From positions 1 through 64,000 of IMG/VR virus record IMGVR_UViG_3300017783_000010: a stretch of DNA of 64,000 nt. One strand, written 5' to 3'. Within the stretch, counting starts at the first letter, position 1. Every line of letters starts with the position of its first letter. Under the pieces are notes generated by a model. The model made no database searches and was not told the DNA's origin. It saw only the letters and a program-made list of their open reading frames with translations. Source of the DNA: a virus. The position numbers and the translations under genes are program-made. Shown piece after piece: positions 1 to 64,000 of the stretch.

Positions 1-1
1 A

Positions 2-2443
2 ATTGTATTTACTAGTGATGAATTTGCTTATGTGATTAGAGAATATCCAGAAATAGAGTTTGTTAGAAGCGTTATCATTTCTGATAACACAATGTATGGG
101 AGTAGGTTTATTGATGGTAATGCAAAAAATATCTTAGTGGCTAATAATGTACACTATGATGCTAGGAGAATCTTGCAGCTAACTGGCTATTACAATAATT
201 TTATAGGTAATCAAGTACACTTTGTTGAATCAATTGATGGTGCTTCGGGGAGAAATATAGATGGTCATTATTCTAACTATATAAATAATAGTTGGTATGG
301 GCATCCGACTCAATCTAACCTGAATGCACTCCCTATGTTTTCATTCAATAACAATAATGGAATATCATTTAAAGGAGAAAGCTTTTATGATATGCAATCT
401 GTATTTCAATATAATGGCGCAGGAGACTTGACAACTTACAGGTTAGTCTATGGTACAGATTTAACAGAAGAAAGCACAAGTCTTATAACAGATATTATCA
501 TAGATGGAGTCACAAGTCTTAATAGTGAAGCAGGGTTCTCCTTTCCATATACTGTAGATGTAGAGGATAGAACAGATGTAGATGCACTAGTGTCAGACCT
601 AGAAGCATATTTTCCAAGTGCTACGGTTATTCCATATTACTACGGATTAAATATAGAAATTACTATAGACCCTAATGTGGCAGTCATTAATAGTATTACA
701 GTAGAAGAAGCTGATAACACTAATACCACGGTAGTCAATGCAACAGCATCTACATCAAATCCTACAAATAATATTGTTTCTGACTGTGAATTTACTAGAG
801 TAGGTAATGCGTTTAAATGGGATGAAGGCGATAATCTTATCTTTAGAGATAATATGGCAAGTCAGCTAACCAGTTGGTTTGACTATAGTGAAACAGGCAC
901 AAATGACAGCTTAATATTTATTGATAATATAGAGATAGGTAGTAAAGCTGTAGAGTTTGTAGATGGTGATAAGCCTACTTATTTAGTTGACAACAAAGGA
1001 GAAGAACTAAGTATTACTGCATCTGGAATTAGTACTGATATCGCATTAAGCCAAGATGACAATAACATTTACAAAATTGATATATCGGGAGTTACAGGTA
1101 TTCATAAATTAAATGTAACTAATGCTGTAGAAGGAAATAATTATATATTTCAGATTATCGGCAGTGGTGATGTAGAGTTTCCTAGTTCATTTACTACAGA
1201 AGATGTAAATGAAGCATTACAAATAGTCAGAAGTCAAGGTAGTGCTTTAGTGCAAAGCTATTATAATGGTACTAACTTTATCAGTAACACAACTGCTGAT
1301 AGATATACAACTTCTAACATATTACTAGAAAACTATACAGGTGCTGAAGCTGCTTATGCTTTAAGAAAGCTGTCTGGGGAATATACTGGTAGTGCTATAA
1401 GAGTAGAAAGAGACAATGATAATACACAAACAGATATTGGATTTAACGGTATTGAATTAGATGAAGCTGCATTAACTACTTTTTGTGGAGCTAATACTTG
1501 TACAGTAGTCACATTTTATGACCAAAGTGGTAATAGCAGAGATTTAATAACTGATGCTGCATATACTTCTCCAACCATAGTGAGTACAGGTACTCTTAAC
1601 ACTCTTAATGTTAAGCCTGCAATTAGTTTTAACGGTAGTACTGATGTATTACATGAACTTAATATAAACTATACTTATACCCCCCCTACTGCGGCAGCAA
1701 TTGTGTTTAGTAGTACACAATCAAATTCTACGATATTCGGCATAGGTAATACAATTCTGGCAGGAATATTTAAACTTAATTCAGATGACTTGCAGGCAAG
1801 AATGGGTAATACACTAAACACCCCTAACACTGTTAATGATGGAACACAAAAATTCGGGTATATGTCACACACTTCTGCGGAATTGCTAGTGGGTGCGCAT
1901 AATGGCAATGAAGGGACTTTAGCAACCCCTAACACCCCTACATATAATGACAGGCTTGTTTTGGGTGCTAGAGCAAATGTACCTTTTGGAAATGCAGCAG
2001 AATATTTTAATGGAAACATACAAGAAGTTATCTTGTGGTCGGGCGATAAATCAGCGGATATTGTTGATATTAAAGATGAAATCAAACTATACTATGATGA
2101 TGCTTTAGTAGTAGGAACAGGACAACTAATCCCAAATACAGACTACAAACTAACTGAATTATTAACTGCAAACTTTACTGTTTCTATTGGCAAATACAAC
2201 TTAGTCAATCCAACTGGTGGAGCAATCACAGCTACAGTTCCTTCGGGTGTTACACAAGTGGGAACAGAATTTTGGGTAGTAGATTCAGAAGGTACAGCAA
2301 GTGGTACTAATACAATTACAGTTGACTTTATCACTAATGGTTATACAGTAAGTGGGCAGAATACAGCAGTCATTAATGATGCAGGAGATGGATTTAAGTT
2401 CATCTATATTGGTTCTAATAAATGGATTTCAGAAAGACTATAA
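2..2443 (+). CDS. Tail spike/fibre protein, 5'-partial
   Basis: The frame is open to the first base of the window, so the gene starts upstream; the GTG at 32 is probably internal. The visible N-terminal part has repeated Asn/Gly-rich strand-turn units typical of right-handed beta-helix tail spikes. From about residue 430 (counted from base 32) to 690 there is a ConA-like domain with the AYALRKL, TGSAIRV, DIGFNG and FYDQSGN signatures of the arabinofuranosidase-like (GH54/LamG-type) domain often seen on phage virions. The last 100 residues form a separate beta-rich domain ending in a WISERL-like tail. Role inferred: host surface glycan binding or cleavage at the tail tip. The next genes are also adhesins. 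Confidence 0.8.
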   Translation: MVFTSDEFAYVIREYPEIEFVRSVIISDNTMYGSRFIDGNAKNILVANNVHYDARRILQLTGYYNNFIGNQVHFVESIDGASGRNIDGHYSNYINNSWYGHPTQSNLNALPMFSFNNNNGISFKGESFYDMQSVFQYNGAGDLTTYRLVYGTDLTEESTSLITDIIIDGVTSLNSEAGFSFPYTVDVEDRTDVDALVSDLEAYFPSATVIPYYYGLNIEITIDPNVAVINSITVEEADNTNTTVVNATASTSNPTNNIVSDCEFTRVGNAFKWDEGDNLIFRDNMASQLTSWFDYSETGTNDSLIFIDNIEIGSKAVEFVDGDKPTYLVDNKGEELSITASGISTDIALSQDDNNIYKIDISGVTGIHKLNVTNAVEGNNYIFQIIGSGDVEFPSSFTTEDVNEALQIVRSQGSALVQSYYNGTNFISNTTADRYTTSNILLENYTGAEAAYALRKLSGEYTGSAIRVERDNDNTQTDIGFNGIELDEAALTTFCGANTCTVVTFYDQSGNSRDLITDAAYTSPTIVSTGTLNTLNVKPAISFNGSTDVLHELNINYTYTPPTAAAIVFSSTQSNSTIFGIGNTILAGIFKLNSDDLQARMGNTLNTPNTVNDGTQKFGYMSHTSAELLVGAHNGNEGTLATPNTPTYNDRLVLGARANVPFGNAAEYFNGNIQEVILWSGDKSADIVDIKDEIKLYYDDALVVGTGQLIPNTDYKLTELLTANFTVSIGKYNLVNPTGGAITATVPSGVTQVGTEFWVVDSEGTASGTNTITVDFITNGYTVSGQNTAVINDAGDGFKFIYIGSNKWISERL

Positions 2444-2454
2444 AAAATAAAACA

Positions 2455-2962
2455 ATGAAAAAAATATATTTAACATTGATGCTACTAATATCGGTAGCAT
2501 CATTATTTGGGCAAAGGTTTAGTAGCGGCGTTAGCGAAATTCCTTCCATCTTCAACTTTTGCATACAATGATAACAATTGGCATCATTTAGTTTTTGTTT
2601 ATGAAGCTAGTACAGCATTGAGAATTTATGCAGACGGAACAGAAGTAGCAACAAATACTACAAGTATTGTATCAAATGCAAACAATAATGGACAAGATTT
2701 AACTCTAGGTAGTCAAAATGGTGCTTCCAATTTTATGGATGGGTTTATAGATGAATTTAGTATTTATAGTGCTGTATTATCTAGCGGAGATATAACAAGT
2801 TTATATAATAGTAGAACACCTACCGATCAAACTGGAAATTCAAATTTATCATTTTGGTTAAGAATGGGTGATTTGATAAGTGGCAGCACTTTACCCGATC
2901 AAGTAGGAAGTAATGATGGTACTAATACAGACGGTACTGTAAGTACAGATATTCCAAACTAG
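2455..2962 (+). pseudogene. Frameshifted signal-peptide + half LamG gene
   Basis: An ATG at 2455 opens a clear signal peptide (MKKIYLTLMLLISVASLFGQ) whose frame stops near 2570. The frame +1 to it, open from about 2507, encodes only the C-terminal half of a LamG/ConA domain (NNWHHLVFVYE, GFIDEFSIYSAVLS) and a WLRMGD...DQVGSNDG tail found on flavophage structural proteins. The N-terminal half of the LamG fold is missing and the two parts are out of frame, so this looks like a deletion remnant. A programmed frameshift or assembly error is possible. The adjoining spike genes suggest it was a virion adhesin. Confidence 0.65.
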
Positions 2963-3039
2963 TAAAATAAACAGCAAAGATAACTAGAGTATTGCACGCC
3001 CAGTTCGCTCAGTTCGCTATGTGTGCCTTGCTTTAGTTG

Positions 3040-3240
3040 TCTTATAACGTTATATCGTTGCGTTTCTTAAGGAGGCGTTGCGTTATAGCGTTATAGCTTT
3101 GCGTTTAGATTGCGTTAACTAATTAATACTGAGAGGATTGTGATAGCGTTTAAGTTGCGTTTTATTGCGCGCAACTATAACGCAAAAAATATTTTATAAA
3201 TTTTAGCGTATAGCGTTATCGTATAGCGTTAGCGTTATTA
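3040..3240. repeat. GCGTT-word cluster, non-coding
   Basis: The spacer before the gene at 3252 carries about a dozen copies of GCGTT (one as AACGC) in 190 bp, often as TAGCGTTA, plus related ACGTTA and TAGCGTA words. It is one of six such clusters in the window and the only fully intergenic one. No hairpin or promoter explains it. Confidence 0.8.
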
Positions 3241-3251
3241 AATTATTGACA

Positions 3252-4256
3252 ATGGTACACATTACATCTAGTGTTGATGACACTATGTTCAAGAAGGACG
3301 GGTATTCATATCCTAAGAATACTTATGAGATATTTTATGAGGAGCCTTCTGGTCAAGACCCTGATTCTAATACCTTATTGCGTATTGGTATTAGGGATAA
3401 AATTAGTAAGGAGGTTTTTGTTCCTGCAATTCCTATCAGTGGATATACTAGTGATGGTATAAATCCTATTGCGGATTATGATACTTTGATGCAGTTATTT
3501 GCTACTCATTTAGGTTTTAATTCGGCAGGCTCGGCTGCCTTACAAACGGCACAAGATGCTGCTACTGCGGCAGCCTCTGCGGATGTTAAGGCATTATCAG
3601 CTCAGACAGGTTACTCTCATACGGGAGCATTTGCGGACAAGCCTTTATCTAATAATTATGTATGGGAAGCAGGTGCAGGCATAAATTACACCACTCAAGA
3701 TGCTGCTAATGGTACATGGAAGGTATTATCTTTGAGTAGATCTGTACATGATGCGGTGGATAATCCTTATTGGACTACCCCTACACCGACTGGTAATGTA
3801 GGTGTAGGCTTATTTCAAGGTGCTAATTTACCTAATGATGTATTCACATTAGTAGACTATGATTATTCTTATGATTTACAGTATCCTAGTTCTACAGGTA
3901 CTGGATATGAGGGGAGTACAGGTCGAATTAGATTAAATGACTGTGTATATGGCGATCAATTAAGAGTACGTTTTGATTTTGAGATTATCCCTCAGATATC
4001 TAATACTACTGTAGAGGTAGGGTTATGGTATAGCAATAGAGATGCCTCAAATAATATTACGTTAACCTTTCCTTTAACTACGACACCAATTTTTTATGGT
4101 ACTGGTACTGTACAAAAGGTTTACCTAAATAGACCAGAAATTTCTGCTTGGATTACTAGTAATGAAGATGTAAATGCGCTTGCATTGCCTGCAATTAAGG
4201 CGGATAATCCAGTCATAATTCGACCTTTAGGCTTATTAATAACAATTTTAAGATAA
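3252..4256 (+). CDS. Tail-appendage protein, unknown
   Basis: 334 residues, ATG at 3252 preferred over the TTG two codons earlier. The N-terminal 90 residues are a compact beta domain, followed by an Ala-rich helix (about residues 95-120: SAALQTAQDAATAAASADVK) like the helical stalks between head and tip domains of tail fibres, then a beta-rich C-terminus. No family recognised. It lies between spike genes and 4 bp before the 1587-residue spike, so a role as adaptor or fibre subunit is likely. Confidence 0.6.
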   Translation: MVHITSSVDDTMFKKDGYSYPKNTYEIFYEEPSGQDPDSNTLLRIGIRDKISKEVFVPAIPISGYTSDGINPIADYDTLMQLFATHLGFNSAGSAALQTAQDAATAAASADVKALSAQTGYSHTGAFADKPLSNNYVWEAGAGINYTTQDAANGTWKVLSLSRSVHDAVDNPYWTTPTPTGNVGVGLFQGANLPNDVFTLVDYDYSYDLQYPSSTGTGYEGSTGRIRLNDCVYGDQLRVRFDFEIIPQISNTTVEVGLWYSNRDASNNITLTFPLTTTPIFYGTGTVQKVYLNRPEISAWITSNEDVNALALPAIKADNPVIIRPLGLLITILR

Positions 4257-4260
4257 AAAT

Positions 4261-7200
4261 ATGATTATAAGAATTGTAAGAAACGAGTCAGGAAATTGTA
4301 TAAATTTTTACGGCTCAAGTAATCCAACTTATTGGAATGCGTGCTTGTCTGGGGAAGTGGACTTGGAAGACAATACTCTTGTAAATATTGTAAACGATAT
4401 TAAGACATCTGCTAACGGTACTAAGGAATATGAGTTCTTTAAAATACCTTATACGGTATTTAGGGATGCAGACGGAAATACATTTGCAGATGCAAATGCA
4501 GTCGCTTCGTATATTGACATAAATGGCAATGTTACATCTCCAAATTTCGGTGTATATAAAGGGGAATGGGATGCAAGTCAAGATTTTCCTAACCCTACAC
4601 CTAATGGGGGTGATTGGTATTTTGTTAGTGTAGAAGGCAATAAGAACCCCAACGATGTAGGTGGGGCTGATTTAACACCGAGTGATGGTAGGAGTTCCTA
4701 CTTTATAGTTAATGACGTTATAAAATATAACGGAACATCTTGGGGGCATATTAAAAGCCAAGCTGTTCGTGTAGATGCGATAGAAAATTCAGCTTTGGGT
4801 GCGTATAGCCTCTATGTAGACCCAAATACTACAATACCAAGTGGAAGTCAGACTGGCAGTAATTTAAAACCATTTAGTTCTCTTCAAGATGCGGTAGATG
4901 CTGTACCTGATAAGGGGTCGATTTATATTAAAGGTGTTAACGTGATTTCTAGCGAAATTACGTGGTCTTCAAAGAGTATTTCTTTTTATGGTTCGTCCGA
5001 TTCAGTAATAAAATATGCAACTTTTAATGCTGCAAATGGTAATATAATTTCATTTGAAGGAGACGGTACTCAGAAAGTCGAATTTAATGATATAACATTT
5101 AGAAACTCTGGCGGCTACGGCCTCTTATTAAAGAACCTTGATGAAGTAAACCTTCGTAGTTGCGAGTTTTACAATAATGGCTTTAGCGGTAATGGTATAT
5201 CTACAGTCCTTCCAGAGTCAGGTGGTGTATTAGGTTATGACTCATCTCAAGTTGATCTACAAGCTTTCTATGCAGGAGCCGAAGCAAGCAATGGTGGTGC
5301 AGTTAGAGTAGAAGAATGTAGAAAGCCAATGATTAGAGAGTGTCGTGCTGAGAGTAACCTTAGAGGATTTAGACTACAGGATTGTGGTATAAATGGTGGA
5401 GGATTCGTCATCGAAAATCAAGCTGTTAGTAATATCGAAAGTGGTATTTATCTTGCAGGGGCAGCATTGAATGGCTGTCAAAATATTACTGTAGCTGTAA
5501 ATTATTCTGCCTTTAATGCTAACAATGGGTTACTAGTAATTGGGGGACTAAATAATAAGTTTTCTCAAAATGAAGTAAGAGGTAATTGGAATGCAGGATT
5601 ATGTGGTTGGGCGACAGCAAACCTTACATTAAGAGATTGTGGTCTATATGATAATAATAGAAGTCAGTTTAATGGTATAGGTAATAATGGGGATGCAATG
5701 GCTAGTATTCAATTAAGTGATGCTTCTAGCTACTTAGCTAGTACTATAACATTTAATCAGAATTATAGGTTTTTGGCAGAAGTATTAGATACCCAAGTCC
5801 ATTACACAGGCTTAGGAAGTAACACCGATAAGGTAGGTTTCTTAATAACGAATGGAATGGGTTTAATACCTGATAACTCAAAAAATATCATTAAAGTAGA
5901 TGATGTAGGATTTATTGGTCAAGACTATGCTATTGATTTGTCAGCGGTAGATATTTCTAACCTTAGAGTAAGTTTAGGAGATAACTCGTATCAGTCAATA
6001 GGGCAGAAAGCGGTTAAAGCGCCTTTAAATGGTAACTACTCTGAGCTGCCTTTTAGTAATCATGTAATGCAAGTTCCAGAGGTAGATGTAGTAGTTGATA
6101 CATTAAAGAAGAAAATTGCTTTACACGAAGGTGTAGGTGGTAATGTAATAAACACTTATGATGTTAATGAATTGAGTTCAGACTTAAAGCCTAATTCACT
6201 TGATATTATAATAAATAAAAGCAATAAAATACAACTTAGAGATTTAACATTTGGCAATATTTATATTAACGGTGTTGTAGCAGGAAATAATTTAAACTCA
6301 GCAAATGATAGTTTAATTGCAGCTTTTAATATGAATTTGATTCAGTACAAAGATTTCTTAGTATCTGAAGTTGGAATAAATGGTGATGCAAGTTCTGGGG
6401 GTTCTCTACCTGCTCAAGTTAACAATTGGTATATTGCTTATGGAGCAAGAGCTACTGAACAAATAACAAGTGCTGGTATTGTGGCTGATATTAAAGACCA
6501 ACAACCATTTTACAACGGAGATTTCTTAGAGAAAGGTCATGAGTATGTTTGGAGTCATTATGACAATGCTGATTACATGATAGGTATTTATAGTGGGGCT
6601 GAAGAAAAGAAAAATGAACAAGACGCTGTAAATCCTATTAACTGGGAAGTTGGGTTTTTCTTTGATGAAAACAATGATAACTTTAATCCTAATTTTAGTT
6701 CAGGGTGTGATTTAGCCTCTAGGTATTCAACTGGATATGCTATGAATAGCAATAAAGTTTTAGCCCTAAGATATGGTAACGATAATTATTTGTATCTATT
6801 AGACATAACTGGTGGCAGTGAAGTAATTATAGCTAAGTCTAATTTAACTTTGATAGGTGACACTCAAACTATATTCTTTGCAGGTGAAAATCAACCTAAC
6901 GCACAGTTCCCTGTAATGCAAGAAAGAACTGAAAGATGGACTATTGTAGCTGATTATGATGGTTCTGAAAATGGAGAATGGGTTAATGGTATAGAAAATC
7001 AAACAGTAATAAAGTCTAATATGTCTATAAGCTCTGGAGAGAAGTTTGTGTGGACACTACCTGCTGTTGGGGTAAATAGAAGCTATGGTATTGGATATAT
7101 AGGAGCGTCAACTGGTCAAGGAAATGTGGTTGAAAATTTTACGGCTAGATGGAGATGGGATGCTCAAGAACTAATACAATATGCCACTACAAATGGTTGG

Positions 7201-9024
7201 ACTTTTAATACTGAAAACACTTACTATGATTCAATAAATAGCAGATGGAATTTAACGACAGGTCAACCAGTACAAGTTTCTTATAGACATACAGATTCTA
7301 ATGTATTAAAAATGTTTGATGAAACTCATGGTGAGTTAATAATGACATTAGATGCTAGTACAAATGGTACACCTATACACTTGTATTTTGGTGCAAATGC
7401 TTACGCTTCTGACTTATCTCAAATACCAGTATTAAGTAAATACAACATGGTTGATAGTGACGAGGGTACAAATGTAACAGGCTGGTATTATATTGAGTCT
7501 CCTGACGGAAACTTTGAATACCCCTTATTTGCAACTGAAGCAGAAGCTAATTATATTGATGGTGTAGAAGGAGGTTCTAATACTTCAAGTACACAAACCT
7601 ATGTAGATGATTTGTCTGGAACTACTTGGTACAAACCTACTACTAATTTTGTAGATAATGGAACTGTAGCCCCTCAACATGGTATTTATGGTAATTCTAT
7701 AAATGTTCTATGGAATGAAATAGCTACAGGTGAAGACTCTAATTATACTCCTACATTTAATGATATCACTTACACAATTCAAGAAGGTGGAGCAGTAAAT
7801 ATTCAATATAAAGGACAGGGAGATACTAATATTTATAATGTAACTAACATACCTAGTGGATATGCAGATACTGGTTTTTCTATTGTAGGAACTGCTGAAA
7901 CTATTACTGACGGTGTAGATATTCAACACGTTATAAATGTAACTAAAGCTAATGACTTTGGTAGTGATACTGGAACAATTACTCTAAACGTGACTGATGA
8001 CCCTACTAATAATGTTACACCAAACTTAACATCTTGGACAAAAGCAATAGATTTCAGTGGCTCTAATGAACACTTAAAACAAGTTAGTACTTCAACTTCT
8101 GCAAACCCTTTACGAATGAGTGGATTAAGTTCTACTGTGTCGGCTAATTCTAACTCAAGTAAAACATCTAGTAGTTCTTCTGCGAGACCATGGGCTACTG
8201 CCATTGTGTTTAAACCCGATGGTAATAACTCTAATCAACACATTTGGAATACTGGGGAAGGAACAAGTTCTACTAATGACAATATTTATTTAAGATTAGA
8301 CGCAAGTGGAAACCTATACTTTGGTTGGGGACGACAAGGTTCTTTGAATGAGTGTGTCATTGGAGCAGGTTTTAGCAGCAGTTCTGCAACTAGTCAGTAT
8401 TGGGGTGTTTATATAGCACACAAAGGAACTAGACTAAGTGGCTCTAACGCTACTGCCTCTAATCTCGCTGACTGTTTTGATATTCGCATTATGTACTACG
8501 CAGGAGGTAGTTGGGTATTCGCAGGTGTTGATGGTAATTTTGCTGATTCTGTAGGTAATAGAAGCACTGCAACCAACTGGGGTCGAAGCGGTAGCTCAAC
8601 AGGGGGTAGAATGGATAGAAGTGTAAATGGAGATTTTACTATTGGAGGTAGAGGCGGTAATAGAAACTTTCACGGTAAAGTAGCTAGTATGGTTATAGCT
8701 ACATTAAGGACAGATTTTGCTATGCCTGATAGTACTGAAATCAAATTAATGATTACTGACCCTAAGAAATGGGAAGATGATTATAGAGTAGGTAATTTTG
8801 TAAGGTGGGTAAATAGTACTTCATTTTCTAGCTATACACCATCTAATATAAATATTGGTTACGGTGCGGTTCAGATGTGGCTAATGGGAGATGGTACTAA
8901 TGATTCATTTGGGAATGGTATTAGGAATCAAGTTTACCCTTCTGACCAAAACTATACTAAGCTACAATTAAATAGTATGCAGTCTAATGATATTGTAAAT
9001 GTAAATATAACTGGATTAAGCTGA
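4261..9024 (+). CDS. Giant tail spike with beta-helix and LamG-like C-terminus
   Basis: 1587 residues. Residues about 180-500 start with SLYVDPNTTIPSGSQ...PFSSLQDAVDAVP, the classic entry to a pectate-lyase-like right-handed beta-helix, followed by irregular Asn/Gly repeats. The middle contains several beta domains (including two related WTIVADYDGSENGEW- and AYGARATEQ-type segments). Around residues 1155-1250 there is an Ig/cadherin-like module (TYTIQEGGAVNIQYKG...GTITLNVTDD), and residues about 1255-1587 form a Ser/Thr-rich ConA/LamG-like domain (KAIDFSGSNEHL). Family knowledge suggests receptor binding or polysaccharide depolymerisation. A strong terminator follows directly, so it ends the fibre operon. 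Confidence 0.75.
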   Translation: MIIRIVRNESGNCINFYGSSNPTYWNACLSGEVDLEDNTLVNIVNDIKTSANGTKEYEFFKIPYTVFRDADGNTFADANAVASYIDINGNVTSPNFGVYKGEWDASQDFPNPTPNGGDWYFVSVEGNKNPNDVGGADLTPSDGRSSYFIVNDVIKYNGTSWGHIKSQAVRVDAIENSALGAYSLYVDPNTTIPSGSQTGSNLKPFSSLQDAVDAVPDKGSIYIKGVNVISSEITWSSKSISFYGSSDSVIKYATFNAANGNIISFEGDGTQKVEFNDITFRNSGGYGLLLKNLDEVNLRSCEFYNNGFSGNGISTVLPESGGVLGYDSSQVDLQAFYAGAEASNGGAVRVEECRKPMIRECRAESNLRGFRLQDCGINGGGFVIENQAVSNIESGIYLAGAALNGCQNITVAVNYSAFNANNGLLVIGGLNNKFSQNEVRGNWNAGLCGWATANLTLRDCGLYDNNRSQFNGIGNNGDAMASIQLSDASSYLASTITFNQNYRFLAEVLDTQVHYTGLGSNTDKVGFLITNGMGLIPDNSKNIIKVDDVGFIGQDYAIDLSAVDISNLRVSLGDNSYQSIGQKAVKAPLNGNYSELPFSNHVMQVPEVDVVVDTLKKKIALHEGVGGNVINTYDVNELSSDLKPNSLDIIINKSNKIQLRDLTFGNIYINGVVAGNNLNSANDSLIAAFNMNLIQYKDFLVSEVGINGDASSGGSLPAQVNNWYIAYGARATEQITSAGIVADIKDQQPFYNGDFLEKGHEYVWSHYDNADYMIGIYSGAEEKKNEQDAVNPINWEVGFFFDENNDNFNPNFSSGCDLASRYSTGYAMNSNKVLALRYGNDNYLYLLDITGGSEVIIAKSNLTLIGDTQTIFFAGENQPNAQFPVMQERTERWTIVADYDGSENGEWVNGIENQTVIKSNMSISSGEKFVWTLPAVGVNRSYGIGYIGASTGQGNVVENFTARWRWDAQELIQYATTNGWTFNTENTYYDSINSRWNLTTGQPVQVSYRHTDSNVLKMFDETHGELIMTLDASTNGTPIHLYFGANAYASDLSQIPVLSKYNMVDSDEGTNVTGWYYIESPDGNFEYPLFATEAEANYIDGVEGGSNTSSTQTYVDDLSGTTWYKPTTNFVDNGTVAPQHGIYGNSINVLWNEIATGEDSNYTPTFNDITYTIQEGGAVNIQYKGQGDTNIYNVTNIPSGYADTGFSIVGTAETITDGVDIQHVINVTKANDFGSDTGTITLNVTDDPTNNVTPNLTSWTKAIDFSGSNEHLKQVSTSTSANPLRMSGLSSTVSANSNSSKTSSSSSARPWATAIVFKPDGNNSNQHIWNTGEGTSSTNDNIYLRLDASGNLYFGWGRQGSLNECVIGAGFSSSSATSQYWGVYIAHKGTRLSGSNATASNLADCFDIRIMYYAGGSWVFAGVDGNFADSVGNRSTATNWGRSGSSTGGRMDRSVNGDFTIGGRGGNRNFHGKVASMVIATLRTDFAMPDSTEIKLMITDPKKWEDDYRVGNFVRWVNSTSFSSYTPSNINIGYGAVQMWLMGDGTNDSFGNGIRNQVYPSDQNYTKLQLNSMQSNDIVNVNITGLS

Positions 9025-9036
9025 TAAATATAACAA

Positions 9037-9075
9037 ACTATACGCGTATTACAGTTGTAGGGGCGTATAGTTTTT
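9037..9075 (+). terminator. Intrinsic terminator after fibre operon
   Basis: Perfect 9-bp stem ACTATACGC/GCGTATAGT with a 17-nt loop followed by five T. It lies 12 bp after the spike stop codon and directly before a promoter. Confidence 0.85.
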
Positions 9076-9084
9076 GTATTTTTG
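9054..9084 (+). promoter_or_regulatory. Bacteroidota-type promoter
   Basis: TTG at 9054-9056, 20 bp spacer, TATTTTTG at 9077-9084. This matches the TTG/TAnnTTTG consensus of the Bacteroidota primary sigma factor. It overlaps the preceding terminator and starts the membrane-protein/protease operon 14 bp downstream. Confidence 0.75.
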
Positions 9085-9098
9085 TAAAAAGATAAGAA

Positions 9099-9347
9099 AT
9101 GACCTCGATAGTTTTTAAATATATACAGTCTCATCCTGTATTAGTAAGTGCATCCTCAGCTACAACTGGATATGTGTTATCCATTGTAGAGGTATCTGAG
9201 ATGGTAGCAGCTATTTTTAGAACTACTGGTGTTATATGTGCAGCTTTTTTATCTGCCTTAACTCTAGTAGTATATTTTAATAATAATTTTTATTTTGTAA
9301 ATAAGTTTCCATTTATAAAAGTCAAAAAAGATGAAGAGAAAGTTTGA
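9099..9347 (+). CDS. Small membrane protein, holin candidate
   Basis: 82 residues with two hydrophobic stretches (about 14-32 and 37-60) and a charged Lys/Glu C-terminus, a common holin plan. First gene after the promoter at 9054, overlapping the protease gene by 17 bp. No holin family motif recognised; position and topology are the only support. Confidence 0.5.
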   Translation: MTSIVFKYIQSHPVLVSASSATTGYVLSIVEVSEMVAAIFRTTGVICAAFLSALTLVVYFNNNFYFVNKFPFIKVKKDEEKV

Positions 9348-10734
9348 TATTCAGTTGCCCGCAATTGCCCCCGAAAATGTGTTTAGTTCGCTATCACAGA
9401 TTGATGATTGGAATTACCAGTACGTAGGCACAAAGAAGTATACAAATAAGATTGAAAATAGGTGTATTGTATTTGTGTTGGATACTGCAGGCTTATTCGA
9501 TCATCCTGATTTACAATCTAATACTTATAGTAAGTATGATAAGAATTTCAGTTCTAGTAATGTTTTTGATGATTTGCATGGGCATGGCACGCATTGCGCA
9601 GGAATTATAGCGGCTGCCAACAATGAATTTGGGACAATCGGTATTAATTCTGATACTATTGTAGTTGCAATCAAGGTATTAAATGATTTTGGTAGTGGCT
9701 CGATGGATGATGTTGCTGAGGGTATTAGATATGTTGCTGACTTACAGTTAGATGATGCGCATAAAGGGTACAAAAAGATTATCAGTATGAGTTTAGGTTC
9801 TTCTAGTGCGTCTCCAAGAGTTGAGTCTGCCTTGAAGTATGCAAAATCAAAGGGTGTTATCTCGTTTGCTGCTGCAGGCAATGCCGGCAAAGGCTCGCAA
9901 GATACGGTAGCATATCCTGCTAAGTATGATAATCTTTGTATTGCAGTTGCCAGTCTTGATCAAGGAGAGAAATCTGCAAGCTATAGCTCGCAAGGTACTA
10001 GTGTTGATATTTCTACAGGAGGTAGCAGAATCTACTCTACTTACAAAAATAAATCTTATGCTAGATTATCAGGAACCTCGATGGCTTGTCCTGCAGTTGC
10101 AGGCTTGGCTGCCTTGATTATCTCATACTTTCCAGAGGTAACATGGAACCAAGTGTCAATGGAAACATTCTTGAAAGAGAATGCTAAAGATTTAGGTACA
10201 AAGGGTATTGACCCAATATTCGGGGCAGGCTCTATCATAGCAGATAACTACCTAGAAAAAGCTCCAAAGAATGACTTTAAGCCTTTACCTCAAAATAGAT
10301 ACTCTCCGTATGACCCTGCTGTAGGGATTAAGACTGTTAATCTGATAGTAGATATTGATGCCTCAATTATGTCAAGAGAGATTGCTGTGAAAGAAGGTAA
10401 TTATAAAATGCCTTTTGAGGACTTTAGAGGACGTAAGGTAGCTATTTCTATAGATTGTGAGGTAGATGTATCTCGAAATGCTAATTATAGCTTAGATGTC
10501 ATTAAAAGGCTTTCTCAATCTTATGCTGATCTAGCGTCTGGTATTTATATTGGAGAACTAGATGCAAAGATGTTATCAGATTTTGAAGATTCGGATTATA
10601 CGGTACATATCTGTGATGGATATGCAAGTTTTGTCGATATAGCAGATAAAATAGCAGATATCTTGAAAATGAATAAGACTATGAAAATCTTAGGTATTAC
10701 CTTTGATTTTGATAACTTTATAGTTGCAATTTAA
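9331..10734 (+). CDS. Subtilisin-like serine protease (S8 family)
   Basis: 467 residues. The full subtilase triad is visible: Asp51 in VLDTAG, His85 in GHGTHCAG and Ser250 in SGTSMACP, with the oxyanion Asn in AAAGNAG. The first 45 residues are not a signal peptide, so the enzyme stays in the cell or is built into the virion. After the catalytic domain (about 40-310) there is a roughly 150-residue C-terminal part of unknown fold (VNLIVDIDASIMSREI...). S8 proteases are uncommon in phages, where maturation proteases are usually S14, S49, S78 or U9. Located between two small membrane proteins and after the fibres, it may process fibre or host surface proteins, or help lysis. Function inferred, fold certain. 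Confidence 0.9.
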   Translation: MKRKFDIQLPAIAPENVFSSLSQIDDWNYQYVGTKKYTNKIENRCIVFVLDTAGLFDHPDLQSNTYSKYDKNFSSSNVFDDLHGHGTHCAGIIAAANNEFGTIGINSDTIVVAIKVLNDFGSGSMDDVAEGIRYVADLQLDDAHKGYKKIISMSLGSSSASPRVESALKYAKSKGVISFAAAGNAGKGSQDTVAYPAKYDNLCIAVASLDQGEKSASYSSQGTSVDISTGGSRIYSTYKNKSYARLSGTSMACPAVAGLAALIISYFPEVTWNQVSMETFLKENAKDLGTKGIDPIFGAGSIIADNYLEKAPKNDFKPLPQNRYSPYDPAVGIKTVNLIVDIDASIMSREIAVKEGNYKMPFEDFRGRKVAISIDCEVDVSRNANYSLDVIKRLSQSYADLASGIYIGELDAKMLSDFEDSDYTVHICDGYASFVDIADKIADILKMNKTMKILGITFDFDNFIVAI

Positions 10735-10757
10735 TTTTTTAACTTAAAAACAATAGA

Positions 10758-10949
10758 ATGAAAATTTTGCAAAAGGATCGTAATACCACAATTTTTGGTA
10801 TCTTAGGATTTGTATCGCTACTAGCAGAACAAATCTCATATCTTTTCGACTCGGTAGATGCTACCAACCCAGATTACGGTATGCTAGTATCAGCATTGTT
10901 TGTACTGCTTGGATTCGCTTCTGCGAAGGATGGAGGAAGTGCTGAATAA
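10758..10949 (+). CDS. Small membrane protein
   Basis: 63 residues with hydrophobic segments at about 12-30 and 40-56 and an acidic link (DSVDATNPDYG). Last gene of the operon from 9054; a terminator follows. Second holin-like candidate, or an inner-membrane partner of the protease. Confidence 0.5.
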   Translation: MKILQKDRNTTIFGILGFVSLLAEQISYLFDSVDATNPDYGMLVSALFVLLGFASAKDGGSAE

Positions 10950-10954
10950 TTAGA

Positions 10955-10987
10955 AAGAGGATTGCTCGCATTGCAAGCAATCCTCTT
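10955..10987 (+). terminator. Hairpin terminator
   Basis: 12-bp perfect stem AAGAGGATTGCT/AGCAATCCTCTT with a loop containing the recurrent GCATTGC word. It separates the rightward operon from converging leftward genes, so it may work in both directions. The U-run is weak. Confidence 0.7.
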
Positions 10988-11004
10988 ATTCTTGCTCGTT
11001 AGCC

Positions 11005-11175
11005 TTAATTTTCTATGTGGTTAAAAATTAACTTGCAAATCCAAGCATTTTCAAACTCATACATACCACATACTAACCCTGCTTCTTCTTCTGTGTTGTA
11101 GTATATAATTTTTCCGTTTTTATCTTTCATATAGTCCATATTTCTAAGGTCTATAATTACATATTTATCTTTCAT
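11005..11175 (-). CDS. Small hypothetical protein
   Basis: 56 residues (MKDKYVIIDLRNMDYMKD...), start ATG at 11175, stop at 11005. The N-terminal part resembles short phage proteins with an 'ID.RN.....D..GKI.YYNTEEEA' layout, but no family is assigned. Downstream of the DUF3310-like gene on the same strand with a 44-bp gap, so likely the operon's last gene. Confidence 0.55.
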   Translation of the reverse strand: MKDKYVIIDLRNMDYMKDKNGKIIYYNTEEEAGLVCGMYEFENAWICKLIFNHIEN

Positions 11176-11219
11176 ATTACTGTCCGTTATATGTAATTTA
11201 ATGTTCTTTCGTTACATGA

Positions 11220-11600
11220 TTAGTATAATCCCGACTCATACGTACAAATATAATCTTGTAATAAATATTTAAAAGAGTTAACTTCATTAATATCCGAGGT
11301 ATTGATAGCTTTCCAAAAGCTGTAGATAAGGTTTAGATCATGTCTGCCTGTCATATCATTTAATATAGCAAACCCTAGTATCGGATAGAAACTACGTTTT
11401 TCCTTAAAATGTGGAGTCAAAGCACTAGCGTAGTGCAAGGCTTTCTCCAAGTCTTCCTTACCGTTTTTATAAGGATGCCTGATCAAATACTTGAAAAGAT
11501 TGCCTTCATTAAATGACAGATTGTTATCATTAATGAAAACCACAGGCTGATACTGCATCTGATAATGTGTTCCTCCGATTTGTTTTTTAGTATCCATCAT
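11220..11600 (-). CDS. DUF3310-like protein (T7 gp1.7-type)
   Basis: 126 residues, double Met start. The N-terminal half has the DUF3310 pattern: KQIGGTHYQ, QPVVFINDN, FNEGNLFKYLIRH and KNGKEDLEKALHY. T7 gp1.7 of this family has nucleotide-kinase activity, so a role in nucleotide metabolism is likely. The C-terminal 55 residues are an extra part not in the core family. Leftward operon with the PD-(D/E)XK-type nuclease upstream. Confidence 0.7.
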   Translation of the reverse strand: MMDTKKQIGGTHYQMQYQPVVFINDNNLSFNEGNLFKYLIRHPYKNGKEDLEKALHYASALTPHFKEKRSFYPILGFAILNDMTGRHDLNLIYSFWKAINTSDINEVNSFKYLLQDYICTYESGLY

Positions 11601-11666
11601 TATTATTTTTGATTCGTAGGCAAGATAAGGAATTATTTTGAAAGATGCAATAGATAAATAAAAAAA

Positions 11667-11693
11667 AATATTGCTCGCAATGCGGGCAATATT
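11667..11693 (-). terminator. Leftward intrinsic terminator
   Basis: Stem AATATTGC/GCAATATT, with the loop carrying another TTGC-type word; on the minus strand it is followed by a long U-run (nine A in the plus strand). It ends the nuclease gene at 11731. Confidence 0.75.
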
Positions 11694-11730
11694 CGATAAG
11701 AAACAACAACTATATAAATAAACTTATGTT

Positions 11731-12282
11731 TTAGGCATCTATCATATTATAAAAGGATTTATAGGCCTTTGCAGTCAAGTTGATAGACTTAACAGCTACC
11801 TTCTCAGTATCCTCATATATAAGAGGATACTTATCTGAGAACTTTTTGATATCTCGTATAGACATCTTAGGAATAAAAACGATAAACAAGTGGGCTTCTC
11901 CTAATCTATTCTCTCTCACCCATAATAGCCCTACTTGTTTAGTCACTGATGAAGCTCTCTCAGCATCTCTCTGGCTTTGCTCCCAAAACCTCTGAACTTG
12001 CGCTAATATTTTGGTTAGCTTACCCTCTGCCTCATCATAATGTCTTTTCAGACCTAAGTCTTTATAATGTTTAACTTCAATCTGAAATGGGAACTTCTGT
12101 CTAAAATCCGCATTAGTGCAGACAACATCCCCACAAATTAGAGGCTGTATTGTTTTTGATACATACCTTAGGCCGCCAGATGCGGGCACTCTAACAAACT
12201 CTTCACCAGTCCACTCCTCTAATATTGAACAGACTTTTCTTTCTGCATTCTGGCCTTTTTTTCTACTATTTCTTCTCTGCAT
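11731..12282 (-). CDS. PD-(D/E)XK nuclease, Holliday-junction-resolvase-like
   Basis: 183 residues from ATG 12282 (a TTG seven codons upstream is less likely). It has the Hjc/VRR-like order: an Arg/Lys-rich start (RRNSRKKGQNAERKV) with the helix Glu, then GDVVC with the metal Asp, then IEVKHYK as the E-x-K motif. Phage relatives resolve branched DNA or cut host DNA. Transcribed leftwards away from the early leader, terminator at 11667. Confidence 0.65.
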   Translation of the reverse strand: MQRRNSRKKGQNAERKVCSILEEWTGEEFVRVPASGGLRYVSKTIQPLICGDVVCTNADFRQKFPFQIEVKHYKDLGLKRHYDEAEGKLTKILAQVQRFWEQSQRDAERASSVTKQVGLLWVRENRLGEAHLFIVFIPKMSIRDIKKFSDKYPLIYEDTEKVAVKSINLTAKAYKSFYNMIDA

Positions 12283-12528
12283 AAAAAAAATGTTACACCT
12301 CAATGATACTCTGAATACTAAGATAAAAAATTGTGGTATTAGGTATCTTTAGAGATGCAACATTAATCTAACCATATTCGCTAACCTCTGACCAACGTAC
12401 CATAAACCTTTCAAGAACAAATATAAGCTATTTTCTGCCTCTTGTCAAGTTTTAGGTCAAGTTTTTTTTATATTTTTTTTTTATTTTGCATTATAATAAT
12501 AAAAATATGTTAAAATTTTTAAATGGTC

Positions 12529-12559
12529 TTGACTTTAGGAAAAAAAAGCTGTAACTTTG
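12529..12559 (+). promoter_or_regulatory. Early rightward promoter
   Basis: TTG at 12529-12531 (within TTGACTTT), a 20-bp spacer and TAACTTTG at 12552-12559. This is the first promoter of the large rightward replication module; transcription would begin about 330 bp before the first gene. Confidence 0.75.
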
Positions 12560-12891
12560 CCATGCTTACATAGCATACAAGCAAGCAGCTTTCAACAAAT
12601 GCAACGCAAGCACTTAATCAGAATGTCTTTAAGAAAAGAATAAAAAAATTCTTCTCTCCACAAAGATAAATAGCCGCACCCTATCTCACAGCAAATGGCT
12701 GTTAAGGAAGGCTCCTTAAAATCCTCTAGTTAGGTAATTAATAGAATATTTTTTTTAAAAAGTCAAGGTATTATAATAGTAAGCTAATGCTATATTGCAT
12801 GACTAGAAAATTATAATAATTCCGTCGCGCAAATTTGCATTTTTAAAAAACTATCCCTAAATTGTGGCTATTACTAAATAAAAATAATATT
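12560..12891 (+). promoter_or_regulatory. Long structured early leader RNA
   Basis: A 330-nt untranslated leader. It carries short hairpins (for example TTAAGGA/TCCTTAA near 12705-12720), a block AAAAAAATTCTTCTCTCC near 12640-12659, and the 65-bp element 12760-12824. The same blocks occur in the same order in the leader of the leftward operon at 43.2-43.5 kb, so the two leaders are homologous. The variable hairpins between constant blocks suggest an antitermination, attenuation or processing RNA. No ORF found. A possible leftward promoter (TATCTTTG on the minus strand, 12661-12668) lies inside. Confidence 0.6.
12760..12824 (+). repeat. 65-bp perfect inverted repeat, left copy
   Basis: This segment (from AAGTCAAGGTATTATAATAG to AATAATTCCG) occurs as an exact reverse complement at 43199-43263, 65 of 65 bases. 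Each copy is read in the same sense by its own operon. Confidence 0.95.
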
Positions 12892-13272
12892 ATGATTTGG
12901 CCACAAAATTTTAAAGTAAGTACCGAAGGGTTTTTTGAGGTATTACAAGACACTAGGTTTGATGCGCAGCCTGTGTCTATTGACATTCCTATTTATCAAA
13001 TTGATAAGGAGTCAGGTAGGATAGTAAATATTTATAATCATCCTTCTGAAATAGATTTCTTATCTAAAGCTCAAATACGAGGGTTAGTAAGCTTCGATGC
13101 TGAAATAGCTATAATCTCTAAATATGAACTAGATAATATATCTAAAGCTCAAATACGAGGGTTAGTAAGCTTCGATGGGGATGTAGAAACTGAAAAATAT
13201 TTCTACTTACATTATATGTTAGTAGCAAAAGGTAAGAGAAGACCATTTTGTAATACAAGAAATAACAAATAA
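12892..13272 (+). CDS. Hypothetical protein with internal duplication
   Basis: 126 residues, ATG at 12892 chosen because the upstream extension lies in the leader. The middle holds two copies of the stretch SKAQIRGLVSFD, encoded by a 39-bp exact direct repeat. First gene of the early operon, 2 bp before the helicase gene. Family not recognised. Confidence 0.6.
   Translation: MIWPQNFKVSTEGFFEVLQDTRFDAQPVSIDIPIYQIDKESGRIVNIYNHPSEIDFLSKAQIRGLVSFDAEIAIISKYELDNISKAQIRGLVSFDGDVETEKYFYLHYMLVAKGKRRPFCNTRNNK
13061..13177 (+). repeat. 39-bp exact direct repeat, period 78 bp
   Basis: Copies at 13061-13099 and 13139-13177 are identical and in frame (26 codons apart), giving the duplicated SKAQIRGLVSFD peptide. 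Confidence 0.9.
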
Positions 13273-13274
13273 AT

Positions 13275-14639
13275 ATGCACAAAGAATTTGAAAGGGATAT
13301 TCTTCGATACCTAATTCAAGAAAATCAAGGTGTTGAGTATATAAAGCAGATAGACTCCGATTATTTTAGCTATGAGGAGAATAAGTTTGCTTTCAGCTAC
13401 ATGAAGCTGTATGTAGAGCGAAATAACTTTATCGCTCCTCGAAACTCATTATACCGATTTGTGTATGATGAGTTAGGCTTGACCGAGACCAACCTAAAAA
13501 TAGATGATATTATAAAGGATATTTATAAGCCTTATGAATCGGTCAGGTCTGAGTTATTCATAACCGTAAAAGAATACCTACAAAAGCAGTCAATAATTAA
13601 GTTATTAGCTTCTATTGAGGACTTGTCTTCTTTAAGTGATGTCGATTATTCTAGGATTGCAAACAAAATATCTGCGATTGCTAAATTAGATGCTAATGAG
13701 AATTTGTATCCTGCGGACAAGTTCGTAAGAAAAGACTTTTCTGCTACAATGCCTTCTTATGAATTGAGTATTCCATCTTTTTTAGAGGGGTTAAATAGTT
13801 TAAGAACAACTGGGGGGTTTCAAAGCCCTGAGTTGTCTGTAATTGTATCAGGAGCAAAAGGTTTTAAGACTGGTATGCTACTTAATATTGCGGTTGATTA
13901 TATGTTGAAGGGTATGAATATAATCTATATAGATTGTGAGAATGGTACTGACCAGATTAATGCCCGAATAAAGCAGATTATTGCAGGCAACTGCACCCAT
14001 AAAGAGTTATATGATAAGGATATACAAGAGAATTTGCGTAAGCGTATGCAGTTTTTATCTAGTAATTTCTTGACTGAGGCGGGAGATATTGCTATCTGTT
14101 ATGTACCTAGTGGCAGTCATTTTGATGTAGTAGAGGCTAAGATTGAGGAAAAGATTAGAGATGGATTTAGGCCAGACATCATAATTTATGATTATATTGA
14201 TAAGTTTACATCAGGCTCTCATAAAGGGCATGAAGACAGCCAGAAAAACTATGATCGTGCTATTGTATTGAATAATAAGTTTAATACATTTAGTTTTACG
14301 GTATCTCAGACTAACAGAGATGGCCTAGAAGCTACTACTTTGACTGCTGCTAACCTAGCGAAGGATTTTCAGAAGGTATCGAATGCTCATGCTGTATTTG
14401 CATTAAATCGTAATCGCTATGAGTTAGATAATGGGCTTGCGCATTTAACTCCGCTTGCACAGCGTGCAGGTGAGAGATATATTCAAGGGAAGAATGAGGT
14501 ATTCTTAAAAATTGATGAGTCAATACAGTTAGTAGAGGAGATTACTGACCCTGTTGAAAAGATTAGATTATATGAGGAAATATTTGATACAGTTGTAGAG
14601 CATGATATTGATTTATCAGATAATATAGATATACTATGA
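13275..14639 (+). CDS. DnaB-like replicative helicase
   Basis: 454 residues. The RecA-type core has Walker A GAKGFKTG (about 191-198), Walker B PDIIIYDYIDK (about 300-310), and the DnaB-type FTVSQTNRDG (H3/sensor). The first 110 residues are helical (DILRYLIQEN...) as in the N-terminal domain of phage DnaB proteins. Expected role: hexameric 5'-3' helicase at the phage fork. The stop overlaps the primase start (ATGA-type coupling). Confidence 0.85.
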   Translation: MHKEFERDILRYLIQENQGVEYIKQIDSDYFSYEENKFAFSYMKLYVERNNFIAPRNSLYRFVYDELGLTETNLKIDDIIKDIYKPYESVRSELFITVKEYLQKQSIIKLLASIEDLSSLSDVDYSRIANKISAIAKLDANENLYPADKFVRKDFSATMPSYELSIPSFLEGLNSLRTTGGFQSPELSVIVSGAKGFKTGMLLNIAVDYMLKGMNIIYIDCENGTDQINARIKQIIAGNCTHKELYDKDIQENLRKRMQFLSSNFLTEAGDIAICYVPSGSHFDVVEAKIEEKIRDGFRPDIIIYDYIDKFTSGSHKGHEDSQKNYDRAIVLNNKFNTFSFTVSQTNRDGLEATTLTAANLAKDFQKVSNAHAVFALNRNRYELDNGLAHLTPLAQRAGERYIQGKNEVFLKIDESIQLVEEITDPVEKIRLYEEIFDTVVEHDIDLSDNIDIL

Positions 14640-15616
14640 CAACAAAGATATTTAATTTTCTTCAAGATAAGTTACAATTCCAGTCAACGTGTACTGATTG
14701 GTACAGATTTAAGCATATAGAGTCTAAATCGTATTCTAAGAACTGTGCGTATAATCCTTCTATTGACACGGTTATAAACTTCTCTACAAAGCATGATTTT
14801 AAGTCTATGTCAGGCTTTAAGTATGCTATGCGTTATATCACAAAGCAAGATTATAATAACACAAAAGCTATAATTTATAGCTATGAGGGGGTTGAGTTTG
14901 ATAGGGATAGAGCAGCTTTATATCGTTTAAATACTGCTAGTTATCAAGATAATTACGTAGGAAAGACTAAAAGCTACTTAAATAGTGTTTCTGAGAGTAT
15001 TTTATCTAGTTCCGATATTGCTACGGCAGCAAGGAAGTATCTTGAATCTAGGGGAATCAGCGATTACCAAGCTGATTTCTATGGATTACGTGTTGGTATC
15101 AAGGATAAGTATATTAACAGGATAATTATACCTTTTTTTGAGGATAAAAAGATAGTATATTTTAATGCTAGAGATTTTACGAGTACTAGTCGATTAAAGT
15201 ATATAAACCCTACTAAGGAGGAAGCAGATTATAGTGCTAGAAGTTGTATTTATAATATAGATTGTTTAAATACTTATGATACAATCTATGTTGTAGAGGG
15301 GGCATTTGATGCTATGATGGTAGGAAGTGATTGTATAGCTTTAGGTAGTTATACATTAAAGAGAGAGCAACTAGATAAACTAATAAATACTTCGAAAAAA
15401 CATTACATATTTATCCCTGATTTTGAGGGGTATGAACAATTTAAGAAGCAAGCTAAAAAATTGTGTGTATTTCATAAAGTATCAATGTTAGATACTAGAA
15501 ATCTTGGTGAGGGTGATCCTTGCTTATGGGGTAGGGATAAGGTTTTATCTTGCTCGCAATTGTCTGCCTTAGCCATCGAAAAAAAAGTTAACCAACAAAA
15601 ATATTCATTTTTATGA
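14636..15616 (+). CDS. DNA primase (TOPRIM)
   Basis: 326 residues. A DnaG-like core with YLESRGISDYQADFYGLRVG, IIIPFF..KKIVYFNARDF and the TOPRIM signature VVEGAFDAMM (about residue 218), followed by a FIPDFEGY segment matching the TOPRIM DxD region. No N-terminal zinc-binding domain with Cys pairs is evident, so it is shorter than bacterial DnaG. Translationally coupled to the helicase (4-bp overlap), as in phage primase-helicase pairs. Confidence 0.8.
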   Translation: MTTKIFNFLQDKLQFQSTCTDWYRFKHIESKSYSKNCAYNPSIDTVINFSTKHDFKSMSGFKYAMRYITKQDYNNTKAIIYSYEGVEFDRDRAALYRLNTASYQDNYVGKTKSYLNSVSESILSSSDIATAARKYLESRGISDYQADFYGLRVGIKDKYINRIIIPFFEDKKIVYFNARDFTSTSRLKYINPTKEEADYSARSCIYNIDCLNTYDTIYVVEGAFDAMMVGSDCIALGSYTLKREQLDKLINTSKKHYIFIPDFEGYEQFKKQAKKLCVFHKVSMLDTRNLGEGDPCLWGRDKVLSCSQLSALAIEKKVNQQKYSFL

Positions 15617-16347
15617 TTAGTATACAAGAAACAGATTTGATGCTTTTATTAGTAAATAGAGGATTCACAAAAAATGCTGCTGACAATCTTATTACAGCTA
15701 TAAAGAGGTCAGTAGACTCTAAGGTAACAAATGACAGGTCAGATATTGAGAAGAGATACGGAATCAGTGCGGATACTAAGCTTATCCATATGCTGTGGCA
15801 GAGATATTGTATTTATATAAATATTAAGCCTAACTCAAAATTAAAGGGTGTAAGCCTAAATTTGGTTAGGGATGCGTGCATTTGCTTGCAATATATTTGT
15901 ATAGAATTAGGGATGGACTTAGATTTACAAACTATAGATCGTTTCTTAAAGTATTCACATTATATTAGTGAGAAGTCTGGTTATACTAGATTATCCTTGA
16001 GAGCTTTATCTTATAATACGGATAAGGTATTAGAAGTATTTAATAAGGCGAATATAGTAAAGGAATCTGGGGATTTCACATTGATACGTAGAATGCAGAG
16101 AAAATATGCACGCTGCTTAAAAATAAACATGGTAGCAGAACTTGACAATGTAGAAAATATTTATTATTTTTATACAGCATTACAGAACATAAAAAGGCAT
16201 ACTTCCTATAATGAGAAGAGCAGCGAGAAAATGGTTGACCTATTCATTCATAATAATATGTCTTACTGGAAGGATAAAGGGGTAATACCTACCCCAAAGA
16301 GTTTAGCGGACATAAGAGCGTTGTCCGCACTAAGCAAATTAAAATAA
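15613..16347 (+). CDS. Hypothetical replication-module protein
   Basis: 244 residues, mostly helical, basic. Overlaps the primase by 4 bp and precedes another small basic gene by 5 bp. No motif recognised. Position between primase and SF2 helicase suggests a replication or recombination accessory role. Confidence 0.5.
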   Translation: MISIQETDLMLLLVNRGFTKNAADNLITAIKRSVDSKVTNDRSDIEKRYGISADTKLIHMLWQRYCIYINIKPNSKLKGVSLNLVRDACICLQYICIELGMDLDLQTIDRFLKYSHYISEKSGYTRLSLRALSYNTDKVLEVFNKANIVKESGDFTLIRRMQRKYARCLKINMVAELDNVENIYYFYTALQNIKRHTSYNEKSSEKMVDLFIHNNMSYWKDKGVIPTPKSLADIRALSALSKLK

Positions 16348-16352
16348 AATAA

Positions 16353-16691
16353 ATGCTAAAAAAGAAAATTAAGAAATACCAGTTTGATATTCTACAAGAG
16401 AATATACATATTCAGAATGATGCGCCTGTTGGAGCAGATATGAAGGTGTCTTATCGTAAAGAGCTAGAAAATTACCTTCATACTAATGGTATGACTATCA
16501 AACAGTTAAGTCAAAAATACACTAAAGAGCGTATGACAGCTCGTATGAGAGGGAGATTATTAACGGCTTATACTAAAGCTGTTCATATATATTCTCCTGT
16601 TGGAAGAAATGTATTAGCAGAGGAACTAGGAAAGACTGAAAGCCAATTAAACTCATTATTGAAGGCATTAAGAAACCGCAAAGTAAAATGA
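16353..16691 (+). CDS. Small basic helical protein
   Basis: 112 residues, Lys/Arg-rich. The C-terminal segment (NVLAEELGKTESQLNSLLKALRNRK) reads like a helix-turn-helix, so DNA binding is possible. Overlaps the downstream helicase by 4 bp. Confidence 0.5.
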   Translation: MLKKKIKKYQFDILQENIHIQNDAPVGADMKVSYRKELENYLHTNGMTIKQLSQKYTKERMTARMRGRLLTAYTKAVHIYSPVGRNVLAEELGKTESQLNSLLKALRNRKVK

Positions 16692-18082
16692 GAATAAAGA
16701 TAGATAACCTACATGGTATATGTGATTATACACATCCTAAATTTCAAGCACTGAGAGAAGAATATAAGGTAGCTAATCCTGATTATTGGAGAGCAGTAAA
16801 GATGTCCCCTTATGCTCAGAAGTATTATTACTTCATTACTCAAAAAGGTAAGTTTAGTTTAGGGCATTTGCCCGCAATTGTGCGCTTATGCGATCAGCTA
16901 GACATCTCTATTGAGGTTGAGGATACTAGATTGCATAAGCAAATATTTAAACCTTTCAGTAAGCAGCTAGGGGAGTATACCTTATATGACCATCAATATA
17001 AAGCATTACAGCTTTCTAGTAATACCTTGACTATTTCTGGTCAATATATACCCTATAATAGAGGTATATATAAGATGGCTACGAATAGTGGTAAATCCTT
17101 TATTATTGCAAGCAAATGCGTGCATCTAAATGAAGGGCATAAAGCTGTAATATTTGTTCATACAGTAGACCTACTAAACCAGTTCTTTAAAACACTAAAG
17201 AATTTTGGATTAAATGTAGGCACATTTGGAGGTAAACATAAAAAGACTTCTGTATTTCTTGATTGTGATGTAATCATATCTACCTACAAATCTTATCTAT
17301 CTTATCACACAAAATCTAGGGATGTAAAAGCATTCACAAAGTCGGTAGATTTACTGATTGTAGATGAATGTCACAGAGCATCAGCAAAAGATTATGCTAG
17401 AACTATTAAACTTTTTAAAAATGCAACAAATTTTTATGGCTTTAGTGGTACACCATTCAAGAATGTGATATTAGCAGATAAAAACGTTCAAGGATTATTT
17501 GGAGATATCCTCATGGAGGTAAGTAATGAGGATATGCAAAAGATAGGTGTATCATTAACTCCTGTCGTAAAAATGTATGAAGTAGAATGCGATTATTTTT
17601 ATTCTTATCAAGAATCTTATGAGAATAATATCGTATTCTCGCAAGCTAGAGTAGATAAGATGGCTCAATATATTAAACATAATCCAGACCGTCAAATACT
17701 AATCCCTGTTAAACGGCTAGATCATGGTAAGTTTATATATGAGGCTTTACATAAAATTTGTGATTGTAGATTTCTTTCAGCTACTCACAAATTTAGAGAC
17801 TATCTATTTGAGCAGTATAGTAAAAAGGAGTATCAAGTTCTCATTACTACGCTTGGTCAAGAAGGATTAAACTTGCCAATTGACGCATTAATTTATGCTA
17901 GAGCAGAAGAGTCGATTGTAAGCCTTCTTCAATATATAGGCAGAATATTAAGGCTAGAGGGCACTACTAAAAATATTGAGATTGTAGATTTCTATGATAA
18001 AGACAATAAAAACCTAGAGAAGCATAGCAAGAAAAGACTTCAAATATACAATAAAGAAAAATTTAAAATAGAAAATAATTAA
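16688..18082 (+). CDS. SF2 helicase (UvsW/DEAD-like)
   Basis: 464 residues. Motif I ATNSGKS (about 130-136), motif II DECH (about 226), motif III SGTPF, and motif VI QYIGRILR are visible, with an N-terminal extension of about 90 residues. The layout matches T4 UvsW-like helicases that act on recombination and replication forks. Last classic replication gene before cassette array A. Confidence 0.85.
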   Translation: MRIKIDNLHGICDYTHPKFQALREEYKVANPDYWRAVKMSPYAQKYYYFITQKGKFSLGHLPAIVRLCDQLDISIEVEDTRLHKQIFKPFSKQLGEYTLYDHQYKALQLSSNTLTISGQYIPYNRGIYKMATNSGKSFIIASKCVHLNEGHKAVIFVHTVDLLNQFFKTLKNFGLNVGTFGGKHKKTSVFLDCDVIISTYKSYLSYHTKSRDVKAFTKSVDLLIVDECHRASAKDYARTIKLFKNATNFYGFSGTPFKNVILADKNVQGLFGDILMEVSNEDMQKIGVSLTPVVKMYEVECDYFYSYQESYENNIVFSQARVDKMAQYIKHNPDRQILIPVKRLDHGKFIYEALHKICDCRFLSATHKFRDYLFEQYSKKEYQVLITTLGQEGLNLPIDALIYARAEESIVSLLQYIGRILRLEGTTKNIEIVDFYDKDNKNLEKHSKKRLQIYNKEKFKIENN

Positions 18083-18088
18083 TAAAGG

Positions 18089-18139
18089 GTAATAACTTTA
18101 AAAACAAGCACTGCAGAGGTTATTACTTATAAAAATTTT
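18089..18139 (+). terminator. Inverted repeat, likely terminator
   Basis: GTAATAAC (18089-18096) pairs with GTTATTAC (18119-18126), followed by an A/T tail with four T. It separates the helicase gene from the first R' box of array A. It could also be the degraded left half of the first attC site. Confidence 0.5.
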
Positions 18140-18157
18140 GTGGTGCGTTAATTTATT

Positions 18158-18376
18158 ATGGAAACATTACTTAAAATGCTAAATGTTATTTCTTGGATAT
18201 GTGTAACTGGATGTCCGTTAGTAATAGTAATAAAGGTATGTCTACAAAGCAAGTATGAAAACTCATTAGATGAAAAAATAGATATGCTAAAAGGTGTAAA
18301 AACTGTATACACACGTGGACTATTAAAGTTGAGTATATTATTTGTAGTCGCGTTAGTCTATTTGATTGTGCGATAA
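18158..18376 (+). CDS. Cassette gene: two-TM membrane protein
   Basis: 72 residues with hydrophobic stretches at about 8-28 and 54-71, separated by a charged loop. Cassette ends: TTGTGGTGC (18138-18146) before and GCACCACAA after. Unknown function. Confidence 0.6.
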   Translation: METLLKMLNVISWICVTGCPLVIVIKVCLQSKYENSLDEKIDMLKGVKTVYTRGLLKLSILFVVALVYLIVR

Positions 18377-18377
18377 T

Positions 18378-18440
18378 GCACCACAACGCTAAATGTAAAA
18401 AGCGTTTAGGAACGAAATGATTAGTTACATAATGTTATAA
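18378..18440 (+). other. attC-like site A1
   Basis: R'' GCACCACAACG (18378-18388), L'' AAATGTAA, L' TTACAT (18425-18430), R' ATGTTATA. 63 bp. Pairing is AATGTAA with TTACAT and AAC with GTT. Confidence 0.6.
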
Positions 18441-18449
18441 ATTTTAATT

Positions 18450-18581
18450 ATGGATATAGAAAAGGAATTTGAAGAACTAAAAGAACTAATAAAAGACACT
18501 TACGAGTTTATGGATAGAGACAAACTTGACAAGGCTTTAGAAAAACTTGAAAAAATAAGGGTAGACGTGATTGGCAAGTAA
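18450..18581 (+). CDS. Cassette gene: small acidic helical protein
   Basis: 43 residues (MDIEKEFEELKELIKD...), heptad-like Leu/Ile spacing suggests one amphipathic helix. ATG directly follows the R' of site A1 and the stop precedes the R'' of A2. Too short for homology calls. Confidence 0.5.
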   Translation: MDIEKEFEELKELIKDTYEFMDRDKLDKALEKLEKIRVDVIGK

Positions 18582-18587
18582 ATGTTT

Positions 18588-18719
18588 GCTAACGGACGAG
18601 TACAAGGTGTCGTAGCGACCTAAACAGCACGAAACATTGAATTATAAACAACTTAAATAGATACAAAATGAACTTAATTAAAACACTTACTCGCTATGCA
18701 CTTTGTACATTGTTAGTTG
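18588..18719 (+). other. attC-like site A2, loop encodes next gene's start
   Basis: R'' GCTAACGG (18588-18595), L'' GAGTACAAGG, L' CTTTGTAC (18701-18708), R' TGTTAGTTG (18711-18719). 132 bp. The loop holds the ATG at 18668 and the first residues of the following lipoprotein. Confidence 0.65.
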
Positions 18720-18979
18720 TCTGGGCGACTTCTTGCACGGACTCTCGTTTTAAATTACTGAACCGAAATAAAAACGTAGAAATAGGCGATGTTTATTTAT
18801 ATAGCCACGATTGGGATGAAGAAGACCCATTTGCTAAGATAGAAATAGACACAGTAAGGGTGATTGATGTAAAAGATGGTTATGTAAAATGGCTTTATAA
18901 ATTAAGTGAAAAAGATAGTAGTTTTTATTTGAGTGGAAAACTAAAGTATTTTAAGCACAACATTAAGCCTTTCAACTAA
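18668..18979 (+). CDS. Cassette gene: lipoprotein
   Basis: 103 residues with a bacterial lipoprotein signal: basic start, hydrophobic core ALCTLLVVWA and lipobox ATSC. The cassette boundary (R' box) falls inside the signal sequence, so the first 15 or so residues come from the preceding attC loop. Mature part is charged (IGDVYLYSHDWDEEDPF). Periplasmic or outer-membrane location inferred; superinfection exclusion would fit but is speculative. Confidence 0.6.
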   Translation: MNLIKTLTRYALCTLLVVWATSCTDSRFKLLNRNKNVEIGDVYLYSHDWDEEDPFAKIEIDTVRVIDVKDGYVKWLYKLSEKDSSFYLSGKLKYFKHNIKPFN

Positions 18980-19070
18980 TGTTGAATCTATAAAGCGTGG
19001 CGACACGCACAGTATTAATTATTAACCTTTAACAAGTCCTAGCCATGATTTTATAGATAGTGTTAGGCAC
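18973..19070 (+). other. attC-like site A3
   Basis: R'' CAACTAATG (18973-18981), L'' ATCTATAAA, L' TTTATAGAT (19050-19058, perfect 9-bp pairing), R' TGTTAGGCAC (19061-19070). 98 bp. R'' has AAT where others have AAC. Confidence 0.7.
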
Positions 19071-19076
19071 AGTTTT

Positions 19077-19316
19077 ATGAGATGGAAAGATAAAAATAAT
19101 GACGGGTTTTATAAAGGTAAAAACAAAGGGTTTTACTTTACTATATCACATGCAAGAGACTATGATGCTTTTTATGTTGTTGCATCCCATCAAAAGAAAG
19201 ATATTAGATTAAACACTTTGTGGGAAAATAAGACTTTTAAAACATTTGAATTAGCAGAAGAGTTTTGTAAAACCTTTGACTATAGAAAACACAGATGTAT
19301 AGGTGACAATACTTAA
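19077..19316 (+). CDS. Cassette gene: hypothetical
   Basis: 79 residues (MRWKDKNNDGFYKGKNKGFYFTI...), basic and aromatic, unknown. It is flanked by GTTAGGCACA and TGTGCCTAAC. Confidence 0.6.
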   Translation: MRWKDKNNDGFYKGKNKGFYFTISHARDYDAFYVVASHQKKDIRLNTLWENKTFKTFELAEEFCKTFDYRKHRCIGDNT

Positions 19317-19318
19317 TT

Positions 19319-19442
19319 GTGCCTAACGGTTTATGTATGAGCCGTTGAAATCTAATAAACTTAATAAAAAATTAAACAATGAATAAAGCAAAAAGTAAAT
19401 TAATAGAAGCTAAAAAATGGCTTATACATTTTGTTATGGTGC
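19319..19442 (+). other. attC-like site A4, loop with start codon
   Basis: R'' GTGCCTAACGG (19319-19329), L'' ATGTATGAGCC (19333-19343), L' GGCTTATACAT (19419-19429, one mismatch), R' TTGTTATGGTGC (19431-19442). 124 bp. An ATG at 19379 in the loop opens a frame that runs into the next cassette. Confidence 0.75.
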
Positions 19443-19669
19443 GTATATTTTTAATAAGTACGCACAAACGCCAAAACTACTTAATAGATAAACACGCAAG
19501 TATGTTTTTAGGGTTACAGAACATAGCAAAAAAGTACGATAATGACGGAGATGTTAGGACAGCAATGTACATTAGTAGTAAAAGCTACGAACATTTAAAT
19601 TGGTTTGCTGAATACTGCGGAGTTTTGAATATAGACCAAGTTAAAAGGATGCGACAATATGCACCATAA
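19436..19669 (+). CDS. Cassette gene: hypothetical, ambiguous start
   Basis: Three in-frame starts are possible: 19379 in the attC loop (96 residues), 19436 inside the R' box (77 residues, used here), or 19502 (55 residues). The longer form would add MNKAKSKLIEAKKWLIHF from the attC. The conserved-looking part is FLGLQNIAKKYDNDGDVRTAMYI. The stop codon TAA is part of the R'' box. Unknown function. Confidence 0.5.
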   Translation: MVRIFLISTHKRQNYLIDKHASMFLGLQNIAKKYDNDGDVRTAMYISSKSYEHLNWFAEYCGVLNIDQVKRMRQYAP

Positions 19670-19760
19670 CGGATTACGGCTAAACTGCGTTGCCGAAGAA
19701 ATGCAGTATCAATTAAACACATAAGATTATGAGCAATGAAGTTTTAGCCGATGTTAGCTT
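19661..19760 (+). other. attC-like site A5, loop with start codon
   Basis: R'' GCACCATAACGG (19661-19672), L'' CGGCTAAACT (19677-19686), L' AGTTTTAGCCG (19740-19750, one extra T that would be extrahelical), R' ATGTTAGCTT (19751-19760). 100 bp. The ATG at 19729 lies in the loop. Confidence 0.75.
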
Positions 19761-19929
19761 TCCGTTATTCCAAGATTTATATGGTAGCTACGTTCAAATG
19801 GATGATAGATTTGAAACGGTGCATATATGGAGTGAGAAACTAGCAATGAAAAACAAAGGTAGGTGGAAGCCATTATTAATTAGCAAGAAATTGTATGACC
19901 AAGAAAAAAAGCACTCTTGGAATAATTGA
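19729..19929 (+). CDS. Cassette gene: hypothetical
   Basis: 66 residues from the ATG in the attC loop; an in-frame ATG at 19798 would give a protein wholly inside the cassette. Contains YVQMDDRFETVHIW and a basic C-terminus. Unknown. Confidence 0.5.
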   Translation: MSNEVLADVSFPLFQDLYGSYVQMDDRFETVHIWSEKLAMKNKGRWKPLLISKKLYDQEKKHSWNN

Positions 19930-20027
19930 AGCTAACGGACGAGTGTATGAAAAAGTAGCCCATACATGGACGTTCGGAATTATTACAAAACTTAATTAGG
20001 CTATTTTTTATACACATTGTTAGCTTT
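19928..20027 (+). other. attC-like site A6 (best example)
   Basis: R'' GAAGCTAACGG, L'' GTGTATGAAAAAGTAGCC (19943-19960), L' GGCTATTTTTTATACAC (19999-20015), R' GTTAGCTTT (20019-20027). L'' and L' pair over 17 bp with one unpaired base, matching the extrahelical bases of real attC sites. Confidence 0.85.
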
Positions 20028-20060
20028 TCGTTTGGAAATCTAGCACAAAACTTAATAGAA

Positions 20061-20351
20061 ATGAACAGTTTATCACACAAAAGTTATGGGGCAATTTATG
20101 TTAATAACCCTAAAGACATTAAAAAAGTAAAAGAAGTAATTAAAGAAATGGATGAGTTTGAATTTGACTATTTGCCATCAGAACTAATAAAGCCTTTTGC
20201 TGAATATCCTGCTGTTTGCTACACACATAAATTCTCTGATTTAGACACAGATGATTTAACAGCAAAATGTTGGGCAAAAGGAATTATGATTTGGGTGTTT
20301 GACGCAAGAACGGAATATCCTAAAAATGCACTAAGCGAAAATGAAAGCTAA
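20061..20351 (+). CDS. Cassette gene: hypothetical
   Basis: 96 residues, acidic (IKEMDEFEFDYLPSELIKPF), Trp-rich C-terminal part. The TAA stop is inside the R'' box AAAGCTAAC. Last gene of array A. Unknown function. Confidence 0.6.
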   Translation: MNSLSHKSYGAIYVNNPKDIKKVKEVIKEMDEFEFDYLPSELIKPFAEYPAVCYTHKFSDLDTDDLTAKCWAKGIMIWVFDARTEYPKNALSENES

Positions 20352-20382
20352 CATAGTATATAAGACATATAGCTGATATTTT
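20344..20382 (+). other. Terminal site of array A
   Basis: R'' AAAGCTAAC followed by ATAGTATAT and then AAGACATATAGCTG. Array B ends with the same AACATAGTATAT followed by the reverse complement of this inner segment (13 of 14 bases). Shared end sites suggest a common anchoring or insertion point. Confidence 0.65.
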
Positions 20383-20386
20383 TTAG

Positions 20387-20417
20387 GATTTGCTTGCAAT
20401 TGCGCGCAAATCTTTTT
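20387..20417 (+). terminator. Intrinsic terminator after array A
   Basis: Stem GATTTGC/GCAAATC with the loop TTGCAATTGCGC, then five T. Nearly the same module, followed by a similar TCATTA.CTAATTAAA segment, recurs at 28941. Confidence 0.8.
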
Positions 20418-20452
20418 AACTTGGCCTCATTAACTAATTAAAAATATAAGAT

Positions 20453-20644
20453 ATGCTACGTTTAGTTGTTTTAGTAATTTATTGTAAGATGCAAGCATTT
20501 GCTTGTGGTAGTATTGAATCTCCTGATACGTGTATGGAGATGGTATATGATACTACTAAATATGTCGTATCAATAGATTCCTTTAAGTATACTAATTTTA
20601 TGGAAGAGGGAGTTTGTTTTATTCATGTGGATACTTTAAAATAA
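20453..20644 (+). CDS. Small exported protein candidate
   Basis: 63 residues. The N-terminus MLRLVVLVIYCKMQAFA looks like a short signal sequence; two Cys follow (CGSIESPDTCMEM). Preceded by the terminator-linked promoter region. Unknown. Confidence 0.5.
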   Translation: MLRLVVLVIYCKMQAFACGSIESPDTCMEMVYDTTKYVVSIDSFKYTNFMEEGVCFIHVDTLK

Positions 20645-20653
20645 GATAAAATA

Positions 20654-21844
20654 ATGAAACAAGAAAAAATATTAAATGGGATTGCTTTCATTGAGATGGC
20701 TGTAGAAATATTAAAGCCCCGATCATTAGAGCAAAAATGTAAAAAGGTATATACTAGAAACACCTATATTTCTTATGTGTTTCAATTATTATCCATTTTA
20801 ACAGGATTAAGTTTTATAGGGTATATAGGTAATGAACTTAAAGGAGTATTGTTTATCATATCTTCTTTAGTTTTATTCATTTTGCTTGCAATGATTGAGG
20901 CAAGTAAAAGAATACTAATAAAAGATATAGCTAAACTTTATTTTTCTGAAAATGAGATAAAGTATGTATCTTTATTTTTGTTGGTTATTATATTAGCTGC
21001 TTCTGCTAGTATTAGTTATGTGGGAGGCAGTAAAATACCTTCTGTGATTGTGTCAAGCCAGTCTATTGATTCAACTCAAGTAGCAGAGGTTATTCCTTCT
21101 ATTCAACTAGACTATACTAGAAATCAACTAGATTCAATAGCTAAGTCAATCAGAAAGCAAGAAGCGACTACATATAGAGGAAAAGTAGTTAGGACGGCTA
21201 ACAATAATTTAACAATACTATATGACCAACAATCAGAATATCAAAGTACTCTTTTAGAGTTAGAAAAGGAGCATCAAAAAAAGTTAGATGCTAGGAATCA
21301 AGCTTTAGCTGCTATAAAAGAAACTAGAGATTTAAAAATAGAAGGTGTCGGATACATCTTTGGAGGAGTAGCTGTTTTTAGTGATATTATGTTAGTGTTT
21401 CTTTTATACTTTGCGTATAATTCCTTGAGAAAAGTTTATAAAAAACATCAAACAAGTACTATACTAAATGCTTATAATGTAACGTTAGAAGAAACGCAAG
21501 TACTTGCTAAAGTACCTGAAATCAAGGAGTTACATGAGCCAAAAGTAACGTTACAAGAAACGCTAGAAGAAAAAGTAACGTTACAAGAAACGCTAGAAGA
21601 AACGCAAGAAGAAAAAGTAGCGTTACAAGAAACGCAAGAAGAAAAAGTAAAAACGGAAGAGGCTACTATAAAAAATGTTCTAAAGATGCCTAAAGCTAAA
21701 ACTAAAAAAGTCGAAGTAGTAAAAGGACATTCTAAACAAAGGCGTTGTGATAACTGCGGAGCATCTTATGAATATAAAAGACCAAGTTCGAGGTTTTGTA
21801 GTTCAAAATGTAGATTAGAAAACCATCAAAATAAAAATAAGTAA
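20654..21844 (+). CDS. Membrane protein with coiled coil and zinc finger
   Basis: 396 residues. Hydrophobic segments at about 38-60, 66-90, 105-125 and 235-260 indicate up to four TM helices. A coiled coil (about 150-230) lies between TM3 and TM4. The C-terminal tail has repeated VTLQETLEE units, then a Cys4 zinc finger CDNCGASY...RFCSSKC. The tail repeats coincide with an AACGC/AACGTT DNA cluster, so their sequence may be set by DNA-level selection. 1-bp overlap with the polymerase gene. It could tether phage DNA or replication proteins to the membrane (inference). Confidence 0.6.
   Translation: MKQEKILNGIAFIEMAVEILKPRSLEQKCKKVYTRNTYISYVFQLLSILTGLSFIGYIGNELKGVLFIISSLVLFILLAMIEASKRILIKDIAKLYFSENEIKYVSLFLLVIILAASASISYVGGSKIPSVIVSSQSIDSTQVAEVIPSIQLDYTRNQLDSIAKSIRKQEATTYRGKVVRTANNNLTILYDQQSEYQSTLLELEKEHQKKLDARNQALAAIKETRDLKIEGVGYIFGGVAVFSDIMLVFLLYFAYNSLRKVYKKHQTSTILNAYNVTLEETQVLAKVPEIKELHEPKVTLQETLEEKVTLQETLEETQEEKVALQETQEEKVKTEEATIKNVLKMPKAKTKKVEVVKGHSKQRRCDNCGASYEYKRPSSRFCSSKCRLENHQNKNK
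21480..21655. repeat. AACGC/AACGTT-word cluster 2
   Basis: Inside the tail region of the membrane-protein gene: five AACGC, one GCGTT and three AACGTT within 175 bp, mostly in Thr-Leu or Thr-Gln codons. Confidence 0.75.
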
Positions 21845-23970
21845 TGAAAGATATACCTCATAAAATTATAATGGATTTAGTAGACTTAGAGAAAATATTG
21901 GATTCTTGTGTAAAGTCTAAGTTATTTTGTTGCGATTTTGAAACTAATACTGTAAATCCTTTTGATGATGATGCCTTAGCTACAATATTAGGATTTACTA
22001 ATAGAGAGGATTTAATTTATATTCTACCTATTTATAATGTAGAGGGTACTGTTAGCGAAGAGTTTGTCAAAAAATCTTTTGACCTTATTGCATCAAAGAT
22101 ATTATCAAATTCGAATGTTAGGGTAATCGCACATAATCTTCAATATGAGTTACATTTCTTTAGATTATGTATGAATAATTATGACTTTGACTTTAAATGT
22201 GAGTTGCATGATACGATGGTTATGAGTCATTTTATGAACGAAAATCGTAGGCATGGCCTAAAAGGCTTGGTAAATACATTCATAAAATCATATGCAGGCT
22301 ATGAAAGCGAGTTAAGTCAGTATATGACTGAGAAGAATGATTACTATAATATAAAGTTAGAGCATCTAGCTAGATATTGTGCTATTGATGTTTATGTTAC
22401 CTTAAAACTTTTTGTGATGTTCGAGAAAAGGTTGAAAGGAGATGATGAGCATAAAAGGTTATGGGAATGTTATAGTAAAATTAAGATGCCTGCATTGCTC
22501 GCTCTTAATGAGGCTACCTCAAAGGGGATGCATATAGATTTAGAGTTGCTTGCAACTACAATAGAAAAGGTAACAAAAATACAAGAGCAGAAATATGAGG
22601 CTATACTCTCTTCTAATGTTCTTCAAGAATTTCAGTTTGCTAAACGTAAAGAAGCATATGATGCTAGGGTATCTTTATGTAGGGCTAAGATGAAGGAATA
22701 TAAAGAGCAAGGAAAGAGGGCTTTTTATAAAAGATGGTCTACTAATTTAGATAAAGCTAATAATAAGCCTAGTGAGGAATGGTATTCTATAAATTTGAAT
22801 AGTCCTGCTCAGATGAAAGAATTAATATATACTCATCGTAAAGGATTTAATTATTCTTCTTTAGGTTTATCTAGTGAAACAACAGATTCGTATCAACTAA
22901 TGGAAATATACCGAATTTTTCCATATAATACTTTTTTAGTTAATTTGCTTGCTTATAGGACAGTGAGTAAAATACTAAATACTTATCTGATAGGTATAAG
23001 AGATAGGCTAGATGGAGATAAAATACATGGTAGGTTTAACATTAATGGTACAAAAACAGGCCGCATATCAAGTTCAGACCCAAATTTACAAAATTTAATT
23101 TCTCGTTCATCTATTGATGATGCGGACGTTCAAGATACTATCAAAATAGTAAAAAAGCTATTTATTGCTCCACAGGGGTATGATTTCGTACAGATTGATT
23201 ATGCCACTATGGAGTTGAGAATTGCGGCGGCTTTTGCGGATGAAGGTAATATGATTAAAGCCTTTGCTAACGGTGAGGATTTACACGCTAAAACGGCGGC
23301 TAATGTTCTTGAGGGAGTCTCTGTAGAGGAATTTAATACTTATGAGAAGTCAAAAAGAAAAAAGATCAGATTCAAGGCGAAAGCCGTTAATTTTGGATTT
23401 CTTTATGGGATGAGTGCAGAGTCTTTTAAGGACTATGTTAAGAATATGACTGGACAAATTGTAAGTAGCGAAGAGGCTGTTCATATTAGAAATAAGTTTT
23501 TTAAAACTTATTCTAATCTTACCGATTGGTACACTAAGAGTAGCTCCTTTGTAACAAAATATTCATTTGTTAGGACATTCTTTGGTACTAAGAGAAGAGT
23601 AGGCTACTTATTTAATACTACTGAGAAGTATAAGATAAAAAGTCTCTCAGTAAACGCCCCAGTTCAAGGTACTAGCGGGTTATGGACTCTGGCGGCTATT
23701 GCTGAAATATATAAAGAATTTAAAAATAATGATTCGGTGGTGATAGCTAACACTATACATGATAGTGTTATATTTTATGTGAAAAGAGATCAAGACTATA
23801 ATAGAAATCTACTAAGGATTCGTGAAATTATGGAATGGCCTTCGGTAGTAGAGGATTATCCTGCTGTAAAAACATATAAAGAAAACTTGAGGAAAATAGG
23901 ATTAAAAGTAGATTTAGAGGTTTCTTCAAAGTCTTGGGGGGATTTAAAAGAAATTGACTTTCCCTCTTGA
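21844..23970 (+). CDS. Family A DNA polymerase with 3'-5' exonuclease
   Basis: 708 residues, T7-like size. Exonuclease motif I CCDFETN (about residue 31), a later CAIDVYVT exo III-type Asp; polymerase motif A DYATMELR (about 451), motif B KAKAVNFGFLYG (about 512, with the Phe dNTP selector), motif C TIHDSVIF (about 638). Motif C has HDS where E. coli Pol I has HDE. The phage replicase. A strong promoter overlaps its 3' end. Confidence 0.9.
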   Translation: MKDIPHKIIMDLVDLEKILDSCVKSKLFCCDFETNTVNPFDDDALATILGFTNREDLIYILPIYNVEGTVSEEFVKKSFDLIASKILSNSNVRVIAHNLQYELHFFRLCMNNYDFDFKCELHDTMVMSHFMNENRRHGLKGLVNTFIKSYAGYESELSQYMTEKNDYYNIKLEHLARYCAIDVYVTLKLFVMFEKRLKGDDEHKRLWECYSKIKMPALLALNEATSKGMHIDLELLATTIEKVTKIQEQKYEAILSSNVLQEFQFAKRKEAYDARVSLCRAKMKEYKEQGKRAFYKRWSTNLDKANNKPSEEWYSINLNSPAQMKELIYTHRKGFNYSSLGLSSETTDSYQLMEIYRIFPYNTFLVNLLAYRTVSKILNTYLIGIRDRLDGDKIHGRFNINGTKTGRISSSDPNLQNLISRSSIDDADVQDTIKIVKKLFIAPQGYDFVQIDYATMELRIAAAFADEGNMIKAFANGEDLHAKTAANVLEGVSVEEFNTYEKSKRKKIRFKAKAVNFGFLYGMSAESFKDYVKNMTGQIVSSEEAVHIRNKFFKTYSNLTDWYTKSSSFVTKYSFVRTFFGTKRRVGYLFNTTEKYKIKSLSVNAPVQGTSGLWTLAAIAEIYKEFKNNDSVVIANTIHDSVIFYVKRDQDYNRNLLRIREIMEWPSVVEDYPAVKTYKENLRKIGLKVDLEVSSKSWGDLKEIDFPS

Positions 23971-23997
23971 CTTTTACTATAAAATACATTATATTTG
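23967..23997 (+). promoter_or_regulatory. Strong Bacteroidota-type promoter
   Basis: TTG at 23967-23969, 20-bp spacer, TATATTTG at 23990-23997: the best match to consensus in the window. It drives the gene at 24032 independently of the polymerase. Confidence 0.8.
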
Positions 23998-24031
23998 TAA
24001 AAGATTTTTTAACCAAAATAAGTATATATAT

Positions 24032-24733
24032 ATGTCATTTTTAGAAGCATTTCAAACGCAAGAACCGGACAGAGACTTTAATTTTTTAGCAGGCAATAAA
24101 CTAACTGAACAAGGAACTGACATTATAATCAGTAATGTTTGTTTAGGCAATAAACCCTTAAAAAAGGTTGTATTTTGGGCGGAAAAATCCCCTTATATCA
24201 GCCAAAAAACATTCAAGGAACAATGCCCCTTAGATGATGAGTTACTCGCCTTTTACAAGGCTTATCCGAAGGATTCTCCAGAAAGAGCAGCCCTGAAAAG
24301 CCAAAACAGGACTTTCTCAAAAAAGCAGCCTACCGACTTAGTTGTGTATATAATCAATGGGGATGAAGTAGATAATACCCCTGTGGTATTAAGTTGTGGT
24401 TCCGCTTTGTCTGATGCTATCTCTTCTATTTTAAGTAGCCCCCCAAAAGGCAGTAATGCGGAGGATTTTATTTTAAGCGCCAATGGTCAAGAGATATACC
24501 CGATAACGATTAGTAAATCGGGAACAGGATTGAATACCAAATATCAAGCGCAAATGCATCTCACTAAATTTGAGTTTGATTCTCCAGAGGCCATCGAATC
24601 GGCAAAGGGGGTGGATTTATTAGGTATAGCTAGAGCAGAAGCTAATAGAAAGCCTATTTATGATGCTTTAGCTTATTTCAAGGACACGGTGGTTCCTACC
24701 TGTGTAGCAGGCGAAGTAAGCGACAATATTTAG
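24032..24733 (+). CDS. Abundant replication protein, ssDNA-binding candidate
   Basis: 233 residues from ATG 24032 (upstream in-frame codons lie in the promoter). Begins MSFLEAFQTQEPDRDFNFLAGN; beta-rich middle, one Cys pair region not zinc-like. It has its own strong promoter and terminator and sits between polymerase and SbcD/SbcC genes, as single-strand binding proteins often do. No OB-fold motif can be proven by eye. Confidence 0.5.
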   Translation: MSFLEAFQTQEPDRDFNFLAGNKLTEQGTDIIISNVCLGNKPLKKVVFWAEKSPYISQKTFKEQCPLDDELLAFYKAYPKDSPERAALKSQNRTFSKKQPTDLVVYIINGDEVDNTPVVLSCGSALSDAISSILSSPPKGSNAEDFILSANGQEIYPITISKSGTGLNTKYQAQMHLTKFEFDSPEAIESAKGVDLLGIARAEANRKPIYDALAYFKDTVVPTCVAGEVSDNI

Positions 24734-24759
24734 TATGATTTTTAATTAGTTAACTATAG

Positions 24760-24795
24760 AGGATGGCTTTCATTTTATGTTAGTCATCCTTTTTA
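24760..24795 (+). terminator. Intrinsic terminator
   Basis: AGGATG/CATCCT stem followed by five T, 26 bp after the candidate SSB gene. Gives that gene a single-gene transcript. Confidence 0.75.
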
Positions 24796-24813
24796 CTTTA
24801 AATTATAATTTGT

Positions 24814-25761
24814 ATGAAAGTATTAGTTTTTTCTGACCTTCATGTGAATAAATATAAAAGATTTAGTGATGGGGACAGTAGATTAGATGACTGTTTGAAT
24901 ATACTTAAACAAGTATATAAAACAGCTAATGATCATCAAATTGAAAATATATTATTTTGCGGAGATTTTTTTGATACTCAGTACTCTATTAATACTAGGG
25001 TATTGACTAAAACTCTGGAAGTAATGCAAAAAATGTCGGAGAAATACCCTGAAATTTATATGTTCGGTATTACTGGCAACCATGACCTTGCTACAAGAGA
25101 GGGAGATAAATATAGTTCTGCGATAAGTATGTTTGATACAATAACCAGTATCAATTTCTTGTCTTTAGATTATAAAGCCGCAAGACTAGGAAAGGATGTT
25201 AGAGTAATAGGTATCCCATACAAAAATTCAGAAATAGAATTTAGTAACGAACTAGATGAGATCGTAAGAAATGAGGATGTATCAGATGCAATTTTATTAG
25301 TACATCAAACACCTAAAAAATTCCATTATACAGGTGAATGCGATGAAAAAGACCCAAGGCTTGATCCCTTTATTAAAGTATTTTCTGGACATATACATGA
25401 TAGGGATAACTACAACTATAACTTTACGATGGTAGGCAATCCTTTGCATAGAGATTTATCAGACGCAGGGGTAGAAAAAGGATGCTTAATCTTTGATACA
25501 GACACTAAAGTAATAGATTTTATATCTTTTGAGGATTTTTATCCTTCTTTTGTAAAAGTTGAGCAAGGGCAAGAGGATAATTCTTCTGCAAGAGATTTTG
25601 TAGTTACCGTAACATCGAATATAGAGAATGAAAAATTCGATGAAGGGTTAAGTTACTCTGATACGTCTAACCTACAAAATCTGGTGGTACAGTATGTAGA
25701 AAATGAGTTACATAGAGATGACTCAGATTTAGTAATTAAAATCGGAAAAGAATGTATATAA
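24814..25761 (+). CDS. SbcD/gp47-like nuclease subunit
   Basis: 315 residues. Calcineurin-like phosphoesterase motifs in order: FSDLHV, CGDFFDT, GITGNHDL, LLVHQTP and FSGHIHDRD. This is the Mre11/SbcD/T4 gp47 family, the nuclease of a DNA-end processing complex. Overlaps the SbcC-like gene by 10 bp, its ATPase partner. Confidence 0.9.
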   Translation: MKVLVFSDLHVNKYKRFSDGDSRLDDCLNILKQVYKTANDHQIENILFCGDFFDTQYSINTRVLTKTLEVMQKMSEKYPEIYMFGITGNHDLATREGDKYSSAISMFDTITSINFLSLDYKAARLGKDVRVIGIPYKNSEIEFSNELDEIVRNEDVSDAILLVHQTPKKFHYTGECDEKDPRLDPFIKVFSGHIHDRDNYNYNFTMVGNPLHRDLSDAGVEKGCLIFDTDTKVIDFISFEDFYPSFVKVEQGQEDNSSARDFVVTVTSNIENEKFDEGLSYSDTSNLQNLVVQYVENELHRDDSDLVIKIGKECI

Positions 25762-27518
25762 AATTTAAGGAGTTAGAACTTCTAAACTTTAGGAGTTTTA
25801 AAGGTACACACAATTTTACCTTTTCTGATAAGGGGATTACAATAATAAATGGTAGTAATGGCTCAGGTAAATCCTCATTGATAGAGGCGATGTATTGGAC
25901 TCTTACTGGTAAATTAGTTAAACAAGGGAAGATAGATAGTGCTATATCAGAAGGCTGTAAAAATATGGCTACTTCTTTGGTAATTTCTAAGGGGAAAGAG
26001 GATGTTCGTATTGTTAGGTCTTATGGCTCTAAAAAGTCTTTGCAAGTATATATAAATGAAGTTGCATCTACACATCTACATAAGAAAGATATACAAGAAA
26101 GTATTTATTCATTATTGAATATTACCGAAAATAGTATATCAAATACTTTATTCTTTAACCAGAACAGTAAAAGATTATTAGATGCTTCACAAACGGAAAG
26201 AAAAAATGTATTAAGTGAGTTGTTTAACTTGCAATTACTTGAGGCAGCTAAAGATAAGGCTAGATTAAGGTTAAAGGAGTATCAAAAAGCTTTAACAGAG
26301 AATGAATATATTATATCTTCTGTTAAAGCCAAACTGACCTCTGCTAAAAGTAATCTTATCACTACTAATAGCCATAATGAACGTATATTAAGTCAGAAGG
26401 AAGGTAGAATTAACGACGCTAGAAAAGAACTTAATGAATTTGAGTTCGGATTAACTTCTATAGTTGCTCCTGAAATGCCTAGTAAGGTTACTACTCCAAC
26501 TTTACATGATAGTAGTACTCTTATAGCTACTTATAAAGATGATATTGCCTCTATAAAGGCTGAGATTAGATATGATAAAACTAATTTAGATAGGAAGCAG
26601 CAAGAATTAAAATCTAGCGATTCTATTCAAGTATGTAATATTTGCTGTGAGCAGATTAGTAATCAGGCTACTATTGATATTATACGTAATGAGATAAGTA
26701 CATTAGAGCTAAAAGTACAAAACAATATAGATAATCTTAAGTCTAAGGAGTTAGAACTAACTAAAGCTTCTAACAAGCAGGAAGAGTACGATAAACAGCA
26801 CTCCGAGTATCAATCTTATCTTATACGATTAGACAGATATAATGATAAGTTAGATGTATATTCGGATAGAATAGCTAATCAAGAGGCTAGAAGAAAAAAC
26901 TTACAAGATAGGATAGAAAAGATTAAGCAAGAGGATACTTTATTGTTAGATACTATCAAAATCAAGAATGCTGTTTTTGATTTAGGAAAGACGCTAGAGA
27001 ATTTAGATAAAAAACATAAAGAGATACAGTCTAATCTTGAGGCCTCTGAATTTTGGGTAAAAAAAGGATTTACTGGTAATGGCTTACTTGCTTACATTTT
27101 AAAAAGTAAAGTTAATGAGTTAAATACTATAATTTCTTCCTACTCATACATTTTAGATATTCATGTTAGATTCGAGGTTATAACAGAGGGTAAAACAAAA
27201 CAGATACAGACGATTACGACTATCAATGATATTGATAGAGAGTATGAATGGTTATCTGGGGGAGAAAAAGCTAGAGCTAACTTACTAGTGTCACTAGCAT
27301 TAAGCAAGCTTCTTTCAGGCACTATGAATGCTAATTTGTTAATATTTGATGAAGCATTCTCAGCTTTAGATGAAAAAGGATACGAGGGTATAATTACATT
27401 TATATCCGAAATAGCTAAAGATAAGGAGGTAATTATTATTACTCACAACCTAGACATTGCAGAAGGTCGTAAAGTTCTAATTGAAAAAATTAATAATAAA
27501 TCAAAAATAAGTAGATAA
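25752..27518 (+). CDS. SbcC/gp46-like ATPase subunit
   Basis: 588 residues. Walker A NGSNGSGKSS near residue 35, ABC signature WLSGGEKARANL, Walker B LLIFDEAFSALDE, and a central coiled coil with the zinc hook VCNICCEQI. Shorter arms than bacterial SbcC, similar to T4 gp46. With the preceding gene it should process DNA ends for recombination-dependent replication or repair. Confidence 0.9.
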   Translation: MYIKFKELELLNFRSFKGTHNFTFSDKGITIINGSNGSGKSSLIEAMYWTLTGKLVKQGKIDSAISEGCKNMATSLVISKGKEDVRIVRSYGSKKSLQVYINEVASTHLHKKDIQESIYSLLNITENSISNTLFFNQNSKRLLDASQTERKNVLSELFNLQLLEAAKDKARLRLKEYQKALTENEYIISSVKAKLTSAKSNLITTNSHNERILSQKEGRINDARKELNEFEFGLTSIVAPEMPSKVTTPTLHDSSTLIATYKDDIASIKAEIRYDKTNLDRKQQELKSSDSIQVCNICCEQISNQATIDIIRNEISTLELKVQNNIDNLKSKELELTKASNKQEEYDKQHSEYQSYLIRLDRYNDKLDVYSDRIANQEARRKNLQDRIEKIKQEDTLLLDTIKIKNAVFDLGKTLENLDKKHKEIQSNLEASEFWVKKGFTGNGLLAYILKSKVNELNTIISSYSYILDIHVRFEVITEGKTKQIQTITTINDIDREYEWLSGGEKARANLLVSLALSKLLSGTMNANLLIFDEAFSALDEKGYEGIITFISEIAKDKEVIIITHNLDIAEGRKVLIEKINNKSKISR

Positions 27519-28921
27519 TGAGGTCATATATTAGATTAGAAAAGGGAAAAGAAAAAGAACAGAATCACATAACTATGACGGAAATATCTTACGAGGATGA
27601 AAGATATTCCATATTATTCCTATCAAATGAGGGTGTAATAGATAATATGCTAAACAATATTGCAGGCAGCTTAGAAAAACAAGAAAATAGGATTGGCGAA
27701 TCTTACATATTCGATACAATCATACATGAGTATGAGTCATCCTCTCTAAGAGATTTTTCAACCGAATTTACAAAGTCACTAACCCAGTTTGGTTCAGCAT
27801 TAAGGTGGGGTCTATTTATTGTGGATGAGCTATTAGATACTGTAACGGTTGTCCTAGATGAGTTAGGAACAATACCTGTTTACTACCGATTATCTGCAGA
27901 AAAAATCGAACTGACAACTAGACTATTTTTTCAAAAAGGTGTAGAGTGGTCACATGATGGAGTTACCCAGATAATCGGTAATAATATGTCAAGCGATTAC
28001 TCATTATTATCGGACTGGTATCCCCTAAAGGCTAATTCTTGCTACAAGTTTACATTAGGTAATGATAGCATTGAGTCAGTTCAAAACTTAAATATTAGTA
28101 AATTAGGTATACCAGTTCTGCCTCATATAGCTGAGGAATTTAACTTTAAAACGAGTTACGACTCGTATGATAATGTGATACAGACTTTTAAGTATATATT
28201 TAGTAAAACCGTAGAATCTTTACCTAATAACTGCGCTTATTTAGCGCAAGGATCGCCTCTTGATGCTCTTATTATTGAAGAGATGTTCTCCAGAGGGATT
28301 AAATTTAAAGTATTCTACATAAATGGATTATCTGATACTTATGTAGAATATTTTAAATCGTTTCATGGTCTTAAAACGTGTGATGCGACTGAACTAAAAG
28401 TAGATATTGAAGATACAAAATTCAATGAAATACTATGTAGCTTTGATTATTCTGATTATTTCGTAACAAACGCTATATCACAAATTAAAAAAGATGGTTT
28501 TGATGAGGTATTTGGTTGCTTTGCCGCAAGTTATTTCTTACATGACTGGAAAGGAGGAGAATCAGATATTGCGACACACGCACTAGAAGAATTTATAACG
28601 ATGAAACAAGATTACCGATCCAGAATTGGTAAACTTATTGCCGATATATCATTTGTGGCTAAGATTGAAGTCAATGACTTACTAACTAGTGATCTAGTAA
28701 CTAGCGTGATGCATGGATTCTCGATAGCTAGTATGATAGCAGAACTTTCAAACTCAAATATTGATGACTTCGCTAAGTTTCTTAGAAATCTTTATTTCTC
28801 ATATGGCATTAAGAAAGAAATAATCAATGAAACACCTACCTTTTTGTTTACCCCACTTGGAGGCAGTTCAATAGAGCAAAAAGAGGCTTTAGCTGAAAAA
28901 ATTATTTCTTCTTTACTGTAA
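27518..28921 (+). CDS. AsnB-like protein with degenerate PP-loop
   Basis: 467 residues. The layout resembles an asparagine-synthase-type protein: a glutaminase-like part ending WGLFIVDELLDTVTVVLDELGTIPVYY, then a helix and NCAYLAQGSPLDALIIEEMF in the place of the ATP-binding SGGLDS loop. The loop is changed (SGG to AQGSP), so ATP pyrophosphatase activity may be lost or altered. No N-terminal catalytic Cys follows Met. ATG overlaps the SbcC stop. Homology is inferred from pattern, not proven. Confidence 0.55.
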   Translation: MRSYIRLEKGKEKEQNHITMTEISYEDERYSILFLSNEGVIDNMLNNIAGSLEKQENRIGESYIFDTIIHEYESSSLRDFSTEFTKSLTQFGSALRWGLFIVDELLDTVTVVLDELGTIPVYYRLSAEKIELTTRLFFQKGVEWSHDGVTQIIGNNMSSDYSLLSDWYPLKANSCYKFTLGNDSIESVQNLNISKLGIPVLPHIAEEFNFKTSYDSYDNVIQTFKYIFSKTVESLPNNCAYLAQGSPLDALIIEEMFSRGIKFKVFYINGLSDTYVEYFKSFHGLKTCDATELKVDIEDTKFNEILCSFDYSDYFVTNAISQIKKDGFDEVFGCFAASYFLHDWKGGESDIATHALEEFITMKQDYRSRIGKLIADISFVAKIEVNDLLTSDLVTSVMHGFSIASMIAELSNSNIDDFAKFLRNLYFSYGIKKEIINETPTFLFTPLGGSSIEQKEALAEKIISSLL

Positions 28922-28940
28922 GTTAATAAAATATTTTTTA

Positions 28941-28972
28941 AGATTTGCTTGCAATTGCGAGCAAATCTTTTT
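28941..28972 (+). terminator. Intrinsic terminator
   Basis: Stem AGATTTGC/GCAAATCT, loop TTGCAATTGCGA, U-run. Same module as at 20387, again followed by a promoter-like spacer (TTGCAGTCATTATCTAATTA). Confidence 0.8.
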
Positions 28973-29006
28973 AAATTGCAGTCATTATCTAATTAAACTA
29001 AATATT

Positions 29007-29384
29007 ATGTCATTATCAGAAGCACCAACTACACTCTTAGGAAAAACAGTTCGCTCTATCAGAGAACTAAGTGATGGCTGTATTTCCCTAGAATTTACTG
29101 ATGGCTCTACTTTTTGGCTAAATAGCTCGACAACATTAGCTCCAATAGTTGACTGTAGCAACGATAACTTATTAGGAAACGTTATTGTTGGTATAAAATT
29201 TGAATCAACTATTAAATTAGATGAATCTTTTTATACTTGCAGTATAGAAGTATATAATGATGAAACGTCCTCATACCAGATGTTTTCGATCTGGCTAAAA
29301 GGATTAAGCGGTAAGAAAGAGGAGATGCGAAGAAACTTAAAAACAAATCCACTTCATTTTGTGAATGCAGATTTACCATTTTAA
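29007..29384 (+). CDS. Hypothetical protein, DUF7448-like pattern
   Basis: 125 residues. 'LLGKTVRSIRELSDGCISLEFTDGSTFWL' followed by strands recalls a small phage beta family (DUF7448-like), tentatively. Starts the ThyA operon. Confidence 0.5.
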   Translation: MSLSEAPTTLLGKTVRSIRELSDGCISLEFTDGSTFWLNSSTTLAPIVDCSNDNLLGNVIVGIKFESTIKLDESFYTCSIEVYNDETSSYQMFSIWLKGLSGKKEEMRRNLKTNPLHFVNADLPF

Positions 29385-29386
29385 TT

Positions 29387-29626
29387 ATGAACACGATTAT
29401 TATAATATTGCTCCTACTTGCATTAGTAGGGCATTACAAAATAAATAAAATGAAAGAAGTTATTAAGTTTTTAACCATAGCAGTCATGTATTTTTTAATA
29501 TTTGCATACGATATAGAGTATCATAGGGATGTATATACATGGCTATGGCTCTTAAACAGTATTATATTTATACTATTTGGTGCGATATCTTATACTAATT
29601 ATAAAAAAAAATTAAATAAAATATGA
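29387..29626 (+). CDS. Three-TM membrane protein
   Basis: 79 residues, hydrophobic segments at about 2-15, 26-42 and 52-70, basic C-terminus. Overlaps thyA by 4 bp. Unknown. Confidence 0.55.
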
Positions 29627-30408
29627 AACAATATCACGATCTGTTAGAAAAACTTGTTCATTCAAGTACAAACAAGGATGACCGAACAGGAACAGGAACA
29701 TTGAGCGTATTCGGTCATCAAATGCGTTTCGACTTGAGTCAAGGGTTCCCGTTAGTGACTACAAAGAAGGTACATTTTAAATCCATTGTACATGAACTTC
29801 TGTGGTTCTTAAAAGGGGATACCAATATTAAATACCTACAAGAAAATGGTGTACGTATTTGGAATGAATGGGCAGATGAAAATGGTAGTATTGGTAAGGG
29901 GTATGGCTATCAATGGAGAAACTGGAATGGAAGCGGTATTGACCAAATTGCAAAAGCAGTAGAGACTATAAAGAATAATCCAGATTCTCGTCGTATTATT
30001 GTATCTGCATGGAATGTAGAGCAGCTAGACGAGATGCAACTACCTCCTTGTCATGCGTTCTTCCAATTTTATGTAGCCGAGGGTAAATTATCATGTCAAT
30101 TGTATCAGCGTTCGGCTGATGTATTTCTTGGTGTACCTTTTAATATTGCTTCTTATTCACTACTAACGATGATGATGGCACAGGTTTGTGATCTGGAAGC
30201 AGGAGAATTTGCACACACTCTTGGTGATGCACACTTATACAAGAATCATTTGGAGCAAGCAAAGCTTCAATTGTCTCGTTCACCAAGGTCTTTACCCTCA
30301 ATAAAAATCAATCCTCATGTGGACGATATATTTTCTTTCCAATTTGATGACTTTGAGTTGATAGATTATAATCCTTATTCACATATCAAAGCAAAAGTAG
30401 CTGTATAA
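29623..30408 (+). CDS. thyA: Thymidylate synthase
   Basis: 261 residues, full length. Typical ThyA features: [30 protein letters not shown] at the start, catalytic Cys143 in [27 protein letters not shown], and the [10 protein letters not shown] folate/dUMP segment. Converts dUMP to dTMP with methylene-THF, feeding phage DNA synthesis in an AT-rich genome. The start overlaps the membrane-protein gene and the stop overlaps the next ATG. Confidence 0.97.
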
Positions 30409-30515
30409 TGAAAGACAACTTTTTTAAAGCATTAGGAACAGCTTTGTTTCTTATGTTAATAACATTAATATTTATTTTATCAATAATATTAACACTAGTA
30501 TTAATATACATATGA
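30408..30515 (+). CDS. Tiny single-TM protein
   Basis: 35 residues ([20 protein letters not shown]...), one long hydrophobic helix. ATG overlaps the thyA stop and its own stop overlaps the next ATG, so it is a real link in a translationally coupled chain. Confidence 0.55.
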   Translation: MKDNFFKALGTALFLMLITLIFILSIILTLVLIYI

Positions 30516-31447
30516 AATATTCAACATACTTTTTTGATTCGCTAGGATGGATGCGAATGAACAGATGGCCAGAGGAATATAAAAATTTTCAAGAAAATAA
30601 AGAAGAGATTCTTTATAATCCTGACTTGGCTTGGCAAGACTGTAATGCAGGCGATTCTCTTTACAGAACTTGCATCTATCTAGCACTAATCGGTAATACA
30701 TCTCAAGCAGATAGGTTTATTACAGACTATTTAGAGGATATGATAAACTCAGGAGAGTATTACAGGCATCCTACCGATTCTAAAAAGCATATCTCAAGAG
30801 ATCAAATTATTGCTCTTTGCTTTTTCTTGTATAGATTCAATAAAAAAGAATTAATTAAAAAGATTGCAAGACAGCACAGATTTAGATTTACACTTAAATC
30901 TAAGTACGGAACAGGCGCATATCAAAGCCTTGATTTCTATCTGTTTTTGCAAGCAATTGCGGGCAACTGGATAGCTCGATGTCTATATATGATGCTCGAT
31001 GGCTTAATATTCCCTTGCATGATGGCTTGGAATGTCATAGTAAGAGGTATATTCAGAATGAAGTTTAGACCCTTAGAGCAAGCATTATCCTACATCCCAT
31101 CACAAAAAGAACGTAATGGGGGTAAACTACTGTATCCAAAATATGCGCTATTCCTTAATAGCTTGCAGCATTATATGCTATTCGGTAAATCCTCGATGTA
31201 TGGCAAACTAAAAAGAAAGCTGATTCATAATTCAAATGTATATTGTAGATCGTTAGTATATTACGATGGGTCGCCTACCTTGCATGATGTATTTACAACG
31301 CATACAGAAATAGAAGGCGGTGTACATCTAAGATACCTAGAGGGATCGCAAAGACTAAAAAAGCTGAAAAAAGCTGCATTAGAAAATCAGCTTCAATACT
31401 CATTAACAGTAAATCTAGGAATTTTATTGCTTCTGACAAAAGATTAA
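30512..31447 (+). CDS. Hypothetical helical protein
   Basis: 311 residues, helical, with Trp/Tyr-rich segments (WQDCNAGDSLYRTCIYLALIGN) and HISRDQIIALCFFLYRF. A hydrophobic stretch near 160-180 may be membrane-associated. Recalls alpha/alpha-barrel proteins but no family assigned. Followed by a terminator-promoter cassette. Confidence 0.5.
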   Translation: MKYSTYFFDSLGWMRMNRWPEEYKNFQENKEEILYNPDLAWQDCNAGDSLYRTCIYLALIGNTSQADRFITDYLEDMINSGEYYRHPTDSKKHISRDQIIALCFFLYRFNKKELIKKIARQHRFRFTLKSKYGTGAYQSLDFYLFLQAIAGNWIARCLYMMLDGLIFPCMMAWNVIVRGIFRMKFRPLEQALSYIPSQKERNGGKLLYPKYALFLNSLQHYMLFGKSSMYGKLKRKLIHNSNVYCRSLVYYDGSPTLHDVFTTHTEIEGGVHLRYLEGSQRLKKLKKAALENQLQYSLTVNLGILLLLTKD

Positions 31448-31467
31448 AATATTTTTTAAAAAATAGG

Positions 31468-31602
31468 TTGGACGCAATCGCTTGCAATTCAATGAGTTGT
31501 AAGCGATTTTTTTATTTTATATAAAATTTATTATATTAATTACTTGCAGGGTATTGTTTATTGTCTTATATTGCAGACATATTATTTAATCAATCAAAAA
31601 CT
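31468..31602 (+). promoter_or_regulatory. Terminator-promoter cassette, copy 1
   Basis: A 135-bp module: stem AATCGCTTGCAA/TTGTAAGCGATT with a seven-T run (31476-31513), then an AT-rich spacer, TTG and TATATTGC (31567 onward), ending in ATTATTTAATCAATCAAAAA. Nearly identical copies at 34378 and 35275. It starts array B. Confidence 0.8.
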
Positions 31603-31605
31603 TTT

Positions 31606-31812
31606 ATGGAAACTGCAAAAATATCAATAAAAATCGGGGAAGAGCTAGAAGAAACAGGAATGGTAAATGTTTGGTGGTGGAAAGATGGAAGTGAGCCAAA
31701 CCAAGAGTGGAAAACAAAAAGACCGATATGGGAGTTTCTTGATTCAAAAAAAAACATTTATGCTGACAATAGGAGAAACAATTGTAATAAAGAAATTAAA
31801 ACTAAAACGTAA
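31606..31812 (+). CDS. Cassette gene: hypothetical
   Basis: 68 residues from ATG 31606, preferred over a TTG in the promoter. Trp-rich (VNVWWWKDGSEPNQEW), basic C-terminus. First gene after the promoter cassette. Unknown. Confidence 0.55.
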   Translation: METAKISIKIGEELEETGMVNVWWWKDGSEPNQEWKTKRPIWEFLDSKKNIYADNRRNNCNKEIKTKT

Positions 31813-31833
31813 TTTCGAGTTTGTTCAGTAATG

Positions 31834-31886
31834 CAGCATAACGTTCAATGTATCGCACGTTTTAATGTGCTATACATAGTGTTAGG
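31834..31886 (+). other. attC-like site B1
   Basis: R'' CAGCATAACG, L'' ATGTATCGCAC (31848-31858), L' GTGCTATACAT (31867-31877), R' AGTGTTAGG. 53 bp; ten of eleven stem positions pair. Confidence 0.8.
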
Positions 31887-31920
31887 TTTTAGTAGAAATT
31901 ATTAAAAATTATTAAAAATT

Positions 31921-32058
31921 ATGTATTACGCAGAAAAAATAATAAACGGGATATTACATTGTAAGCACACCCCTAACGGAAAGTGGAATATTAAATGTTA
32001 CAGGGGTGATATTGATAAACCCGAAAAACAAACGGTGATACTTATTGATAAGTGGTAG
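31921..32058 (+). CDS. Cassette gene: tiny hypothetical
   Basis: 45 residues (MYYAEKIINGILHCKHTPNG...). Resembles short beta proteins of the 'NGILHCKxTPNGKW' type seen in other small ORFs; no family named. Confidence 0.5.
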   Translation: MYYAEKIINGILHCKHTPNGKWNIKCYRGDIDKPEKQTVILIDKW

Positions 32059-32063
32059 CTTGC

Positions 32064-32160
32064 GCATAACGCCTACGGCTATGAATTGAAGTCGTGTAAC
32101 AAATGTTCGATTCAAAGAAATAACCTTAACAAAGGCTTTTATTTATAGCCATTGTTAGCA
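32064..32160 (+). other. attC-like site B2
   Basis: R'' GCATAACG, L'' GGCTATGAA, L' TTTATAGCC (32142-32150), R' ATTGTTAGCA. 97 bp. Confidence 0.75.
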
Positions 32161-32172
32161 AATTTTAAAATT

Positions 32173-32364
32173 ATGATTAAAGAAATTGAAACATTGATTG
32201 ATGTAGAAGTAAGCATAAACAGAAGTATTTTAATCTACGAACTTCTTGGGTATTTTGGTGATAGACTTCCAGAAGATGTACAAACTGAAATGAGAGAACG
32301 GGCAGTAAAAGAATCCAAACAAGTTGATAAAATGACCAATAAGGTGGTTAAGCGGTTGCAATAA
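32173..32364 (+). CDS. Cassette gene: small helical protein
   Basis: 63 residues from ATG 32173; the TTG at 32152 overlaps the R' box. Helical and charged (RERAVKESKQVDKMTNKVVKRL). Unknown. Confidence 0.55.
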   Translation: MIKEIETLIDVEVSINRSILIYELLGYFGDRLPEDVQTEMRERAVKESKQVDKMTNKVVKRLQ

Positions 32365-32373
32365 TTTTTATTG

Positions 32374-32441
32374 TTGCTAACGGTTTGGCTATGTGCTGAA
32401 CGTAGAGTAACGGAGTTTTGCATATAGGTAATGTTATATGC
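32374..32441 (+). other. attC-like site B3
   Basis: R'' TTGCTAACGG, L'' GGCTATGTGC, L' GCATATAG (one G-T pair), R' ATGTTATATGC. 68 bp. Confidence 0.7.
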
Positions 32442-32471
32442 TTTTTATTAACAGATTTAAAGTAAAATATT

Positions 32472-32654
32472 ATGAAAAGATTTAATTTAAAATACAACGT
32501 AGGAAAAGTAAAGTATTTAGTTTCTTACCATAATGGAGAAAAGAAACATAAAGATGGAAGCGACTTCTTTGATATTGCTTACTTTAAAAATAAAGTAAAA
32601 CTAAATGCTTTTACGAATGAATTACTAAAACAAGGGTACGTTAATTGCATATAA
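32472..32654 (+). CDS. Cassette gene: small basic protein
   Basis: 60 residues (MKRFNLKYNVGKVKYLVSYHNG...), beta-strand then helix layout, Lys-rich. The stop TAA sits in the R'' box. Unknown. Confidence 0.55.
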   Translation: MKRFNLKYNVGKVKYLVSYHNGEKKHKDGSDFFDIAYFKNKVKLNAFTNELLKQGYVNCI

Positions 32655-32711
32655 CGGAATCGTATAAGATTTCGTGCGAGGTACGAGGATGAATTTTATA
32701 CAGTGTTACCC
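32645..32711 (+). other. attC-like site B4
   Basis: R'' TTGCATATAACGG, L'' GTATAAGATTTC (32662-32673), L' GAATTTTATAC (32691-32701), R' TGTTACCC. 67 bp. Confidence 0.75.
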
Positions 32712-33405
32712 ATCTGTATTTTTAAAAATGGCAATTAGTGAGGAACGAACTAAAATTAAAGAGAATGAGTAAGAAATATAATATTATTTATGCTGACCCA
32801 GCTTGGGAACAAAAAGCAGGTAGACCATTAAGTGGTGGCTACAAAAAAGAAAATGGTGTGCAAGTATTTAACCCTAAAAGCGATAAATCTGCAGACTTAC
32901 CTTATAGCACAATGAAGTTTGAGGATATAGTAAACTTACCTATTAAAAAACTAACTGATGATAACTGTCATTTGTATTTATGGGTTACTAATAAGTATTT
33001 AATGAAAGCTGAACAAGTTATTAAAGCTTGGGGTTTTAAATACTCTACTACTTTAGTTTGGTGTAAGAAACCAATAGGTAGTGGAATGGGGGGAACATTT
33101 AAAGTGTCTACAGAATATTTAATATTTGCTACTAAGGGTAAGGTTAATGAATTAGTAAGAGAAAAAGTAAATGGCACTTGGTTTGAAGAAAAAAGACAAT
33201 ATGTAAATGGTTATCCTTGCCATTCTAAAAAACCAGATTTCTTTTATGAATTAATAGAGAAAGTATCTAAAGGTAAAAAACTTGAATTATTTTCAAGAAA
33301 TGAGCGTAAAGATTGGGATGCTTGGGGAAATGAAATAGAAAATTCAATTACGATTGAGTAAGCACGTATGAGTGGTTGCCATTTTTAAAAATACAGATGG
33401 GTAAC
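32705..33405. repeat. 30-bp perfect inverted repeats around methylase
   Basis: 32705-32734 and 33376-33405 are exact reverse complements over 30 bp (GTTACCCATCTG... / ...CAGATGGGTAAC). The outer 7 bp are the R' and R'' boxes, so the cassette-end match extends far beyond the usual box. Confidence 0.95.
32765..33361 (+). CDS. Cassette gene: MT-A70-type adenine methyltransferase
   Basis: 198 residues from ATG 32765 (a GTG nine codons upstream lies in the inverted repeat). Motif IV is DPAW (Asp11), the MT-A70-type DPPW variant; then LPYSTMKFEDI, HLYLWVTNKYLMKA, STTLVWCKKP.GSGMGG and STEYLIFATKG. This is the phage/prophage DNA N6-adenine methylase branch. A lone methylase with no nuclease partner fits anti-restriction. 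Only cassette cargo with a clear function. Confidence 0.85.
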   Translation: MSKKYNIIYADPAWEQKAGRPLSGGYKKENGVQVFNPKSDKSADLPYSTMKFEDIVNLPIKKLTDDNCHLYLWVTNKYLMKAEQVIKAWGFKYSTTLVWCKKPIGSGMGGTFKVSTEYLIFATKGKVNELVREKVNGTWFEEKRQYVNGYPCHSKKPDFFYELIEKVSKGKKLELFSRNERKDWDAWGNEIENSITIE

Positions 33406-33496
33406 GGTTTGAATAAGATTAGTAGCGCAACGCTACACACCTTAATGGTTGCACCTGCCCTATTTGCGCTATTAATTTTATTTGTTGTTATAGGGC
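33399..33496 (+). other. attC-like site B5 (longest stem)
   Basis: R'' GGGTAACGG, L'' AATAAGATTAGTAGCGCAA (33412-33430), L' TTGCGCTATTAATTTTATT (33464-33482; 17 of 19 pair), R' GTTATAGGGC. 98 bp. Confidence 0.88.
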
Positions 33497-33512
33497 GTTT
33501 TATACTTGAATT

Positions 33513-33716
33513 ATGAATATTAATGAAGTTTTTAAAAAATACCCAAACGAAGAACCAAGCTATAATGGCGTTAACTATCTAACGCTAGTTGATGTAAATG
33601 GTAATATTAGTTATGCAATCACATATTTTAATGATAACGCAGAATTTGAACCTAAATGGGGTAAGGTAGTAGCATTTGCAGACAAACAACCAAGTGATAT
33701 TTTAAATGCCCTATAA
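33513..33716 (+). CDS. Cassette gene: small acidic hypothetical
   Basis: 67 residues (MNINEVFKKYPNEEPSYNG...). Beta-rich and acidic. The stop codon lies in R'' GCCCTATAACG. Unknown. Confidence 0.55.
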   Translation: MNINEVFKKYPNEEPSYNGVNYLTLVDVNGNISYAITYFNDNAEFEPKWGKVVAFADKQPSDILNAL

Positions 33717-33762
33717 CGTAATTGTATAACAAAAGTTACGTGAAAATAATTACTGTATTTAT

Positions 33763-33792
33763 TTGGTATGTATAAAATATTTACTATCTTTG
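33763..33792 (+). promoter_or_regulatory. Promoter of the in-loop gene pair
   Basis: TTG at 33763, 19-bp spacer, TATCTTTG at 33785-33792. The only clear promoter inside either cassette array. Confidence 0.75.
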
Positions 33793-33819
33793 TTAAACAA
33801 TAACTTAAAAACAGATATT

Positions 33820-34017
33820 ATGAGTACTACAGAAAAGACATTACAAGCCTTTACAAAAGAAGTAAACCCGCTAAATGAAAACTGCATCTGCATTTTTGAA
33901 CAAAGAGCAGTTAGAAAGCATTTACTATTCCAAATTGATAAAGCAAATTTTGAAAGCGATAACGAGTTTTTAAATGCAGTTGATTTTATACTAATTTCAT
34001 TAAATAAGAACTTGTAA
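33820..34017 (+). CDS. Hypothetical, first of a gene pair
   Basis: 65 residues from ATG 33820 (an upstream in-frame ATG lies in the promoter). Sequence MSTTEKTLQAFTKEVNPLNENC. Stop overlaps the next ATG. With the RHH-like partner, own promoter and position in a cassette array, a toxin-antitoxin-like pair is possible. Confidence 0.55.
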   Translation: MSTTEKTLQAFTKEVNPLNENCICIFEQRAVRKHLLFQIDKANFESDNEFLNAVDFILISLNKNL

Positions 34018-34166
34018 TGGCGACTAAAAAAGTAACAATTACAATCACAGACGAAATGCACCAAAAAGGAAACGACTTATCTGTTTTGGTGCTTGGGAAT
34101 GAAAACTTTAGTGGCTTAATAAGCTATATGATTAATAAACTTCATAAAGAAACGAATAGCAAGTAA
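34017..34166 (+). CDS. Ribbon-helix-helix-like small protein
   Basis: 49 residues. A basic strand KKVTITITDEM, then a helix, FSGLISYMINKLHKE: the size and strand-helix-helix pattern of RHH regulators. 1-bp overlap with the preceding gene. May autoregulate the promoter at 33763. Confidence 0.55.
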   Translation: MATKKVTITITDEMHQKGNDLSVLVLGNENFSGLISYMINKLHKETNSK

Positions 34167-34179
34167 TTTTTGTTATACG

Positions 34180-34305
34180 TTGTTATGTGCGCTTTTTGCG
34201 CTTGTAGTGGTGGTTTTAATGCACTAGTCTAGTCTAGCGAAAATACGTTGGCAATGAGGATTGTGAAACGAACTGCAACAAACTTAAACCACCATTACAC
34301 ATAAC
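34180..34305 (+). other. Non-coding cassette with long hairpin
   Basis: Between R' GTTATGTG and R'' CACATAAC there is no ORF. Inside are the small stem GCGCTTTTTGCGC and a longer pairing of GTAGTGGTGGTTT with AAACCACCATTAC. It may encode a structured RNA or be an emptied cassette. Confidence 0.55.
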
Positions 34306-34336
34306 ATAGTATATCAGCTATATGTCTGATATACTC
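34298..34336 (+). other. Terminal site of array B
   Basis: R'' CACATAAC then a perfect hairpin AGTATATCAG/CTGATATACT (34308-34335). The same outer bases end array A, with the inner loop segment inverted. Confidence 0.7.
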
Positions 34337-34377
34337 TCCATTCATAAGCTATTATTTTTTTTTTTTTAAAAATTAGT

Positions 34378-34513
34378 TTGGACGCAATCGCTTGCAATTC
34401 AATGAGTTGTAAGCGATTTTTTTATTTTATATAAAATTTATTATATTAATTACTTGCAGGGTATTGTTTATTGTCTTATCTTGCATACATATTATTTAAT
34501 CAATCAAAAACTT
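34378..34513 (+). promoter_or_regulatory. Terminator-promoter cassette, copy 2
   Basis: Nearly identical to copy 1 (only a few differences in 130 bp, including TATCTTGC for TATATTGC). It terminates array B and starts the gene at 34519. Confidence 0.8.
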
Positions 34514-34518
34514 AAATT

Positions 34519-35259
34519 ATGATTTTAGCGGAATTAGTAAACGACAAAGCAGCAAACGCAATCTTAGATGCAAAGCCTTTATTCGAGAACTCAAGATCTT
34601 ATGACTCTCTAGGGCACAGAAAAGTTTTTAATACGTGTTTAGAAACTTTTGAAAAAACCTGTATGCCTATTAGAGATGTATCGCTAAAAGCTAGTAAAGA
34701 TCATCAAATTTTAGTAGCTGACTTTGTATTCGACAGCTACTCAAATTACCATGGAATGATGCTTTCTTTTATCTCGAGCCTAAATAAGCAAAAAGCTTTA
34801 GGCGTAGCAGCAGGAGCAAAAACCTTTATCTGCCAAAATGGGATGATCTTAGGAGATATGACAGGCAAAAGAAAGCATACAACAACGGTCAAATTATGGA
34901 TGCAAGATTTTATCAAGTATGCTGCAGAACAGATGTACTCTCAAGAATCTTTAATCCTTAGAAAATTCGATGCTCTTAAAGAGCAATGGATGAGCCAACA
35001 AGAAATGGCAGAACTGGCAGGCGTTATGGCCTATGAAGGCTTACTAAAGCCTAACCAGTTTGGGAAAGTCATCAATGAAATTAAAACCCCATGTTTTAAT
35101 TACTCTGAAAACTCGGATAGTAAAATCTTTGTAGATAATAACGATACAAAGTATTCATTCTTTCAACATGTTACACACGCTATGAAGAGTGAAGGAGTCC
35201 GTACTTCACAAAAATCTTTAAAAAATACGGTAGACTTTTTGCTGCAATCAGTAAATTAA
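34519..35259 (+). CDS. DUF932-like phage protein
   Basis: 246 residues. Pattern GHRKVFNT, FDSYSNYHGMMLSFISSLNKQKALG, KTFICQNGMIL and RKHTTTVK resembles the DUF932 family widespread in phages and plasmids, function unknown. Own promoter cassette, terminator of copy 3 behind. Confidence 0.6.
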   Translation: MILAELVNDKAANAILDAKPLFENSRSYDSLGHRKVFNTCLETFEKTCMPIRDVSLKASKDHQILVADFVFDSYSNYHGMMLSFISSLNKQKALGVAAGAKTFICQNGMILGDMTGKRKHTTTVKLWMQDFIKYAAEQMYSQESLILRKFDALKEQWMSQQEMAELAGVMAYEGLLKPNQFGKVINEIKTPCFNYSENSDSKIFVDNNDTKYSFFQHVTHAMKSEGVRTSQKSLKNTVDFLLQSVN

Positions 35260-35274
35260 TTTGGACGCCACTAT

Positions 35275-35407
35275 TTGGACGCAATCGCTTGCACTTCAAT
35301 GAGTTGTAAGCGATTCTTTATTTTATCTGAAATTTATTATATTAATTACTTGCTTGGTATCAAAAATTATAGTACCTTGTAAGCATATTATTTAATCAAT
35401 TAAAAAC
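35275..35407 (+). promoter_or_regulatory. Terminator-promoter cassette, copy 3
   Basis: Same module, more diverged in the promoter half (ends TAGTACCTTGTAAG). Preceded by a duplicated TTTGGACGC. Drives the gene at 35414. Confidence 0.7.
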
Positions 35408-35413
35408 AAGGAA

Positions 35414-35668
35414 ATGACAAAACAAGAAATTTTAGAGAAATATGGGAAAATAAACTTAAAATTTACTACCTATTTCAAGTATGAGTTTTATTTTCTTGGT
35501 GTGACTGAAAATGGAACTCAAATTTACACTAGCATTGGAGGTTGTTCTTCTGAAATTTACAATTTAGATGTGTCATCGGATGCTAAAGAAACATTAATCT
35601 CATTAGAGACCCAATGGGTAATTATTACCCTAAATGGCAAAGAAATAGGGGGATATGATGAGCGATAA
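35414..35668 (+). CDS. Hypothetical beta-rich protein
   Basis: 84 residues (MTKQEILEKYGKINLKF...). One Cys pair region GGCSSEIY. Single gene behind cassette copy 3. Unknown. Confidence 0.55.
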   Translation: MTKQEILEKYGKINLKFTTYFKYEFYFLGVTENGTQIYTSIGGCSSEIYNLDVSSDAKETLISLETQWVIITLNGKEIGGYDER

Positions 35669-35737
35669 TAAGAAAAAAAATCTGGTCTAGCTATTGACTT
35701 GTAAGCATAATTTTAGTATATTGCAAATAAAAAAGTT

Positions 35738-36502
35738 ATGACCAGATTTTTACTACTTTTATTCGTTGTTTTTTCTTCTTGTCAAAAAGACACAGTTGAA
35801 AAACTCGAATTTGAAAAACTCGAATCTGAAAAACTCGAATCTGAAAAACTCGAATTTGAAAAACTCGAATCTGAAAAACTCGAATCTGAAAAACTCGAAT
35901 CTGAAAAACTCGAATTTGAAAAACTCGATCAGATCAGAATTAAAACGCAAAGAGATAAGTTTCGTTTTAATGCGTTTAAAACGCATATTAAATCGTTTAA
36001 AACGCTAAATAACGCTAAAGTAGCGTTTGTACTTAGCGTTGCAAAAAACGCTAGAGTTGAAAGTAGAGTTTCTAATATACCTGCTTCCTTATATGTTGCT
36101 ATGGCTATACAAGAAACTGGTTGGGGTACTAGTAAAGCCTTTAAAAAAGGGTTTTCGATAGGCAATATTAAATACTACTCGGAGAATAATTTAGCACTAG
36201 CGCAGTTAAAAAAAGATTTTCCTCATGCTAAATTCGACCTAATAAATATACACGATGATAGTCCAACAGATATGTTTGTACTTTATGAGAATCAAGAGCA
36301 GGCACTCAGGCATATATCGTATAACTTGCAAGGAAAGTATATAAGCTATTGCAAAAACCATCATAATGTATATGAGTGGTTTAAAGCACTGCAAGCCATC
36401 GACCCAAAAAATGGAAAGTACGCTTGGGCAACCGACCCCAAATACCTTAATAAATTAACTAGCTTAGTTAGAAAATATAAGCTATATTTAATAGATATAT
36501 AA
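35738..36502 (+). CDS. Lipoprotein glucosaminidase (peptidoglycan hydrolase)
   Basis: 254 residues. Lipoprotein signal with lipobox Cys15 (VVFSSC), then a charged linker of about nine EKLE(F/S) pentad repeats, then from about residue 95 a FlgJ/LytG-type glucosaminidase domain (PF01832-like): catalytic Glu126 in AIQETGWGTS, FSIGNIKYYS, and Tyr-rich C-terminus. It should be anchored to a membrane and reach peptidoglycan through the linker. A lipid-anchored lytic enzyme in the early region is unusual for an endolysin; remodelling or exclusion of other phages is possible. Promoter TTGACTTG...TATATTGC lies just upstream. DNA after the repeats is rich in AACGC words. Confidence 0.85.
   Translation: MTRFLLLLFVVFSSCQKDTVEKLEFEKLESEKLESEKLEFEKLESEKLESEKLESEKLEFEKLDQIRIKTQRDKFRFNAFKTHIKSFKTLNNAKVAFVLSVAKNARVESRVSNIPASLYVAMAIQETGWGTSKAFKKGFSIGNIKYYSENNLALAQLKKDFPHAKFDLINIHDDSPTDMFVLYENQEQALRHISYNLQGKYISYCKNHHNVYEWFKALQAIDPKNGKYAWATDPKYLNKLTSLVRKYKLYLIDI
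35798..35928 (+). repeat. 15-bp tandem repeat in lysin linker
   Basis: Eight full and one partial copy of GAAAAACTCGAATYT in phase with codons (EKLEF/EKLES). Such perfect units can change copy number by slippage, altering linker length. Confidence 0.95.
35935..36062. repeat. AACGC-word cluster 3
   Basis: Eight AACGC/GCGTT words in about 125 bp inside the lysin gene, in all three codon phases (ACG-CAA, GCG-TTT, AAC-GCT, AGC-GTT), so the protein does not explain them. Confidence 0.8.
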
Positions 36503-36528
36503 AGAGATTGTTTTGATTGATAATTTGA

Positions 36529-36558
36529 GGGATATGGCTTAGGCTGTATCCCTTTTTT
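36529..36558 (+). terminator. Intrinsic terminator
   Basis: GGGATA/TATCCC stem plus six T, 27 bp after the lysin gene and just before the iteron array. Confidence 0.75.
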
Positions 36559-36562
36559 ATTT

Positions 36563-36713
36563 GCTCGATGCTCGATGCTTGGCTCGATGGTTGATAGGAT
36601 AGCTCGATGGTTGGCATGATAGCTCGATGGTTGGCATGATAGCTCGATGGTTGGCATGATAGCTCGATGGTTGATAGGATAGATCGATGGTTGATAGGAT
36701 AGCTCGATGGTAT
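36563..36713. repeat. 20-bp iteron array, candidate origin
   Basis: Six head-to-tail units of AGCTCGATGGTTGGCATGAT or its variant ending GATAGGAT, with partial units at both ends. The 20-bp period puts every copy on about the same DNA face. Followed by a doubled GTATACTTACA, a doubled GGACTATTGTTTCAA and a long A-tract (36714-36851), the usual layout of iteron plus unwinding element. No gene is convincing here. Confidence 0.85.
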
Positions 36714-36851
36714 ACTTACATAACAGTATACTTACATTAACTAAAAATTTTTATTACTTATATATCCGCAAGTTAGAAGTAAATTTCTTATTAGTGGTGG
36801 ACTATTGTTTCAATTTATTGGACTATTGTTTCAAAAAAAAAGAAAAAAAAT

Positions 36852-36883
36852 TTGCTTTATTTAAAATATTGTTTTTATATTTG
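36852..36883 (+). promoter_or_regulatory. Promoter
   Basis: TTG at 36852, 21-bp spacer, TATATTTG at 36876-36883. Drives the gene at 36921. Confidence 0.75.
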
Positions 36884-36920
36884 TGGCGTACTTATTTATT
36901 AATCAATCAAAACAAAAAAT

Positions 36921-37643
36921 ATGTTTTTACTTTCAAATTCTACTGGTAACACAAAGATGCGAAAAGCTGAAAAAGAAAATTATTTGTCTTATTCTCTAAA
37001 TCTATTACCGCACAGAAATACAATAGGCGGCAAAACTGTGAATGTATGTCCTTTTGCGGGCTCATGTTCAAAAGTTTGCGTAGGAGAAAATGGGCACTTT
37101 GCTATGAAAAACGGTGTAGCATATCATAAGCAATATATGAACACTTTGTTGTTTACGCACGAAAGGGAAATATTTTTTAATAAACTAGATCAGGACTTAA
37201 AACAAGTAGAAAAAATACAAGCGAAAAAAGCCAAAAAAGTGGCGGTTCGTTTGAATGCATATAGCGATTTAAATTTTGAAAAGTTATCTAAAAGATACTT
37301 AAAAGAAAATATCTTTGAACTGTTTCCAACTATTCAGTTCTACGACTATACAAAAGATGTAAAAAAGTTTGTAGATAATAAAATAAAAAATTATCACCTA
37401 ACTTTTTCACACGACGAAAAAGGTAAATTTTTTTGGTCAAATACTGCAATAGTTTTTGAGAAATTACCAAAAACTTACAAAGGTATGCCAGTTTTTGACG
37501 GAGACGCAACAGACCTTAGATTTTTAGACCCCGAAACCCATGTTATCGGTCTTAAATTCAAAGGTTCAAAGGCAAAACTTTTAAACTCAATTGCTGGCGG
37601 GTTTACAATTAGCCAAAAGGATAAAAATTGTAATTATGTGTAA
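36921..37643 (+). CDS. GP88-like Cys-motif phage protein
   Basis: 240 residues. The N-terminal part has NVCPFAGSCSKVC followed by GENGHFA, the Cys spacing of the phage gp88-like family (TCPGA..C...C), function unknown. Then a repeated-helix region and a beta C-terminus. Own promoter. Confidence 0.6.
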   Translation: MFLLSNSTGNTKMRKAEKENYLSYSLNLLPHRNTIGGKTVNVCPFAGSCSKVCVGENGHFAMKNGVAYHKQYMNTLLFTHEREIFFNKLDQDLKQVEKIQAKKAKKVAVRLNAYSDLNFEKLSKRYLKENIFELFPTIQFYDYTKDVKKFVDNKIKNYHLTFSHDEKGKFFWSNTAIVFEKLPKTYKGMPVFDGDATDLRFLDPETHVIGLKFKGSKAKLLNSIAGGFTISQKDKNCNYV

Positions 37644-37719
37644 AAAAATTATATGTTTATTAGTAGTGCTTGCAATTGCAAGCACTGCATTAAATGCGGG
37701 AATACCATTAGTTAATTAA
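37636..37719 (+). CDS. Tiny secreted peptide
   Basis: 27 residues (MCKKIICLLVVLAIASTALNAGIPLVN): almost only a signal peptide. The codons for LAIAS include the palindrome GCTTGCAATTGCAAGC. Overlaps the upstream stop. May be a leader of sequence rather than a protein. Confidence 0.4.
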   Translation: MCKKIICLLVVLAIASTALNAGIPLVN

Positions 37720-37737
37720 TCAAAAATAAAAAATAAT

Positions 37738-38091
37738 ATGCAAGTAAGAGTAGTAACAGTACCCGTACAATTAAATCATTTAATTGTAATAGGGGAAATT
37801 ATAACAATTGAGCCCCAAACATACCGTACTGACACTTGTATCCATGTAGGTAATATTATAAATATTAAAAATAATCAAGTGTTTAGCGGACGAATGTATT
37901 ACAAAGGGTATATGAAGGGCGAACAATTACCTAAAAATTTTGAATGGCTAAATAAGCCAATTATTGCTAACAAAGGCACATTTAATGGTAATATTCGGTA
38001 TATAAAAAGGAACGGAGATAGTTACCTAAATTTAATTAAAAATAGTCTAGGTTACGGAATAAAATTAGAAGAATTTTTTGAACGAGTATAA
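37738..38091 (+). CDS. Hypothetical protein
   Basis: 117 residues, beta-rich start (MQVRVVTVPVQLNHLIVIGEIITIEP), basic C-terminal half. Unknown; same transcription unit as the gp88-like gene. Confidence 0.55.
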   Translation: MQVRVVTVPVQLNHLIVIGEIITIEPQTYRTDTCIHVGNIINIKNNQVFSGRMYYKGYMKGEQLPKNFEWLNKPIIANKGTFNGNIRYIKRNGDSYLNLIKNSLGYGIKLEEFFERV

Positions 38092-38096
38092 ATTTA

Positions 38097-38162
38097 ATTT
38101 AATTTAATTACTTGCTTTTTATTGTTTATTGTCTTAACTTGCGTACATATTATTTAATCAAA
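38097..38162 (+). promoter_or_regulatory. Repeated promoter module (short form)
   Basis: TTACTTGC...TTATTGTCTTAACTTGCG then ACATATTATTTAATCAAAA. The promoter half of the terminator-promoter cassettes, without the terminator. Confidence 0.65.
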
Positions 38163-38178
38163 AAAAAATTTATTTACT

Positions 38179-38484
38179 ATGTATACTTTTGTAACCTATA
38201 ATAATAAGAGCATAAAATTTGCTGAAATTGTGCCAAATGGTATAAAATTTGTGACCTTAAAAACAATATTGAATAATAAGGGTAACATTAATTTAAGTTA
38301 TTCCCTACACCTTGAAACTAGGTTTTTAAAATTGATGCTAAAAACCTTGCCATTCAAAGAAAAAGTAGATTATAATCTATGGTTTAACAATTGCGAAAAT
38401 AGGCCGACTGTTTTTGAATGTTTAGAATATTTAGTCCAAAAAGAATATATTAGTCCGAACATACGCGGCACAAAATTAACATAA
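38179..38484 (+). CDS. Hypothetical protein
   Basis: 101 residues (MYTFVTYNNKSIKFAEIVPNG...). Single gene behind its own promoter module. Unknown. Confidence 0.55.
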   Translation: MYTFVTYNNKSIKFAEIVPNGIKFVTLKTILNNKGNINLSYSLHLETRFLKLMLKTLPFKEKVDYNLWFNNCENRPTVFECLEYLVQKEYISPNIRGTKLT

Positions 38485-38536
38485 ATGTGCTTTTTTATAA
38501 TTGCTTCATGTTATTAATTATTTAATCAAAAATAAA

Positions 38537-38773
38537 ATGGTTAATTTAAAATCAAAAACAATAATAGACGACAATATAAGGTTTGATGGTAAGTTTTATA
38601 GATATGTAAACCACGATGCTAAATTGCTGACTACTGGTTTTCGTACTAAAAATGGACTACTAAGAAACAAGGATATAATAAGATTTGATGATAGAGCAGT
38701 ATTAAGTATGCGAAATAGATACGAAAGTTTTTATGGTGCTAACGGTCTTAAAAAAGACCTTAATATAGTATAA
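38537..38773 (+). CDS. Hypothetical basic protein
   Basis: 78 residues from ATG 38537; an upstream TTG frame lies in the leader. RFDGKFYRYVNHDAKLLTTGFRTKNG looks like a small beta protein. Unknown. Confidence 0.5.
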   Translation: MVNLKSKTIIDDNIRFDGKFYRYVNHDAKLLTTGFRTKNGLLRNKDIIRFDDRAVLSMRNRYESFYGANGLKKDLNIV

Positions 38774-38798
38774 CAACTTTTGCTCGTTTTATTGACTT

Positions 38799-38836
38799 TT
38801 GCTTGCATTGCTAGCAATGCAAGCAACTTTTTTTTT
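38799..38836 (+). terminator. Strong terminator
   Basis: 13-bp perfect stem TTGCTTGCATTGC/GCAATGCAAGCAA with a 2-nt loop and a nine-T run. Built from the recurrent TTGC word. Confidence 0.9.
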
Positions 38837-38844
38837 GTCAAAGT

Positions 38845-38905
38845 TATTAATTACTTGCTTTTTATTGCTTATTGTCTTAACTTGCGTACATATTATTTAA
38901 TTAAA
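38845..38905 (+). promoter_or_regulatory. Repeated promoter module
   Basis: Same module as 38097 (TTACTTGCTTTTTATTG...CTTAACTTGCGTACATATTA). Drives the gene at 38916. Confidence 0.65.
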
Positions 38906-38915
38906 ATTTGGGAAA

Positions 38916-39107
38916 ATGAATTATGACAAATTAGTTTGGAAATTGAGAAAAAAAGCATTTGACAAGCGAGTAGCTGAAAAAGATATTCAATTTGATAGAA
39001 TTTTAAAAGAAGCTATCAAAAGGAAAATCCAATCCTACCATAAAACGGAAGAATTTTTGTTGGCTGAAATGGAAAAATCCGAAAAGCTTTTATTTCGGAC
39101 TAGATAA
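38916..39107 (+). CDS. Small basic helical protein
   Basis: 63 residues, Lys/Arg/Glu-rich helix throughout. Unknown. Confidence 0.5.
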   Translation: MNYDKLVWKLRKKAFDKRVAEKDIQFDRILKEAIKRKIQSYHKTEEFLLAEMEKSEKLLFRTR

Positions 39108-39175
39108 ACATTTACTCAAGCTCGTTATGAAAATAACGGGCTTTTGGTGGTAGAAGTTTAAAAAAAAATAGGGAA

Positions 39176-39346
39176 ATGAAAGTCAACACAATTGATACTC
39201 TCTATGATTTAAAGAATTTAAGAGAGCATTTATCTGAAACGTTGAAAAACGCAACTGTTTCAGAAATATATAAATCGCCTATATCTTATAGTTTTAGAGT
39301 TTATGTAAAAGGTAAGACAATAGGTTTTTATCAGGCATTTCATTGA
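39176..39346 (+). CDS. Small hypothetical protein
   Basis: 56 residues (MKVNTIDTLYDLKNLREHLS...), helix then beta hairpin (YSFRVYVKGKTIGFYQAF). Followed by a terminator. Unknown. Confidence 0.5.
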   Translation: MKVNTIDTLYDLKNLREHLSETLKNATVSEIYKSPISYSFRVYVKGKTIGFYQAFH

Positions 39347-39384
39347 TATTGCCGATATACCCTCCCCGAAGCTATGATTTTAAG

Positions 39385-39416
39385 AATTGCTTGCATTGCA
39401 AGCAATTTTTTTTTTG
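39385..39416 (+). terminator. Intrinsic terminator
   Basis: AATTGCTTGCA/TGCAAGCAATT stem followed by ten or more T. Confidence 0.88.
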
Positions 39417-39419
39417 TCT

Positions 39420-39749
39420 ATTGTTAACAATATATACACGTTTGTTTATTATTTGTAAACTTTGTTTACTTACTTTTTACGTGTGAATAGTGCTAATAAA
39501 AGATTTTATCTTTTTTATGCTAAGATATAGGAGACAAAAAAAATCGTTTATAGGACGATATAAAGCTAATTACAGTATTTGATACTATTTTATATAATTG
39601 TGTGCAATTGCGTGCAAGTGATAGAGTTTATTATTAGATAGTTCTACTATTGCAAATGATAGTATTACTATCATTTTAGTTAGTATTACTCTACGAAACT
39701 TTTCGTACTTTATTGCGGTCTATATTTTTAGTACACTTGACCTAATTTA
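39420..39749. other. AT-rich non-coding gap
   Basis: No ORF, little resemblance to the promoter modules. Holds a palindrome GATAGTATTACTATC near 39660, a TGTGCAATTGCGTGCA word near 39602 and AT-rich runs. Could hold an origin, a small RNA or be an eroded gene. Confidence 0.5.
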
Positions 39750-39789
39750 TTTGCTGCGATTTTTCTGCCGAAAAAGCAAATTTTTTTTT
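39750..39789 (+). terminator. Intrinsic terminator
   Basis: TTTGCT/AGCAAA stem with inner TTTT/AAAA pairing and a nine-T run. It has no gene just upstream, so a short RNA may end here. Confidence 0.65.
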
Positions 39790-39927
39790 AAGTTTTAACA
39801 CATTTTTGTTTTTATTATTTGTTATTGCACGCATTGCTTGCACTATTTTGCTTTTTTGTCAATATATTGTTATGACTTACCGCTTTGCTTGCATAGCGTG
39901 CAATTTAATTTTTATTTTCTTATTTAC

Positions 39928-39958
39928 TTGCTTGGTATTGTTTATTATCTTATCTTTG
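39928..39958 (+). promoter_or_regulatory. Promoter
   Basis: TTG at 39928, 20-bp spacer, TATCTTTG at 39951-39958. Confidence 0.7.
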
Positions 39959-39985
39959 TATTATCAATCAATCAAAATAGTTATT

Positions 39986-40114
39986 ATGAAACTTTTTACT
40001 TTAGTATTTAGAAGCAAAAAAAATAGAAACCATTGGAACTCTAGCCTCCATAAGGATAGAGTTCAAGACCGTGGAGTAACCCTATATATGACGAATGGGG
40101 TGCTGCATCGGTAG
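39986..40114 (+). CDS. Tiny basic protein
   Basis: 42 residues from ATG 39986 (MKLFTLVFRSKKNRNHWN...). The longer upstream frame runs through the promoter and is rejected. Confidence 0.45.
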   Translation: MKLFTLVFRSKKNRNHWNSSLHKDRVQDRGVTLYMTNGVLHR

Positions 40115-40128
40115 CAATTAATTTTTAT

Positions 40129-40159
40129 TTGCTTTTTATTGTATAAGGTTTTATCTTTG
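40129..40159 (+). promoter_or_regulatory. Promoter
   Basis: TTG at 40129, 20-bp spacer, TATCTTTG at 40152-40159; drives the gene at 40189. Confidence 0.7.
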
Positions 40160-40188
40160 TACTATCAATTAACCAAAATTTTTATAAA

Positions 40189-40377
40189 ATGATAGAAGTA
40201 AGTTTGGAATTTTTTAACCGATACATAAGCACACGTAAGTATGATGTTAGAACAATAGTCAAGGGCAAATTTCCATACACGTCTGAGATTAGGTGTAAAG
40301 TAACCAATAAGCTTGTAGGTAAAGTAGTGGACTCTTTTCCTCGTCCAGTGACTAGTAAATATTATATTTTTGAGTAA
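40189..40377 (+). CDS. Small hypothetical protein
   Basis: 62 residues, basic beta-rich (RTIVKGKFPYTSEIRCKVTNKLVGKVV). Own promoter. Unknown. Confidence 0.5.
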   Translation: MIEVSLEFFNRYISTRKYDVRTIVKGKFPYTSEIRCKVTNKLVGKVVDSFPRPVTSKYYIFE

Positions 40378-40380
40378 TAT

Positions 40381-40464
40381 TTGCACGCATTGCTTGCACA
40401 CTGTTAGATTGCTTGCTTTGCGTGCATATTGTTAGATTGCACGCAATGCGTGCATATTGTTAGC
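40381..40464 (+). repeat. 28-bp tandem repeats, left block
   Basis: Three head-to-tail units (40381, 40409, 40437) of consensus TTGCnYGCnWTGCnTGCA followed by nnnTGTTAGA. Each core is an imperfect palindrome; the third is perfect (TGCACGCAATGCGTGCA). The parS-like site follows at once. Confidence 0.85.
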
Positions 40465-40466
40465 AA

Positions 40467-40482
40467 TGTTCCACGTGGAACA
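40467..40482. other. parS-like ParB site
   Basis: TGTTCCACGTGGAACA, a perfect 16-bp palindrome. It fits the bacterial chromosomal parS consensus TGTTNCACGTGNAACA. No ParA or ParB gene is seen in the window, so a host ParB may bind it. Confidence 0.75.
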
Positions 40483-40507
40483 CATTTATTAATCAAAAAT
40501 TATTACT

Positions 40508-40696
40508 ATGTTGTATTCTGTTTGTATTGAGGGCGAAGGTATTATCTCTTATGATATATTAAATTTAGCTGTAAATAAGGCCAAAGCTTTTAAGTTGAAA
40601 TACCCTAATAAGGAAATTTCTGTTGTGTGGTCTTCATGGTATGAGGGCAAAAAAGGTAACCCGTCAGAATTTCATAATAGAATAATAATTGAATAG
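40508..40696 (+). CDS. Small hypothetical protein
   Basis: 62 residues (MLYSVCIEGEGIISYDILNLAV...), short beta-alpha-beta layout. Lies between the two 28-bp repeat blocks. Unknown. Confidence 0.5.
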   Translation: MLYSVCIEGEGIISYDILNLAVNKAKAFKLKYPNKEISVVWSSWYEGKKGNPSEFHNRIIIE

Positions 40697-40809
40697 GTGC
40701 GCACCTTGTTAGATTGCGCGCTATGCTTGCACCTTGTTATAGAATATTTGCGCGCTATGCTTGCACCTTGTTAGAAAATAGTTGCAAGCATAGCGCGCAC
40801 ACTGTTAGG
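40697..40809 (+). repeat. 28-bp repeats, right block
   Basis: One partial and three full units of the same family (cores TTGCGCGCTATGCTTGCA twice, and one with the core inverted, TTGCAAGCATAGCGCGCA, but the TGTTAGG tail kept). Confidence 0.8.
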
Positions 40810-40925
40810 AATCGCAATCGCAGGCAGTGCGCGCAAGGGTACGTAACGAGCAAAATGTAAAATTAGTATTTTTAATTGGATTGCTAATTTTAGCAATTAT
40901 AGGCAAGTCAAGAACTAAAATAAAA

Positions 40926-40957
40926 AGGCAGCGAATGCAATGCGTGCAACGCTGCCT
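40926..40957 (-). terminator. Terminator of leftward operon
   Basis: AGGCAGCG/CGCTGCCT stem; on the minus strand it is followed by UUUUUAUUUU. Marks where the leftward operon meets the rightward genes. Confidence 0.75.
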
Positions 40958-40983
40958 AAAATAGAAATCAAAGAGTCAGAAGA

Positions 40984-41061
40984 TTATCTAGCCTTTGATT
41001 TGCGGCCATAAATGGCAAAGCGGTCAAAATACATCCCTTTGTAGAATCTGCGTCTAAACAT
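40984..41061 (-). CDS. Arg-rich mini-protein
   Basis: 25 residues (MFRRRFYKGMYFDRFAIYGR...). ATG at 41061. Last possible gene of the leftward operon; short enough to be chance. Confidence 0.35.
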   Translation of the reverse strand: MFRRRFYKGMYFDRFAIYGRKSKAR

Positions 41062-41245
41062 TATCTATGATTTGGTTTAAAAAAGATACGCATTCTTGCG
41101 CATTTATATAATAAGCTATTTTAAAGCCCTGTAAGCGACGATAAGTCGCAAAGTAGGTACTTAATCTATAATGCCTTTAAATGTCCTTAAAGTGGCTGTA
41201 AGCCGCTATAGAGGGAATATAAGGCAGAAGCAAGAAGAGTGCGCA

Positions 41246-41572
41246 CTAGTGCAAGTCGCTTTCATTTGCGGGCAATCTTAATAACTGCCGTACTAACGCA
41301 ATATAACTCATCTGTAATTGGCCAGAATACTTGCCAGAATATTCGTTACGAACATAGAACAAAGACTTACCATTAAGATTGTTATAATACCCAATACGAT
41401 ACTTACCATCTGAAAGATCAGTAATGATCTCTTCTCTGAATGATTTTAAGCCCCTATAAGGGGATATAAGTAATAAATAATCGGGAAGGTCTTTCAAAGT
41501 GTAATCTCTTCTTAGAGCCTTCTGTAGCTTCATTAAAAACAACTCTTTATCATGTAGCTGAGATATGAACAT
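41246..41572 (-). CDS. Hypothetical protein
   Basis: 108 residues (MFISQLHDKELFLMKLQKALRRDYTL...), helix-rich ends with a beta middle. 2 bp after the preceding gene. Unknown. Confidence 0.55.
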   Translation of the reverse strand: MFISQLHDKELFLMKLQKALRRDYTLKDLPDYLLLISPYRGLKSFREEIITDLSDGKYRIGYYNNLNGKSLFYVRNEYSGKYSGQLQMSYIALVRQLLRLPANESDLH

Positions 41573-41574
41573 AT

Positions 41575-41877
41575 CTATTTTTTAGTGTGTAATCTTACGA
41601 TATTCCCTAAGTAAATTCTTATCTGGCCACTTTTTTTGTACGGCACTAATTTTTTTGTGTATTGGACACACTTATAATATATATTATAAGTTTTTCTTTC
41701 TAGGTCATACCTAATAATTGGCGCAATGATCTTACCTATTTGGTAGTGATCCTCAATTATATCTCCTACCTTATAAGGATTATTCTTCTTTGCCTCCTCA
41801 AATAGCACTTTCTTTATATTATCTCTATATTCTCGCTCTAAATTAGCCATGCGAGTTTTAGCGTCAATTGAAATCAT
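41575..41877 (-). CDS. Hypothetical protein
   Basis: 100 residues; a helix, then YKVGDIIEDHYQIGKI, which looks like an SH3-like strand entry, then basic C-terminus. Unknown. Confidence 0.55.
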   Translation of the reverse strand: MISIDAKTRMANLEREYRDNIKKVLFEEAKKNNPYKVGDIIEDHYQIGKIIAPIIRYDLERKTYNIYYKCVQYTKKLVPYKKSGQIRIYLGNIVRLHTKK

Positions 41878-41941
41878 GATATCTATTTTTGATTCGAGTG
41901 TAATCTTACGATATTTTTGACATAAACCGTTATCTTTAATA

Positions 41942-42118
41942 CTACCTTACGTCTATTTCAACAATACTAACCATTCCGTCTTGTTGAACTTTTTCAAGTG
42001 TATAATTACACATACTCCAATCTTCTTCATCAATAGCCTTTTGAGCTTTTGACTTAGATGTAAAATAACCTTGTGCAACAGGCATTTCCCATTCGCACCA
42101 AATTTTGTAAATTGTCAT
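41942..42118 (-). CDS. Small hypothetical protein
   Basis: 58 residues (MTIYKIWCEWEMPVAQGYFT...), start at 42118. Trp-rich N-terminus and acidic helix EEDWSM. Unknown. Confidence 0.5.
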   Translation of the reverse strand: MTIYKIWCEWEMPVAQGYFTSKSKAQKAIDEEDWSMCNYTLEKVQQDGMVSIVEIDVR

Positions 42119-42140
42119 CTTTATTTATTTATTTTTTTAG

Positions 42141-42335
42141 TTAACAATAATAATCTCCTGATCTAATATCTTCAGGTAAGCTATCCCAAGAAGGTAAATC
42201 TCTTGAGTCAATATGCTGGGTATCTGACAAGCACACACCTCTAGGGATACCTTCTGGCGGCTTAATGAATGTAGTCCAAAGTTTCCCATCTGTTGTTCTG
42301 TACCAATACCTAATAATCAATCTATCTTTTGACAT
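42141..42335 (-). CDS. Small hypothetical protein
   Basis: 64 residues (MSKDRLIIRYWYRTTDGKLW...). Beta-rich start. Unknown. Confidence 0.5.
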   Translation of the reverse strand: MSKDRLIIRYWYRTTDGKLWTTFIKPPEGIPRGVCLSDTQHIDSRDLPSWDSLPEDIRSGDYYC

Positions 42336-42397
42336 ATAGTTAGTTTTTTATTCTATTGCAAGATAAGAACTTATTTCGTAATATGCAAGAGCTAGTA

Positions 42398-42952
42398 CTA
42401 ATTTAGTGACTCGATTATCACTAGCATCTCCGATACGTGAGCATCAATATCGAAATTACCTCTTCGGGCTATGATATTGTCAGGTGAACCTGCATAGCTA
42501 TTATGTTTTGACCGATTATCTTTTGAGGATAGATACTGTAGATTAGTATAGTGGCAACAGACCTTTACGTGATCTTCATTAGATAAATCGAACCAACTAA
42601 ACGGAATTATATGGTCAATATGTAAGTCTGTTAAATCTTCAGCACTTGGACACCCGTTCATGTGCCAAAAATCGTTAGCAGAGCAGCCTACTAATTTTAT
42701 TTTATCAGTATTTTGATAGTTATATAATAGTTTAGTGCTAATGCTTCTTACCCACTGCTTAGCATTTCTTTCCCTTCTTTGTAATTCCTTATAACTATTA
42801 TTATATTCTTCTAAAATAGCTAACATCTCTTTCTTAGTATACCTTTGTAATAGTTTTATCACTTCATCTCTGCTATATTCCCTCAACTTTTCTACGATAC
42901 CACTATATTTAGATGTATCTGATTTCTTGTTTTTACCTTTTAAACTGCTCAT
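42398..42952 (-). CDS. HNH endonuclease
   Basis: 184 residues from ATG 42952 (a start ten codons earlier is possible). C-terminal half holds DLHIDHIIPFSWF and NLQYLSSKDNRSKHN, the HNH beta-beta-alpha metal fold. N-terminal half is a basic helical region. First gene of the leftward operon behind the long leader; may be a homing or host-attack nuclease. Confidence 0.8.
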   Translation of the reverse strand: MSSLKGKNKKSDTSKYSGIVEKLREYSRDEVIKLLQRYTKKEMLAILEEYNNSYKELQRRERNAKQWVRSISTKLLYNYQNTDKIKLVGCSANDFWHMNGCPSAEDLTDLHIDHIIPFSWFDLSNEDHVKVCCHYTNLQYLSSKDNRSKHNSYAGSPDNIIARRGNFDIDAHVSEMLVIIESLN

Positions 42953-43198
42953 ATTATGTAACTTTAAAATTAAAAAGGCCACTTACCTTGCGGTAAGCAG
43001 CCGAGGAAATAAAGCTAATTCTTAACTTATATATTTATATATGTAGTATTTTCTATTTTTAATTTTAGCTTTAAGACCTCAACACATTCTATATATAAAA
43101 CGCATAACATATCAAAAAAGTTGCGTGAGGGTAAAAAAAATCAGAAAATAATTATATTTTTCTAATTGTCATAAATGACAACACCCAAATCTGGAAAA

Positions 43199-43263
43199 CG
43201 GAATTATTATAATTTTCTAGTCATGCAATATAGCATTAGCTTACTATTATAATACCTTGACTT
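43199..43263 (-). repeat. 65-bp perfect inverted repeat, right copy
   Basis: Exact reverse complement of 12760-12824. Read leftwards it lies in the untranslated leader of the HNH operon, mirroring the left copy. Confidence 0.95.
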
Positions 43264-43481
43264 ATTTTTAAAAAATCCATTTCTAAGTAATCTACCTATC
43301 AGGGTCTGGGCTTCGCCCAGTGGCGTTCGCCATTAGAAATAGTACGCCTATTAACTCTTTAGGAGAGAAGAATTTTTTTTGTTTTTTATTTAATTATTAA
43401 GAGCGTATAATTAAATTGCAATTGCTTTTTAAGTGCTTCGTACTTTCATACTGTTTGCTCGCATATTGCTTTCTTCTTTCA
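43199..43481 (-). promoter_or_regulatory. Long structured leader of leftward operon
   Basis: Homologous to the leader at 12560-12891 in opposite orientation. Shared blocks in transcription order: AGCACTTAA, AAAAAAATTCTTCTCTCC, then variable hairpins (here TGGCGAACGCCA and CTGGGCGAAGCCCAG), then the 65-bp element. No ORF. Confidence 0.6.
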
Positions 43482-43514
43482 CAAAGATAACACATACCTC
43501 TGGAAAAGCTGCAA
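43482..43514 (-). promoter_or_regulatory. Leftward early promoter
   Basis: On the minus strand TTG (43514-43512), 22-bp spacer, TATCTTTG (43489-43482). Starts the HNH operon about 530 bp upstream of its ATG. Confidence 0.6.
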
Positions 43515-43752
43515 GATTTCCGATTTATTTTTTAAAAACTTTGCTAGAAATAGCAATTCTGCTCGCATTGCACTCATTTACAAGCCCTTACAGATACAAA
43601 TATAATTAATTTTGCTCGCATTTTCAAGCAGTTATCCTTGTCTAATATCTTATTATGACTATTTCTGCACGCAATGCACGCTATGCCCTCAATAATTTGT
43701 CAGAATTAACATCCTAATTTATAAGCTATAAACTATAGGCTGCATATTTTTG

Positions 43753-43760
43753 TATATTTG
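43753..43760 (+). promoter_or_regulatory. Late promoter -7 element
   Basis: TATATTTG 17 bp before the lipoprotein ATG. No good TTG at the expected distance, so a phage factor may be needed. Confidence 0.5.
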
Positions 43761-43776
43761 TAAAAACAAAACTCAA

Positions 43777-44295
43777 ATGAAGTATTTAAAGTTATTATTC
43801 GTGGGTGGTGCAATCTTATTAGCAAGCTGTAGCTCCCAAGAGCAAGCAATGCGTGTAGGTAGACTATCTAAAGATGCGAAGACTACAAGCTTTGCCTATT
43901 CTGATCTAATTGAGGCACATTCACCTACTATTGATAGTATAGCTAAAGTAAGTTCCGATAAATATAAGAGGCAGACCGTTAAGATTGGAGGTCGTACTTA
44001 CTACCTATATTACCAATATACTATGAAGGCGAGTGTTACGCTGACACAATTTCCTATCACAAATGAGGAGGAGCTTGCAATTCGCAAGCAGTTTACCGAT
44101 AATGTAGTAGTAAGTCATAAGTATCTAACCAACTTGCGCCAAGAGTTCTCAGAAGATCAACTTCTTGATATTGTGGGGGATAAAGTAGAATGCTTTGATT
44201 CGGTAGATTTCTCTGTAAGAGATGTGGAATACATCTTAGAGCGTGTAGTATATAGCCAGAAACGTGATCCTAACACCCTAATTTTGCAGAAGTAA
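43777..44295 (+). CDS. Lipoprotein, late region
   Basis: 172 residues from ATG 43777. Lipoprotein signal (MKYLKLLFVGGAILLASC), lipobox LASC. The mature part contains a beta segment (RTYYLYYQYTMKASVTL) and a helical C-terminus. First late gene; the 1-bp chain overlaps show it is the operon head. Could be a spanin-like or exclusion lipoprotein; not proven. Confidence 0.6.
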   Translation: MKYLKLLFVGGAILLASCSSQEQAMRVGRLSKDAKTTSFAYSDLIEAHSPTIDSIAKVSSDKYKRQTVKIGGRTYYLYYQYTMKASVTLTQFPITNEEELAIRKQFTDNVVVSHKYLTNLRQEFSEDQLLDIVGDKVECFDSVDFSVRDVEYILERVVYSQKRDPNTLILQK

Positions 44296-44567
44296 TGGCA
44301 CGTACAATAACTATTAGAGGGTTTAAAGGTAAACTCACAAAGGCTACTGCAAAAGGTAAGAAGTGGAAATTTACTTACACCTATAAAGGTAAGAAGCGTT
44401 CAGTAAGTGCAGGAGCTAAGGGGTATAGTATATCGCCCGGCACTAAGCGTGGTGACAGCTACTGTGCTCGCAGTGCGGGGATCAAGCGTAAAAAGGGTGG
44501 CGGAGTAAGTCCTAATGATGTCGCTAGATATATGTGGAAGTGCAGACGTAAACGATCAGTAAGATGA
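44295..44567 (+). CDS. Small highly basic protein
   Basis: 90 residues, very Lys/Arg-rich, with GDSYCARSAGIKR and SPNDVARYMWKCRRK: two Cys. DNA-binding or virion role possible. Overlaps neighbours. Confidence 0.55.
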   Translation: MARTITIRGFKGKLTKATAKGKKWKFTYTYKGKKRSVSAGAKGYSISPGTKRGDSYCARSAGIKRKKGGGVSPNDVARYMWKCRRKRSVR

Positions 44568-44806
44568 TGAAGGAATATGATGAATTAGAAAGAGAGGCTC
44601 TTGAGTTTATTCAAAATTTAGCTGATGTAGGCATCGAATCTTTTAATGCTGATGCCTTCAAGCTATTTTGTGAGGATTTCTTTGAGAATAGAGAGAAAGG
44701 CTTAGGTGTTAAGTCTGGAGCGTTACACCCTAAAAAACGAGATACCAAGTTAGTAGTTAATGATATATTAGCTAAAAAAATTAGAATTGATGAAGGAACT
44801 GTTTGA
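44564..44806 (+). CDS. Small acidic protein
   Basis: 80 residues, acidic helix first (YDELEREALEFIQNL), basic C-terminus. Overlaps the endolysin start. Unknown. Confidence 0.5.
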   Translation: MMKEYDELEREALEFIQNLADVGIESFNADAFKLFCEDFFENREKGLGVKSGALHPKKRDTKLVVNDILAKKIRIDEGTV

Positions 44807-45236
44807 TTGTGTATTGAAGGAATATGCTTTGCATGAATCTCGTCCAGAGGTAGATAAGATTATTGATAGGTTTAATAATAAGTTTGATACAAACTTAAAT
44901 CCAGATGGTGATAAGACGGCATGGTGTTCTATCTATCTAAATATGAAAGCTTTTGATTTAGGGTATGAGCATTCTGGTTCCGCTTTAGCTCGCTCATGGA
45001 TTCGAGTGGGGGATGTAGTAACAGAGAATTGGCGAGATTTGTCTGAGACGGATATGGGTGATGTAGTTATATTATGGCGCAAGCAAAAGAGGGGAACTTT
45101 CGGCCATGTTGGTTTGTTAGTTACATATACTGATAAATATGTATATTTATTGGGTGCTAATCAGAATAATGAGGTAAACATTTCAAGGTATGCTAGAAAT
45201 AGAATATTGAGTGTAAACCACTTAAATAAGGGATAA
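44790..45236 (+). CDS. CHAP/NlpC-type endolysin
   Basis: 148 residues from ATG 44790. TIGR02594-like pattern: catalytic Cys46 in TAWCS, SALARSWIRVG, GDVVILWR, catalytic His106 in FGHVGLL, and ANQNNEVNISRY. A single-domain peptidoglycan amidase or endopeptidase. In the late operon, so the probable lysis enzyme. Confidence 0.82.
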   Translation: MKELFDCVLKEYALHESRPEVDKIIDRFNNKFDTNLNPDGDKTAWCSIYLNMKAFDLGYEHSGSALARSWIRVGDVVTENWRDLSETDMGDVVILWRKQKRGTFGHVGLLVTYTDKYVYLLGANQNNEVNISRYARNRILSVNHLNKG

Positions 45237-45550
45237 TGGAAGAGAGAGATATTGATTTAGATATTTTGGAAAGGCATATTCGCCTTATCAGAGAAACTTT
45301 CCCAAATGCTATTCATATAGCTAAAAATGGTTCTTGCATTCGCTTTGCAATGGTCTTAAAGAACTTATTTTCTAAAGGTAAGATATTATACAACCAGAAT
45401 CATGCTATATTTGAGTTACATGGCAGATATTTCGATATTACAGGGGAGGTAAGTATTTTTCACAATAAAGATACGTACCTTGAACTTACTACAGAAAATT
45501 TTGGTATTGAGATGATTGATCAATTATTAAACTTAAGATATGATAAGTAA
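45236..45550 (+). CDS. Papain-fold-like small protein
   Basis: 104 residues. NGSCIRFAMVLK, NHAIFEL and GRYFDITGE give a Cys-His-Asp order seen in a small phage family with papain-like fold. Activity not established. Confidence 0.55.
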   Translation: MEERDIDLDILERHIRLIRETFPNAIHIAKNGSCIRFAMVLKNLFSKGKILYNQNHAIFELHGRYFDITGEVSIFHNKDTYLELTTENFGIEMIDQLLNLRYDK

Positions 45551-45890
45551 AGACACATTAGTTAGTTTCACTACTGATTGTATAATGTTAAAAGAACTTT
45601 GTAATGATAATAATCTGTTACAGACTAGTGAGACAATTCTTGATACAAATTTGGGTAAAAGATTCTACAAAGAAATCTTAACTCAAAATGCTAAGTCTGC
45701 AGTTTTAGCCGACTACAAAGGTTTGAACTGGTATGAGTTACTTTCTGATATTATTGAGTTTGTTAAATTTGTAATTTCTAAGTTCTTTAATGATAAGTCG
45801 GGGGAATATAAAAAACCATCATGGAGTAGTTGGTTATCTATAGGTGTAAAGCTAGTTCGATTTGTTATTTTGTTTATTAAAAAGTATTAA
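45540..45890 (+). CDS. Hypothetical protein with C-terminal hydrophobic helix
   Basis: 116 residues; a Trp-rich region and a hydrophobic end (VKLVRFVILFIKKY). Possibly membrane-linked. Unknown. Confidence 0.5.
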   Translation: MISKDTLVSFTTDCIMLKELCNDNNLLQTSETILDTNLGKRFYKEILTQNAKSAVLADYKGLNWYELLSDIIEFVKFVISKFFNDKSGEYKKPSWSSWLSIGVKLVRFVILFIKKY

Positions 45891-46531
45891 TGCACTATAC
45901 AAACAGATATGGCAGAAAGCAAAGCGGCTTATTTTGGACATTAAGAGAGTTATTAAAGGAGGTTATGGTAGGTAAAGCGATTATAAAGGCCTTTAAGCAT
46001 ATATTTGCTGATAAGAAGGCAGTATACAAGTATCCAGATCGGATACTAGTTGAGAAGGTTAACAAATTTATAAAGGTTAACTGTAAGGAAGTAACTACAA
46101 AGTTAGGTTTTACCGAGTTCAGGCGCATTAAAGATAATTATTTCTCAATGACTACTGAGAGTGAAGAATTTATTGATAATCACCCTTTTGCCTCTGATAT
46201 TATGCAAGTATATTCAGATGCACTTGCAATAAGCCTAGATCATTTATATGATATGCTAGAGAATGAGGAGTTATCTGGTACATCCTATAAGAAGTATGAG
46301 ACATTGATAGAACGCTTACAGAAGTATATAGATTCTATTGATAAACCAGATGATGTACGTAGTGCTAACAGTATGCCTACAATAAATCTAAACTTATCTG
46401 TTCCTAAAGGGCTACAGATGGTGACATCAGAATCTCAGATGTTAGAGATAGAGAGTAAAACGCTAGAAACGCTAGAAACGCTAGAAACGCTAGATTTAGA
46501 AACGCCAAACGCTAACGATAATGAGGGTTAA
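45890..46531 (+). CDS. Terminase small-subunit candidate
   Basis: 213 residues, helical and basic in the first half, acidic TLE-repeat C-terminus. Two genes upstream of TerL; size and helical content fit a small terminase, but no motif is diagnostic. The C-terminal repeats (ETLETLETLE) coincide with an AACGCTAGA DNA repeat. Confidence 0.45.
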   Translation: MHYTNRYGRKQSGLFWTLRELLKEVMVGKAIIKAFKHIFADKKAVYKYPDRILVEKVNKFIKVNCKEVTTKLGFTEFRRIKDNYFSMTTESEEFIDNHPFASDIMQVYSDALAISLDHLYDMLENEELSGTSYKKYETLIERLQKYIDSIDKPDDVRSANSMPTINLNLSVPKGLQMVTSESQMLEIESKTLETLETLETLDLETPNANDNEG

Positions 46532-46690
46532 CGCAAATGAAACGGTAAACGTATATAAAGGTAGCGTTACTAACGTTTACGATGCAGATACTATAACGTT
46601 AGACTTGCGTTTAGGATTTGGTATCGTTTTACAGAACTTCAAGGTGCGTTTAGCTAGAATAGATGCTCCCGAAATTAGAGGAGAAGAACG
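46450..46690. repeat. AACGC-word cluster 4
   Basis: About ten AACGC/GCGTT words spanning the end of one gene and the start of the SNase gene, including four tandem 9-bp AACGCTAGA units. Confidence 0.85.
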
Positions 46691-46880
46691 AGAGAAAGGT
46701 ATAATAAGTAGAGATGCTTTGAGAGGGTTATTAAGTAATCGAGATGTAGAGGTATTGTTCATAGAAAAAGGTAAATACGGTAGATATATCTGTGAGATTA
46801 TGGTAGAGCACCACGATCAGTTTATAAATGTTTCTGATTGGTTGTTAGATAAGAACTTAGCAGATGTGTATACATACTAG
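46521..46880 (+). CDS. Staphylococcal-nuclease-like (SNase) enzyme
   Basis: 119 residues. YDADTITL (metal Asp), VRLARIDAPEIRG (Arg, Asp, Glu as in R35/D40/E43 of SNase) and KYGRY (R87 equivalent) are all present. No signal peptide, so intracellular. Upstream of TerL; may degrade host DNA. Confidence 0.85.
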   Translation: MRVNANETVNVYKGSVTNVYDADTITLDLRLGFGIVLQNFKVRLARIDAPEIRGEEREKGIISRDALRGLLSNRDVEVLFIEKGKYGRYICEIMVEHHDQFINVSDWLLDKNLADVYTY

Positions 46881-46881
46881 A

Positions 46882-47268
46882 ATGGGACAAGAGGATTTAA
46901 AATGGGTTAGTGCTGAAAGGGGTATTTATATATTTTGGATAGGTACATATTTTTACATAGGCCATTCTACAAATATTAGGAGAAGATTAAGAAGACATCT
47001 ATCTATGATGAAGAACGGCAAGCACTATAACAGACATATACAAAAGGCATGGGATTATGATAGGAATTTTGAGTTTAGTATTTTACATTCTTTTGATTTT
47101 GAAGCAAGCAAGGAATTACTTTATCATTGGGAGCAAAAGTTCTTAGATTTATTTTCAGCACACTTAAACTGTCTAAATGTAAGTAAGATAGCAAATTCAG
47201 TGCATTATAAGATTAGGAGGCAGAAAAAGGCAAGGAAAGGTATTATTGACCAGAGAGATTTTATATGA
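46882..47268 (+). CDS. GIY-YIG nuclease
   Basis: 128 residues from ATG 46882. GIYIFWIG...YFYIGHSTNIRRRLRRHL followed by a helix with the metal Glu in HWEQKFL. Single-domain homing- or repair-type nuclease. Overlaps terL by 4 bp. Confidence 0.85.
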   Translation: MGQEDLKWVSAERGIYIFWIGTYFYIGHSTNIRRRLRRHLSMMKNGKHYNRHIQKAWDYDRNFEFSILHSFDFEASKELLYHWEQKFLDLFSAHLNCLNVSKIANSVHYKIRRQKKARKGIIDQRDFI

Positions 47269-48515
47269 GTAATAAAAAAGACATAGCGATAACTACTCAA
47301 ACACTGGTAGGAGAATTTTCAAATGTATTTTGGCAATTGACTGCAAGTAGAAATGAAGGGTTTAGGATTACAGTACTACAAGGAGGTACAAGTAGCGGTA
47401 AAACTTATGCAGCTATGCAGTATATATTATTGCAGTGTATTACAAAACCTAATTATTTAGTTACCGTTGTAGCAAGTAGTTACCCTATTTTAAGGGTAGG
47501 TGCGTTACAAGATGCTCAAACTATTGTTAGTAATAGTGTACATATATCAAAGTTTATAAAACAGTTTAATAAATCTACTAATACCTACTTCTTTAACAAC
47601 GGATCAAAACTAGAATTTAGATCATTAGATAGCGGAGAACACGCAAAGGCAGGTAAGCGTTCCCTTTTATTTGTCAATGAGATTACTAGCGTACCAGAAG
47701 AGATTGTAAATGAGTTATTGATTAGAAGTAATGATGGAGCTATATTTGATTACAACCCAACAGCCCAATTTTATGTCCACACCAATTTTGTCCCCAGAGA
47801 GGACACTCAATTATTAATTTCTACCTACCGAGATAATCAATTTGTAAGTACGGCGGTAGTAGAGGAAATTGAAAAACTTAAGACTACAAACCCCAATCGT
47901 TATCGTGTATATGGCTTAGGATTAACAGGAGCTACAGATGATGTTATATATAGTAATATAGAATGGGTATTCCCTGAAAAGTTTCCTGAACCTTCCTTAC
48001 TCGATAAATATGCATTTGCTTTAGATTACGGATTCTCAAAAGACCCTACTGCAATTTTAGAATGTGGGGTATATAATAATAAACTATTTGCTAGACTACA
48101 CACTTACAGTAAGAATCTAAAATTGCAAGATATTGTAGACGAATTTAAAAGAATTGGTATAAGTAGGAGGGATGAGATAATTATGGATTACAGCCATGCT
48201 CAAGAGCAAAAAGTTATTCTTGAAAGGCAATATGGATATAATATCATAAAGGCTCGTAGAGGTAGAGGAGATATAGTATCAGGTATATCGCTCCTACAAG
48301 AACAATCTCTAGTATTATGTGACAACCAAGACAAAAATCTATTAAAAGAAACTAGAAATTATACTTGGAAAAAAAGAGGGGGTATAGTAACAGATAAACC
48401 AGTGGATGATTATAACCACGCATTAGACGCTTTAAGATACTATGCGTTAGAGAAGCTAGGGAAGCCTTCTTTAGGTAAATACAGGTATAATGATAACCCA
48501 ATATTCACATTTTAA
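47265..48515 (+). CDS. terL: Terminase large subunit
   Basis: 416 residues. Walker A GGTSSGKTYA (about 40-49), Walker B LLFVNEI (about 135-141), and RNase H-like nuclease Asp residues in FALDYGFSKDP (about 252), IIMDYSH and DDYNHALDALRYY. The packaging motor and headful or cos nuclease. Transcribed with the preceding nuclease genes. Confidence 0.95.
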   Translation: MSNKKDIAITTQTLVGEFSNVFWQLTASRNEGFRITVLQGGTSSGKTYAAMQYILLQCITKPNYLVTVVASSYPILRVGALQDAQTIVSNSVHISKFIKQFNKSTNTYFFNNGSKLEFRSLDSGEHAKAGKRSLLFVNEITSVPEEIVNELLIRSNDGAIFDYNPTAQFYVHTNFVPREDTQLLISTYRDNQFVSTAVVEEIEKLKTTNPNRYRVYGLGLTGATDDVIYSNIEWVFPEKFPEPSLLDKYAFALDYGFSKDPTAILECGVYNNKLFARLHTYSKNLKLQDIVDEFKRIGISRRDEIIMDYSHAQEQKVILERQYGYNIIKARRGRGDIVSGISLLQEQSLVLCDNQDKNLLKETRNYTWKKRGGIVTDKPVDDYNHALDALRYYALEKLGKPSLGKYRYNDNPIFTF

Positions 48516-48538
48516 AAAAAAAATATTTTATAATAATT

Positions 48539-49141
48539 ATGGCGAGCTTAACAAGTGTTATTGAAAAAAATGAGGGTATTTTTAAGTATAAGCAGTTGTA
48601 TGAAATTGCTTTAGCTTTATCAAAAATAGAATCTCATTTAGAAAGAAGAAAGCAGACTGCTGCATTAGTACAAATTTTTGCCGGTCTTAGTAGGGTATTT
48701 CCAGATGAGCAAGGGCTATTAGGCAGTCTACAAGCACATAGGGATATTAATTTAAAACATATAAATAAGTATGGGCTATTACGAGAGGACAGTAAAAAAA
48801 GACCTGTAAAATTTTTACATAAAAACGCTGAAAAGTTAGAGCCTCAGCATATTAGAGATGCTAAAGGGTGTGAAACGTGCGGCACTAGGCATAAAAATAA
48901 GAAGGTGGTAGAGCCTACTAAACCTACTAAAAAATATATTGCTAAAAAACAAGGAATTACAACTTCTTTTGAAACTTTTTCCCCTAAAAATGAAAGACAA
49001 GTTTTAGATACTTTTGGGAATAATAGTTCGGCAATGAGGGAGTTCTGTAAATTAAATGATATTCCTGTTAGGAATACTCAAGACCTAGACAAGTTAGCTT
49101 CTTTAATATACACCTTCTATAAAAACTTAAATAAGAATTAA
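48539..49141 (+). CDS. Hypothetical protein with CxxC
   Basis: 200 residues, helical N-terminus, a CETCGTRH motif near the middle and Lys-rich linker. Between TerL and the frameshift gene. Possible head-tail or chaperone role. Confidence 0.5.
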   Translation: MASLTSVIEKNEGIFKYKQLYEIALALSKIESHLERRKQTAALVQIFAGLSRVFPDEQGLLGSLQAHRDINLKHINKYGLLREDSKKRPVKFLHKNAEKLEPQHIRDAKGCETCGTRHKNKKVVEPTKPTKKYIAKKQGITTSFETFSPKNERQVLDTFGNNSSAMREFCKLNDIPVRNTQDLDKLASLIYTFYKNLNKN

Positions 49142-50126
49142 TGTTATTTAGTTTAACATATAAGGACAAGGATTATGATTTTTATCTCCCCTATGATGCT
49201 GGGGAGATAAAATACTCCCAGTATATAGATTACATTACGCTAAAGAAAAAGTACTTTTCTTTAGATGAAGATACTAATGAGTTATCTCTAAATAACGAGG
49301 AAGAATCTATACCTTACTTGATAGAGGCTATCCAAGTAATTTGTGGAAAGGGAGAATATTGGGAAGGCATACCAGTTTCAGAACCTAGTGATCTAGACAT
49401 TATGGACGATGTGGAATACTTCTTCGACTATGAAAGGGAAGATTTAACGATTTATAAACTATATACTCACATAAATAATATTCTGACTAGTCCAGATATA
49501 CCTGAAGTAGATAACACTTACGGTATCAAGTATAAAAACGAGGAATATTACTTAAACTATAATGAAGTAGTAGGAACCTTTTTAGGCGCAGATATGAAGT
49601 ACTCGACAGGGGAAGTGTTGACAATTTTAGAAGCACAAAGACTAGGTAATCAAGCTATTGAAAGGCATGGTGATCCAGAGGGAAGTATTGAATTTACCGT
49701 ATCTCTAAATGAGATGGCAGTACTATTAAGAAAGAAAGGAGAGGTGTTACCTTCTAGTAAGCAAGATAGAGATAAATTTATAAATACTAGGTCAGTTTTG
49801 TTTTCTGACTTACCTATGGATGTTGTATTTATCTGCAAAAGCTTTTTTTTTGCTATTTTGACAGATTATCTAAAACAAATGCATACAAATTCTTTTTTAA
49901 AGGTAAACCAAAACAAGGTAAAAGTGCTGCGGAAAACAGAAGTATAAGGGAATCTGAGGAGGAGCAAAAGCTTATATTTAAAGAGGTGGGATGGAATATG
50001 GTATATGAAAGTATAATTGATAGTAAGTGGTTTGAAAGCTCTAAAGAAACACCTTTTGAATCTGCATTTTACAGTAATTTTGAGGATGCTATTTTTAATT
50101 TAAGTAATAAAATCGCTACACAATGA
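49141..50126 (+). CDS. Structural/chaperone protein with -1 frameshift extension
   Basis: The zero frame is 268 residues (49141-49947). The -1 frame is open from 49809 to the TGA at 50124-50126 and continues with acidic coding sequence (KSAAENRSIRESEEEQ). Two slippery sites lie in the overlap: nine T (49843-49851) and the canonical T TTT TTA at 49893-49899, both in the right phase. A shift would give about 328 residues. The pattern matches tail-assembly chaperone pairs (lambda G/GT). The -1 end overlaps the next start. Confidence 0.75.
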
Positions 50127-50743
50127 GTTGTTTAACGTGTGATTGTAGTTCGGAATATAGTCTAACTTCTACACAACCTGTAATATCGGCATTGAAGAAT
50201 TATGTCAAAAACTTTAATTACGGGTTACTGAGAAGATTAAATACCTTCACAGTAATCAGAGATGGCAGTTTCTTTGATAATAATGATAATACTAGAAATA
50301 GAACTGCCGCAAAAGACGGTAAATTTTGGAATAGAACTTGGCATGACAACAATAAAAACCCTCTATTTATAGAGGTAGAGCATGGGCTTCTAGCTTTAGA
50401 ATTTGGAGATGTAGTCATAAATAATTTAGAGGAGTGTGATGGTAAAATAGAAGCTTATATTATTATTGCGGATAGCCCTACTAGAGATAATGAAGTTGAG
50501 CCTGAGGTTTTGTATGGGTTCCTTCAAGAAATAGGTATTGACGTATATAGCTATTTAAAGGAGAACTTCTACAATGCTATACATGATAATACCCAGTTTA
50601 AAGTGAGAAGAGTAGACCCAGAGATGGTTGACAACCTAGCAGCGATAATGATAAACATAGTATTTTATTACAATATTAATAGTAGGGGGTATAGTACTTT
50701 AAATTTACAGAATGCCCCAGAAACAGGATATGAAAATGGCTAA
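50123..50743 (+). CDS. Tail/connector protein, unknown
   Basis: 206 residues. N-terminal CLTCDCSSEY Cys cluster; FYYNINSRGYSTLNL end. Syntenic with tail completion genes. Unknown. Confidence 0.5.
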   Translation: MSCLTCDCSSEYSLTSTQPVISALKNYVKNFNYGLLRRLNTFTVIRDGSFFDNNDNTRNRTAAKDGKFWNRTWHDNNKNPLFIEVEHGLLALEFGDVVINNLEECDGKIEAYIIIADSPTRDNEVEPEVLYGFLQEIGIDVYSYLKENFYNAIHDNTQFKVRRVDPEMVDNLAAIMINIVFYYNINSRGYSTLNLQNAPETGYENG

Positions 50744-50843
50744 AAGAAACTCAAAACCTAAAACAGGTAAAAAAGGAAAGAAATTTATTAAAACTACTAC
50801 ATCCGTTAAGAAACATCCAAAAAAAGGGTGCGGGTGTACCTAA
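50736..50843 (+). CDS. Lys-rich mini-protein 1
   Basis: 35 residues, half Lys/Thr, ends KKGCGCT. Start overlaps the upstream stop. Probably real because it is linked in the overlapping chain. Confidence 0.5.
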   Translation: MAKRNSKPKTGKKGKKFIKTTTSVKKHPKKGCGCT

Positions 50844-50853
50844 ATTATTAATT

Positions 50854-50946
50854 ATGCCTTATCAAAGCACAAAAAAGAAAAAGAAAAAATGTACATCAAA
50901 AAAGAACGGTAAAAAATCTTGTAAAACAAAAACACGTAAGAGATGA
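50854..50946 (+). CDS. Lys-rich mini-protein 2
   Basis: 30 residues (MPYQSTKKKKKKCTSKKNGK...), strongly basic with two Cys. Stop overlaps the next ATG. Confidence 0.5.
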   Translation: MPYQSTKKKKKKCTSKKNGKKSCKTKTRKR

Positions 50947-51125
50947 AAACATTAACAAAAGTAAGTGCCTTAATTATCACAGCATCCTTAATGGCTATAA
51001 TGGCTAGATTTATTTTGATGGTAAGGCCAGTTGATCCTATAATCTTTTATTGTTTATCCTTTATTTGGGCATCCTTTTCGGTAGCCATTATACAGAATAT
51101 TCCAAAAGCTTTAAAAAATGTCTAG
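50943..51125 (+). CDS. Two-TM membrane protein
   Basis: 60 residues; hydrophobic stretches at about 8-27 and 32-52. Overlaps the next gene. Unknown; sits in the tail module. Confidence 0.5.
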   Translation: MKTLTKVSALIITASLMAIMARFILMVRPVDPIIFYCLSFIWASFSVAIIQNIPKALKNV

Positions 51126-51660
51126 GATTGCTAAACGTATTTTATTAAAACGTTTAAGTAAAATCGGAGATGACCTTGTTTCTAGGATAAAAAAAGAGTT
51201 GCAGGAGCAAGGTCATGTGGCTACAGGGTCATTAATAGAAAGTATAGATTATAAGATAAAAGTTACTAGAAGCGGTTATGTTATAAATATACTAGCTGAT
51301 GACCCTAAAGCTACCTTTGTAGATGAAGGTGTGCCAAGTCAAAAAGTTAAAATAGGTAGAGACTATATTGAGGGCTTGAGTGATTGGTTAAATATAGTTC
51401 AACCCTCTTTGAGTATAAAAGAGAGAAAAAAAGTGGCGTTTGCAATTGCGATAACATCTACAAGGGAAGGTACTCCTACTAAGAATGCTTTTAGGTACTC
51501 AAATAACGGTAGGAGAACAGGATTTATAAGTAGGTTTAAAGATGAATTAGAAGGAAATTTAGATACTATATCGAAGGCTTTAAATATAGCCGATATAGGA
51601 GAAACTATAATTAGGGAGGCCTTTAAAAATCTTAAAAACCCCTTTAGTAAGAATTTCTGA
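51118..51660 (+). CDS. HK97 gp10-like tail completion protein
   Basis: 180 residues. TGSLIESIDYKI...ADDPKATFVDEG pattern of the gp10/neck family that joins head and tail. Upstream of the tape measure. Confidence 0.65.
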   Translation: MSRIAKRILLKRLSKIGDDLVSRIKKELQEQGHVATGSLIESIDYKIKVTRSGYVINILADDPKATFVDEGVPSQKVKIGRDYIEGLSDWLNIVQPSLSIKERKKVAFAIAITSTREGTPTKNAFRYSNNGRRTGFISRFKDELEGNLDTISKALNIADIGETIIREAFKNLKNPFSKNF

Positions 51661-51712
51661 TAATATTATCAATGTTTAAATATGAGATGATCTATACAAG
51701 GTCATCTTTTAT

Positions 51713-51720
51713 TATATTTG
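51713..51720 (+). promoter_or_regulatory. Promoter -7 element before tape measure
   Basis: TATATTTG, 16 bp upstream of the ATG, just after a weak GATGA/TCATC hairpin with a T-run (51686-51710). Confidence 0.6.
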
Positions 51721-51736
51721 TGTAAATTTATATATA

Positions 51737-54700
51737 ATGGCTTCTGAGATAAAATTAAGGATAAATATCGAGACAAATCAAAGGTTTGGCGTATTAGCTA
51801 AAAACTTTGATAACTTATCTAAGTCTTTAAGGCTAATAGGTAAAACTACAGGAACTACGGCTCAGAAATTTAAAGATATTGAAGCTGCTTTGAATAGATA
51901 TGTATTATCTAGCAAAAGTACTATTAGTTCTGCAGGGGCGTTACAGGCAGCTAATACCTTACTAAATAGATCATTAGACAAACAAAAAGTAGAAGCCTTA
52001 AAAAGCAGTGATGCGTTTACGGAACTTTCAGCGTCTTTAAGAGATAGTAAGCAGCAACTAAATGAAAATATAAAAAGTCAACAACTTCAACTAAATCTAA
52101 ATCGTAAGGTAGAAGGCAGTATTGATAAATTAAAGCTAAAAGTACGCCTGCTAAAAGAGGAATACAATAGCTTAACTGAAGCCGAAAGAACAGGTATAAG
52201 AGGAAATACTATAATAAATAACATTAGGGATATAGGCAAAACTTTAGAGATTGAAAGGAAAAAAATCTCTAAAGCCACAAAAGAGGTAAGGACTGATACA
52301 AATAATATATTAGATTCATTCAATAGATTAGGATTAGGCTCTTTAACATTAATAGGAGGACTAGAACTACTTAGAAGAGGTATTTTAAGAGTTGGAGAAA
52401 CTTTAGGAGAATTTCAACGTAATATATCTATTTTAGGGGCAGTAACAGGAGAATTTTCTAACGGATTACCTACCCAAAAGTTAATTGATTTAGAGAATAA
52501 GATTAAAGAGTTGGGTGCGACTACCCAGTTTACTGCTTCTGATGTGGCAGCTTTAGCTACAGAGTTAGCAAAGTTAGGATTTAATACTGAGCAGATTGAC
52601 GCAACTTTAGGTAATGTATTGAACTTAGCACTTATTGCAGGCGAAAGCACGAGTAGGGCAGCAGAGGTATTAGGTTCTACTATTAACGCATTCGGGTTAC
52701 AATTCTCTGAAGCTACAAGAGTAGTAGATTTATTAGCTAAAGCGTTTTCTAGTTCTGCATTAGATTTAACTAAATTTGATATTGCTGTAGGTACTGTAGG
52801 TGCTGTAGCAAAGCAGACAGGTATTGAGATTGAGGAGGTTGCAGCCGTTATGGGTGTCTTATCTAATGCGGGTTTTGATGCTTCTATTGCGGCTACTGCG
52901 TTTAGAAATATATTAATTAGAAGTGCTGAGGCAGGTAAAGACTATAAAGAAGCTTTATCGGAGGTGTCAGATGCGACTAATACTACTTTAAAAGCCTTTG
53001 AGTTATTCGGTGTAAGGGGAGCACCTCAAGCAACTGTAATTGCAGATGCCTTTGACTCTGGGGAAATTCAGAGATTAGCGGGGGAATTTAGAAAAGCTCA
53101 AGATGATGCATTTAGTACTCAAGCTGTAGGGTTCATACAGCAAGATTTTCAGTCTGCTATAAATGAGTTTAAGTCTGCCTTAGAAGGTCTTACGATTACT
53201 ATAGGAGAGGTATTATCACCTGTTATGACGGACTTACTATCATTAACTACCTCGGTCTTACAAGGGTTTAGAGGATTCTTTGAGGCTATGGGTGAAGGAT
53301 TAGGCGTTATAGAAAGTACATCTGAGGAGGTAGAGGAATTTAATGGAGCACTTGAAATATCAACGGTTCTAATTGGTATATTTAGTACCTCATTATTATT
53401 TGCTAGTGGTAGAGCTATATTATCCTTTATTGGAGGCTTAGGTAGTATGTTAATAGGGCTTTTCTCCGTTACAGGCGGTTTAACAGCAGCGTCAGGAGCA
53501 TTAGCTATATTTAGGACTGCCTTAATATCTACAGGTATAGGTGCATTAGTTGTTGCAGTTGGTTTCTTGATTGCTGCATTAATAGAAGCAGTTATAGCTA
53601 TAAGAAATGGAAGTAAGAATGTTGATATATTTGCAAAAGCTTTAAAAAGAGTTGGGGCATTTTTAGTAGGGTTAAAACTTGGATTTGAAGCGGTATTTAG
53701 ATTTATTCAAGCAGGGTTTTTAGCTCTTACTGGCCAAGTTGAAAAAGCAGGACAAGTATTAGAGAACTTCAATGACAAAGTAGAAAAAACTAGGAATAGG
53801 TTAGAGGGCTTATCTCAAGATGTAGAAGTAAAGATTACCTTTGATGATGCATTATTACTTAGTAAACTTGCAGAAAGTCAGATTAATGAGCAAATAGATG
53901 AAATACAATCTAAAATCAAAGACTTAAAGTTAAAAGTGGTTTTAGACCCTACGGATGTTTCTAGTGCAGACCAATTAGAAAAATTGGATAAGGAGCAAGC
54001 TACCTTACGTAATGAGTTAGCTAGAAGAGATGCTGAAAGGGCGAAAATAGCTGCAAAAGAAGCTTTTGATAGGTCACTAGCAGGATTAAAAGAACAACAA
54101 AAGGATTTAAAGAAGCAGCTAGAAGAGGCTGACCCAACTACTACATTATTTGAAACAACTCTAAGAAGGTTAGGAAGAGTAGAAAGGGATATAAAGAAAA
54201 TTAATGATAGGATAGCAAGAGCCAATAAGACAGCCTTAGAGAGATTTACCTTAGTGTTGAGGGATAATAAAAAAGCTTTAGATAACTTAATATTCTCAGG
54301 TAGAAACTATGATTCTGTTCTAGCTAGAGTAACTGAACAGCAAAGAAGGTATAATCAATTCCAAGCAGACTCTAAGGTTATCACATTAGAGGCAGCGTTG
54401 GCTAATTTTACAAATTCTACGGCTACTGTAAAATATTCTAAAGATTTAGAGTTAGTGAACGCTAAGTTGGCTCAATCTATTCAAGATGGAGATAAATATA
54501 ATGATTTACTGATTCAACAGGCACAACTTACGGAGGACTTAAACAGAATAAGAAATGAGGAGGGTAGAGCCTTAGAAGAACAAACTCCTGATGGAAGAGC
54601 AGATAAGGAGGCACAAATAATAAGGAAGTTAGCCGCATTGGAGAGAGAACAATTTAGAATTACTACTAGAACTATTGAATCTGAAAGGGACAGGATTGCT

Positions 54701-56056
54701 CGCAATAGGCAGCAAGAGATTGTAGACCTAGCTGATTTAGAGATACAAAGGATACAAGATAATATTGCTGAGGAACAAAGATTAGGTAATGAGGCGAATA
54801 TAAAAGCTTTAAATAATGAGTTAGCTATTGCTAAGGAGTTATTACAAGTTGAGCAAATTAAATTAGATATAATAGAAGAGCAGCAGATAATAAGAAACCA
54901 AATTGGAGGCATACAAAACTCTTTACTTATCGGAGAGATAGGCAGAAATAAGAAACTCCTTGAACGCATTGATTTAATAAAACAAGAGGGAGGAAGTTTA
55001 ACTAGTCAAGAAACACAAATAAATAAATTAAGAGAAGAGTTCGCATTCAAGGCGAAGCGTAGAGCTTTAAGAGATGATATAGATATCCTTGACCAAAAGT
55101 TAAAGAATAGCCAACTAGAAGTTACTGAAGAGCTTACACTACAAAAGGAACTATCTGAAAAGGAACTAGAACTTCAAGAACTAGTTTTTGAGCGTAGAAG
55201 AGAAAGAGAGCAAGAACTGAATGAAGAAAGATTGGAAATATTTAACTCGTTTAGTGAAAGTTTAGAGACAGCCTTCACTAACTTAGATACAGTATTTCAA
55301 TCCCTTTCTGAGAACAGACTAAAAAGGATTCAAAGAGAGGCAGACTTGCAAATTTTACTTGCAGGAAATAATAATGAGAAAATAGAAAAGATAGAGGCCG
55401 CAAGAGAGAAAAAACTTAGAGACGAAAGAAAGAAAACATTTGAACAAACTAAAAAGCTGCAAATAGCAGCTCTAGCTATACAAACAGCAACAGGTATAGT
55501 CAATATCTTATCAGCACCAACGACTATCCCTATCCCTTTTGATACTATCCTTAGAGGAGCACAAATTGCAGCATTAGTAGCTCAAAGTGCAGCCTCAGCA
55601 GCGTCAATCGGTAGCCAAACATTCGCAGAAGGGGGTTATACAGGCAGCAGCACTAATAAGAAAGATAAAACAGGCAGAAGACCTGCAGGCATTGTACATA
55701 ATGATGAATGGGTCGCAAATACGGAAGTTCTTAGACATCCTGAAGGCGCACAACTAATAGCCAAAGCGGAGATGCTAAGACGTAGAATAAAAGGAGGATC
55801 AACCTTCACAAAAAATAAAGGATACTTCGCAGAAGGTGGATTTACAGGAGCAAGCTTTGTGCCTACATTGCCCGCAGTTGCAAGTAATAGCGCACCAAGT
55901 GTATCAGGCTTTACAGACGAGCAAATTGAGGTGCTTGCAGAAACACTATCTGTAGCAGTTGCTCAAGGATCAAGACAAGGGCTAGTAGAAGGAAGACAAG
56001 ATGAAAACAGACTCTCTGAAAGATTAAATTCATTAAACAATACAATTAATAGATAA
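51737..56056 (+). CDS. Tail tape measure protein
   Basis: 1439 residues, long coiled coils, with the TP901-type core (VAALATELAKLGFNTEQIDATL, TASDV, VGAVAKQTGIEIEEVAAVMGVLSNAGF) near residues 250-420 and hydrophobic segments near 540-620 (FLIAALIEAVIAI). Its length suggests a tail of roughly 200 nm by the usual 1.5 angstrom per residue rule (inference). A siphovirus tail is thus likely. Confidence 0.93.
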   Translation: MASEIKLRINIETNQRFGVLAKNFDNLSKSLRLIGKTTGTTAQKFKDIEAALNRYVLSSKSTISSAGALQAANTLLNRSLDKQKVEALKSSDAFTELSASLRDSKQQLNENIKSQQLQLNLNRKVEGSIDKLKLKVRLLKEEYNSLTEAERTGIRGNTIINNIRDIGKTLEIERKKISKATKEVRTDTNNILDSFNRLGLGSLTLIGGLELLRRGILRVGETLGEFQRNISILGAVTGEFSNGLPTQKLIDLENKIKELGATTQFTASDVAALATELAKLGFNTEQIDATLGNVLNLALIAGESTSRAAEVLGSTINAFGLQFSEATRVVDLLAKAFSSSALDLTKFDIAVGTVGAVAKQTGIEIEEVAAVMGVLSNAGFDASIAATAFRNILIRSAEAGKDYKEALSEVSDATNTTLKAFELFGVRGAPQATVIADAFDSGEIQRLAGEFRKAQDDAFSTQAVGFIQQDFQSAINEFKSALEGLTITIGEVLSPVMTDLLSLTTSVLQGFRGFFEAMGEGLGVIESTSEEVEEFNGALEISTVLIGIFSTSLLFASGRAILSFIGGLGSMLIGLFSVTGGLTAASGALAIFRTALISTGIGALVVAVGFLIAALIEAVIAIRNGSKNVDIFAKALKRVGAFLVGLKLGFEAVFRFIQAGFLALTGQVEKAGQVLENFNDKVEKTRNRLEGLSQDVEVKITFDDALLLSKLAESQINEQIDEIQSKIKDLKLKVVLDPTDVSSADQLEKLDKEQATLRNELARRDAERAKIAAKEAFDRSLAGLKEQQKDLKKQLEEADPTTTLFETTLRRLGRVERDIKKINDRIARANKTALERFTLVLRDNKKALDNLIFSGRNYDSVLARVTEQQRRYNQFQADSKVITLEAALANFTNSTATVKYSKDLELVNAKLAQSIQDGDKYNDLLIQQAQLTEDLNRIRNEEGRALEEQTPDGRADKEAQIIRKLAALEREQFRITTRTIESERDRIARNRQQEIVDLADLEIQRIQDNIAEEQRLGNEANIKALNNELAIAKELLQVEQIKLDIIEEQQIIRNQIGGIQNSLLIGEIGRNKKLLERIDLIKQEGGSLTSQETQINKLREEFAFKAKRRALRDDIDILDQKLKNSQLEVTEELTLQKELSEKELELQELVFERRREREQELNEERLEIFNSFSESLETAFTNLDTVFQSLSENRLKRIQREADLQILLAGNNNEKIEKIEAAREKKLRDERKKTFEQTKKLQIAALAIQTATGIVNILSAPTTIPIPFDTILRGAQIAALVAQSAASAASIGSQTFAEGGYTGSSTNKKDKTGRRPAGIVHNDEWVANTEVLRHPEGAQLIAKAEMLRRRIKGGSTFTKNKGYFAEGGFTGASFVPTLPAVASNSAPSVSGFTDEQIEVLAETLSVAVAQGSRQGLVEGRQDENRLSERLNSLNNTINR

Positions 56057-57321
56057 TGCTCGCACAAATAAATAGTACACCAAATTATATATCAACTATT
56101 GACGAATTTGTTTTTGAAGTTGAACTTACAGGTAGCCCTACATCTGGGATTACTGAACGCTTATTCTACCAACTAACAGATGCAGGCGGAAACGCTTTAA
56201 CGCAACGCTACGCTATAGACCATATAAACGGTACTTTAACGTTGCGTTTAGGAACGCTAGTTTTATCCTTTATTGAAACGCTATTTCCAGTGCATACCAA
56301 CGCTATATTAGATAGCGTTTCAGAAGGCTACGGCAAAGATGTGCGACTAATTGTGGGCAGACAAATAATTGATGAGGCGACTTGTAGTATTACTTACACA
56401 AGTGATAACTCTAGTGATACTATGTATGTAGTAAATTCATATAACTCAATAAATACTTTTGAGGATGTGTTTAGCACCTCTACAAGTATAACAAGTGCTA
56501 AGTCAGTTATATTAACAAGCAGACCCCATACCACAACGGTAAATGTTAATACCCCAGATTTTATTCAAGTTTATAATCCTATTGATGGTACTGCCAACAC
56601 TTTAAATTATGAAGTAAAGTATTATAACTCTGAGTGCGAATTAATGCAAATATTTAGTGGTACAGTTAATAAAAATAGCACTCGTATTACAAATTTATTT
56701 TATTATACTGGCAGCAGTAATACTTTATTTTTATTGCCTGCATATAATCCATCTAATCCGACTCAAGAATATAATGGTATTGATACTGTTAATCTTGAAA
56801 ATCAAGATATAGCAAAAATAGAAATTATATTTACTGGTAAAGTATCTAAAAGTTATACAGTAAAGATATTAGGTTGTGATATGAAAGAGGTAGCGTATAA
56901 ATCTGCAATTTACAGTTTAGATAGGTTAGGTGGATATAACTCATTACCCTTCGATATTTTATATAGCTTATCAAGAAAGACAGGAACTATCCGCAGCTTT
57001 GTCGATATATCAGATAAAGGGTATGGGAAATTAAGAACAGGCTTCTCGTCCTCGAATAATCAGTCATTCAGGTCTTTCAATGGTGTACATAAAATGCGTA
57101 GAAACAATTTAGAAATAATTGATTTTACGGAACAATTTTTTAATTCAAATAGTTTTTATATTTATGTAGATAATAATATAGCTACCCCAGTAGGTGCAGC
57201 TATAAATTATAAGTTTAATAAAGCTATACTAGAAAATGGAAATATAAAAATCAGCCAAGATGGGGGAGTATTAGAAGTTAAATTTAAAGGTAGAATGGGC
57301 AGTAATTTAAAAGCACAATAA
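56056..57321 (+). CDS. Distal tail protein candidate
   Basis: 421 residues, beta-rich, directly after the tape measure (1-bp overlap), the usual place of Dit-like or tail-tip genes. The segment 56185-56330 overlaps an AACGC cluster. Confidence 0.6.
   Translation: MLAQINSTPNYISTIDEFVFEVELTGSPTSGITERLFYQLTDAGGNALTQRYAIDHINGTLTLRLGTLVLSFIETLFPVHTNAILDSVSEGYGKDVRLIVGRQIIDEATCSITYTSDNSSDTMYVVNSYNSINTFEDVFSTSTSITSAKSVILTSRPHTTTVNVNTPDFIQVYNPIDGTANTLNYEVKYYNSECELMQIFSGTVNKNSTRITNLFYYTGSSNTLFLLPAYNPSNPTQEYNGIDTVNLENQDIAKIEIIFTGKVSKSYTVKILGCDMKEVAYKSAIYSLDRLGGYNSLPFDILYSLSRKTGTIRSFVDISDKGYGKLRTGFSSSNNQSFRSFNGVHKMRRNNLEIIDFTEQFFNSNSFYIYVDNNIATPVGAAINYKFNKAILENGNIKISQDGGVLEVKFKGRMGSNLKAQ
56185..56330. 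repeat. AACGC-word cluster 5
   Basis: About eight AACGC/GCGTT words in 145 bp, used in different codon phases (AAC-GCT as Asn-Ala, ACG-CTA as Thr-Leu, TTG-CGT as Leu-Arg). Confidence 0.8.
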
Positions 57322-60300
57322 TGAAAATATTAATATACGAACATCCAAATAATACTCCAACTAAATTTTTAGATAACGGAGAATTATATTTTGACTTAAA
57401 GGAAGACACTCGTATTAGAATAAGTAAAAAAGTAAAGGATTTATACAAATATGAAGACTTAAAAGGGGAAGGAATTTTAGGATTTTCCCTTCCTAGTAGT
57501 GATAAGAACTACTTTATCTTAAATAAATATATACACAATACCCTAGATTTTAATTTTGAACCAATCACAATTAGATTATTTGTAGAGGGTGTTTACTTAC
57601 CTTATACTCAGTTAAGAGTAAAATCTTATGACGATAATACTAAAGAATTTTCGGTAGAAATATCTGACCAAGAATTTAATGTTAAAGATAAAGCAAAACA
57701 GCTTACATTAAACAATATAAATTTAGGGAACTCAAGATTTGTAATGGGTAGTGTAGGAGATACAGAAGGGGTGCTACATTATTGGAATAGTCCAGATTAT
57801 ATAGATATAGCAGGATCAAACCCTGTTCGTTATGGGTTTGGAAATTTCGGTAGATACTTAGATTACTATTCTAACAAGTTATCTGCAAATGATATGCGAA
57901 TGTTTGTATCATTACACGCACTATTAAAGCAAGGGTTTTGTGAGTTAGGTTATTCATTCAGTACCGACTTTTATAATTCTCAATGGTATCGAAAAATTTA
58001 TCTTTACTGTATGGGTAAAGATTTTTACAAATACAATTCAGGTAATAAAATATTTTTCAAGTTTAGAAAAGATAGTAATTCTTACCTTGACAATATATCT
58101 GAAAATAATACTCAAGATGATTGGACTAGCATCCAAGATTCTAATAATATGGCTTTAGCCGTTCAAACGTTTGTGAATATAAGTAATGAGTCAGGTGTGA
58201 CGTGTGATCTTGGATTAACTATACAATTAATTTTTAGAGCTTCTGAGGTAGTAAATGGGAATGGCTCTACTAGAGGTACATTATTATCTGCTATGAATAG
58301 TTCCGACGGGGGGTATGTGGTCTTAACCGTTGAGCATTTTAGAGCATTACCAAATCCTGACTCTATACGTTATTATTGCAAGTCATACGAGTTACCTGAC
58401 AACCTTACTGATTTAAACCAGTTTGAAATAAATGATAATATTCAATTTGATATTATAGATTGGAGACCTGAGGATACCTTAAGAGTGAGCCTAATTGGCA
58501 GTAATGATTACTTCGATAGTTTATTAGATGGTACAGATATTAACCCAGACACCCAAACGGCTATAAATAACGCATATTTAGGTAATCTAATATTTGGTGA
58601 AGGTACAATTATAAATACATTCGCAAATGGCAGGCATTTATACCTTGGAGATGAGCATATAATAAAGAACTTTTTATCAAGTGAATATACATTCGATGAA
58701 TTATTGAGAGGATTAAGTCATATGGGATTTCGCTTTGATTTCAATATTTTAGATAGAAAAGTCGAAATGTTTGCAGAGCAGAACACTAGTATACACTCTG
58801 AGGGAATTGATGGTTATTTTAAACCTACTAGAGATGCCATAAACGTTTCAAATTATATCCAACCAGAATCATTAAAAGTAGAATTTAAAAGTCAAGATTT
58901 AAGTAGATATAAACAATTTCAATTCAAAAGCCCAAGTGATGCATATACAGACAGTTTAGATTTAAGTTTGCCATTATATTCTCGTATTTTTGATTTTGGT
59001 AAATATGGATTTGATAATAGCGAAACCGATGAGTCTGAGAACCCATTTTTTGAAGCAACTTCAAATTGTAAATTGCAACTTTTATCTTTCACAAGGGATA
59101 TTAACTTACCTGCAATAACAGATAATTTAGATACAGAAGGTAATCCCCATTTTACATATGGTACACTCTCTACCGATATACAACCTCGAATTCTAATATT
59201 TGATAATCAATCTCATCAATACTCTCGTTTTTATAATGAATCTGAGGACTTAGTTGTATATACAAAACAAAATTTACCCTTTGAGTATCCAGACCCCCTA
59301 AACACAAGCACAAAAATTCAAGTAACCAAAACACCAAATTTCTCTCAATGCTTTGACTTTTATACTAGTATTGAGAATACTGGTTTCAGTGACCATACAT
59401 CATTTACCTTCAACTTACCCAATACAGGTCAAGTTACTCTAAATGATGTAACCCTAAATGCTGTCAGTTTAAGTAGTGTTGTAGGGTTCAACTTTCCTTA
59501 TAATATTCCGCAAGATGCCTCAAATTTTGTGAATGATTTACAGACGTATATTGATAGTGACCCTACTTTGTCTGGAACTGTGTCGTATGATGCAACTACA
59601 ATGAAATTCAGGATTAGTAACGCTTCAGATATAGGAAATAATTATACGACCTATAATTATGCCTATGAAGACGTAGATGGCATTGTGGTGTCGGGAGTGG
59701 GGATTTTTTCGAGTAGTGTATCAGAAGTTGTTAGAATATCGGATTATTCGGTAGTATTTGGTTATAAATATTATGATTTGTTTAACACAATGCTTAAATT
59801 TCCAATTGCTGATATACTTAAATCTAATCTACATAAATATTTATTAAATATAGATGCTAATTTATATAGGCAATTAGACTTCAGAACTCCTCTGCTCATA
59901 GAGTATGGAAGTATTGTATATGCTGCAAAATTGTTAGAAATAAATGACTACTTGTTTACGGACATCATATCTACACCAATTACAGTTTGTCCAATTCCTG
60001 AGAAGTTATTGGGATGTTTTCAAACTTGTACGTACTCAATAAATCTAAAAAACAAAAATATTTTTGATATTATATTGCAAGATAATACGAGCCTAAAAGA
60101 TGCTTATTCACATATATTCGGTTTTCCATATATTTTAGATGGTACACTACCAGAACAACAAGAAGAAGAGTTGAGACTGGAATCTGATATACAACAGTTT
60201 TTAGAATTGTATTTCCCTGTAGGTAGTGCCTTTGTTAACTATCCTACATTGGAGATTGTAGCTACTGCTGCCCCATTTTACAGTATATCTTCTAGCCCTC

Positions 60301-60356
60301 AACCAGAAGGAAGTATCTTTCAAATTGATTTATTCACCCAAAGTAATTGCGAGTAA
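57321..60356 (+). CDS. Tail hub/baseplate protein
   Basis: 1011 residues. N-terminal EGILGFSLPSSDKNYFIL and a central STFDELLRGLSHMGFRFDFNILDRKVEMF pattern of tail-tip hub proteins of flavophages. Follows the Dit-like gene with 1-bp overlap. Confidence 0.6.
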   Translation: MKILIYEHPNNTPTKFLDNGELYFDLKEDTRIRISKKVKDLYKYEDLKGEGILGFSLPSSDKNYFILNKYIHNTLDFNFEPITIRLFVEGVYLPYTQLRVKSYDDNTKEFSVEISDQEFNVKDKAKQLTLNNINLGNSRFVMGSVGDTEGVLHYWNSPDYIDIAGSNPVRYGFGNFGRYLDYYSNKLSANDMRMFVSLHALLKQGFCELGYSFSTDFYNSQWYRKIYLYCMGKDFYKYNSGNKIFFKFRKDSNSYLDNISENNTQDDWTSIQDSNNMALAVQTFVNISNESGVTCDLGLTIQLIFRASEVVNGNGSTRGTLLSAMNSSDGGYVVLTVEHFRALPNPDSIRYYCKSYELPDNLTDLNQFEINDNIQFDIIDWRPEDTLRVSLIGSNDYFDSLLDGTDINPDTQTAINNAYLGNLIFGEGTIINTFANGRHLYLGDEHIIKNFLSSEYTFDELLRGLSHMGFRFDFNILDRKVEMFAEQNTSIHSEGIDGYFKPTRDAINVSNYIQPESLKVEFKSQDLSRYKQFQFKSPSDAYTDSLDLSLPLYSRIFDFGKYGFDNSETDESENPFFEATSNCKLQLLSFTRDINLPAITDNLDTEGNPHFTYGTLSTDIQPRILIFDNQSHQYSRFYNESEDLVVYTKQNLPFEYPDPLNTSTKIQVTKTPNFSQCFDFYTSIENTGFSDHTSFTFNLPNTGQVTLNDVTLNAVSLSSVVGFNFPYNIPQDASNFVNDLQTYIDSDPTLSGTVSYDATTMKFRISNASDIGNNYTTYNYAYEDVDGIVVSGVGIFSSSVSEVVRISDYSVVFGYKYYDLFNTMLKFPIADILKSNLHKYLLNIDANLYRQLDFRTPLLIEYGSIVYAAKLLEINDYLFTDIISTPITVCPIPEKLLGCFQTCTYSINLKNKNIFDIILQDNTSLKDAYSHIFGFPYILDGTLPEQQEEELRLESDIQQFLELYFPVGSAFVNYPTLEIVATAAPFYSISSSPQPEGSIFQIDLFTQSNCE

Positions 60357-60545
60357 ATGAAATATAATTTGTTAAAGTCGCTATCAGATGAAACTAAACA
60401 TGAGCTTTTATTGTTATACGAAAATAATGACCTAAAAGAATTTCGATTGAGACTCTTCAAAATTGGGTTCTATGGATGCACGTGTGCGGGAAAGAAAGAA
60501 CTTGAACGAGAGTATAACTATATAAAATCACTTGTAGATGCCTAA
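60357..60545 (+). CDS. Small hypothetical protein
   Basis: 62 residues, helical, one CTCAGK motif. Overlaps the homing nuclease start. Unknown. Confidence 0.5.
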   Translation: MKYNLLKSLSDETKHELLLLYENNDLKEFRLRLFKIGFYGCTCAGKKELEREYNYIKSLVDA

Positions 60546-61518
60546 AAAATTAACAAAGGAAGAATGGATTGAGGCTTGTAGAGAAAAAAGGCCAGACTTT
60601 GAGGATTATGACTTTTCGCTAGTCGAGTACGTAAATAACAAGACTAAGGTTTTGATAATGCATAAGGATTTCCCTGAGTATCCATGGGAAGTAAGACCTA
60701 AGGATTTTAAAGATAATGGAGACTCACACCCTATGATAAGTGGGAATTATAGATATAATACTGAAGAATGGATTCAGGCTTGTAGAGTAAAAAGGCCAGA
60801 CTTTTATGATTATGACTTTTCGCTAGTCGAGTATGTCAATGCTCACACAAAAGTTTTAATAATACATAAGGATTTCCCAGAACATCCTTGGAAGGTTTTG
60901 CCTAGTGATTTTAAAGATAAGGGAATATCACATCCTAGGATAACTGGGAAGTATAGATGGACAACGGAAGAATGGATTGAAGCTTGTAAAGCCAAAAGGG
61001 AAGATTTTGATGATTATATATTTGATTATGTTGAATACGTAGATACTAAAACAAAAGTATTAATAAAACATAAGGATTTCCCAGAACATCCTTGGAAGGT
61101 TTTGCCTAGTGATTTTAAAGATAAGGGAATATCACATCCTTTGCTGCATAAGAGAGGTTACAAAAGAACAGACTTTAAAAATGCTTGTCTAAAAAACAAT
61201 AAAGGTAAAGGATTTTTATACCTAATATATTTTGTATGTGAAAAATCTGGAGAAGAGTTCACTAAAATCGGAATCACAAGCAGGAGTGTAAAAGAAAGAT
61301 TTTGTCGTAAACAATATAATCATTTAAAAATTAAAAAAACTGTTTTGTTAGAGCAAGAGCCTAATTTGATATACGACCTAGAAAATGAAATTCTAAGAGA
61401 ATATAGACACTATAAATTCAATCCTACCATACGCTTTGCGGGGCAAACCGAATGTTTCAGCTATGAAGCATGGCCTATCATTTTAAAAGAAAAATTAGCA
61501 CAATACTTAATAACTTAA
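60538..61518 (+). CDS. Homing-type nuclease, three repeat modules + GIY-YIG-like end
   Basis: 326 residues. Three 68-residue modules (EEWIEACREKRPDFEDYDFSLVEYV...HKDFPEHPWKVLPSDFKDKG) of the DUF723-like DNA-binding type that is common on homing nucleases, then a T5orf172/GIY-YIG-like C-terminus (FLYLIYFVCEKS...FTKIGITSRSVKERF). Two modules share a 72-bp identical DNA stretch (60865-60936 and 61069-61140). A free-standing homing nuclease inserted in the tail module. Confidence 0.75.
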   Translation: MPKKLTKEEWIEACREKRPDFEDYDFSLVEYVNNKTKVLIMHKDFPEYPWEVRPKDFKDNGDSHPMISGNYRYNTEEWIQACRVKRPDFYDYDFSLVEYVNAHTKVLIIHKDFPEHPWKVLPSDFKDKGISHPRITGKYRWTTEEWIEACKAKREDFDDYIFDYVEYVDTKTKVLIKHKDFPEHPWKVLPSDFKDKGISHPLLHKRGYKRTDFKNACLKNNKGKGFLYLIYFVCEKSGEEFTKIGITSRSVKERFCRKQYNHLKIKKTVLLEQEPNLIYDLENEILREYRHYKFNPTIRFAGQTECFSYEAWPIILKEKLAQYLIT

Positions 61519-61527
61519 TCACTTAAT

Positions 61528-61782
61528 ATGAGTAATAATACAAAATTGCTACTTGAGTTTTACAATCGAGTAGCCGTCAATTCTAAAGTAGAAAATTTAG
61601 AAGACATCCCCTTAGAAAGTTTAGAATTTTTGTCTATGCTAAATACTGCCTCACTAAGTTACCCTTTTGTAATTGAAGGTCTTAGACAAAATAAAACTGC
61701 AGCCCAGATTTCACGTAAGACCAAACTTCCTACCCATAAAATCAGAGTTATTGGTCAAAATATTGGTAAATATAAAAAATAA
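61528..61782 (+). CDS. Small HTH-like protein
   Basis: 84 residues; NKTAAQISRKTKLPTHKIRVIGQNIGKY near the end reads as a helix-turn-helix. Unknown role between tail and head genes. Confidence 0.5.
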   Translation: MSNNTKLLLEFYNRVAVNSKVENLEDIPLESLEFLSMLNTASLSYPFVIEGLRQNKTAAQISRKTKLPTHKIRVIGQNIGKYKK

Positions 61783-61837
61783 TGATAAATATAACAATAT
61801 ATACACTTATGTAAGGTTCATAGGTATATAAATATCT

Positions 61838-61845
61838 TATATTTG
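61838..61845 (+). promoter_or_regulatory. Promoter -7 element, possibly leaderless mRNA
   Basis: TATATTTG ends only 4 bp before the ATG at 61850, so transcription probably begins at or beside the start codon. Confidence 0.55.
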
Positions 61846-61849
61846 TAGC

Positions 61850-63121
61850 ATGGAAAAAAGAATAGAAAATTTAATCAATAGTTTTTCAGTTCTCGAAATT
61901 GATATAGATTTTGGGATTGCTGCTTTAAACAAGTTCTTCCATGAAATGGAACTTGTGAAAAGCGGAGTCACACTCTCCGAATTAGGGATGAGTCAGCGTA
62001 GAGAAGCATCTAAGCCCCAAGATTTAGGCAATGGCATACGAAAAGCCCACCTTAATGGGGTCATGCGTCTTGAAGACTCACTATCTACAAATGGCGTAAA
62101 ATCATTGATATCTGAGTTACAAGCCCTTGATAAAGACCCAGATGTTAATGCCGTAATTCTTGAGGTTAATTCAGGAGGAGGTGAGGCAATGGCAGGGGCG
62201 GTACTGCAATCCGCAATATCTGATATGGACACTCCTGTGTACACATACGGGCACTTAATTGGAAGTGCCGCTGTTAGGGCTACTCTTCCATCTATGGGGG
62301 GCATATTTCTCAGTAGTGAAAGCTCAAAAATTGGAAGTATTGGTACAATGATACAGATCAATAAAGAAATGGTCGAGTACCTAAAAGATAATGTAGACAG
62401 CATATATTCAGATGAAAGTACCCACAAAAATAAAGGTCTGAGAGATTATCTTCAAGGAGATAACGCTAAATTAGTGCAATCACTAAATGCTGAAACTAAG
62501 ATATTTAAAAATCAAGTTTTAAAGTATAGAAGCATCCCTCAAGAGTTACAAGATAGCACCCTAAATGGAAATTTATTTTTAGCAAATGAAGCAAAAAAGA
62601 GAGGTCTTGTTGATGAGATTTTTTCTGAGAAAGAATTGATAAATCATATTGTAAACGATCTAAATTTAGATAATAACATTATTCCTAATAAAATTGAAAT
62701 TGATATGAATATTTCAAATATCGTAAATTCTATTAACAAAGTGTTTGGGTGGAACTACACAGAGGAGCAATCAGCTGAGCTAGAAAAAGCTTTAGCAACC
62801 GTATCTTCTATGGAAGATCTACAAGCAATGGCCGCATCTGTTAGCGAGTTGCAGTCACAAAATTCTGAACTAACAGAAAAAGTACAAACGCTAACTCAAA
62901 CGCTAGAAACGCTAACTCAAACGCTTGAAACGCTAGAAAACGTAAACGCTAAAATTGAAACGCTAGAAAGTAACGTTACAAGTCTTAGCAATTTAACTGC
63001 TGAATTAGCTAATGAGCCTGCCATCGAAGGTAATTCGGATGCACCAGAGGCATTACAAGAATCAGCTAGTGTTTTTGATGCGCAGGGCAATTTAATTATT
63101 TTAAACGACTCTAAATACTAG
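61850..63121 (+). CDS. S49-type prohead protease fused to scaffold
   Basis: 423 residues. SppA/S49 core: VNSGGGEAMAG, the Ser of GHLIGSAAVRATL and Lys of SSESSKIGSIGTM, and a region ending near residue 270. The rest (from about 286, MNISNIVNS) is a coiled coil rich in TLTQTLE repeats, as expected of scaffolding. An internal in-frame ATG at 62707 might express the scaffold alone. The major capsid gene follows. Confidence 0.8.
   Translation: MEKRIENLINSFSVLEIDIDFGIAALNKFFHEMELVKSGVTLSELGMSQRREASKPQDLGNGIRKAHLNGVMRLEDSLSTNGVKSLISELQALDKDPDVNAVILEVNSGGGEAMAGAVLQSAISDMDTPVYTYGHLIGSAAVRATLPSMGGIFLSSESSKIGSIGTMIQINKEMVEYLKDNVDSIYSDESTHKNKGLRDYLQGDNAKLVQSLNAETKIFKNQVLKYRSIPQELQDSTLNGNLFLANEAKKRGLVDEIFSEKELINHIVNDLNLDNNIIPNKIEIDMNISNIVNSINKVFGWNYTEEQSAELEKALATVSSMEDLQAMAASVSELQSQNSELTEKVQTLTQTLETLTQTLETLENVNAKIETLESNVTSLSNLTAELANEPAIEGNSDAPEALQESASVFDAQGNLIILNDSKY
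62885..62985. repeat. AACGC-word cluster 6
   Basis: Seven AACGCT words and one AACGTT within about 100 bp, in the scaffold coiled-coil region (ACG-CTA codons, Thr-Leu). Confidence 0.85.
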
Positions 63122-63173
63122 TCCGTAGGATTAGTTATTTTATTTTTATTTAACAAACTAAATTTTTTTTAAA

Positions 63174-64000
63174 ATGGCAACATTGTTTGTGAAACCAAGT
63201 TTTAATAACTTGAACCAACAATTATCCTTTCCTACGGGCTCGATCAACTACTTTATGCAAGAGCAGATTCAAGACAGTATGGGCTTTTACCAAAGGACTT
63301 TCGGTCTCTATTCTTATATGCGCTTGAATAAAGAGATGAAGTACGTAATCCATTCTCTAAAGGGACAACCACTTATGTGGTCTCCTCACAAGTCTTGTGG
63401 ATGGGATGAAACAGGATCAATCCGTATTGGTCGTAAGGAGTTCACTCCTACGAAAGCCAAGATTAATGAATCGTATTGCTATGATGAGCTTTTTGATTCT
63501 TCATTTAAGCATTTCTTGACTTGGAACCCTAATCAGCCAGTCCAAATGGACGAAAATGCGATAGGTCAAGTGAACCGTCTTATTCAAGTCTTATCTGAGA
63601 ATGCAGTTTTAGGAGCAAGAACTTCATTAACTGTTGGTTCTTTACACGATATGAATGCACCTGAGTTTGCATATAATGCAGAGACTCCTGTGGATATTCG
63701 TTCTTTATTTGCTCGCACATCAGGCACAGTAAACGGTTGGGTATCATTAGTAGACCAACTAGCTAAGTCTGATCCAACTTTATATGGTCATTTAAACCTA
63801 GAAGACCTTATTGCTACAACGGATATTTCTGAGAACGGAAAAGATTTTGTTGGTGATGCGACTGCCTTATATGATTCATTACGTGATTCTGCTCCTGCGG
63901 ATTTACAGCATTTGATGGATGAGGGTGGAATTGCTGCTACTAGTGATGGTAGTTATGAGCCTTTATTCTTGGTTTCTCCTTCTATTTACCGAGCGATTGC
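63174..64000 (+). CDS. Major capsid protein, 3'-partial
   Basis: ATG at 63174 opens a frame that stays open to the window end (275 residues visible). MATLFVKPSFNNLNQQL...FMQEQIQDSMGFYQRTFGLYSYMRL is a structural N-terminus without protease or enzyme motifs. Position directly after the prohead protease/scaffold gene makes it the major capsid protein. Family HK97-like inferred from context. Confidence 0.7.
   Translation, partial: MATLFVKPSFNNLNQQLSFPTGSINYFMQEQIQDSMGFYQRTFGLYSYMRLNKEMKYVIHSLKGQPLMWSPHKSCGWDETGSIRIGRKEFTPTKAKINESYCYDELFDSSFKHFLTWNPNQPVQMDENAIGQVNRLIQVLSENAVLGARTSLTVGSLHDMNAPEFAYNAETPVDIRSLFARTSGTVNGWVSLVDQLAKSDPTLYGHLNLEDLIATTDISENGKDFVGDATALYDSLRDSAPADLQHLMDEGGIAATSDGSYEPLFLVSPSIYRAI

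Follow-up and report, generated by a model that had tools for sequence, protein, structure and literature searches.

Array A at positions 18138-20351 is, with a probability of about 0.7, a mobile cassette array of the integron type that resides in a phage without an integrase gene and would be served in trans by an integron-type integrase of Bacteroidota. The window, which is the complete stretch of 64,000 nucleotides analyzed, is part of a viral record of 69,723 bases. A tailed phage was confirmed because this record contains genes for a terminase, a tape-measure protein, a DnaB-like helicase, and a thymidylate synthase; the phage is probably a virus of Bacteroidota-type bacteria. With respect to tyrosine recombinases, no match to PF00589 was found anywhere in the 69,723 bases. 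The absence of a nearby integrase gene, as it defines a CALIN, a cluster of cassettes without integrase, thus applied to the phage record.

Seven small ORFs of 43 to 103 aa are located on the plus strand of array A, with attC-type sites (R''-L''..L'-R') between them. The limits of the cassette bodies were set from the TT of R' to the AA of R''. At position 18137, the first junction of array A, a T instead of a G is ahead of the TT. The features of array A, its flanks, and a second array, array B, are as follows.

16688..18082, plus strand: helicase gene (ResIII/DEAD/Helicase_C), conserved 5' flank of array A, collinear and 92% identical in a relative
18138..18386, plus strand: cassette body 1, ORF 18158-18376, 72 aa, R' TTGTGGTGC and R'' GCACCACAA pairing 9/9
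18387..18434, plus strand: attC core 1, in the interval from R'' (body 1) to R' (body 2), weakly folded
18435..18592, plus strand: cassette body 2, ORF 18450-18581, 43 aa, own pairing weak
18593..18712, plus strand: attC core 2, hairpin score 13.2, containing the start codon of the next ORF at 18668
18713..18975, plus strand: cassette body 3, ORF 18668-18979, 103 aa, lipoprotein-like N terminus crossing R', own pairing weak
18976..19062, plus strand: attC core 3, fold z of -2.15
19063..19326, plus strand: cassette body 4, ORF 19077-19316, 79 aa, own pairing 9/9, G/T signature
19327..19433, plus strand: attC core 4, hairpin score 10.6, containing start codon 19379 in frame with the GTT (Val) of R'
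19434..19669, plus strand: cassette body 5, ORF 19379-19669, 96 aa, stop codon TAA within R'', own pairing 9/9, G/T signature
19670..19753, plus strand: attC core 5, hairpin score 13.0, containing start codon 19729 in frame with the GTT (Val) of R'
19754..19935, plus strand: cassette body 6, ORF 19729-19929, 66 aa, own pairing 7 bp
19936..20019, plus strand: attC core 6, hairpin score 14.4, fold z of -3.76
20020..20351, plus strand: cassette body 7, ORF 20061-20351, 96 aa, stop codon TAA within R'', own pairing 8 bp
20352..20379, minus strand: attI-like terminal element of array A, left half decayed, common to array B, four arrays of the relative, and contig L037
20380..20446, plus strand: terminator/leader module, 3' flank of array A, with blastn matches at 28925-28997 and in the relative
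31606..34303, plus strand: array B, second cassette array, with an MT-A70 methyltransferase at 32765-33358 and a body at 33487-33716 with the full signature
34304..34334, minus strand: attI-like terminal element of array B, complete hairpin AGTATATCAG/CTGATATACT

A Pfam search with the proteins of array A and a blastn comparison with cultured phages yielded nothing useful, and Rfam gave no match within the window. Modules resembling terminators and promoters are repeated at the borders of transcription units on both sides of the cassette arrays (20376-20446, 28925-28997, 31445-31600, and 34370-34510).

A scan for L''/L' hairpins between 18.1 and 20.4 kb revealed 4 sites, compared to a mean of 0.175 in dinucleotide shuffles, and none of the 200 shuffles reached 4. 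This confirmed the arrangement given in the preliminary description, seven tiny same-strand genes with attC-type sites between them. At least two attC-type sites with R''-L''-L'-R' symmetry, as in a CALIN, are therefore present in array A, as judged from the hairpin scan plus the fold of site 6 and not from a curated attC model. When the six sites were folded by free energy, only site 6 (19926-20028, z of -3.76, 0/200 shuffles) and site 3 (z of -2.15) stood out, and the pairing over about 17 bp described before for the best site was found again in the approximately 17 pairs of site 6. Folding no better than shuffled sequence, which had been named as an argument against attC sites, was the result for the remaining four of the six sites but not for sites 3 and 6; folding energy by itself is a weak test at array A.

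Complementarity of R' with the R'' of the same cassette, as expected of a circular intermediate, had been proposed for most cassettes. It was present with 9/9 positions in bodies 1, 4, and 5, with 8 in body 7, and with 7 in body 6, and was weak in bodies 2 and 3 with 5/10 positions each. The summed own-end pairing of array A was equalled by 5 of 5,040 permutations, with no contribution from bodies 2 and 3. Self-matched ends also occur in other viruses: in the larger viral set, 9-bp own-end matches were found in 27 of 49 bodies, compared to 3/947 with foreign R' ends. A G at position +10 of R' faced a T at position -10 of R'' in 118 bodies, compared to 5 in shuffled sequences. The strict signature GTTn7G...Tn7'AAC, with a null expectation of 0.1 per 64-kb strand, was complete in three bodies of the window, 19062-19326, 19433-19669, and 33487-33716.

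The unit that moves can be deduced from a comparison that covers 53 loci of viruses and about 20 of bacteria. The viral loci were gathered by attC patterns; those of bacteria were obtained in a pattern scan, nearly all matches of which were Bacteroidota, and in a Flavobacteriaceae-family sample. When homologous bodies were situated in different contexts, the downstream core was never common, with an identity of 0.42 to 0.65 versus a background mean of 0.57, and the upstream core was fully common in the locus pairs L110/L121 and L048/L085. What moves is therefore a gene together with the attC upstream of it. Core, leader, and body travel as one in these two pairs. In L085/L089, a body identity of 99.4% was accompanied by an upstream identity of 0.69 versus a type-matched background of 0.67, which shows that the upstream boundary is exchangeable, too. 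Mosaicism of leaders and bodies had also suggested an exchange of the leader at every recombination; this was rejected, being clear for L085/L089 only versus the type-matched background mean of 0.67.

With the body-end signature used as a compass, 106 phage ORFs were in sense and 5 in antisense orientation, and 20/20 chromosomal ORFs were in antisense orientation (Fisher, 2.7e-19; the tallies include related sequences and are not independent). In R100, which served as the polarity control, aadA1 precedes an attC reading AACAATTCG...CAAGCG|TTAGAT, and chromosomal cassettes of Bacteroidota have the same sense, gene-AACAAAACCTATACGC...CATAGCCAAACCG|TT. Because the cassettes of R100 and of the Bacteroidota chromosomes both read gene and then attC in this sense, the phage genes appear to be inverted relative to attC, with the attC ahead of its gene, as judged from the resemblance of the core ends and from the breakpoints. 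The order of a CALIN, a gene followed by its own attC in the same polarity, was consequently not that of the phages (106:5 inverted; breakpoints). The integron-style reading of the cassettes persists with respect to the attC-type sites and has to be modified with respect to the genes, which are inverted relative to attC polarity in a moving unit of attC plus gene rather than gene plus attC.

The preliminary description of the cassettes missed start codons within attC and stop codons within R''. The start codon of 58 of the 106 phage ORFs is positioned upstream of R', within attC, and in 51 of these 58 the GTT of R' is read in frame as valine; 44/106 ORFs terminate at the TAA of R''. A common leader type encodes, for example, MSKELNNQEENKALHIGG-V. 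In the window, this architecture exists at 19379 and 19729, and also at 18668 in another frame; with the start inside attC, the predicted N terminus of the 19379-19669 product is MNKAKSKLIEAKKW. Alternatively, the start codons within attC may be chance open frames, with translation beginning after R'. Indeed, the start is after R' in 48/106 phage bodies, and L' might be constrained by attC pairing alone. On the other hand, a single frame is shared by the 51 of 58 upstream starts, the lipoprotein-type signal peptide of ORF 18668 crosses R', and the loop portion of the leader varies according to codon position (130/65/165 differences at positions 1, 2, and 3), with a synonymous share of 0.37 versus an expected 0.145. 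Chance frames are thus quite unlikely, and because of this codon-position bias and synonymous share, the leader encoded by attC is probably translated. The pattern of the leader type was not found in 400 Flavobacteriaceae-family genomes, although few would be expected at the density in viral contigs, so that a phage-only pool is unproven thereby.

A relative, IMGVR_UViG_3300021356_000014, is collinear with the window and about 88% identical over 11247-18086 and 20349-28997. Identical gene order in related phages was not observed: between the conserved flanks, the cassette content is entirely different, and the relative possesses other small genes with matched ends of their own, such as GTTAGGCGC/GCGCCTAAC and GTTATAGGGC/GCCCTATAAC. 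It contains a further array (L016, about 650-2610) where the window runs directly from gene to gene (28921-28985), and a minus-strand array with N6_N4 and MT-A70 methyltransferase cassettes (L004, 2681-4592), which faces just one small minus-strand ORF, ending in GGCTAAC, at 10990-11247 of the window. Because the array content differs between such close relatives, cassette turnover appears to be recent. The thymidylate synthase ORF has 462 aa in the relative (L016, 3317-4705) versus 261 aa in the window (29623-30408), the difference being an insertion of about 200 aa in the relative that keeps the frame and may be an intein or homing element.

A common element follows the last R'' at the end of seven arrays, of which the two related phages contribute six and contig L037 one. 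On the opposite strand it reads TCTGATATACYATG|TT or a close variant of it, with a full hairpin in array B and partial palindromes elsewhere; both array A and the relative show a decayed left half. The array of L038 ends with a different 22-bp palindrome. The common element was first read as the attC of the last cassette and then as a sign of an exotic cut at R''. Both readings were dropped, since the comparison with R100 and with the chromosomal kin favors inverted genes with a canonical polarity of the cut. The element may also bear some resemblance to dif. It resembles, as far as the sequences indicate, the palindrome behind the Flavobacteriaceae integrase genes that abut chromosomal arrays. 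A complete integron, an integrase gene beside attI, was not present in the phage, which has the attI-like element alone. The array had been described as one without integrase, and this is correct for the gene, but the platform is not simply absent, for an attI-like element ends the array.

Arrays that carry this body-end signature are situated directly behind a tyrosine recombinase gene in Flavobacteriaceae and Carboxylicivirga. The succession of integrase, palindrome, G|TT, and array was found in L175, L176, L178, L184, L188, L196, L197, and L205. A palindrome after the recombinase stop codon had at least 8 perfect pairs per arm in 20 of 33 cases (null, 2%), and the first cassette body begins 28 to 108 nt past this stop codon in 12 loci. 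Recombinase, palindrome, and array thus have the layout expected of a putative attI. Homologues at an E value of at most 1e-60 occurred in 72 of 151 Flavobacteriaceae-family genomes, not all of them necessarily of the array-linked type. The insertion of IntI, between the conserved catalytic patches, was absent in 10 proteins aligned with IntI1 of R100 along the catalytic region. None in the 12 genomes checked passed the TIGR02249 cut-off (the positive control R100 scored 508 bits), and at 1e-50, 0 of 121 Flavobacteriaceae-family genomes matched, again with R100 as positive control. By insertion and cut-off, the chromosomal kin do not qualify as IntI integrases. Among solved structures, the L175 protein is closest to XerC-like/XerA proteins and IntI4. 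The integrases of this group resemble IntI and Xer but are without the IntI insertion. The Flavobacteriaceae and Carboxylicivirga recombinases with arrays are possibly an unrecognised integron lineage; IntegronFinder 2.0 lists one complete integron in Bacteroidetes proper, that of Salinibacter ruber M1. PF00589 was absent in 20 of the 22 array-bearing viral records examined, which may be fragments.

In the favored explanation, the exchangeable unit is an attC hairpin with the small gene behind it, cut at the R box by CCAAACCG|TT in attC sense, which is AA|CGG in gene sense. The attC provides the gene with its 5' end, in many cases including leader and start codon, and the stop codon often comes from the R'' box. 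Growth would probably take place at the tail end of the phage operon, where the attI-like element resides, with new units reading toward this site and carrying their own translation start. The phage platform would retain the cassettes and the attI-like site and borrow the integrase, presumably of the Flavobacteriaceae type, from the host, and cargo such as methyltransferases against restriction would help the phage. A wider model stands at about even odds: in Bacteroidota, a distinct integron lineage with an integrase without the IntI-specific insertion and a palindrome just behind the integrase gene as attI; in phages, integrase-less attI-like platforms with their own inverted cassette pool, whose attC sites also encode the beginning of the cargo protein, start codon plus leader.

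Array A may also consist of ordinary cassettes, a gene and then its own attC, that IntI captured from a bacterial integron in a single event and that are now carried passively. The sites show general attC architecture, and IntI1 can recombine phage attC sites according to the available text of PMC9892861. Nevertheless, such a capture is unlikely: the downstream attC is not common to homologous bodies, the orientation of the genes relative to attC is opposite to the chromosomal one, TIGR02249 found nothing at 1e-50 in the 121 genomes that R100 controlled, and the turnover between close relatives is recent. Reshuffling by homologous recombination between the repeated hairpins and the terminator/promoter modules, without any site-specific recombination, would not require the own-end pairing of the bodies. 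Moreover, the common segments in L110/L121 and L048/L085 stop at the R box, past which core identity is at background level. This makes homologous recombination a very unlikely cause, despite terminator/leader modules that recur at array borders and cores that are in several pairs about 88 to 95% alike over 120 nt, enough for a crossover.

Phage CALINs have already been published, with 5 of 6 tested phage sites recombined by IntI1 (PMC9892861, available text), so the bare finding of an integrase-less phage cassette array is known; the polarity, the start codons in attC, and the attI-like ends add to it. Like the window, the clusters of Qi et al. (2023, PMC9892861) combine attC sites without integrase with small genes and DNA methyltransferase cargo, and Polaribacter phage P12002L, among the published CALINs, has a body with the same signature at 31120-30953. 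Unlike here, inverted genes, start codons in attC, or an attI-like end are not described in the part of that article at hand. The class 1 integron of R100 with aadA1 shares the R'/R'' plus L'/L'' hairpin site and the G|TT crossover with the window, but its gene precedes attC and the IntI1 gene is adjacent, whereas the phage has attC ahead of the gene and encodes no integrase. The chromosomal Bacteroidota arrays (L175, L176, L178) have the same core sequences and body-end signature as the phage and begin with the palindrome and then G|TT; they differ by an adjoining integrase and genes in canonical orientation. In Treponema integrons (PMC3607928, available text), the atypical feature is the orientation of intI; in the phage arrays, it is that of the genes relative to attC. 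A translated frame crosses the recombination point beside a cassette also in ORF-11 of attI1 and the gcuF1-blaOXA-28 fusion (PMC8876359), but these couple or disturb translation of single cassettes, whereas the leader encoded by attC is regular in many phage cassette proteins. A search of the open-licence literature gave no account of phage cassettes with inverted genes, of attC sites that regularly contain start codons, or of an integrase from Bacteroidota that combines a missing IntI insertion with a palindromic attI.

If this reading of array A is true, phages trade genes via the cassette recombination system of their hosts although they lack the enzyme themselves, their cassettes are organized to suit a phage operon, and the integrase-less cassette arrays of Bacteroidota viruses would be explained. 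Acquisition of the I2 helix has been regarded as the step that moved integron integrases to single-strand recombination (PMC7790495, available text), and a cassette system with an integrase without the I2 region would make this idea testable in nature.

Two short tandem-like repeats were observed in other genes of the window, one of 12/30 nt within a gene for 396 aa at 21476-21656 and one of the AAACTCGAATCTG type in a putative lipoprotein gene, plus repeated GCTCGATGGTTGG motifs, at 35800-35930 and 36560-36710.
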